In this document: piece after piece, positions 1 through 22,954 of the stretch
Position numbering within the stretch: position 1 is the stretch's first letter
Layout: each line of letters opens with the position of its first letter
Source of the DNA: a virus
IMG/VR virus record: IMGVR_UViG_3300004369_000156
Location: 1 to 22,954 of that record
DNA: 22,954 nucleotides
Reading direction: 5' to 3' (one strand)
Made by a program: the position numbers and the translations under genes
The notes under the pieces: model-generated
Told to the model about the DNA's origin: nothing
What the model saw: only the letters and a program-made list of their open reading frames with translations
Databases searched by the model: none

Positions 1-3000
1 GGGGTTCATGTAGACGTTGAACCGATCGACGACCTTGCCGTCTCGAACGCGAACGGCGCCGAGTTGAATCGGACGGTTCAGTGCGTCCGGCTCGTCGTCA
101 CTCGCGAATCCTGTTGTCTCATAGTCGAAGAAGACCATGTCAAGACCGCGGATAACGTCCGCTGCGTCTTCCCAGCTGTCGACTCCAGCGAGCATTTCCT
201 TGACGCTTCCAGTAAACGCGCCGGGCGAAGGCTTACGTGGCGGCTTTGGTCTGTGCAATGCAGGCTTGTCACCCTTAGGCGGGACAGTTCCGCCACGAGC
301 AACGTCGATGATCGTGCCCTCGTTCCACTCCTTGCGCTGCGACTCGTGACCCGGGAAGTACCCCTGCACGCTGACCTTGCCCTTAGGTGTTTCTTCGTCG
401 CGGAACACCTTTTCAATGACAAACGAGTCTTGGCCTGTGACGTCTCCAGGCAGCAGGTCCTGCGCCTCGTAGCCCATCGCTTCTGTCAAAGGCTCCGGCT
501 CTTGGAAAAGATCAGGATCGTCAGCGCCTTCTCGTACTCCAAGACGGTCAAGAATGTACTGACGACGAGACTTCAACTTACGCTTGATCGTCTCTGCTTC
601 GTCAGGATCTGTAATTACTCTATCGACAATATCGTCGATCTCCGAGGGGATCAGATCACGCAACGGCTTAGCGTATTCTCGTAGCTGATCGTCTGTCAAA
701 TCTCCGAAGAAAATTGACGCTTGATCTCCTTGACGTGGATCACGCATGGTGTCAATTTCTGTCGCCTCGTCACCAAACATCTCTCCCTTAGCGGCGCCAC
801 GAGCACGCCACATAAGAGCTCCACCTGGGTCGACGCGAACTGGATCACCGTTTTCGTCGGTGACAATGTTTGTCGAGCCGTCATAGAGGTAGCCTGTGAC
901 GTCGTAGTTGCCGAGCCACGCGTCAATGACAAATCCGCGTTGGATCTTTTCTACGTACTCTCGGTCGACAATTTCTCGCCGCCCTGGGCTAACTCGGTCA
1001 AACAAGTCGTCTGGCTGAGCTCCAGGCACAAGTGGAGAGACAATTCTTAAATCGCCTTCTCTGCTGCCAAACGCGACCTCTGCTGAATCTATTCCAAGCT
1101 CACGATAGAACAGGGACGCGAGTGCCTCGTTTTCCGCGTGTGACAGCGAGCGAGGGATCTTGACGTAGTACTCGCGGCCATCGGCGTCTCGATAAAAACC
1201 TCCAGGATTAGTTCCGGTGCCTTCACCGTACATCTTCCAGTCGTCGATCGAACCAACGTCTCGGACGCCTACGTCGACGCTTTCTGCATCTTCTCGAACC
1301 GCCCGCACCTGTACAACGAACTCAGCAGTACCGTTCTTACGTACTGAGACTACCTCGAACCTACCGCCACCTAGCACCTCGTCTTCTCCATCAAACCAAG
1401 AAAGGTTAGATATGTCTATGGACTTATCGATGTCTCCTGGCAAAGCTTCAAAGACCACTCTTGTTCCGTAACCCTTGTTCATGAACAAGGCTGACGCGAG
1501 ACTGCCGTCTGTGATGTCTGTCGTCGTCCACGAGCGAGAGTCCATATAGAACGTCGATCCCTCAGTCGTGTACGCGTCGAGACTTCTGTCTTCATTTTTA
1601 AGAGTAACAACTCTGTAGAGCGAAACCTCATTAGGGGCGCCTGCTGCGTGAATTAACCTGTAGAACGCCGCTCCTGTTGTGTTGGCGTCAAGATCGTCAT
1701 CACCGTCCATGATTCGCTGCCGCGAAAGCATGAACTCGCTGTAGCCACCGTGGGTCTCAATAATGGCGTAATACGTGTCCTCTGCAGCCATTCTTGCGTC
1801 CATCTCGGAGACTGGGCCATCAAAGTACACGAGGTCCTTGGACAGCTCTGTGACAATAGACTGTCTCCACGAGCTATAGCCAGCCTCCTCGAGATCGTCA
1901 GGAGTATCTCCGCCGTCGATCGACATAAGGACGCCCCACACGGCCTTAAATGCTTCCTGCTCTTCTGGTACTGGCGAAAACGCGTATTCCTTGACATCCG
2001 AGAAAAGATCGAAGAAAGTCTTGTCCTCGTCTGACCGAAGAGCACTCGCGATCTTCTTCAGCGTCTCGTTTCTCTCGTCATAGTCGGCAAGAAGAGTGCC
2101 GACGCGCGCAGTGCGAGTAAGTCTTTCAGGCTCTTGCTTGATGTCGTTTCGAAGAGCATCTTGCTCAAGCTGACTTATAGGCACCTGAGTGCTCGGACCG
2201 TCTTCTGGTCCGATAAGCATGTCCTGCTTGAACTGCTGTACCCTGTCGGTGTTTCGCTCTGGGCGATCAGGATTGTCTGCGTCGAGCGCTCGGTCGTAGA
2301 TACCGGCAAGAACCATGTCGCCGTCAACACCTGAGCGCTGGAGAGCGTCAAACAGCGCCTCAGCAGGTACCGACTCGTCTCCGTCGTCGAACGGCAACTG
2401 ACCCTTGCCAGTCGCGCGTTGACCGTCCGCACTAGGAAGAACGGCGTCGGCTAGAGCCTTCGCGAGTTCTGCCTGCGAGAACTTCGTGGAAAGTACCTCG
2501 GGATCGTCTGTGTAATCTCCGCTCTTTTCGTTCGTGCGACCCTTCGGCTGATACATCCCGTAGATGTCGGGCTTGTACGCACCTTCAGGAGTCTCGAACA
2601 TCGCGTCGAACTCAGCAAGAAGCATCTCGTCCATCTCGTCGATGTCGGCCTGGTCGATCTCGCCGACCTGCATCTTCTCAAGAATGAACGTTCTTTCCTC
2701 GCCGTCTGTGACGCTGTAGCCGACAACGTTTGTTGTGCCCGACTTGTTGTTCGTGTAGATGCGTTCTGGGACGAAGACTCGTTCCTTGTCGTTGTACATG
2801 AACGAGACCGCAGACCCGTTTTGGATCGCGTCCTCTACTGCTGTGCGCAACTCGAAGACGTCGTCACCACGTAGAGGCGCCGCCTCGACTGAACCCTCTG
2901 GCCGCTGTACGGGCTCTGGCTTAGCCTCCATCTTCTCGATGGTGTACGTGCGCTTCTCGCCTAGATCTTTGTCCATTCCGTAGACGTTCGTAGCACCTGT

Positions 3001-6000
3001 CTTGGCGTTCTGCCACACGCCTTCAGGAGTGATCGTCCGTTCTCTGCCGTTGTAGATGAACGAGATGTCCTCACCGTTGTCGATCGCGTCAGTGATCTGA
3101 GCGATTCTGTCTTCTGGAGTCCCACCAGTGATATCGCGAGGTGGGCGAGGACCTTCAGGCCCGCCTTCGGGAGGAGTAGGGCCGCCTTCGTCGCCTTCAT
3201 CAGTGTCGCCCATCATGAAGTCGGCGACGTACGACATAGCGTCGTCGCGTTCTTTAAGCGAAATCTCGTCGTTGTTGTACATTTCATCGAGAGCTTCCTC
3301 GACGTCGTCGTAGCCGATTCCGCGGTCTTCATCTTGCATTACATTAGAAAGACGCTTCATAAGCGCGTCACGCTTAGCAAGACTGTTTTCTAGGCCAAGT
3401 AGGTCTCTTTCGTAGATACCGTCTACTAGCGATTCTGTTTCATCGAAACCAAGACCTTCGTCGCCTGGCCCGCCTTCGGGAGGCGTCGGCCCGCCGTCGG
3501 GAGGAGTAGGGCCGCCTTCGGGAGGAGTGGGGCCGCCCGTCGTGAGACGCTCGTAGAGATCGTCCCATTCGGGATCTCCAGGTCCGTCTTGGAAACGCGC
3601 GAAAAGCGCTCCGTCTGTGTCTGGCCCGCCGAGGAACTCACGAGCCTCTTCGTCAGTAAGATTAGACTTGTCAAACGTGACGAGCATTCTGTACTCGTCG
3701 CTTAGACCTGGCCTGGAGCCTCCAGCCGCGTCGTATTGCGCCTGAAGCTCGGGCGTGTCTGCAACCTCGATGTATCCACCAAGTTTGTTGATGTTGCTGA
3801 TCTGCTCTTCAAATCCTTCTGGATCTTCGAACATGTCAGCAAGCGTGAAGCCGATCTGAACGCCGTCGCCTTTTTGCGTCGTGTTGCGACTGCTGATGTA
3901 CGCTGCGCCACCATCGTCATCACCACTCGCGTCGCGCACAGGACCGCGGCCGCCTTCGTCGAGTTCTCCGTTGTACCACTTTCCGAAGCGGTCATAGTCG
4001 GCTTCAGGTATGTCATACTCAACGACTGGCCATCCAGCAGGGCCGGACTCGTCGATCATCTTAGCTTGGCCACCCGGAAACAGTCTGTCAAACTCTGGCA
4101 GAATCTCGTCGAGGACCTCGTCGGGCTCTCTAGCGACGTCAGCCTCTACGCGTCCGCCTGGGCGCCCGTCCGGCAGCGTCGTGCTTGTCGGGTAGCCAAT
4201 ACCGTACCTGTCTTCGAACTCATCGCGTTGGGCCTCGCTGGGGCCTACGATCTCACCTGCTGGCGTGGGCACGGCTGCACGGTCGTTGATCCACTTATCA
4301 GCCTGCGCCTCGACGTCGGGATCGTTCGCGTCGAGAGTGATCGTGTCCTCGACAACCTCACCGTTGAAGACGCGCTCTGGCGCGTCGCCTTCGCGGGCTG
4401 GGCGAATCTTATCGATGATGTACTCACCCTTGGCGTCGCGACGGTTGAGCTCGATACGTGAGCCGTCGGGAAGTGTCCACGTCGACTTCTCGTACGTCGA
4501 GCCGGGGTCGGCATTGCCAGGGTTCAAAGTTTCAGCCGCGGTCTTGACTACTTCGGGGGTGACGCGTTCGCTTTCTGGTGTTTGCACGCGAGGCAGGAAG
4601 TCAAAGCCAAGCTTTTTGTTTGCAACTTCTGTGGGAGGAGACGCTGGGGGAGATCCATCTCTGTTGTTCCACGGGCCGACGTATTTCCACGAGCCCTGGC
4701 CTGGCCGAGGCGGGTATCCTAGCGGCTTCCACTCCCAGTTGTCAGGATCGTTCAACCTCTTGTCGATGATGTCTTCGCGATCCTTACGGCGTTCGCCGCC
4801 AGCGCGGTCAGCCTCAGCCTTCTGAAGAACCTTGACGTACTCGGGCTGGTCGACGTCGATCGCCTTTTGAACGTCGCCCCAGTCATCGAGCTTCTCGGCG
4901 CCCTTGACCGTCGAGTCGTCGAGACCGCGGCGCAGCTCGAGCGACTGACGATCGCCGTCACTATCCAACGTTTCGACCGCGGCGTACGCCGTCTCCTGGT
5001 TCACCCACTCGACGCGTGACGGCTTGAGCACGTCACCGTCGTGCGTCGCGAGAACGTTCTTTGTCCAACCGCCCGGCGCGTCGGCTCGTGTCGGGCGAAT
5101 GTCCTTGAAGTCGACGAAGACGTCGTCCGTACCGACCGACACTTCTCTATCTGGAAGTCCCTTACGCGCTTTTTCGGGGAGGATAGCCTTCGCTGCCTCA
5201 CCCTTGCTGGCCTTCGTCGAGTAGACACCGTCTGGAAGATAGCGGCTGCCCTTGATCTCGACCTCAACGCCGTCGGGGTCGTCGGCGGGAAGACCGGCGA
5301 CGCGTCCTGAGACCTTTCTGAAGACACCGTCCGGCATGCGAAGATTGAAGAGCCAACCGCCGCCCATCTCGGCGAAGCGACCCTTGCGATCACGGCGCTG
5401 GAGTTTCGCGCGCAGCGAACGTGCGGCGCTCGAGTTTCCACCGAGGCCGAGGCCGAACGCCGCGGTCAGAGGGGCGTCGTCGATGCGCAGATGCGTCGGC
5501 ACCGAGCCCGCTGGGGCGACTGATAGACGAATAAATGCGTGCTCACGCTCCATTGAGCCAGGAAACGCGGAGAAAGCCGCCGCAACGAGCGGGCGATACT
5601 CGTCGGCTACCGTTGGGTCAGCGGCAAGCCAGCGCGCTTTTTCAGCGCGCAGCGATGCGCTGTTCATCGAGTGGCTACGAGTAGACAGTGGGTGACCGAT
5701 CGCGAGAAGATCGGAGTACTTCGTCGTGCCCGTTGTCTGTCTGTTGTGAAGAGCAAGAGAGATGAACAAATCGACAGCACGAAGTGCGGAGAAAACTCGC
5801 GCTTGTGGTTCATATGACGCCGTTGTAGCAAGACTTCTGTTCGCTACCGTAATTGCAGAACTGAGTGACACTCTGCGCTCAGCGGGTACAGTTGAGTTCG
5901 CGCGATGCACCTTTGCTTCGATCTCAGTGCGTAGCTTCGCCGAATATTGACGAATAAACTGCGACGCCGGAATCTTCTTCTTTGACGCCTTCTTCACTAT

Positions 6001-6012
6001 TTTATTGTTCAC
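1..6012 (-). CDS. Giant multidomain polyvalent virion-type protein (WYL x2, ADP-ribosyltransferase, kinase-like, DnaQ exonuclease), 3' end missing
   Basis: One reading frame is open from GTG at 6012 to base 1 without a stop: 2004 codons, C-terminus beyond the window. Visible order: basic N-terminus (KKASKKK) and helical region to about 190; a conserved-looking block opening RDRKGRFAEMGGG near 205; Pro-Gly repeats (GGPTPPE type) near 825-850 and 937-952; two WYL-like units at about 963-1028 and 1050-1115 (pattern A-I-x-N-G...F-x-Y-N...E-R...P-E...R-T-F/Y-x-x-E-K-M); an ADP-ribosyltransferase at about 1455-1575 with R1467, S1494-W-T-T-T and E1543-D-E1545; a HipA/PI3K-like kinase-type domain at about 1590-1800 with K1618, N1702-x-D1704 and D1728-P-G-G; a Pro/Lys linker; then FFDYETTG with D1963 and E1965, the ExoI motif of DnaQ-family exonucleases. 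It starts 4 bp after the Dps gene in the head operon. Inference: an injected virion effector or head protein. The ExoII and ExoIII motifs lie off the edge. The GTG start has only a weak GGGG ribosome site. Confidence 0.88.
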   Translation of the reverse strand, partial: MNNKIVKKASKKKIPASQFIRQYSAKLRTEIEAKVHRANSTVPAERRVSLSSAITVANRSLATTASYEPQARVFSALRAVDLFISLALHNRQTTGTTKYSDLLAIGHPLSTRSHSMNSASLRAEKARWLAADPTVADEYRPLVAAAFSAFPGSMEREHAFIRLSVAPAGSVPTHLRIDDAPLTAAFGLGLGGNSSAARSLRAKLQRRDRKGRFAEMGGGWLFNLRMPDGVFRKVSGRVAGLPADDPDGVEVEIKGSRYLPDGVYSTKASKGEAAKAILPEKARKGLPDREVSVGTDDVFVDFKDIRPTRADAPGGWTKNVLATHDGDVLKPSRVEWVNQETAYAAVETLDSDGDRQSLELRRGLDDSTVKGAEKLDDWGDVQKAIDVDQPEYVKVLQKAEADRAGGERRKDREDIIDKRLNDPDNWEWKPLGYPPRPGQGSWKYVGPWNNRDGSPPASPPTEVANKKLGFDFLPRVQTPESERVTPEVVKTAAETLNPGNADPGSTYEKSTWTLPDGSRIELNRRDAKGEYIIDKIRPAREGDAPERVFNGEVVEDTITLDANDPDVEAQADKWINDRAAVPTPAGEIVGPSEAQRDEFEDRYGIGYPTSTTLPDGRPGGRVEADVAREPDEVLDEILPEFDRLFPGGQAKMIDESGPAGWPVVEYDIPEADYDRFGKWYNGELDEGGRGPVRDASGDDDGGAAYISSRNTTQKGDGVQIGFTLADMFEDPEGFEEQISNINKLGGYIEVADTPELQAQYDAAGGSRPGLSDEYRMLVTFDKSNLTDEEAREFLGGPDTDGALFARFQDGPGDPEWDDLYERLTTGGPTPPEGGPTPPDGGPTPPEGGPGDEGLGFDETESLVDGIYERDLLGLENSLAKRDALMKRLSNVMQDEDRGIGYDDVEEALDEMYNNDEISLKERDDAMSYVADFMMGDTDEGDEGGPTPPEGGPEGPRPPRDITGGTPEDRIAQITDAIDNGEDISFIYNGRERTITPEGVWQNAKTGATNVYGMDKDLGEKRTYTIEKMEAKPEPVQRPEGSVEAAPLRGDDVFELRTAVEDAIQNGSAVSFMYNDKERVFVPERIYTNNKSGTTNVVGYSVTDGEERTFILEKMQVGEIDQADIDEMDEMLLAEFDAMFETPEGAYKPDIYGMYQPKGRTNEKSGDYTDDPEVLSTKFSQAELAKALADAVLPSADGQRATGKGQLPFDDGDESVPAEALFDALQRSGVDGDMVLAGIYDRALDADNPDRPERNTDRVQQFKQDMLIGPEDGPSTQVPISQLEQDALRNDIKQEPERLTRTARVGTLLADYDERNETLKKIASALRSDEDKTFFDLFSDVKEYAFSPVPEEQEAFKAVWGVLMSIDGGDTPDDLEEAGYSSWRQSIVTELSKDLVYFDGPVSEMDARMAAEDTYYAIIETHGGYSEFMLSRQRIMDGDDDLDANTTGAAFYRLIHAAGAPNEVSLYRVVTLKNEDRSLDAYTTEGSTFYMDSRSWTTTDITDGSLASALFMNKGYGTRVVFEALPGDIDKSIDISNLSWFDGEDEVLGGGRFEVVSVRKNGTAEFVVQVRAVREDAESVDVGVRDVGSIDDWKMYGEGTGTNPGGFYRDADGREYYVKIPRSLSHAENEALASLFYRELGIDSAEVAFGSREGDLRIVSPLVPGAQPDDLFDRVSPGRREIVDREYVEKIQRGFVIDAWLGNYDVTGYLYDGSTNIVTDENGDPVRVDPGGALMWRARGAAKGEMFGDEATEIDTMRDPRQGDQASIFFGDLTDDQLREYAKPLRDLIPSEIDDIVDRVITDPDEAETIKRKLKSRRQYILDRLGVREGADDPDLFQEPEPLTEAMGYEAQDLLPGDVTGQDSFVIEKVFRDEETPKGKVSVQGYFPGHESQRKEWNEGTIIDVARGGTVPPKGDKPALHRPKPPRKPSPGAFTGSVKEMLAGVDSWEDAADVIRGLDMVFFDYETTGFASDDEPDALNRPIQLGAVRVRDGKVVDRFNVYMNP

Positions 6013-6016
6013 TGTA

Positions 6017-7246
6017 TTAGCCCCGGTCTGCTCGTGGTAACAGGTCCGCGTCTCTACTGTCGTGATGAAGTGTCGCTAGTTCAAATGCTCTATCAAAAGG
6101 ATCTTCTTGATCGGTTACTGCTCTCTTCCATGCTGCTCGAAGAGACGGCATGATCTCATAGCCGAGATCTGAAAACTCCGCCAACGCGAGAAGTGCGTCC
6201 TCGGTTGATTCGTAGTCTTCAAATGGGCTAAGAGTAACTGTCAACTCGGCCTCGAGAAGATCGGCGTCTGCTACAATTCCAGAAGCTGAAATCGACTCTG
6301 CTGATGCTTTCTTCTTCGAAGACTTCGGGTGCCCGGCAGGCAGCAGATCGTTGTCCTGCGTGTAGTTGCTATTTGCCGGCCGTCCTGATTTAAGAAGCTT
6401 CAGATACGCGTTCACCCTAGCCATCGCCCACTGATCTCTTGTCTTGCCTGGGCGATGAGAACTTGAGAACGCTCCTGCACCACGGCGGTAGACTGCCTTG
6501 AGCTGCGCCATGGTCGTCTTTCTGCCTGCCGGCGCGTTCTCGTTGTGCTCCTTCATCTTGTTGCGAAGAGCGGTCTCTGTCTTATCAGAAAACTTAATCT
6601 TCTTTGAATTCTTTGCCTTTGCTGATCCAGGCTTGTTCGTCTTTGAACCGTAGATACGATCCTTCTTAGGCGCGGGCTTTGAGCCCGCGGCGTACATAGG
6701 CTGACCTTCAACGACGTACGTCGCTTCTACTGGAAGATCAGCTTTAGTTTTTCCCGGCAGCATCGGACGCATGTTCTTGTCCATCCCGATCGTTGTACCG
6801 AGTTGCCAGCGCCACTTCTCGTGAGCATCGATTCTTCCGGCGATAAAGTCAGCGACACCTTGTTGATTGCACTCGTTTGCGCATTCAAATGTTTTGTATA
6901 GAACTGAGATAACAGCATTGTTTGCGGCGTACAGTTCTGCTGACATTGACATCGGATCGCAGTCTGGATCACTCATCGCAACATCACAGGAGGAGACAAC
7001 GTGGCCGAGATTCATTGGAGCGTTGTACCCAAGTTTGCGGATGTTTTCAGCGATAGGGTCGATCGAGTCGAACAGATCTTCATAGATGTCGGAAAAGAAA
7101 TTATGAAACTGAGTAAACTCCGGTCCCTTGACGTTCCAGTGAAATGCATGAGCCATGAAGTACATCGTAAAGACGTTAGAAAACGTCCTATGTAGACACG
7201 CCGCGATATCAGTAGTTGAATCGCCCATATCGTAACTTATTTTCAT
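6017..7246 (-). CDS. Dps/ferritin-like protein fused to a phage C-terminal domain
   Basis: 409 aa. Residues 1-155 are a Dps-type four-helix domain. HAFHWNVKGPEF carries H36, and H48, D63 and E67 follow at the 12/15/4 spacing of the Dps intersubunit ferroxidase site, so iron oxidation may be retained. Dps proteins bind iron and protect DNA. The protein is more than twice the usual Dps length. Residues 185-220 are Lys-rich. Residues 225-305 hold a block (AVYRRGAGAF, HRPGKTRDQWAMARVNA, YTQDNDLLPAGHP) that I remember from phage structural-region proteins but cannot name. The last 90 residues are acidic and helical. It begins with an ATGA overlap on the portal gene and ends 4 bp before the giant gene, so the three are translationally linked. 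Inference: a virion component, perhaps condensing or protecting packaged DNA. The Dps fold is a confident call, the role is not. Confidence 0.87.
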   Translation of the reverse strand: MKISYDMGDSTTDIAACLHRTFSNVFTMYFMAHAFHWNVKGPEFTQFHNFFSDIYEDLFDSIDPIAENIRKLGYNAPMNLGHVVSSCDVAMSDPDCDPMSMSAELYAANNAVISVLYKTFECANECNQQGVADFIAGRIDAHEKWRWQLGTTIGMDKNMRPMLPGKTKADLPVEATYVVEGQPMYAAGSKPAPKKDRIYGSKTNKPGSAKAKNSKKIKFSDKTETALRNKMKEHNENAPAGRKTTMAQLKAVYRRGAGAFSSSHRPGKTRDQWAMARVNAYLKLLKSGRPANSNYTQDNDLLPAGHPKSSKKKASAESISASGIVADADLLEAELTVTLSPFEDYESTEDALLALAEFSDLGYEIMPSLRAAWKRAVTDQEDPFDRAFELATLHHDSRDADLLPRADRG

Positions 7247-8928
7247 TGCTGCTCGGTCTCCTGCTGCTGTTCTGGCGCCGGTGCTCCCGGTGCCTGCCCT
7301 TGGTCAGTCTGTTGTCCTCCCTGTAGAAGCTGCTGAAGCTCAGGAGGCATCGGTGCAACGCTCTGTGCCTGCTGCGCTGCTCGAGCCGCGCTGATAACCT
7401 CGGGGGCTACAGCACCTAGCATCGCCTCTGTCAACTCTGGCGTGATCATTCCCTTGTCGAAGACAAGGCGCAGAGCGATCTCGTCTGCGGTAGGCGCGTC
7501 ATTATCGCTGAATCCATGAGCGCGGCGCCACGTACCGTACGAGACAGCCATCTTGTCGAAACCGGAGTCAGCATCTGCCGCGCGGTCGTTACGGGTGGAG
7601 ACCTGGCTGGGGTCAAACCAAACAACAACCTTCTCTACCTCGGTCGGATCATAGCCGTTCGCGATGAGATACGGACGTAGGTAGACAACTGTCAGCGCGT
7701 CGGCAATCAAAAGCATGAGTGGTTCGATGTGCGCCTTGTACAGCGACTCGTCGATCTGAAGAGCGTTGCTATACTTTACGTTGGCAAGACCGGTGACGAT
7801 ATCCTTCGGAACGTCAAGACCTTGAAGAATTCTCTCGAGAACGCGATCGGCGCGCTGTGCGAGTGCAGGGTCGAACGAACGCTCGAACTTGAACTGCTTA
7901 ATGCGGTCACCAAGTTCAGCAGGACCGCGAATGATCAACGGTACGACGGCACTTGCCGAGTCTTCATCGCGGATCGGAGTCGTCATCGCGTCGATGAGTT
8001 GATCCTCGAACTCGTCGGCTGACTCGTCGGGGTTGAACGGGGGACTAAGATCAGTCTCGTCATCGTACGGATAGTCGGGATCAGGAGACGCCGAAACGCT
8101 AAGACCGTCAGGAAGATATAGCGCGCCGGCATTGAGGCGTGAACGTGCTGTTGCACGGAACGTTCTATTGAGAAGAAGCAACTCGGCGCACAGATCAAGC
8201 AAGCCACGGAGAGACGAATCAGCCTCTTCAGAGAATCTCGGGTGCGCGCGCCAGATGCGACCAACAAACGCGTTAGTTGGCAGCGAAATCATCTTGCTCA
8301 TTCCGCCGCTACCCTGCGCTAGCAGTTCGCGGCGAGGAACGATACCGTAGTTGTTGCGCTGGTCAACCTGAACCTCGTCGACGGAGCGAATGTCCCATGA
8401 CTCTGGAATCCCGGTGCCTTTGCGCTCCGGCATTTGAACGAGATAGCACTCGCCAGCAACACTTAGGTTGAGAGCTGCGTCGCGAAGAAGACCGGCTTGA
8501 CCGCCGTAGGCAGAGTCAAGGCGAGTCAACGCTCTTTCAGCGGCGGCGGCAAGATTCTTGTCGATCGTGCCACTTAGTCGAACAGATACTGGAGTCTCTG
8601 CTGGATTGTCGACGCAGGCGGCGTACAGACGAATTCTGGAGACAACAGATGCAACAAGGTTGAATGCGTACTTGACCTCTCCGATGGCGTCGTAATACTC
8701 CCAGGCCTCTGCCTGCCATGAGCTTGACGCGGTGTGACGCCGCGTGCGAAACTGCTCGGCCTCACCTTTGTCGTGAAGTTTGATCTGCGTTGCCGCAGCC
8801 GTCATGGTACGAGGTGTGGAGTATGAAGCTGACGTCGCGAAGCTAACACCAAAGGGCAACTCTGGCACAGCGGGTAGATTTGAGCCTCTACGCGAAGGTG
8901 TTGATGATTCTCGGCGAAATACGCCCAC
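7243..8928 (-). CDS. Portal protein
   Basis: 561 aa, a normal size for portals of siphophages. The portal dodecamer forms the DNA channel at one head vertex and docks the terminase. It shows typical actinophage portal features: a disordered basic N-terminus, then EAWEYYDAIGEVKYAFNLVA near residue 75, a conserved AALNLSVAGECYLVQ stretch near 150-165, IGRIWR-like text (VGRIWRAHPRFSEEADSS) near 220, and RIKQFKFERSFDPALAQRADRVLERILQ before GLDVPKDIVTGLANVKYSNALQIDESLYK, the stem-helix region. The C-terminus is Gln/Pro-rich. The GTG start at 8928 follows a good GAGGAG ribosome site 6 nt upstream. The gene overlaps the downstream Dps gene by ATGA. The operon order terminase, portal, head-associated giant protein supports the call. 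Confidence 0.93.
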   Translation of the reverse strand: MGVFRRESSTPSRRGSNLPAVPELPFGVSFATSASYSTPRTMTAAATQIKLHDKGEAEQFRTRRHTASSSWQAEAWEYYDAIGEVKYAFNLVASVVSRIRLYAACVDNPAETPVSVRLSGTIDKNLAAAAERALTRLDSAYGGQAGLLRDAALNLSVAGECYLVQMPERKGTGIPESWDIRSVDEVQVDQRNNYGIVPRRELLAQGSGGMSKMISLPTNAFVGRIWRAHPRFSEEADSSLRGLLDLCAELLLLNRTFRATARSRLNAGALYLPDGLSVSASPDPDYPYDDETDLSPPFNPDESADEFEDQLIDAMTTPIRDEDSASAVVPLIIRGPAELGDRIKQFKFERSFDPALAQRADRVLERILQGLDVPKDIVTGLANVKYSNALQIDESLYKAHIEPLMLLIADALTVVYLRPYLIANGYDPTEVEKVVVWFDPSQVSTRNDRAADADSGFDKMAVSYGTWRRAHGFSDNDAPTADEIALRLVFDKGMITPELTEAMLGAVAPEVISAARAAQQAQSVAPMPPELQQLLQGGQQTDQGQAPGAPAPEQQQETEQQ

Positions 8929-8985
8929 AATGTCTCCTCGTCCTCGTAACGGAGCTAATGAGGCGCGGACCTACGTCCGTGGAGC

Positions 8986-9270
8986 TCAGTTAGCGCGGTT
9001 AGCTACAAAACCTGCGACGAATGACAGCGCGAAGATCATGCTGACAAACATCGTTGGCTTCTCTGTTATTCTATACATACTCGCTACCAGTGTTGCGGCA
9101 TAAAAGCTTGAACACCAGTTGCAGGTGATCAAATAGCCGTACCGTGACGTCTCAGGCGGGTATCGTCTCCAGATTCTCTCGCGAAGACGTTCGGTGATCG
9201 TGTCCGTCGTGATAAGCAACGTGATTCTTGTCGTCGCGAGTGCGAGAATGATCAGGTCAATGACGCTCAT
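8986..9270 (-). CDS. DUF1360-like small membrane protein
   Basis: 94 aa. The pattern is LATTRITLLITTDTITERLRERIW, then YLITCNWCSSFYAA and a hydrophobic C-terminal helix. This matches the DUF1360 family (R-x-T-x-L-x-x-x-D-x-x-x-x-x-R, then C-x-x-C-x-S/G-x-W/F), which occurs in Bacillus spores and widely in actinophages and whose function is unknown. I see two or three membrane segments (about 2-20, 50-68 and 72-90) and one CxxC pair. It starts with an ATGA overlap with the zinc-ribbon gene and ends 57 bp before the portal start. Confidence 0.75.
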   Translation of the reverse strand: MSVIDLIILALATTRITLLITTDTITERLRERIWRRYPPETSRYGYLITCNWCSSFYAATLVASMYRITEKPTMFVSMIFALSFVAGFVANRAN

Positions 9271-9440
9271 CTCTCTTCGTTTCTATGAAGCGGTCCAACG
9301 TACGGTTCCCAGATGATCTGCGGACGTTTACCGCATCTCTTGCAGAAACCGCCATTTCCGGGCGGCACCGATGGCCAGCCACGGCAGCAGCGGGCGATGA
9401 TGAGATCCTCGAAGACGTGAAGCCTTGGTTTTTCGCTCAT
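9267..9440 (-). CDS. Small Cys-rich zinc-ribbon-like protein
   Basis: 57 aa. I chose ATG at 9440 because AAGGA lies about 5 nt upstream and the preceding gene stops 10 bp before; an in-frame upstream extension would overlap that gene without a ribosome site. CC at residues 18-19 and CKRC at 33-36 could bind one zinc. The rest has no recognisable fold. Its ATGA overlap with the downstream DUF1360-like gene implies coupled translation. Function unknown. Confidence 0.65.
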   Translation of the reverse strand: MSEKPRLHVFEDLIIARCCRGWPSVPPGNGGFCKRCGKRPQIIWEPYVGPLHRNEER

Positions 9441-9450
9441 GGTGTCCTTG

Positions 9451-9813
9451 TCATGCCTCGAGCGTGCGATATGGATTCCAGCCGCGAAGTCGAGATCCGC
9501 AGCCGCAGTTGCTGTCTTTCTCAAAGACGAGCATCTTGCCAGTAGACGTCGTGAGTCGCGAGATACTCTTCGGCTTCTTCTGAAGATCGAGATTCTCCTT
9601 TGAGTACTTCTCGCGAAAGATCAGCATCGGGCCATTGGATGAGTCAGCGGCGATCATCACGGTGTCATCGGAGATGACAATCCGTACCGCGTCTACCATT
9701 CTCGAGTCGGGAATTCGGGTCGTGACGGTGGTGGTCGAGAGCTCTTCTCGAGAGATCCTCTCAGACGGTATGACGCGAACTCGGGCTGGAAACAGATCGT
9801 AGACAACCTTCAT
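9451..9813 (-). CDS. Conserved hypothetical phage protein with CGCGSRLRGWNPY tail
   Basis: 120 aa. The N-terminal two thirds look like beta strands (VRVIPSERIS, VDAVRIVISDDTVMIAAD). The C-terminus has SNCGCGSRLRGWNPYR, a cysteine-containing tail that I recall from hypothetical proteins encoded near actinophage terminase and portal genes. It starts with an ATGA overlap with the double-HTH gene, so it is co-translated. It could be a small head or packaging accessory factor, but nothing in the sequence proves this. Confidence 0.7.
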   Translation of the reverse strand: MKVVYDLFPARVRVIPSERISREELSTTTVTTRIPDSRMVDAVRIVISDDTVMIAADSSNGPMLIFREKYSKENLDLQKKPKSISRLTTSTGKMLVFEKDSNCGCGSRLRGWNPYRTLEA

Positions 9814-10394
9814 GAGTTGGGCTTCACTCTTCTCTCCATGGCCTTGTACGTGACACCGGCAAAATGCGCGAGCTCGCGTATCGAGACTCCCTGATCATAT
9901 AACGAGCAGCACAGTTGAGTCAGCTCTTCGTTTGCGAGTGCGTATGCTCCGTTTGGATTCGCGCGAGCGCGATAGCGCCTCGCAAGCGGAGCGAGCTCCG
10001 CGATGCGCTGTGAGTCGTCGGGCGAGACGCTCGGCCGTGCCGGGTTGAACATTCGATGTGCTCGGCGACGGGAGTGCGCCGAGGTGGCGGGTACTGAGTT
10101 CATTTTTTCCGCCGTCCCTATTGTTGATGAGGAGGCGGCGGAAGAAAGGGAAGAAGGGGGAGAAAGAGAGGGGAGGGGAGGAGAGGGAAGTGAGTGTGTG
10201 AGTGAGAGGGGAGCTGTCTGTGTCCAGGCGCGTACGGTTGAGCGGGAACGCGGTGGCGACAGGGCCTCGCCGATTGATGCAAGTGACCAGCCCGCGTCGT
10301 ACAACTGACGGGCACGGGCACGCTGGGCGGTGGCGGACAGCCCGCACAGGAGAGCAATCTCATCGCTCGGAAGTGTCATCTTCTCTCTCGCCAT
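9810..10394 (-). CDS. Double helix-turn-helix protein, possible small terminase subunit
   Basis: 194 aa with two HTH-like units: residues about 20-60 (ARQLYDAGWSLASIGEAL) and about 155-190 (EELTQLCCSLYDQGVSIRELAHFAG). They are joined by a low-complexity Ser/Pro/Leu linker (about 60-95) encoded by a nearly pure polypurine tract on the plus strand. Small terminases bind packaging sites through HTH domains, and this gene lies between the large terminase and portal genes, so a TerS role is plausible. It is however downstream of the large terminase rather than upstream, and it could instead be a regulator. A TGA-TACAAT extended -10 element sits exactly 6 nt before the ATG, suggesting a leaderless transcript that starts the portal operon. 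Confidence 0.78.
   Translation of the reverse strand: MAREKMTLPSDEIALLCGLSATAQRARARQLYDAGWSLASIGEALSPPRSRSTVRAWTQTAPLSLTHSLPSPPLPSLSPPSSLSSAASSSTIGTAEKMNSVPATSAHSRRRAHRMFNPARPSVSPDDSQRIAELAPLARRYRARANPNGAYALANEELTQLCCSLYDQGVSIRELAHFAGVTYKAMERRVKPNS
10118..10215 (+). repeat. Homopurine tract inside the double-HTH gene
   Basis: About 95 bases of the plus strand are almost entirely A and G, broken mainly by a few C near the left end and T near the right. They include several GGGG and GGGGG runs. The tract encodes the Ser/Pro-rich linker on the minus strand. It could form triplex or G-rich structures. A packaging-site role is only a possibility. Confidence 0.7.
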
Positions 10395-10400
10395 GTGCGC

Positions 10401-10409
10401 ATTGTATCA
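10401..10409 (-). promoter_or_regulatory. Extended -10 promoter of the double-HTH gene (leaderless)
   Basis: On the minus strand the sequence reads TGATACAAT, an extended -10 (TGn plus TACAAT). The last T is separated from the ATG at 10394 by 6 nt, so transcription would begin at or next to the start codon. No ribosome site is visible. The arrangement matches that of the large-terminase gene. Confidence 0.5.
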
Positions 10410-10790
10410 TCGCCGCGGCGGAAAAAATGAAACATTTGTACATTAATGTCTACTCTACGAAAAATTCCTTGTGGCAAGAGAGGAGGACTTCGACGTGTAC
10501 ATCATTTCTGCTTTGTACATTAACCTTAGTGACTTTGGCGAAAGAGAGTTCGGCGTTAGGTTTTCGGGCTACGCTACTGTGTCTCCAGGGCTTTTGGCCT
10601 GAGCGGCCGCTGAGATGCCTCTGGCGCCTTTGCGTGCTTCCAGGCATGGTTTTGTGCCATGGCCTGTTTGTAGGCACGTGGTGGATCTAAGACGTGAATG
10701 AGAGGTTCTAAAGACCTAATGGCCATGGTCAGTCAATGGGTGGGGCCCCCTGGCCTAGGCCAAGTTTCCAGGGTCTGTAGTCTACAGTGG

Positions 10791-10821
10791 CCTGAGTGAC
10801 CTCTGAGTGGCCTCTGAGTGG
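10791..10821 (+). repeat. Short tandem repeat, CCTCTGAGTGG type
   Basis: CCTGAGTGA is followed by two CCTCTGAGTGG units in tandem. It belongs to the same repeat-rich non-coding region but has a different unit. Confidence 0.75.
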
Positions 10822-10930
10822 TAGTTCAGCCTGCCAGTTGTCGACTGGGCTGAAAATGGGACCAAAATGGACAACTGGGTCGAAAATGGCCAGAAATGAT
10901 GGCCAATGGCCTCCAATGGCTGACTAGAGG

Positions 10931-10960
10931 CCAGAAATGGCCAGAAATGGCCAGAAATGG
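10931..10960 (+). repeat. Perfect tandem repeat, CCAGAAATGG x3
   Basis: Three consecutive exact copies of the 10-mer CCAGAAATGG, with degenerate copies on both sides. This is the core of the ATGG-rich region. Confidence 0.95.
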
Positions 10961-11233
10961 CTACAAGTGGTCTACATGGTCGAGAATGGCTAGAAATGGT
11001 GGCCACTGGCTGGCCATGGTCATCATCGATCGAGAATGGCGACCATGGGGCCTCGAGCAGTCACGTCGGATGGTCAATGGTGACCACTGGTTCAGTGGAC
11101 GGCGGCCATCCATCGGATCAGGCCCGTCGATTGCGACCATTTCATCGGCTTTGGAATCCCATACCGCATACCGCATGGAAAACCCCTGATCAGAAGGAAG
11201 TTTGCCGCAAAGTGGTACGACGGTCCGCAGACC

Positions 11234-11242
11234 TGGTATAAT
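11234..11242 (+). promoter_or_regulatory. Extended -10 promoter, moron gene 1
   Basis: TGGTATAAT is a TGn extended -10 with a consensus TATAAT. No clear -35 is present at 17 bp. The surrounding segment (11182-11290) is duplicated in front of the second plus-strand gene: ACCCCTGATC, GGAAGTTTG and CCGCAGACCTGGTATAATG recur. The transcript would have a leader of about 40 nt with a hairpin CCGATGG (11252-11258)/CCATCGG (11264-11270) just before the ribosome site. Confidence 0.8.
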
Positions 11243-11289
11243 GATCTCGTACCGATGGAACGGCCATCGGAACGACGAAAGGACAGACA

Positions 11290-11544
11290 GTGAAGAACCT
11301 GATCATCAAGATGCGAACCCTGAATGGGCACCAGTGCTACAGCCGCGGGCTCAAGGTTGGCCGCACGGTTCCGATCATCGGCACGGCATTCGGCCGCGTC
11401 CAAGCGTGGGCCGCATACGACGTCTGCGACAACCTGATCGACGTGGCAACCACCAACGACAACGCCACCGCATTGGTGTTCCGCGCGCACGAAGCGCGTG
11501 AGGCTGATCGCCTCGCCGCGGCTCGTAGCTACTACCGATTCTGA
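11290..11544 (+). CDS. Small protein of unknown function (moron gene 1)
   Basis: 84 aa. GTG start with AAAGGA 7 nt upstream, inside the recurrent AACGACGAAAGGA leader. The protein is soluble and basic at the N-terminus (MKNLIIKMRTLNGH), with a beta-rich middle (PIIGTAFGRVQAWAAYDVCDNLIDVATTND) and an Ala/Arg-rich helical end (ARSYYRF). No family is recognised. It is on the opposite strand to all neighbours, has its own promoter and is followed at once by a hairpin, all typical of a moron: a gene inserted between phage operons and expressed independently, sometimes in lysogeny. Confidence 0.75.
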   Translation: MKNLIIKMRTLNGHQCYSRGLKVGRTVPIIGTAFGRVQAWAAYDVCDNLIDVATTNDNATALVFRAHEAREADRLAAARSYYRF

Positions 11545-11550
11545 CCATCG

Positions 11551-11576
11551 TGGGTGCCCTCGAAAGGGGGCACCCA
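11551..11576 (+). terminator. Hairpin terminator after moron gene 1
   Basis: TGGGTGCCC (11551-11559) and GGGCACCCA (11568-11576) form a perfect 9-bp stem with an 8-base loop, starting 6 nt after the stop codon. No T-tract follows, as is common for actinobacterial terminators. Confidence 0.75.
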
Positions 11577-11652
11577 CCATCAGCCGCATTACCCCTGATC
11601 GCAGGGAAGTTTGGAAAAGTTTGGCCAGGTGGCTGTTCGTCAGCCGCAGACC

Positions 11653-11661
11653 TGGTATAAT
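11653..11661 (+). promoter_or_regulatory. Extended -10 promoter, moron gene 2
   Basis: A second copy of TGGTATAAT in the duplicated segment 11591-11703, with the same CCGCAGACCTGGTATAATG context as the copy at 11234. The leader holds a short CCGG (11671-11674)/CCGG (11681-11684) hairpin in the position of the longer hairpin in copy 1. The hairpin is kept while its sequence differs. Confidence 0.8.
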
Positions 11662-11703
11662 GTAATCATACCGGGGAACACCGGAACGACGAAAGGACAA
11701 GAC

Positions 11704-11886
11704 ATGAAGGACACACTGAAGTTCGCGGCGATGCTGATGGCAGCCGCACTGATTTGGATGATCGTGAATCCGGTCGAGATCATGGTCAGTCTCATCGTGA
11801 CCGCGTTCCCCGCAGTCATGATCGTGGGACTCGCGGTCGCAGCAGTCAGCGGCCTCCGAGCGCGGATGGCGGAGGACGAGAGCTAA
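11704..11886 (+). CDS. Small two-helix membrane protein (moron gene 2)
   Basis: 60 aa. ATG at 11704 lies 6 nt after AAAGGA. The sequence has two hydrophobic segments, about residues 7-22 (FAAMLMAAALIWMIVN) and 26-50 (IMVSLIVTAFPAVMIVGLAVAAVSG), then a charged tail. It could be a holin-like, superinfection-exclusion or other membrane protein; no family is recognised. It ends 2 bp from the convergent peptidoglycan-binding gene. Its promoter and leader duplicate those of moron gene 1, so the pair was probably built by duplication of the control segment. Confidence 0.75.
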   Translation: MKDTLKFAAMLMAAALIWMIVNPVEIMVSLIVTAFPAVMIVGLAVAAVSGLRARMAEDES

Positions 11887-11888
11887 CG

Positions 11889-12377
11889 TCAGTCGAGCAC
11901 GCGGACGTTGGGATCGTCGGCGAAGAGTGACCGCAAGGTGTCAGCGGTCATCAGTCCTTCGCCGGCGAGACCCTCAGCAGTCTGGTACGCGGCGACCGCG
12001 GCCTTGGTCAGGTCGCCGTACCAGCCGGTCTTGTCGGTGTACGCATCGCGGTATCCGAGTTCGCTGAGTCGACGCTGAACGTGATAGACGGACATCGACT
12101 TGCGCGCGAAGGTGTTCTTGTAGACGCAGGCCGACAGACGTACGTCGTCGACGTCAGCTCCGCTGACAGCCTGACCTTTCGGCGATGCCGGTCGCTTCTT
12201 GGCAGCAGGCTTCGGTGCTTCCTGAACTACCGCACGAGTCGGAGCGGGTTCTGCCTCGGCCGGCGAGTCAGACTTCGCTGGCGCGGATTCCACGGGTGCC
12301 TCGTCAGATACGGGCGCGTCGACGATGTTTTCGGGTTCAGTTGCCATGTTCAACATCGTACCAGGTCGATGGGTCAT
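11889..12377 (-). CDS. Peptidoglycan-binding-like (PG_binding_1) domain protein
   Basis: The C-terminal half, from MSVYHVQRRLSELGYRDAYT through GWYGDLTKAAVAAYQ to LMTADTLRSLF, matches the PG_binding_1 fold that anchors many endolysins and wall hydrolases to peptidoglycan. The N-terminal half is a Pro/Ala/Glu-rich linker (APVSDEAPVESAPAKSDSPAE) with a Lys-rich PKPAAKKRPASPK segment. No catalytic domain is present. ATG at 12377 overlaps the large-terminase stop as ATGA, the coupling used throughout this genome; ATG at 12356 or 12347 is also possible, and none has a clear ribosome site. Inference: a wall-binding accessory, structural factor or degenerate lysis protein. Its position directly after the terminase is unusual for a lysin. 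Confidence 0.75.
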   Translation of the reverse strand: MTHRPGTMLNMATEPENIVDAPVSDEAPVESAPAKSDSPAEAEPAPTRAVVQEAPKPAAKKRPASPKGQAVSGADVDDVRLSACVYKNTFARKSMSVYHVQRRLSELGYRDAYTDKTGWYGDLTKAAVAAYQTAEGLAGEGLMTADTLRSLFADDPNVRVLD

Positions 12378-13786
12378 CGAGGTTTGAACACGCGTGCGCC
12401 GCCGCCTGCGCCACCGCGAAACGCCGGCAGGCGTCGAGCCGCGACGGACTTCGCCGTGATCTGCCCACCGACGAATCCAGGCGGAGGTTTGATCAGCAGA
12501 GCAGTCAGTGCGTGAACGAGCGCGTCGACACGGTCCGGTGACTTGCCTTCGCCGGGAACCCACGAGATCATCTGTGACTCGAGTTCGGCGAGATAGTTGA
12601 TGTGATGCACGCGGTTTTGTTCGTATGCGAGCGTGATGGGCTCTGCCCGCAAAGCCTTTCCGTGCTTCGAGTGAACCTCGAGAACTTTGATGTTCGGGTC
12701 GATTGTTCGGATCGCGTTCGTGACGAGCGCTCCACCTTGATTGACTTCAGCAACCACCGGGCACGAGTACTTACGCGCCATTGCAACGACCGCGTTCGCC
12801 CACATCTCTGGCGAACCGTGTATTGTCGCGTCCTCGAGAACCCAAGCATTACGCTTGTATAGATCACGTTCGCCTGTTGACGCGCAAACGACGATGCCGC
12901 ATTCGTCTCTTGGGTTCTCAGCAACTGACGGGTCGACACCGACCACTCGCAGAGGCGCGCCAACTGGGAAGACGCGTTCACGGCTTCGTTCGATCAAATC
13001 TTCGTTCCACAACGCACCTTCGGCGTCGTCAAGCATCTCGCCGTAGAGTTCCTGTGCCGCAAGACGTGTTCCGGCGTAGACTCCAGTAATGGCGTCGAGA
13101 TACGTGCTCGACAGGTTTCCGGCGTTGTCGAGAGTTGATCCGCGTGACACGAGGACGCGGCCGGTCTTCTCGGCTTCACTGAGAAGCGAACGAAGAAGCG
13201 GAACGCGTTTCGGAGTTGTAGTAGCGATGATCTGCGGCGAGCGGCCAAGTCGACAGGCAACGCGAAGGTTGTCCCACGAAGTCATGCCTGCGGCGTCAGG
13301 AGTCTGTCTCCAAGCGGCTGCCTCGTCTGCCCATGCGTAGTGAAACTGCGGACCGCGTAAACCGTCTGGTTCGTCGGCCGTAAAGCACGTCGCTGTGTTT
13401 CCATTCGGCCACGTCAGTCTCCGCTTCGACGGTTCGTATAGCGGGCGCTCCGACGGAGGCGACACACTGATGATGCCGGACTCGCCCTCGACGATGACGT
13501 CACGAACGTCGGCCGCAGTACGTGCAACCAGTGCGAATCGCAGTTGACCTTGCGTTGTGTCTTTCGCTTTCTCGCGAATCCACTCGGCTGCGGCTCTTGT
13601 CTTGCCCGCGCCTCTACCGGCCATATACAACCAGATTGACCAGTCGTCTCCAGGCGGAGGCATCTGTTCTGGCCGCGACCATGCTTTCCAGTCCCAGACG
13701 AGCGCGTCCATATCAAGACCGCTCAATAGTGCTGCGCGTTCGTGCTCAGGCAGCAGCGCGATCTTTTCCATCATGCTTTTGCCCAT
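12374..13786 (-). CDS. terL: Terminase large subunit
   Basis: 470 aa, full-length ATPase plus nuclease. Walker A is GRGAGKT (57-63), the Walker B acidic pair is D154-E155 in YAWADEAAAW, and the coupling motif is ATTTPK (188-193). The RNase H-like nuclease shows D285 in VVGVDPS, E348 in VVAEVNQGG and D421 in DRVDALVHAL. It powers DNA packaging into the prohead through the portal and cuts the concatemer. A TGG-TATTAT extended -10 ends exactly 6 nt before the ATG and there is no ribosome site, so the message is probably leaderless. The stop overlaps the next gene as ATGA. Confidence 0.96.
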   Translation of the reverse strand: MGKSMMEKIALLPEHERAALLSGLDMDALVWDWKAWSRPEQMPPPGDDWSIWLYMAGRGAGKTRAAAEWIREKAKDTTQGQLRFALVARTAADVRDVIVEGESGIISVSPPSERPLYEPSKRRLTWPNGNTATCFTADEPDGLRGPQFHYAWADEAAAWRQTPDAAGMTSWDNLRVACRLGRSPQIIATTTPKRVPLLRSLLSEAEKTGRVLVSRGSTLDNAGNLSSTYLDAITGVYAGTRLAAQELYGEMLDDAEGALWNEDLIERSRERVFPVGAPLRVVGVDPSVAENPRDECGIVVCASTGERDLYKRNAWVLEDATIHGSPEMWANAVVAMARKYSCPVVAEVNQGGALVTNAIRTIDPNIKVLEVHSKHGKALRAEPITLAYEQNRVHHINYLAELESQMISWVPGEGKSPDRVDALVHALTALLIKPPPGFVGGQITAKSVAARRLPAFRGGAGGGARVFKPR

Positions 13787-13792
13787 GACGGA

Positions 13793-13801
13793 ATAATACC
13801 A
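13793..13801 (-). promoter_or_regulatory. Extended -10 promoter of the large terminase (leaderless)
   Basis: The minus strand reads TGGTATTAT, followed by 6 nt (TCCGTC) and the terminase ATG. The TGG spacer triplet equals that of the moron promoters. The geometry equals that of the leaderless small genes on the right. Confidence 0.55.
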
Positions 13802-13831
13802 TTAGCCTATCGGGAAAGACTACGTACTCAC

Positions 13832-14230
13832 TCACTCGCTGAGACGCCGCGCATTCTGCCAAGCGTCGAGAACTGCTCCAATCTTTTGACGTAGATCGTC
13901 GCTGATGAGATCAATTGTCTCGTCTGGAATGAACGAAAGTAGCCCGCTCGTCGTAAACGCAAGAGCGTCCGCGAGCGACTGCTCTCTTGCTGCCAAGGCT
14001 TGGGTCTCGGCGTTCTTGACCCGCAGATCTCTGATCTCTCGAAGAGAGTCACGGATCAGGTCGTGAACGTCGACCTTCGCCATGTACTCCTCGTCGATCA
14101 ACCACATCTCAAGACGGGCGATGATGTCTGCTCTTTGGTATTCGTCGTGCACGAACTCTCCGGTCTTGAACCGCAACCTGTTTTTCATATCACTATCACG
14201 GCGGAACAGTATCTTACGGAGTTTCAGCAT
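13832..14230 (-). CDS. Unknown helical protein upstream of the terminase
   Basis: 132 aa. I chose ATG at 14230 because GGAG lies 8 nt upstream; it overlaps the WhiB gene by 17 bp. The N-terminus is basic (MLKLRKILFRRDSDMKNRLRF), followed by FVHDEYQRADIIARLEMWLIDEEYMAKVDVHDLI and a likely coiled coil (SLREIRDLRVKNAETQALAAREQSLADAL split around residues 60-90). No family is recognised. A small gene just before the large terminase is the usual place for a small terminase subunit, and a basic N-terminus plus coiled coil would fit, but no HTH is evident. Confidence 0.7.
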   Translation of the reverse strand: MLKLRKILFRRDSDMKNRLRFKTGEFVHDEYQRADIIARLEMWLIDEEYMAKVDVHDLIRDSLREIRDLRVKNAETQALAAREQSLADALAFTTSGLLSFIPDETIDLISDDLRQKIGAVLDAWQNARRLSE

Positions 14231-14594
14231 TGCGCGTTCTCCGTAGTAATCTTCGCGTCTTGTGAGACATTCCCGCATAAACGCCACCAACGTCTTGAGT
14301 CTGCGTCATAGACATGATGTATTCAAAGCACTCCTCCTTGACCGGACACGGTGGCGGTCCGATGAGCTCAATGCTGCGGGTCTTTCTGTTCATCACTTTG
14401 CGTTGCTCACCGTTGCAGACGGCCAAGGCTTGCTTCTGCGTCCCCATGTCCGACACAGTCGGATGGAAGAGGTTCGGATGAAGACCGCGACATGCCGCGC
14501 GGGTCATCCACGTTCTGTCCTGCCTGATGAAGTTCTGAAACTCTTCAAGAAGAGCGTCGGAGTCTTCTTTGTCAATTGTCTGTGACTGATTCAT
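14214..14594 (-). CDS. WhiB-family Fe-S regulator with expanded cysteine loop
   Basis: 126 aa. It has the WhiB layout: WMTRAACRG with C35, NLFHP, AVC with C60, PCPVKEEC with C83 and C89, then the GVYAGM turn (104-109) and a basic C-terminus (KTRRLLRRTRN). WhiB proteins bind a [4Fe-4S] cluster and act on the principal sigma factor and DNA; phage copies can alter host or phage transcription. The odd feature is C60-x22-C83 where the canonical spacing is C-x2-C, about 20 residues inserted between cysteines 2 and 3. ATG at 14594 has only a weak GAGAG site. It lies in the late operon just before the terminase, so it may act as a late-gene switch. Confidence 0.88.
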   Translation of the reverse strand: MNQSQTIDKEDSDALLEEFQNFIRQDRTWMTRAACRGLHPNLFHPTVSDMGTQKQALAVCNGEQRKVMNRKTRSIELIGPPPCPVKEECFEYIMSMTQTQDVGGVYAGMSHKTRRLLRRTRNAETP

Positions 14595-14829
14595 CTCTCG
14601 GTCTTTCGTTGAGCTTCGGCGGGAGAACGAACCCGCACTCGCAACGGTACGGGTCGTCCCCGCTCGGAACTGCCATTTCCTTAGCGCATCCCCAGCACGA
14701 CACCTTTCGGCGTCTGCGTTCATGACGAGGCACGTATCCGCGGTCGTGTTCCATTACATGAAACATGTGTTCACGTGGAGTCTTGAACAGTTTTCCGCAT
14801 GTTCCGCACTCGTGAGGCTGCTTTGTCAT
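14572..14829 (-). CDS. Zinc-finger protein, C2H2 plus zinc ribbon
   Basis: 85 aa. ATG at 14829 forms an ATGA overlap with the preceding gene. Residues 8-28 fit the classical C-x2-C-x12-H-x3-H finger (C8, C11, H24, H28, with F15). A second site, C45-x2-C48-x14-C63-x-C65, is ribbon-like, and the two are joined by a very basic RHERRRRK stretch. Likely a DNA- or RNA-binding protein. It overlaps the WhiB gene by 23 bp, so the two may be produced together as regulators. Confidence 0.8.
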   Translation of the reverse strand: MTKQPHECGTCGKLFKTPREHMFHVMEHDRGYVPRHERRRRKVSCWGCAKEMAVPSGDDPYRCECGFVLPPKLNERPRDESVTDN

Positions 14830-15170
14830 CGCTTGGTCGGGATGACGTACTTGTCCGAGACGGACAGCATCTCGCCCCAGACGTGAGACGCCGCGTCGTG
14901 ATAGACGTCGCCGCGTGTCTGCCAAAGCCTGTTCTTGTAGTTCGAGTAGTCGATCGACTCGATTTGAGCCGCGACCCAGTCGGTGAACTGCTGCTTCGTG
15001 ACGAAGATGCGATACTCGTAGTCGCGACCGGGGAGTTCAACGAGCTCCGAGTTCGTGACCTCGGCGAGCATCTTGAGGGACTCCTTGTCCCGTGCCCGAA
15101 CTACCAGCGTGCCTGGCTCGCGATCGCTTTCAACCGCGCTGACGAATCCGTCCTGAGTAAAAACCCACAT
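14826..15170 (-). CDS. Conserved actinobacterial hypothetical protein
   Basis: 114 aa starting MWVFTQDGFVSAVESDREPGT. This opening (M-W-h-F-T-x-x-x-F-x-S-x-V, then L-V-V-R-A-R), with YRIFVTKQQFTDWVAAQ, IDYSNYKN and a late Y-x-x-x-x-S-H-V-W, is a pattern I recognise from short actinobacterial and actinophage proteins of unknown function. ATG at 15170 has AAAGGAG 7 nt upstream. It is the first gene after the terminator and promoter at 15.23-15.30 kb, so it heads the operon leading to the terminase. Confidence 0.82.
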   Translation of the reverse strand: MWVFTQDGFVSAVESDREPGTLVVRARDKESLKMLAEVTNSELVELPGRDYEYRIFVTKQQFTDWVAAQIESIDYSNYKNRLWQTRGDVYHDAASHVWGEMLSVSDKYVIPTKR

Positions 15171-15227
15171 TCTTTTTCTCCTTTGTCATTGTGTCGTTTT
15201 GTCCCCCCTGTGGTGTGTTACAAGATC

Positions 15228-15243
15228 ATTATACTTTCTTTAG
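15228..15243 (-). promoter_or_regulatory. CTAAAG-N4-TATAAT promoter element, copy 1
   Basis: The minus strand reads CTAAAGAAAGTATAAT, then GATC. It lies downstream of a strong terminator and upstream of the 15170 gene, with a leader of about 50 nt ending in AAAGGAG. The best candidate for the late-operon promoter. Confidence 0.75.
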
Positions 15244-15256
15244 ATCTGCCGAACGG

Positions 15257-15301
15257 CAAAAGAAAGTTGCACCTTCCCACCGCGAAGCCGCGATGGGAAA
15301 G
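15257..15301 (-). terminator. Strong intrinsic terminator
   Basis: Arms 15289-15301 and 15272-15284 pair over 13 bp (two G-U pairs on the minus-strand RNA) around a GCUU loop. A T-rich run (ACTTTCTTTT) follows at about 15259-15268. It begins 12 bp after the stop of the upstream gene and isolates the accessory region from the late operon. Confidence 0.85.
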
Positions 15302-15313
15302 CGCGAACCCAGA

Positions 15314-15523
15314 TCAGGCGAACGGGTCTTCGTCGGCCTCTTCGGCCGCAACGAAGTCACGGAGGAAATCGATCATCTTACCGATCTGCTTCCGCTGGCC
15401 CTTGGTCAGACCTTCCTCCCAGTAGAGCGAGTTCAGCGAGCTGATCGCCTGCGACGCGAACTGGAACGTGGTCTCCGGGACGAGCCCGCTTGCTGTCTTT
15501 CGTGCTTCAATGGTTTTGTTCAT
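15314..15523 (-). CDS. Small helical protein of unknown function (leaderless)
   Basis: 69 aa, MNKTIEARKTASGLVPETTF then predicted helices (SLNSLYWEEGLTKGQRKQIGKMIDFLRDF) and an acidic tail. The ATG lies 7 nt after the TATAAT of copy 2, with no ribosome site, so it should be translated from a leaderless message. Last gene before the terminator. No family recognised. Confidence 0.78.
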   Translation of the reverse strand: MNKTIEARKTASGLVPETTFQFASQAISSLNSLYWEEGLTKGQRKQIGKMIDFLRDFVAAEEADEDPFA

Positions 15524-15530
15524 GAAGGTT

Positions 15531-15546
15531 ATTATAACGTCTTTAG
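15531..15546 (-). promoter_or_regulatory. CTAAAG-N4-TATAAT promoter element, copy 2
   Basis: The minus strand reads CTAAAGACGTTATAAT, 7 nt before an ATG. The stop codon of the upstream gene (15549-15551) ends 2 nt before the element. Confidence 0.75.
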
Positions 15547-15548
15547 TT

Positions 15549-15728
15549 TTAGAGAATTACCCCGTCTGGGACCTCAGACTTGGCCATTCCCTGCTCCTCC
15601 ACGTTGCCGTACTCTTCCATCATCGACTTCGCGATCATTCGTCGCGCAGAGGGGATGACATATACTGTTACTGCGGCTCCGTCCTCATTTATGGACGTAA
15701 TCTTGTAGATTTCGTGCTCTTCAGGCAT
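15549..15728 (-). CDS. Small protein of unknown function
   Basis: 59 aa. ATG at 15728 is chosen for the excellent AAAGGAGG site 4-5 nt upstream. The sequence starts MPEEHEIYKITSINEDGAAVTVYVIPSARR: an acidic N-terminus, a beta-hairpin-like centre and a helical end. No family recognised. It has its own upstream variant of the promoter element. Confidence 0.75.
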   Translation of the reverse strand: MPEEHEIYKITSINEDGAAVTVYVIPSARRMIAKSMMEEYGNVEEQGMAKSEVPDGVIL

Positions 15729-15751
15729 TTTTCCTCCTTTCATCAGGACTT

Positions 15752-15767
15752 ATCTTATCATCTATAG
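15752..15767 (-). promoter_or_regulatory. Divergent copy of the CTAAAG-N4-TATAAT element
   Basis: The minus strand reads CTATAGATGATAAGAT, matching the consensus at 9 of 12 fixed positions with the same N4 gap. It lies 23 nt before a leadered start with AAAGGAGG. Weaker than the other copies and could be coincidental. Confidence 0.4.
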
Positions 15768-15773
15768 ATTTGA

Positions 15774-15941
15774 TCACTGTCTGATCGAAAGAATAGCCAA
15801 ACTTACACCAAAAGCGGACAAAGACTGAGTGATTCCGCGGTCGAAACCGAAAAATGCGGTAGCCACGGCCGCGAAGCCAATGACTACCGCACTAACGGCT
15901 GCCCAGACTACGTTCCGCAAGCGCGAGAACCAGTCTGGCAT
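15774..15941 (-). CDS. Small single- or two-helix membrane protein
   Basis: 55 aa, MPDWFSRLRNVVWAAVSAVV, a strong hydrophobic segment (about 11-32), then FDRGITQSLSAFGVSLAILSIRQ. Start and stop overlap the previous gene as TGATG, so translation is by reinitiation. The topology would suit a holin or other small membrane effector, but there is no diagnostic motif. Confidence 0.75.
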   Translation of the reverse strand: MPDWFSRLRNVVWAAVSAVVIGFAAVATAFFGFDRGITQSLSAFGVSLAILSIRQ

Positions 15942-16261
15942 CAGGATCCCTTGCGGGTGCGTCCCTTGAGGCGACTCGAAGCGTCGCGGATCGGCGTTCC
16001 CGAGGCAACGATGAGCTTCTTCGCCTGAGCGTAGGTGATTCCGTTGCTCTTGGCGACCTGGTCCACTGTCTGTCCAGCCGCGTACAGTTCTCCTGCCTGC
16101 TGCGCCGAGAGAGTGATGTTGGACGTCATGTCTGTCTGTCTCCTGTTCTGTGTTGTTTGGTGTGTGGGTTGATTCTCGCGAGAATCGCGACTTTCCTCAA
16201 GCTTTAGCCGCGCCTTTGTCATGATCCGCTCGGCTTCGCTGAGTAGAGATTCTGTTGTCAT
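15941..16261 (-). CDS. Small HTH-like protein
   Basis: 106 aa from ATG 16261 (GGAGAG 6 nt upstream). An internal ATG at 16129 (GGAG about 10 nt upstream) would give 62 aa, MTSNITLSAQQAGELYAAGQ onward, covering only the HTH domain. Residues about 52-95 read as a helix-turn-helix (AGELYAAGQTVDQVAKSNGITYAQAKKLIV), with basic tail SSRLKGRTRKGS. Probably DNA-binding. Which start is used, or both, cannot be settled here. A TATAGT sits about 20 nt upstream of 16261. Confidence 0.75.
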   Translation of the reverse strand: MTTESLLSEAERIMTKARLKLEESRDSRENQPTHQTTQNRRQTDMTSNITLSAQQAGELYAAGQTVDQVAKSNGITYAQAKKLIVASGTPIRDASSRLKGRTRKGS

Positions 16262-16321
16262 TGGTCTCTCCGTAAGTAGAACTATACACCGCGTCGTAAG
16301 AAAAGCGATGATGCTCCGTAA

Positions 16322-16468
16322 CTATTTCTTTTGATTCTGCTTGTGATACGTGACCCCCAGAAGAGGCTGCGGCCCACGCATCTTTTTCTGCTCTTGAACG
16401 TTCAACCACGCGGTATACGACGCGCTGGCGATCATAGCCGCCACGGCAAGAATAACTACGACTTTCAT
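16322..16468 (-). CDS. Small membrane-anchored protein
   Basis: 48 aa, MKVVVILAVAAMIASASYTA as an N-terminal hydrophobic anchor or signal sequence, then a short basic tail rich in Gln and Lys. ATGA overlap with the zinc-ribbon gene ahead of it. No family recognised. Confidence 0.7.
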   Translation of the reverse strand: MKVVVILAVAAMIASASYTAWLNVQEQKKMRGPQPLLGVTYHKQNQKK

Positions 16469-16614
16469 TTGATCTTCTCCATGTCGAACTTCTTACGATC
16501 GTGCTTTTCCGGGTTATGACACGTCGGAGTAGTCGTCAACGGCACGAACGTTTTGATCGTGTTACCGCACCTGGGACACCTCCATGTCTCCGGTTTGTGT
16601 TCTTCTTCTGCCAT
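16465..16614 (-). CDS. Small zinc-ribbon-like protein
   Basis: 49 aa. WRCPRCGNTIKTFVPLTTTP then TCHNPEKH: C13-x2-C16 and C32 could bind zinc with a nearby His. Short W-x-C-P-x-C-G proteins ending in a P-x-C-x(n)-H motif are frequent in actinophages. AAGG lies about 9 nt before the ATG. It starts 14 bp after the WhiB gene. Confidence 0.75.
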   Translation of the reverse strand: MAEEEHKPETWRCPRCGNTIKTFVPLTTTPTCHNPEKHDRKKFDMEKIK

Positions 16615-16628
16615 GACGGTGGACCTTA

Positions 16629-16889
16629 TTACACTGCACGAGTGTAGTTGTCTACTTTTTTGGCTTCTTTTTTCTTTTCACGCAAAATCTTCGCGCGCTG
16701 GTTAGTTGTTGTCCCTGCCCACACGCCGACTTCTTGATGTTGTAAAGCGTGTGACAAGCACCGCACGTGAAGATCGCAATTGTCACAGATCTTTCTCGCT
16801 TTTCTCACAGACGTCGCGTGAGTTTCGTCAAAAAACATGTCGAGCTTTCCAGAGCACGGCGAGTCTTTCATCCAAGATATATCTTTCAT
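16629..16889 (-). CDS. WhiB-family Fe-S regulator, canonical
   Basis: 86 aa. C12, C35, C38 and C44 follow the canonical WhiB spacing C-x22-C-x2-C-x5-C (SPCSGK and ICDNCDLHVRC), with the GVWAGT turn at 55-60 and a Lys-rich C-terminus. It would bind a [4Fe-4S] cluster and partner with the host housekeeping sigma factor. ATG at 16889 follows the recurrent AACGACGAAAGGA leader. It lies directly after the proteasome-like gene in a long operon. Compare the atypical WhiB at 14.2-14.6 kb. Confidence 0.92.
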   Translation of the reverse strand: MKDISWMKDSPCSGKLDMFFDETHATSVRKARKICDNCDLHVRCLSHALQHQEVGVWAGTTTNQRAKILREKKKEAKKVDNYTRAV

Positions 16890-16904
16890 TTCATCCTTTC
16901 GTCG

Positions 16905-17498
16905 TTATACAGGCGAAACTTGTTGCATCAAATGAACCGTGCCCCCTGACGATGAGTCTAAGCTGATAGCGATAGTGATCGCTTCTCTGATCATTTTCTT
17001 TGCTTTGTCGATTTGCACAATCGACGCTGTAGAGTCTCCGAGCATCGCGTACAACGCGCCCATAGCGAAGTCGCCGCCTGTGCCTGCCGCATACACTCCG
17101 CTCGCATCTCGAATCCACGAGTAGTCTTCGTCGATCTCGTAGATGACTCCATTGATCGCAGCAAGAATGACCGAGCCATGAGTCGCTCTTTCTTTGGTCT
17201 CGCGAGCCGCATAACCGTGGTCTTCAAAACACGACCGAAGTTCGGGGACGAACTTGCTCGTGATGAATCTGTCAAGTCGCGCGCCGACTAAGTTTCCAGG
17301 CTTTGGCGGAGTAAACGCGTGAGCAAGAATGTTGATCGCTCGTAGATCTCCTGCCGCACCGAGAAGATACGGACCGTTCTTCGCTACCTTCGATGATCCT
17401 TGCCCAAGAATGAACGTTCTTCCATTGTCGTCGGAAACGAGCGAGTCAAATCCAACGATCGCCCAGCCATCGCCTTGAACCGCAAGAACCGTAGTCAC
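16905..17498 (-). CDS. Proteasome/HslV-type Ntn hydrolase
   Basis: 197 aa. After the initiator (GTG) come TT, and AIVGFDSLVSD places D18 exactly 16 residues after T2, as Asp17 follows Thr1 in HslV and proteasome beta subunits. SSKVAK supplies a lysine at 37 near the Lys33 position, and GPYLLGAAGD resembles the glycine-rich strand of the family. Removal of Met would expose Thr as nucleophile. A later segment (GVYAAGTGGDFAMGALYAML) resembles the conserved G-S-G-x-x-A-x-A-A region. No partner ATPase or regulator is encoded nearby, so it would act alone, use host unfoldases, or serve a different Ntn activity. No ribosome site is visible before the GTG; TAATAT lies 6 nt upstream. Confidence 0.87.
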   Translation of the reverse strand: MTTVLAVQGDGWAIVGFDSLVSDDNGRTFILGQGSSKVAKNGPYLLGAAGDLRAINILAHAFTPPKPGNLVGARLDRFITSKFVPELRSCFEDHGYAARETKERATHGSVILAAINGVIYEIDEDYSWIRDASGVYAAGTGGDFAMGALYAMLGDSTASIVQIDKAKKMIREAITIAISLDSSSGGTVHLMQQVSPV

Positions 17499-17502
17499 GC
17501 GG

Positions 17503-17727
17503 TCATATTACATGGTCGACTACAGTCGGCGGCACTTGTACTTCAACTGACTTTACAATCCCGTTCTCTGTGCGAACAAAGCGTCCGATCGGGCGGTCAA
17601 GCAGAATTGAAAGCCGGGTTCTTCCGATGGCTGTTACTACCGCTGTCTCGCCGAGGAGACTCTCTGATCCGCATAAGTTGTTGAAGCGTACCTTGTCGCC
17701 TACATTGAACGCCTCAGTCCGCGTCAT
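17503..17727 (-). CDS. Small SH3-barrel-like protein
   Basis: 74 aa from ATG at 17727, which makes an ATGA overlap with the membrane-protein gene ahead. NVGDKVRFNN, GETAVVTAIGRTRLSILLD and VEVQVPPTVV read as short beta strands of an SH3/KOW-like barrel. Function unknown. It stops 4 bp before the proteasome-like gene. Confidence 0.72.
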   Translation of the reverse strand: MTRTEAFNVGDKVRFNNLCGSESLLGETAVVTAIGRTRLSILLDRPIGRFVRTENGIVKSVEVQVPPTVVDHVI

Positions 17728-17828
17728 CGTCCACGCTTTCGAGTGACGATCATTCCTCCGAGAAGGAACGTGACGATCGCCCACGCGATGGCCGCGACCG
17801 AGTTCGTGATTTCAATATCAAACTTCAT
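17724..17828 (-). CDS. Single-pass membrane microprotein
   Basis: 34 aa: a short acidic start, one hydrophobic helix (VAAIAWAIVTFLLGGMIV) and a basic tail RKRGR. AAAGGAG stands about 8 nt before the ATG, and the stop overlaps the next start as ATGA. The N-out/C-in charge pattern suits a membrane microprotein. Confidence 0.7.
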   Translation of the reverse strand: MKFDIEITNSVAAIAWAIVTFLLGGMIVTRKRGR

Positions 17829-17848
17829 TTAGTCTCTCCTTTATACTG

Positions 17849-18046
17849 TTATGAGATGAGTGGGGCGAGAACGAGTCGCACGTCGAGAAGAAGATCAGAG
17901 ATCTCACTTGCTGAGACAATTCCTCTGTTCCCAGTCTCGTCGAGAGCGCTATCGAGAAGCCGCACGGCCTCGGTAACCGCTTCAATGACTAGATCGGTTT
18001 TGGACATTTCGACTTCTAAATCTGCGTCAGTCATGATGTCGTTCAC
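17849..18046 (-). CDS. Small acidic helical protein
   Basis: 65 aa. GTG at 18046 has GGAG 6 nt upstream; ATG at 18034 is an alternative. The sequence is acidic and helical (TDLVIEAVTEAVRLLDSALD ... ASEISDLLLDVRLVLAPLIS). It follows the ThyX gene by 23 bp. No family recognised. Confidence 0.72.
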   Translation of the reverse strand: MNDIMTDADLEVEMSKTDLVIEAVTEAVRLLDSALDETGNRGIVSASEISDLLLDVRLVLAPLIS

Positions 18047-18069
18047 TATAACTCCGTTTCCTGCACGTT

Positions 18070-18732
18070 TTACGGTGCAACCTTGTCGTTCTTGAGCCAC
18101 GCGTCGTACGTAACGGGCATCGCTCGTTCAAAGTACTTTTCAACCTCGAGAGCGTACTTTCGGATCTCGAGTTGAGCAGTCTCGTGAGTCCGCAAACTCA
18201 AGAAGTTCATCAACGCGCGGGCGTTGACAGTCCAGTAGAACTGTGTAAGCATCGAGACCGGAAGCACGTTTCTCGCGACTTCCTTCGCGACTCCACGCGA
18301 CAGAAGATACGTATAGGCTTCGTAAGCTTCTTGATTGACGTTTGACATTATTTCAATCGTCTCGTTCGCAAGTGAGTCGTCGACTTGCTCGAAGCGATAC
18401 GCTCCAGGCTTACCAACCTGCGTCCGCACGTCTTCTGCCGGTGGAACGTAGAACTCTTCCGGAACCTCAGAATAGCGAGCGGAAAACTCGTTGAACGAGC
18501 CAATACGATGTCGAAACCATTCACGAGCGACAAAGATCGGGCATTTGATGTGAAACCGAAACGCATTGTGTTCGAACGGCGTTCCATGACGCTCCCGCAT
18601 CAGAAAGTTTATAAGACCTTTGTCAACTTCATCAACTTCAGTCTTTTTCTTCGCGAAAGAAACTCGAGCGGCGTTTACGACCGAAAGGTCGTCAGCCATG
18701 GAGTTGTCTAGAAGTACGAAACCCTCGTTCAC
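18070..18732 (-). CDS. thyX: Flavin-dependent thymidylate synthase
   Basis: 220 aa, full length. The ThyX signature is present as RHRIGSFNEFSARYS (74-88). Other family blocks are HGTPFEH (49-55), ARNVLPVS (153-160) and the C-terminal NARALMNFLSLR (170-181). The enzyme makes dTMP from dUMP using FAD, methylenetetrahydrofolate and NADPH, providing thymidine for phage DNA synthesis and independent of host ThyA. GTG at 18732 overlaps the preceding stop (GTGA), so it is translationally coupled. Confidence 0.97.
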   Translation of the reverse strand: MNEGFVLLDNSMADDLSVVNAARVSFAKKKTEVDEVDKGLINFLMRERHGTPFEHNAFRFHIKCPIFVAREWFRHRIGSFNEFSARYSEVPEEFYVPPAEDVRTQVGKPGAYRFEQVDDSLANETIEIMSNVNQEAYEAYTYLLSRGVAKEVARNVLPVSMLTQFYWTVNARALMNFLSLRTHETAQLEIRKYALEVEKYFERAMPVTYDAWLKNDKVAP

Positions 18733-18941
18733 GGGTGCACCCTAGACGGGTGCATCTTGCGACTGTGCTCGAGAATCTCTTGGCGAGTCTCTATGATCTG
18801 TCGCGCTAAGCTCTGGATCATCTCCTCTTTTTTCTGCGCGTCGATGACGACCCACTTTCTTTCGATGATGTCGATCGCCGCAGTGTGCGCGCCCATCTCC
18901 GAGTGAATCTCGACGTCGTATCCCTGCGGATATCCGCCCAT
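18729..18941 (-). CDS. Small coiled-coil-like protein
   Basis: 70 aa. ATG at 18941 has AAAGGAG 7 nt upstream. MGGYPQGYDVEIHSEMGAHT is followed by a charged helix (AQKKEEMIQSLARQIIETRQ, EILEHSRKM). No family recognised. Coupled to ThyX by GTGA. Confidence 0.75.
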   Translation of the reverse strand: MGGYPQGYDVEIHSEMGAHTAAIDIIERKWVVIDAQKKEEMIQSLARQIIETRQEILEHSRKMHPSRVHP

Positions 18942-18961
18942 TTTGTCTCCTTTGTCGTTTA

Positions 18962-19138
18962 CTAGATGTTGTTCGGGATCTCGTGCGACTTCACGAACGG
19001 CGAAACCATCGCCGCACGCACTGCCGAGTAATGAGTCATCCCATTGTAGTGACGCTCCATGACGTACTGCGTCGCGAACGCCTTCGACCACCCCTGCTCG
19101 TGCATCACTCGCAGAATCATGTACTGATAGCTGCTCAT
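18962..19138 (-). CDS. Small protein of unknown function
   Basis: 58 aa, MSSYQYMILRVMHEQGWSKA then FATQYVMERHYNGMTHYSAV, two amphipathic helices of HTH-like length and a short tail. ATGA overlap with the Cys-rich gene ahead. No family recognised. Confidence 0.72.
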   Translation of the reverse strand: MSSYQYMILRVMHEQGWSKAFATQYVMERHYNGMTHYSAVRAAMVSPFVKSHEIPNNI

Positions 19139-19293
19139 GCTACCACGTAGTCTCTCTGGAGGCCGCATTCGGCGTGGCAGATGACCGAGTCGCCACTGAG
19201 GTCGGGGTGACACATCTCGGCGATGTCTTGGTCGATGCGGATGCGCTCTCCGCAGAGCTCGCAACGGGTTTCAGAGTATTTGTGTAGGCTCAT
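19135..19293 (-). CDS. Cys-rich zinc-binding microprotein (leaderless)
   Basis: 52 aa. C11-x2-C14, then C28-H29, C39-H40 and C43 (RCELCGER, EMCHPDLSG, VICHAECG) suggest one or two zinc sites. The ATG lies 6 nt after the TATAAT of copy 3 and has no ribosome site, so the message is probably leaderless. It heads a run of genes that includes ThyX, the protease and a WhiB. Confidence 0.78.
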   Translation of the reverse strand: MSLHKYSETRCELCGERIRIDQDIAEMCHPDLSGDSVICHAECGLQRDYVVA

Positions 19294-19299
19294 GCGATC

Positions 19300-19315
19300 A
19301 TTATACTTTCTTTAG
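19300..19315 (-). promoter_or_regulatory. CTAAAG-N4-TATAAT promoter element, copy 3
   Basis: CTAAAGAAAGTATAAT on the minus strand. The TAA stop codon of the upstream HTH gene (19312-19314) lies inside CTAAAG. The downstream ATG is 6 nt after the element. Possibly the promoter of the whole ThyX-protease-WhiB run. Confidence 0.82.
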
Positions 19316-19650
19316 TTTGTGAAACCTTTCCTCAACTTGGCGACGCGCTCGTCGTGTCTCTGTCTCTTCATCTTCGTGTTCAAAGAGACCATCGACGCTC
19401 TGCGTGCGGTGACAAGCGACTTCTTGCGATTCGTCTTCTTCGCGATCTCGGCGTCGGACAGTCCGGCCTCGACGAGTTCCGCGATATGCCTTCTTGTCGT
19501 CGCCCATCCGTGACGTGTGATCCCGAGTGCTGAGCCCGCGCTGACGACGATGTTCTCGCTTACGCCGAGTTCCTCGGCGATCTGAGCGTATGTCATTCCA
19601 GCCGCATGCATCTCAGGGATGCGGTCAAGTCTTTCGTCTCGTGCAGCCAC
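19312..19650 (-). CDS. Tandem helix-turn-helix protein
   Basis: 112 aa. GTG at 19650 is chosen for GGAGG about 6 nt upstream; extending further would overlap the previous gene. Two homeodomain/resolvase-like HTH units follow each other: MHAAGMTYAQIAEELGVSEN (about 14-33) and ELVEAGLSDAEIAKKTNRKK (about 57-76). The end is basic (KMKRQRHDERVAKLRKGF). A DNA-binding regulator, perhaps of the nearby promoter elements, though this cannot be shown. Confidence 0.83.
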   Translation of the reverse strand: MAARDERLDRIPEMHAAGMTYAQIAEELGVSENIVVSAGSALGITRHGWATTRRHIAELVEAGLSDAEIAKKTNRKKSLVTARRASMVSLNTKMKRQRHDERVAKLRKGFTN

Positions 19651-19667
19651 GAGCGCCTCCAATCTGA

Positions 19668-19832
19668 TTACTCGAGGTCTCCGAATGCGCAGGTCGGCGA
19701 GCAGTAGAACCGCTCTCCGCGCTTGGCGTAGGTCTCTTCGAAGTCGCTGACTGTCGTGTGATACGACCTGTAGCAGGTCCAGCACTGTACCTTGACTTCG
19801 TCGTTCCAGGAGATCGTGTCGTTCATGTCCAT
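19668..19832 (-). CDS. Cys-rich zinc-type microprotein (leaderless)
   Basis: 54 aa. C17-x2-C20 and C44-x3-C48 (QCWTCYRSY, FYCSPTCAF), a treble-clef-like pattern. ATG lies 6 nt after the TATAAT of copy 4, with no ribosome site. Followed after 17 bp by the tandem HTH gene. Confidence 0.78.
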   Translation of the reverse strand: MDMNDTISWNDEVKVQCWTCYRSYHTTVSDFEETYAKRGERFYCSPTCAFGDLE

Positions 19833-19838
19833 GAGTAC

Positions 19839-19854
19839 ATTATACTTTCTTTAG
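19839..19854 (-). promoter_or_regulatory. CTAAAG-N4-TATAAT promoter element, copy 4
   Basis: CTAAAGAAAGTATAAT on the minus strand, then GTACTC and an ATG. It starts 1 nt after the upstream stop codon (19856-19858). Confidence 0.82.
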
Positions 19855-19855
19855 T

Positions 19856-20122
19856 TTAGTCGGTAAGTGCCCAGATCCACGTTCCGTCCTGGAGCAACAC
19901 GACGTCTCGCGGGTGATTGCATCTGTCAACATTGACGTAGTCACCAGATCTCGAGTCCCAGGTGAAGTCAAAGTGAACCGCAACGTCGCACTGATTCTCG
20001 TCTGACTTGTCAAAGAACTCGAGGACCGTACCAAGACCGACGACGATCAAAAACAGTATGGTCGACCAAAAGACCCATCGCACGAGCGTGCGAACCGAGT
20101 AGTAGACTCTCCCTCTCTGCAC
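19856..20122 (-). CDS. Single-pass membrane protein
   Basis: 88 aa. GTG at 20122 has GGGAG about 6 nt upstream; a GTG at 20137 is possible. Basic N-terminus, one strong transmembrane helix (VFWSTILFLIVVGLGTVL, about 17-35), then an external-looking domain with two cysteines and Trp/Asp-rich strands. No family recognised. Confidence 0.75.
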   Translation of the reverse strand: MQRGRVYYSVRTLVRWVFWSTILFLIVVGLGTVLEFFDKSDENQCDVAVHFDFTWDSRSGDYVNVDRCNHPRDVVLLQDGTWIWALTD

Positions 20123-20164
20123 CGCATCTCCCTTCACTAGTCATTGTACGGACTGTAGTTCGAC

Positions 20165-20335
20165 TCAGCAGCAGCAGTCGCTAGCTAAGTCGTCGAAGTG
20201 CCGCTTGATCTGTGCGAGGCTGTCCTCGGACCAGTCGGGGTGATCATTGTTGTCGTCGGCGCAACGCAGCAAACGTTCCGCAGCATCAGCCGTATAGCCG
20301 ATCTCCAGCAGAGTATCCATCATGTACTTGCTCAC
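20165..20335 (-). CDS. Small acidic protein with CCC C-terminus
   Basis: 56 aa. GTG at 20335 has AAAGGA 7 nt upstream. MMDTLLEIGYTADAAERLLR looks like a UBA/HTH-sized helix pair; then DDNNDHPDWSEDSLAQIKRH and the terminal DCCC. A three-cysteine terminus is unusual. Its promoter is copy 5, with a leader of about 25 nt. No family recognised. Confidence 0.75.
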   Translation of the reverse strand: MSKYMMDTLLEIGYTADAAERLLRCADDNNDHPDWSEDSLAQIKRHFDDLASDCCC

Positions 20336-20362
20336 TGTGATTCCTTTCGTCCTTGTGAGATC

Positions 20363-20378
20363 ATTATACAAACTTTAG
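20363..20378 (-). promoter_or_regulatory. CTAAAG-N4-TATAAT promoter element, copy 5
   Basis: CTAAAGTTTGTATAAT on the minus strand, then GATC. The upstream gene's TAA (20375-20377) is within CTAAAG. The transcript is leadered, with an AAAGGA site. Confidence 0.82.
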
Positions 20379-20584
20379 TTCTGAGACCAGTCGTCCCACC
20401 AAACTCGTCCGACGCGCGCGGACTCCGGAGCGTCTTGGACGCTCAAGCCTGCGAGCATCTCGCTCTTGCGGAGAAGCCGCATGAGCTTTGTCACTCCTGT
20501 GGTGGTCATGACCTGATACTTTCGTCCCTGGCCTTCGACCAAGAAACTCACTACGTACTTTTTTGTTTTCGTCGCTGTGGGCAT
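20375..20584 (-). CDS. Small beta-rich protein of unknown function (leaderless)
   Basis: 69 aa, MPTATKTKKYVVSFLVEGQG, then RKYQVMTTTGVTKLMRLLRKSEM and an end containing VGRVWWDDWSQN. The ATG is 6 nt after the TATAAT of copy 6, with no ribosome site. No family recognised. Confidence 0.77.
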   Translation of the reverse strand: MPTATKTKKYVVSFLVEGQGRKYQVMTTTGVTKLMRLLRKSEMLAGLSVQDAPESARVGRVWWDDWSQN

Positions 20585-20590
20585 GTGAAC

Positions 20591-20606
20591 ATTATAACGT
20601 CTTTAG
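20591..20606 (-). promoter_or_regulatory. CTAAAG-N4-TATAAT promoter element, copy 6
   Basis: CTAAAGACGTTATAAT on the minus strand, then GTTCAC and an ATG. The upstream microgene's TAA stop (20592-20594) lies inside the TATAAT itself. Confidence 0.82.
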
Positions 20607-20768
20607 TTCTTGCTTCAGCTTTGCTCTGTGAAGAAGATGATGTCGATGACACCGCGGCACAGACGTCTCGAGGTCGACAGGGTCGCTAAAGATCAGACTA
20701 CCGCGACACGTTCCGTCGAACTCTGTACATGCGTACGCAATATCAAACTTTCTAAACGTCTCGCTCAT
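20592..20768 (-). CDS. Cys/His-containing microprotein
   Basis: 58 aa, MSETFRKFDIAYACTEFDGT then C21, and later RCHRHHLLHRAKLKQELKTL. C14, C21 and C40 with His 41, 43 and 44 could form a zinc site. It overlaps the previous gene by 17 bp. Its final codons run through promoter copy 6, so CTAAAG encodes Leu-Lys in this frame. Confidence 0.68.
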   Translation of the reverse strand: MSETFRKFDIAYACTEFDGTCRGSLIFSDPVDLETSVPRCHRHHLLHRAKLKQELKTL

Positions 20769-21156
20769 TTAGAGTCCCTTCCGGACTTTGAAGAAACGCG
20801 AAGAGATCTTCTTCGTGCGCGCGTTCGCGAATCTTCATCTCGACGTAGTCGCGGAATGTTCTCGCCGCATCCTCGTCTAGCAAATCATCGATGTCGATAA
20901 CTTCGATGTCTTCGTCTTCTTCCGGACCCGGCTCGAGAAGTTCTCCCATCTCGACCCATACCTTGTTTAGAAATCTTTGAGACTTACCGAACTCGTTCTC
21001 GAGTCGAGCCCAGATCGCGCTGGGCGGGATCAGCTCGTTTGTCCGCACAGACTGCTCGATAGCCTGCTTCCGCAGCGCTGAGCAATAGTAGTAGAAGGCT
21101 TCTCGAGTTTCCATCTCTTCAAAGTTACTGTTCGGCATCAAACCGAACTCTGTCAT
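20752..21156 (-). CDS. Acidic protein of unknown function
   Basis: 134 aa. ATG at 21156 lies 1 bp after the TAG of the HTH gene, with AGGATTAGG ahead of it, suited to reinitiation; ATG at 21171 is an alternative. Tyr-rich helix (AFYYYCSALRKQAIEQS), then WARLENEFGKSQRFLNKVW and a very acidic stretch (PGPEEDEDIEVIDIDDLLDE). The acidic domain could mimic DNA or bind a basic partner. No family recognised. Confidence 0.78.
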   Translation of the reverse strand: MTEFGLMPNSNFEEMETREAFYYYCSALRKQAIEQSVRTNELIPPSAIWARLENEFGKSQRFLNKVWVEMGELLEPGPEEDEDIEVIDIDDLLDEDAARTFRDYVEMKIRERAHEEDLFAFLQSPEGTLNERDV

Positions 21157-21157
21157 C

Positions 21158-21400
21158 CTAATCCTGGCCATTGCTGTCAGCCGCCTGCTCTTCGGTTGGA
21201 TTGAGAAGTCTGTTGACACCATCCTTGATCTTCTTGATGTCGGAGTTCTTCGACGCCATCATGTCGTTGAGAAACTTCCTGACGACCCGCGCCTGCACTC
21301 CCGCAGCCTCCGCAACCTTCTCGACTCCGAGTTTGCGGATGTGTTCCGCGTACGCGAACATCGAGTCGACAATCACGCCTGCGTTTAGTTCCTTTGCCAT
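21158..21400 (-). CDS. Small HTH-like DNA-binding protein
   Basis: 80 aa. ATG at 21400 after AAAGGA. Residues about 22-60 read as an HTH: LGVEKVAEAAGVQARVVRKF. The tail is basic then acidic. Probably a small transcription factor or nucleoid-type protein. Promoter copy 7 lies 24 nt upstream of the start. Confidence 0.78.
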   Translation of the reverse strand: MAKELNAGVIVDSMFAYAEHIRKLGVEKVAEAAGVQARVVRKFLNDMMASKNSDIKKIKDGVNRLLNPTEEQAADSNGQD

Positions 21401-21424
21401 CGTTGTTCCTTTCCTTATGAGAAC

Positions 21425-21440
21425 ATTATACTTTCTTTAG
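21425..21440 (-). promoter_or_regulatory. CTAAAG-N4-TATAAT promoter element, copy 7
   Basis: CTAAAGAAAGTATAAT on the minus strand, then GTTC. It starts 2 nt after the TAG of the upstream gene (21443-21445). Leadered transcript. Confidence 0.82.
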
Positions 21441-21442
21441 TT

Positions 21443-21784
21443 CTAACTATCTCTGAACCTGAAGAGAGTCGGTTCGACCAATCGTTTAGCGACTTCAACG
21501 TCAACCGCATCGTCTCCAATGTGCTGCTCGAACTTGTACATAATTGTGCACCGCTCGCACTCATACTCGAGTGCCTTCCCATCAAACACGCTGCAGATCT
21601 CGAGCAGTGTTTTCTCTTCGGGAGTCGAAAGCTTCGCCTTCGCCTCGTCTACCGCTTTGCGGTGCTCCTTGTACTCAGGAGTTTCTACGCACGTGCAGCC
21701 CACGTTGCGTCCGATGAAGTAGTGCATCTCGCTCGCCATCTTGCGATACCACGACGCTTCGTCGAAGAGTTCGGACGGAGTCAT
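21443..21784 (-). CDS. Hypothetical protein with CTC and CERC motifs
   Basis: 113 aa. ATG at 21784 follows the previous stop by 3 bp, with GAGGTG about 8 nt upstream. Helical; cysteines at about 30 and 32 (GCTCVE) and a later C-x-x-x-x-x-x-C-x-x-C region (ICSVF, YECERCTIMY) could bind a metal. No family recognised. Confidence 0.77.
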   Translation of the reverse strand: MTPSELFDEASWYRKMASEMHYFIGRNVGCTCVETPEYKEHRKAVDEAKAKLSTPEEKTLLEICSVFDGKALEYECERCTIMYKFEQHIGDDAVDVEVAKRLVEPTLFRFRDS

Positions 21785-21787
21785 TTG

Positions 21788-22204
21788 TTACACCTCGGCT
21801 TTCTTCGCTGCAGAGTTGATTTTCGAGATCGCAGACTCGGTGAAGAGAATCGTTTCGAGGGTCACTGCGTCGAGGCAGGAGATCGGAAACTTGCGTCGAC
21901 GAGCGGCGATTCCCGCGAAGACGTAGTCCTTGCCGCTCGAGCTGAACCGCGTTCCGAGTGGAGCGGTGAGTTTCTCGCCGCTAAGAGTGTTGAAACCGTA
22001 CCGCGTGTAGTACTGCGCTTCCTCGCTTTGGAGGTTGACTCCACCCTCGCCTCGTTCCAGCTTCGTGCTCTCAACCGAGATGCGAAGCACCGACCCATAG
22101 GTCGTCTTGATCTTCGGTGTCGCGAGACCGTATCTTGCGTAGATCTCTGCTGCAGCCGTCCTGAGCTCATCGGCGATCTCAATTGCTGTGTGCTTGTCAA
22201 TCAT
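21788..22204 (-). CDS. Conserved hypothetical phage protein
   Basis: 138 aa. ATG at 22204 after the AACGACGAAAGGA leader. The central block LGTRFSSSGKDYVFAGIAAR then RRKFPISCLD (about 83-112) resembles a motif I recall in many phage hypotheticals (F-x-S-x-G-K-x-Y-x-h-x-G-h-x-x-R-x-x-K-x-P-h), a small beta domain of unknown role. N-terminal helices and an acidic-to-basic C-terminus. Confidence 0.8.
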   Translation of the reverse strand: MIDKHTAIEIADELRTAAAEIYARYGLATPKIKTTYGSVLRISVESTKLERGEGGVNLQSEEAQYYTRYGFNTLSGEKLTAPLGTRFSSSGKDYVFAGIAARRRKFPISCLDAVTLETILFTESAISKINSAAKKAEV

Positions 22205-22234
22205 TTTGCTGTATCCTTTCGTCGTTGTATGTAC

Positions 22235-22250
22235 ATTTTACTTTCTTTAG
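22235..22250 (-). promoter_or_regulatory. CTAAAG-N4-TAAAAT promoter element, copy 8
   Basis: CTAAAGAAAGTAAAAT on the minus strand, then GTAC: the only full copy with a changed -10 (TAAAAT). The upstream gene's TAA (22247-22249) is inside CTAAAG. Confidence 0.78.
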
Positions 22251-22768
22251 TTTTCGTCTTTGTTGCTCTCGTGGAGAACGACGTCATGCCACTCTCCGTC
22301 GACAAAGTTTCCTAGGTAGAGTTCTCCGTCGAGCCAGAAGTGCGTAGGTTCGGGGACGTCGTCACGCCAGACCTCTCCATCCGGCCACGCGTGTTGTGTC
22401 GCTGCGCCGGGAACGTGGTAGCGACGTCCTTCTCCGTCCTTGGTGTACTTTCCGAAGATCGTCGTTCCTCGCCAGGCGTACTTGCAACACGGAGTGTCGT
22501 CACCGCTCGAGTCAGGGTGACCGCCGCGGAACTTCTCCTGAAACTCAAGCGGGAACATCTCGAGGACCTTCACGCAGCAGTCGTGACACATGACGACATC
22601 CTTCTGCGCCTCACGTCTGATGTCGTCTGAGAATCCGCCGTAGTAACCGAACGAGTCGAACGACATGGTCCACCCATTGTCGGGCGCGCTGTCCTGCTGC
22701 GTCGCCGGCGCGTCGATACCACACGCAGAGCATTTCACAGTCTGGGAAGCGCGATCGCTGATCGTCAC
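22247..22768 (-). CDS. Cys-rich phage hypothetical protein
   Basis: 173 aa. GTG at 22768 overlaps the previous stop as GTGA. An N-terminal VKCSACGID (C-x2-C) pairs with MCHDCCVKVLE, a likely zinc-binding treble-clef domain. There is a further CC at about 93-94. The C-terminal half is Trp/Asp-rich (AWPDGEVWRDDVPEPTHFWL). Similar short proteins occur in phages without assigned function. Confidence 0.78.
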   Translation of the reverse strand: MTISDRASQTVKCSACGIDAPATQQDSAPDNGWTMSFDSFGYYGGFSDDIRREAQKDVVMCHDCCVKVLEMFPLEFQEKFRGGHPDSSGDDTPCCKYAWRGTTIFGKYTKDGEGRRYHVPGAATQHAWPDGEVWRDDVPEPTHFWLDGELYLGNFVDGEWHDVVLHESNKDEN

Positions 22769-22863
22769 GCGTTGCTCCTCTCTCGCTTGCCGCAGTGGGC
22801 GCAGCGTCGGCAGTCGTCGTCGTTCGTGTAGTTGTGGGCGTGTTCGTCGTGTGTCGTTTCCAT
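22765..22863 (-). CDS. 32-residue Cys/His microprotein (leaderless)
   Basis: METTHDEHAHNYTNDDDCRR then CAHCGKRERSNA: C18-x2-C21-x2-C24 with upstream His residues. The ATG is 6 nt after the TATAAT of copy 9 and the stop overlaps the next start (GTGA), which supports it as a real gene or a translated leader that feeds ribosomes into the 173-aa gene. Confidence 0.68.
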   Translation of the reverse strand: METTHDEHAHNYTNDDDCRRCAHCGKRERSNA

Positions 22864-22869
22864 GAGTAC

Positions 22870-22885
22870 ATTATACAAACTTTAG
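22870..22885 (-). promoter_or_regulatory. CTAAAG-N4-TATAAT promoter element, copy 9
   Basis: CTAAAGTTTGTATAAT on the minus strand, then GTACTC and an ATG, the same N4 class as copy 5. Confidence 0.82.
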
Positions 22886-22954
22886 AAGTCTGTCGCTGGC
22901 GGCAGGCCGGCGCAGCGCGCGGGAGGCGCGCTGGCCGGCAGGCCGGTCAGAGGC
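22882..22954 (-). CDS. C-terminal fragment of a gene running off the right edge
   Basis: An open frame enters from the right edge and ends with TAA at 22882-22884 inside the CTAAAG of copy 9, the same stop placement as four neighbouring genes. The last residues read as a Pro/Ala-rich tail ending PPATDF. A GC-rich inverted repeat (22914-22932) lies inside it. The frame is supported only by stop placement and lack of stops over 24 codons. Confidence 0.4.
   Translation of the reverse strand, partial: PLTGLPASAPPARCAGLPPATDF
22914..22932. repeat. GC-rich inverted repeat
   Basis: AGCGCGC (22914-22920) and GCGCGCT (22926-22932) pair perfectly around GGGAG, flanked on both sides by GCCGGC and GGCAGGCCGG repeats. 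It could be a hairpin near a gene end or simply GC-rich coding sequence. Confidence 0.5.

Follow-up and report, generated by a model that had tools for sequence, protein, structure and literature searches.

A giant gene at the edge of the window

The stretch of DNA analyzed here (hereafter the window; 22,954 nt, IMG/VR virus record IMGVR_UViG_3300004369_000156) opens with an exceptionally long reading frame close to a portal gene, raising the question of what protein it encodes and in which cell that protein would act. All the features described below lie on the minus strand and are given in window positions. The giant gene (1..6012) has a GTG start at position 6012 and is open to base 1, corresponding to 2004 codons with no stops. 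The remaining five frames over bases 1–6012 contain 31 to 120 stops each, and the longest open run in first-order Markov sequences of equal length (n = 300) was 378 codons, far below the observed frame. A preliminary description of the sequence had proposed one giant gene leaving the window unfinished, and both statements held. The sequence to the left of base 1, which that description had called for, was recovered from IMG/VR contig 3300004369_000014 (63,116 bp), the end of which matches window bases 1–99 exactly; this 99-base identity between two metagenomic contigs, on which the join is based, is the sole match between that contig and the giant gene. In the joined frame, a stop occurs after 3726 codons, giving a chain of about 400 kDa. 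The motifs listed beforehand (R1467, S1494, E1543-x-E1545, K1618, N1702-x-D1704, D1728-P-G-G, and D1963-x-E1965) each fall at the residue assigned to them, and the catalytic motifs of the giant are intact wherever motifs are known.

Predicted enzymatic domains

Residues 1586–1830 (523..1257) are predicted to form a HipA/CtkA-like kinase domain. When the AF2 model (pLDDT 93.5) was compared with known structures using VIA, CtkA (Z 16.4), CotH (14.5), and HipA (11.3) were matched, and CtkA took rank 1 in VIA and rank 2 in Foldseek; the absence of a family from the VIA lists does not exclude that family. Plant and animal kinases crowding the Foldseek list were set aside (rmsd around 15 Å). The catalytic Lys, Glu, Asp-x4-Asn, and metal Asp (K1618, E1629, D1697, N1702, and D1728), which we take to be the equivalents of the HipA/CtkA/CotH catalytic residues, were all five present in 59/59 kinase rows, some of them near-identical; the catalytic-loop D1697 and E1629 had been absent from the earlier list. 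The structural match, the model quality, and this conservation support the kinase-like assignment made previously. H. pylori CtkA, Bacillus CotH, and HipA share the fold, but only about 14% identity with the giant's kinase, and Pfam HipA_C and HipA_2 gave no match at E 1 in the window protein. The C-lobe helices of the model extend as far as residue 244, and the CtkA alignment spans residues 5–248. The domain is thus distinct from the kinase group reported in 2017, mainly from (pro)phages of Verrucomicrobia-Chlamydia and Bacteroidetes, in which, according to the available part of PMC5512222, the C-terminal subdomain is lost; this distinction concerns one optional domain and not the polyvalent class itself.

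The ADP-ribosyltransferase (ART) domain comprises residues 1440–1567 (1312..1695), with R1467, S1494, E1543, and E1545. For its AF2 model, ART-fold proteins topped both the Foldseek and the VIA lists (best Z 9.2, to 6dre), only two chains having a Z of at least 8. Among the 28 aligned ART rows, the Arg and both Glu residues were invariant (28/28), the first Ser was present in 23, and the third position was Ser or Thr in 27. The predicted structure and the conserved R and E-x-E therefore agree with the ART proposed earlier, and by its fold, Arg, Ser-x-Ser/Thr, and Glu-x-Glu the domain would fall into the R-S-E group. The curated ART model PF03496 had no match at E 1 in the window protein; it matched additional ART domains in giants of the family.

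At the window edge, residues 1958–2004 (1..141) form the start of a DEDDh exonuclease, which continues to about residue 2151 in the joined gene. Pfam RNase_T scored E 0.0028 in the window protein, short of its cut-off, and exceeded the cut-off in relatives (2.9e−12 in L010). The motif with D1963/E1965 (FFDYETTG) is followed by QYVPFD at 2055 and WHRADADAE at 2131 (H2132/D2137), that is, by the ExoII and ExoIII motifs which the preliminary description had expected downstream; together, the D-x-E, FD, and H-x4-D motifs and the RNase_T profile in relatives substantiate its DnaQ-like exonuclease. Further past the window, UvrD/SF1A helicase motifs, with Walker A/B and other SF1 motifs among them, were found (ALAGTGKTST at 2296, DEAQDIN at 2486, TAHRSKGLEW at 2801, and YVAVTRAKK at 2843), and Pfam UvrD matched in relatives. 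Conserved exonuclease motifs occurred in 21 and conserved helicase motifs in 13 related sequences.

The WYL-like pair is the least secure of the domain assignments. Repeat 1 (residues 946–1034; 2911..3177) was matched by a local HMM at iE 1.5e−39, and repeat 2 (residues 1030–1120; 2653..2925) by the local HMM and by Pfam WYL at E 0.0026, under the cut-off; the training set of the local HMM includes the giant. For the WYL assignment proposed at the outset, the Pfam score was 25.8 bits (E 1.1e−5) in the closest relative, above the cut-off of 21.8 bits, and 18.2 bits in the window protein, below it. A CRISPR_Cas2 match in the window protein (E 0.051) and PDB sequence matches at E 0.017 to 0.74 were rejected as weak.

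Past the window end lies a C-terminal domain (A9) common to the family. It had no Pfam match in P0004 or P0005 (limit 0.1) or in G003 (limit 0.01), PHROGs yielded nothing for two giant tails and, for a third tail, a match (E 0.019) that falls outside A9, and the best PDB sequence match reached only E 0.017. Its motifs LxST..R/GGADYV might be ART-like, which is a guess.

N-terminal modules and gene neighborhood

The giant's N-terminal domain (residues about 22–120; 5653..5949) is homologous to the DUF5824 domain encoded by the upstream gene (hhalign probability 96.8, E 2.6e−10; blastp E 2e−4). It is followed by a “GRF” module (residues 179–277; 5182..5478; core RRDRKGRFAEMGG), delineated by alignment A5 and genome searches, which we propose as a candidate head-targeting or processing module. 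A variable stretch (residues 340–945), probably flexible, separates these from the enzymes and contains a 21-bp tandem repeat encoding a Gly/Pro-rich linker (3467..3537).

In three complete phage genomes, the GRF module occurred at seven places, each no more than 15 kb downstream of the portal; in both of the genomes with an annotated capsid gene, these places preceded that gene. When the profile was run against 12 records, nine matched, at 19 places; the Gordonia phages GodonK and Forza, whose kinase proteins are gp67 and gp78, and Dolphis, which also has the kinase, had no match, and the three places in contig G015 (153,711 bp; at 13,289, 113,339, and 121,474) are spread over about 100 kb. 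The GRF module is thus neither universal nor always in a single cluster. DUF5824 was present in 7 of the 12 records and was not found in any of the five isolates (Pumpernickel, Racecar, GodonK, Forza, and Dolphis).

Upstream of the giant, a gene at 6017..7246 encodes a Dps-like ferritin domain fused to DUF5824 (Pfam Ferritin 8.4e−17, DUF5824 1.3e−8; best PDB match, to the Dps family, 1.9e−18). The portal protein (7243..8928; phrog_776, E 8.5e−106) is 76% identical to that of DSL-LC01, an Actinomycetia phage, and the terminase large subunit (12374..13786), part of the head operon context, has 83% identity to its counterpart annotated in DSL-LC01. The window order, portal–Dps-like–giant, recurs in five relatives (L095, L097, L099, L100/101, and L102/103), where the giant comes after a frame of portal size and a Dps-like one; Dps homology was established by blast in four of them and by eye in L100/101. 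Past the giant, the joined contig carries homologues of the DSL-LC01 genes located between its own giant and capsid. The giant is therefore encoded between the portal and capsid-side genes.

A family with constant ends and variable enzymes

The relatives compared here are 37 complete frames no shorter than 1500 aa, the longest 7669 aa, from which duplicates and two near-identical partners were removed by hand; close pairs, such as L031/L040 and L068/L070, are still among them. The kinase scan covered the best 80 of 334 relatives, and 35 of the 37 were reached via the kinase, so that its presence in 37/37 is by selection. The local profiles were built from family members, and those for the N-terminal domain, WYL, exonuclease, ART, and kinase included the window protein, which inflates their scores. 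The same N- and C-terminal domains flank a variable cargo (ARTs, NUDIX, a second kinase) in 34 of the 37 relatives; in L058, L066, and L082 both end domains were not found together. An ART was detectable in 28 and not detected in 9 with a core ART profile, which replaced profile A4 because the latter extended into the kinase and gave scores to stretches with the kinase alone, the count changing from 34 to 28 of 37. The exonuclease profile matched in 16 complete relatives, only 9 of which also carry a complete UvrD helicase; in G014, L058, L064, L079, L084, and L088 the exonuclease lies elsewhere in the chain and a helicase was not found, nor was a UvrD helicase found in the exonuclease-bearing G005.

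Sixty bacterial proteins with the kinase were also found, and after exclusion of 17 (>1600 or <400 aa), 43 were scanned. MuF was present in 8, minor capsid protein 2 in 3, ADPrib_exo_Tox (PF03496) in 13, and NUDIX in 6; HipA_2 and HipA_C matched one each.

We tentatively suggest, at rather less than even chances, that the family is a protein-delivery chassis, in which a DUF5824-like/GRF head-targeting unit and the C-terminal domain frame exchangeable enzymes (ARTs, HipA-like kinase, NUDIX, exonuclease, and helicase) in chains of about 1,900 to 7,700 residues, the arsenal being loaded per particle. The ART–kinase pair would then be a functional unit for the two-step modification of host targets; the pair also occurs without the chassis, in phage contig L066, in Pseudomonas phage Dolphis gp117, and in bacterial relatives.

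Probable function of the giant

The giant is probably a polyvalent effector of a tailed actinobacterial phage, packaged in the head, delivered with the DNA, and acting in the new host. The preliminary description had suggested virion delivery, for host takeover or anti-defence. We infer packaging and injection from the context, which supports virion delivery on three grounds: the gene sits between the portal and capsid-side genes, its N-terminal module is common to other products of the portal–capsid interval in three complete genomes, and the kinase is fused to head proteins in the bacterial relatives with MuF and minor capsid protein 2. The giant would be made late, together with the portal and capsid proteins, would be directed into the head by its N-terminal module, with possible cleavage by the maturation protease, and would leave the head together with the DNA. 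The ART and kinase of the giant would modify proteins of the newly entered host within the first minutes, as is the case for T4 Alt and the T7 kinase. The WYL-like repeats may serve as a sensor of some nucleotide or of nucleic acid. The exonuclease–helicase pair would act on nucleic-acid ends, either of host DNA or RNA or in clearing and protecting the incoming genome.

The same delivery logic would apply if the giant were a precursor polyprotein that the capsid maturation protease cuts into separate enzymes, which are packaged or injected, so that the active forms are fragments. This is a substantial possibility, if clearly the less probable one. The long Gly/Pro-rich variable stretch between the N-terminus and the enzymes would suit it, as would the GRF module in a DSL-LC01 frame annotated as a capsid maturation protease. 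In the accessible text of PMC7302621, Burro gp27 (>4400 aa) is considered virion-associated on the basis of a band of about 250 kDa, attributed to the protein either whole or processed; Burro and the cluster EK phages are absent from the 26 records matched at E 1e−5. The joint retention of both end domains on one chain in nearly all complete relatives argues against a polyprotein, but is silent on later cutting.

Alternatively, the giant might remain in the producing cell as a head-assembly or packaging factor, with head proteins as the targets of its ART and kinase and packaged DNA trimmed by its exonuclease–helicase. Its head-operon position and the homology of its helicase to UvrD-type helicases encoded as ordinary genes in other phages are compatible with such a role, but relatives differ widely in how many and which ART, NUDIX, and kinase domains they carry, as expected of host-directed weapons and not of assembly enzymes, and L077, L031, and L040 have neither exonuclease nor helicase by the local profiles; we regard this role as unlikely. 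Still less probable is a polymorphic toxin for competition between lysogens with an immune producer, on the MuF-toxin model: a single frame in phage contig L066 does encode MuF, an ART, and a giant-type kinase, and MuF recurs among the bacterial relatives, but PF04233 had no match at E 1 in giant residues 1–2004. Finally, although the metagenomic record that forms the window is classed as linear and may be a fragment, an artefact or decaying gene (a chimeric contig or a frameshift) is extremely improbable, being contradicted by independent contigs, by full-length relatives that keep the giant's domain order (54% identity to the closest over residues 961–2871), and by purifying selection on the frame in relatives (dN/dS 0.15–0.19 for the whole frame and 0.04–0.12 for the kinase; five pairs tried).

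Relation to known systems

Polyvalent proteins of phages and conjugative elements were described as a class in 2017 by Iyer et al. (PMC5512222). In the part of that paper available, they resemble the giant in carrying multiple effectors per very long chain, including ARTs and kinases, in genes located with portal and packaging genes; the paper also refers to a plasmid-encoded protein of 12,242 aa that includes a UvrD helicase. The giant, with at least two unrelated effector domains in one chain, fits this class, as the preliminary description had it, and packaging genes are nearby, the portal and terminase in the window and capsid-side genes on the joined contig. Unlike those proteins, it has a kinase with the complete HipA/CtkA-like fold, and a DUF5824/GRF N-terminus and a C-terminal domain that form a constant frame; the term HipA was not found in the accessible text of PMC5512222. 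In MuF toxins (Jamet et al. 2017, PMC5576092), ARTs are joined to head proteins and delivery with DNA is proposed; giant residues 1–2004, in contrast, have no MuF domain, and the word kinase was not found in the available part of that paper.

Among annotated phages, DSL-LC01 encodes, shortly past its portal, a 3289-aa protein (WJZ48510.1) annotated only as hypothetical, which has the N-terminal, WYL-like, ART, kinase, and C-terminal domains of the giant and 45% identity to it over residues 1095–1826. Unlike the giant, it has no exonuclease or helicase by local profiles, and RNase_T was not found anywhere in the DSL-LC01 genome. The cultured Arthrobacter phage Racecar encodes gp78 (2709 aa, annotated as DNA helicase) directly after the portal, with the GRF module at its N-terminus and a UvrD helicase 41–42% identical to those of giants G003 and G002; it differs from the giant in that ART and kinase were not detected by local profiles and in an HEFGH zincin-like motif seen by eye at its C-terminus. 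In the open-licence literature searched, part of it accessible only in excerpt, neither the giant's kinase nor its architecture was found described, and no mention of DUF5824 was found. The giant is thus a polyvalent phage protein, a known class, with a kinase and an architecture not found described in that literature.

The family is represented in dozens of IMG/VR phage contigs, adjoining the portal where examined, and cultured actinophages carry related proteins beside the portal, annotated as hypothetical or as helicase. With this family, the enzymes possibly injected by phages come to include a HipA/CtkA-type kinase, usually adjoining an ART, which makes early host takeover in actinobacteria testable. 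If the N-terminal module steers proteins into the head, it would provide a simple test of effector loading and a natural delivery tag.

A giant reading frame continuing beyond the window

The giant gene had been described as a single open frame that leaves the window unfinished, and this was borne out: on the minus strand, the frame runs from the GTG at position 6012 to base 1 (2004 codons, 0 stops). The remaining five frames over this stretch contained 31 to 120 stops, and the longest open run among 300 simulated sequences was 378 codons. All residues listed in the preliminary description were present at their positions. The gene order is portal gene, Dps-like gene, and giant gene, with the giant gene starting four bases past the stop of the Dps-like gene. 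The latter (6017–7246, minus strand) encodes a fusion of a Dps-like ferritin domain with DUF5824; in several relatives too, a Dps-like frame precedes the giant, placing a Dps-like protein in the head operon.

The window is the entire IMG/VR record (22,954 bases, classed linear), and the sequence left of base 1 was sought by scanning IMG/VR with the final 175 residues of the window protein. The continuation was found on contig 3300004369_000014 (63,116 bp), one end of which is identical to window bases 1–99 over exactly 99 bases, with no other match to the giant gene besides this overlap. Broken assembly graphs leave exact contig-end overlaps of this kind. The joined frame reaches a stop after 3726 codons, and homologues of genes that come after the giant in its relatives lie downstream of it on the contig. 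A switch between strains may have occurred at the 99-base junction, and comparison of the other two ends of the record and the contig showed no overlap.

Domains of the joined protein

Profiles built in this analysis placed an N-terminal conserved region at residues 7–333 of the joined chain, two WYL-like repeats at 946–1120, an ADP-ribosyltransferase (ART) core at 1440–1567, a kinase at 1567–1844, an exonuclease at 1950–2151, a UvrD helicase at 2271–2880, and a C-terminal domain at 3247–3708. A Gly/Pro-rich repeat lies within residues 340–945, and the segment at about residues 22–120 shows homology to the DUF5824 encoded by the Dps-like gene just before the giant (hhalign probability 96.8, E 2.6e-10). 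Local profiles detected neither NUDIX nor a second ART in the 3726 residues.

The proposed kinase was supported by an AlphaFold2 model (pLDDT 93.5, pTM 0.91; 59 sequences), whose top VIA-align match was Helicobacter pylori CtkA (Z 16.4, 222 residues, 3.5 Å), followed by CotH (Z 14.5) and then LepB, actin-fragmin kinase, and HipA (Z 11.5 to 11.3). K1618, E1629, D1697, N1702, and D1728 were kept in all 59 alignment rows; Pfam kinase models gave no match to the window protein at E 1. Relatives were encoded at 334 of 386 pattern matches in viral contigs and 60 of 85 in bacterial genomes. Among 43 bacterial kinase proteins scanned, counted per domain and not by co-occurrence, we found ADPrib_exo_Tox in 13, MuF in 8, NUDIX in 6, minor capsid protein 2 and the ART model PF01129 in 3 each, and HipA_2 and HipA_C in 1 each. 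The kinase also occurs in Pseudomonas syringae-group proteins (L125:5167-7314 and L151:5650-7317), in which ART-like and NUDIX-like regions, the same partners as in the phage giants, were seen by eye; the local ART and NUDIX profiles did not match these two proteins.

For the proposed ART, a model of residues 1119–1599 (pLDDT 80.9; 28 sequences) matched ART-fold proteins, the best VIA match being the ADP-ribosyltransferase toxin 6dre (Z 9.2), with just 2 of 996 chains at Z 8 or more. We take the 50 VIA rows, whose titles are not always explicit, to be ADP-ribosyltransferases or, for XopAI (2 rows), ART-fold proteins. Foldseek agreed with VIA. R1467, E1543, and E1545 were present in 28/28 sequences and S1494 in 23/28. 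In this predicted model, fold family and catalytic residues agree, at modest Z values.

The joined gene carries the expected exonuclease and also a UvrD helicase, both with intact motifs. In the relative L010, a full RNase_T domain (2.9e-12) and a UvrD helicase (9.2e-15) come after the corresponding stretch. The exonuclease directly follows the first kinase in all 11 giants compared (G001–G011), and the helicase is present in 10, G005 being the sole exception. This pairing varies across the family as a whole; in the cultured phages Racecar and Pumpernickel, RNase_T exceeded the cut-off in a separate small frame far from the portal.

Constant ends and variable cargo

Complete relatives with both end domains range from 1,932 to 7,669 residues, and the longest (G008) combines two kinases and two NUDIX domains with one window-type ART and three ARTs of the PF03496 type. 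Among the 37 complete frames that bear a kinase and reach 1500 residues or more, both conserved end domains were present in 34, an ART was detectable in 28, and an ART core lay ≤400 residues upstream of a kinase in 27. Because the ends are conserved while the cargo changes, these results suggest that the family is built as a chassis. Between the near-identical giants L084 and L085 (frame 757–10011), differences are concentrated in the kinase (40 of 96 in three 300-base bins covering codons 1701–2000), as if a kinase cassette had been exchanged. In the five pairs of relatives tried, dN/dS was 0.15–0.19 for whole frames and 0.04–0.12 for the kinase.

The giant belongs, as proposed, to the polyvalent proteins described in 2017, which include ARTs and kinases as well as a UvrD helicase carried by a protein of 12,242 aa; the kinase group presented there differs from the HipA/CtkA-like kinase of the giant (PMC5512222). 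As far as the literature searched shows, this kinase as a member of the polyvalent domain set, the ART–kinase–exonuclease–helicase order, and the frame of DUF5824/GRF with the C-terminal domain are new.

Probable host and proposed delivery with DNA

The host is probably an actinobacterium, because the portal is closest to that of DSL-LC01, a predicted actinobacteriophage (PMC10611076), with those of Microbacterium, Arthrobacter, and Gordonia phages next, and the DSL-LC01 terminase shares 83% identity with the one encoded in the window. The window also encodes, all on the minus strand, a 57% homologue of a DSL-LC01 gene annotated as an HslV-type protease subunit (16905–17498), a WhiB-like regulator (16629–16889; 44% over 63 residues to an annotated DSL-LC01 gene), and a ThyX-type thymidylate synthase (18070–18732; PDB match E 7.8e-55). 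GC skew is +0.219 at 10001–11000 vs −0.125 to +0.055 in the remaining 1-kb windows.

The GRF module, the N-terminal module at residues 179–277, recurs in genomes recorded as complete at three places in DSL-LC01 and two each in Pumpernickel and Racecar, all of them downstream of the portal by no more than 15 kb. In both complete genomes with an annotated major capsid gene, they precede that gene. Twelve further places were found across six contigs. On contig G015 (153,711 bp), the three places lie about 100 kb apart, in contrast to their clustering in complete genomes. The module is also present in a 1474-aa frame downstream of the giant on contig 3300004369_000014; each half of this frame matches a different DSL-LC01 gene with the annotation capsid maturation protease. 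The GRF profile did not match GodonK, Forza, or Dolphis; the GodonK and Forza kinase proteins, encoded directly after the portal, have a similar motif, HPRGADGR[WF]I, near the N-terminus. Racecar gp78 (L110:2380-10509) has a zincin-like HEFGH motif near its C-terminus, seen by eye, and a weak PHROG match to head maturation protease over its final residues (E 1.8e-4). A protein of >4400 residues from a different group of actinophages has been considered virion-associated (PMC7302621). With this precedent and the GRF places near the portal, the best reading is therefore that the giant protein would be delivered with the phage DNA.

Follow-up and report, generated by a model that had tools for sequence, protein, structure and literature searches.

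A Dps mini-ferritin fused to a DUF5824 tail beside the portal gene of uncultured, probably actinobacterial phages

Results and Discussion

Comparison of a viral DNA stretch with its relatives indicates that a Dps mini-ferritin with conserved ferroxidase residues is encoded directly after the portal gene and is fused to DUF5824, a domain otherwise common in phage head proteins. We give an even chance to the reading that this is a ferroxidase-competent Dps, which its DUF5824 tail would direct to the head to guard DNA from iron and peroxide damage, and the comparison suggests that the virus may equip its own particle with protection against iron or oxidation.

The window, meaning the whole stretch analysed (22,954 bases), is one entire IMG/VR record, and the window features given below with start and end positions lie on the minus strand. 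The 409-aa ORF in question (6017-7246), defined by Pfam Ferritin and DUF5824 matches and an AF2 model, is a Dps mini-ferritin domain joined to a tail. Its ATG start overlaps the stop of the upstream portal gene (7243-8928; phrog_776, E 8.5e-106) by 4 nt (ATGA at 7243-7246), and it ends 4 nt ahead of a giant gene starting at 6012. The fusion is a head-operon product and includes a domain common to head proteins. A preliminary description had placed the gene between the portal and a giant head protein; the portal neighbour was confirmed, but the label 'head protein' for the giant neighbour reflects its position, its Pfam matches all being sub-threshold.

The Dps domain

The presence of a Dps domain, as first described, was borne out by both sequence and model. 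The domain covers residues 1-158 (6773-7246, net charge -11), and its stretch 18-155 is matched by PF00210 (Pfam Ferritin, E 8.4e-17) and by phrog_3636 (E 7e-25), the best solved relative being the Dps PA0962 (PDB 8ff9, E 5e-19). It was predicted confidently, with AF2 helices at 10-38, 44-71, 80-85 (short), 98-125 and 129-152 followed by disorder, and the top PDB matches of the model were all Dps (TM 0.87-0.94). This is the Dps form of the four-helix ferritin-like fold, having the short helix between helices 2 and 3 and lacking the fifth, C-terminal ferritin helix. The prediction covered a single chain; the Dps part would most likely form the usual Dps oligomer, a dodecamer, on whose exterior the flexible linkers and DUF5824 modules would lie. 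Dps cages have tetrahedral symmetry, and a twelve-fold symmetry match of Dps to the portal was rejected on that ground.

The ferroxidase residues H36, H48, D63 and E67 (core at 7046-7141) stand exactly where they had been reported, together with the Dps-typical W37. A search for their loss in relatives found none: every one of the 39 non-redundant head-operon Dps sequences (<90% identity) retains H-H-D-E and W37. Such conservation, down to 29% identity, would be needless in a purely structural or packaging role, where a Dps cage would be a multivalent scaffold or DNA-organising core displaying the basic DUF5824 part in the prohead and iron chemistry would be secondary. That role is in our estimate unlikely, even if DUF5824 is basic and stands beside prohead proteases and capsid in other phages, and the 18 of 45 related loci that have no Dps also speak against it.

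Two features of some Dps proteins were absent. At the fifth acidic metal-site position (second His +4; E. coli Dps D67) the window has Ser52; the acidic residue is lost in 28 of the 39 relatives (Gly, Ala or Ser), and Gly is also found in the Dps of cyanophage S-SRM01. We took this position as accessory and not defining by itself. The Lys-rich N-terminal DNA-binding tail, which only some Dps have, is also missing, the N-terminus being short. DNA compaction, one of the roles first proposed, is unlikely for the Dps domain alone because the domain is acidic; the strongly basic stretch of the fusion is confined to the DUF5824 part (net +21).

The DUF5824 tail and its partners

The rest of the protein had been called a phage-specific tail, yet it is not private to the window phage, as its core is DUF5824 (PF19141), a widespread viral domain matched at residues 207-298 (E 1.3e-8; 35.5 bits against a curated cut-off of 25). 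In the full-length AF2 model the Dps domain is followed by a disordered linker (residues 160-215, 6602-6769, pLDDT <50), Lys-rich at its end and, in an alignment of 19 fusions, the site of Cys-rich inserts in relatives, and then by two small helical domains. The first comprises the basic segment and DUF5824 (residues 191-312, 6311-6676, ending in DNDLLPAGHP), and the second is the C-terminal domain (residues 340-409, 6020-6229, AF2 helices 348-396, ending in DADLLP), which is kept in the tail alignment. Modelled on 51 sequences, DUF5824 and the C-terminal domain form two three-helix units (mean pLDDT 78). A fold search with this tail against the PDB gave no match (best E 1.5), and therefore no function was taken from its structure. 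Its viral-library matches include three proteins of uncultured phages (XkdF, prohead protease and ChaB). The DxDLLP(xGHP) motif closes both tail domains (fusion residues 298-303 and 399-404) and recurs in the N-terminus of the giant protein and in unrelated DUF5824 proteins; it might mark a site of cleavage or docking.

An independent sample was obtained by scanning viral contigs with DUF5824 sequences from outside the window lineage, which confirmed at least 543 relatives; the best 80 were kept, and the 74 analysed gave 21 proteins at <70% identity. DUF5824 was matched in all 21. Prohead proteases, capsid or portal were most of the recognised partner domains: S78 prohead protease in 8, XkdF protease in 7, HK97 capsid in 5 and portal in 5 (4 Phage_portal, 1 Portal_Mu), counts that overlap since a single protein may hold several. 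In Roseobacter phage CRP-831, DUF5824, an S78 protease and a capsid domain lie on one polypeptide; the domain and its DxDLLPxGHP end are common to CRP-831 and the window, whereas the partner is a prohead protease and capsid in the former and Dps in the latter. As exceptions, DUF5824 is joined with a cytidylyltransferase-like domain in pelagi- and methylophage proteins and stands alone as an 85-aa ORF in one pelagiphage.

HK97-type maturation proteases work within the prohead. Because DUF5824 is repeatedly fused to proteases acting there, it is a reasonable candidate for prohead localisation, and it may bring the fusion into or onto the prohead, presumably just as with the prohead proteases of other phages. 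DUF5824 would in this way gain a first function by association, and it may serve as a natural tag to load cargo into phage heads.

Related loci and the history of the Dps gene

The Dps domain by itself gave no hits when viral contigs were scanned for its pattern, and portal and tail profiles were needed. Profile searches gave 345 portal and 120 tail relatives, of which 80 each were kept. After removal of portals ≥95% identical, 45 loci were complete from portal to giant gene, the window and the Actinomycetia phage DSL-LC01 counted. The tail comes after the portal in all 45, and Dps is the first domain after the portal in 27 of them, 16 times fused to the tail and 11 times as a separate ORF before it; as the loci were picked by similarity, this 60% is not an unbiased frequency. 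Among 17 longer viral records (51-160 kb), nine have exactly one ferritin-family gene, in every case directly after the portal, and eight have none. Dps is therefore dispensable, being absent from 18 of the 45 loci and 8 of the 17 longer records. A portal-adjacent Dps is carried by a large group of uncultured viruses, with hosts that are probably Actinomycetota; all members seen here are metagenome assemblies, known from sequence alone. In one of the nine longer records with such a gene (G016), about 8 kb of other sequence precedes the tail gene. Some tail matches, about 970 bp long, resembled inserts; they probably reflect a search extending past the tail into the beginning of the giant gene, which is DUF5824-like.

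Across 32 loci, identity ranges from 29 to 86% for Dps and from 67 to >99% for the portal. Median dN/dS is 0.10 for Dps (38 pairs) and 0.07 for the tail (326 pairs), and the head-operon Dps are under purifying selection. A quick tree combined the 39 head-operon Dps with 33 bacterial and archaeal genome loci, two solved Dps of bacteria and four Dps of other phages. In it the head-operon sequences form one clade (SH-aLRT 100) apart from cellular Dps, on a stem of 1.33 changes per site, with at least five changes between the fused and separate states. Dps distances correlate with those of the tail (r 0.64) and portal (r 0.48), and none of 5000 permutations was as high. In the best 80 of 401 cellular relatives the match is essentially confined to the Dps part. 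Taken together, the residue conservation, single clade, selection, correlated distances and Dps-only cellular matches point to an old acquisition that was probably retained in the head module as a functional mini-ferritin. They also point to a Dps that has apparently been joined to, and split from, one same head-associated domain repeatedly.

Comparison with other Dps proteins

The window Dps shares with the Dps family (P. aeruginosa PA0962, B. subtilis MrgA) the fold, the H-H-D-E residues, W37 and the short helix between helices 2 and 3. It differs from both in its DUF5824 fusion, its place in a head operon, Ser52 at the fifth acidic position and its deep separate clade. Tailed phages also encode free-standing Dps (S-SRM01, LAh_9, GAP52, Streptomyces phages; gut Gratiaviridae, PMC8008677); in contrast, these are single-domain proteins, outside the head operon in the regions examined and outside the head-operon clade.

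The Dps of gut Gratiaviridae (PMC8008677) and of Lactobacillus phages (PMC6669764) have been read as an aid against oxidative stress during infection. The same could hold here, so that Dps would be made late with the head genes and stay free in the cytoplasm, lowering iron and peroxide stress, while DUF5824 would have an assembly role of its own and Dps would not be put into the virion. In 11 of the 27 Dps loci the Dps is indeed a separate protein, and such genes, having no tail of their own, would therefore need another way into the head. However, the other phage Dps genes examined stand near nucleotide-metabolism or other non-head genes, unlike the nine portal-adjacent genes of the longer records, and each of the changes between fused and separate states involved the same head-associated partner. 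We hold a role confined to infection possible, though doubtful.

Among the open-access literature we found no paper on a portal-adjacent Dps, on a Dps-DUF5824 fusion or on the function of DUF5824, and the papers searched did not mention DUF5824.

Cys-rich modules in place of or beside Dps

The relatives have Cys-rich modules where Dps is missing or in the linker between Dps and the tail. In their head operons, module A (CxxC-x8-C-x12-C) is fused either at the Dps-DUF5824 junction or ahead of DUF5824 (L122, 4475-4714; L034, 12346-12585; and 23 other loci), and its cysteines C45, C48, C57 and C70 are invariant in 25 sequences. It is HiPIP-like below threshold: PF01355 matched 15 of the 25 (best E 0.0013, none shown above the cut-off), and the PDB entries PioC and HiPIP 3h31 gave E 0.08 and 0.39. 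Module B has six cysteines (CPPATQDI...KCAASRTCxAW; L122, 4916-5275; L009, 26233-26604; and 7 other loci), and no Pfam or PDB family was found for it. In DSL-LC01, module B has a head-operon gene to itself, which carries the annotation 'high potential iron-sulfur protein'. A third module, C (CWDGYxQVGMK...PNCVP), and a further CxxC-rich stretch also occur among relatives. A search of the open-access literature for HiPIP together with phage capsid gave no match.

DSL-LC01 (OQ999401) has the same operon as the window, with a 78% identical portal, a 70% identical tail and the giant gene next, but no Dps was found in its 129 kb and another N-terminal segment (CWEGYVQVGMK...PNCVP) stands in its place. 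This phage is of lake origin, with Actinomycetia as predicted host (PMC10611076).

A special link between Dps and module A was rejected, as the module occurs in 13 of 27 Dps loci and 9 of 18 others. Because module A is not enriched beside Dps, the modules look independently exchangeable. This fits an exchange of cargo on a constant tail, and any iron-sulfur chemistry of the modules is putative. A bolder reading, possible though doubtful, is that DUF5824 is a prohead-targeting tag with exchangeable cargo; here the cargo would be a set of iron and redox proteins, namely Dps, the HiPIP-like four-Cys domains and further Cys-rich modules, that the particle incorporates for protection in the extracellular phase.

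Possible function in the phage head

The preliminary description had read a Dps in a head operon as a hint at iron- or oxidation-related protection, or compaction, of packaged or injected DNA. This held up in part and was much strengthened by the comparison: the head link agrees with the portal adjacency in nine of nine long records and with the head-protein partners of the tail, and the ferroxidase core is intact throughout. In the reading that we prefer, a Dps guarding DNA in the head, the fusion would be produced in step with the portal through the 4-nt start/stop overlap. In the prohead or during late assembly, Fe(II) would be oxidised and sequestered with peroxide or oxygen, and DNA that is packaged or about to be packaged would thereby be shielded from Fenton damage. 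The fusion may also be kept on DNA by its basic DUF5824 part. Such a protein would be useful in lake water, given its light-driven peroxide and its iron. Against placing Dps in the head are the occurrence of DUF5824 outside head proteins, the loss of the fifth acidic residue in most relatives and the absence of Dps from many of the loci.

A portal-fixed Dps repeatedly fused to a prohead-protease-associated domain would amount to enzymatic protection built into the particle, unlike a stress gene acting during infection, and would tie the survival of phages outside the cell to iron and peroxide chemistry in a testable way.

The giant protein and other genes of the window

The giant ORF (1-6012, at least 2004 aa) runs past the window edge and starts with a divergent DUF5824-like domain (5653-5967; hhalign probability 97.3, E 1.8e-11 against the tail profile), as does the giant gene of relatives, so that two adjacent genes have DUF5824-type domains. 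The width of an assembled Dps cage, about 9 nm, exceeds that of the portal channel, a few nm. The DUF5824-type domains in both the fusion and its giant neighbour, as well as the swapping of partner domains between relatives as in cargo carriers, would suit a fusion that travels inside the head and enters the new host together with the DNA, which it would guard there. We regard such ejection as improbable, since the cage is too wide for the channel and unassembled or unfolded chains would be required, and no ejection signal was identified.

Inspection by eye suggested ADP-ribosyltransferase-like and kinase-like segments within the giant protein, but Pfam and PDB sequence searches gave them no support. 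At the window edge (138 down to 1) the ORF has a possible start of a DnaQ-like exonuclease (RNase_T, E 0.003). The motif RDxxGKFAxMG / RRDRKGRFAEMGGG is found at window position 5400 (giant residue 205) and in L009 (13005-14405, 26640-28451), and is repeated across several head-operon proteins of the window lineage.

The window also encodes the terminase large subunit (12374-13786; PF03237, E 5e-23) and two WhiB-family genes (14214-14723 and 16629-16889; PF02467). As there are two WhiB genes and the relatives of the portal are found in Mycobacterium, Gordonia and Microbacterium phages, the host is probably an actinobacterium. An HslV-like peptidase (16905-17498; phrog_1040, E 3e-20) is also present in DSL-LC01, upstream of the terminase.
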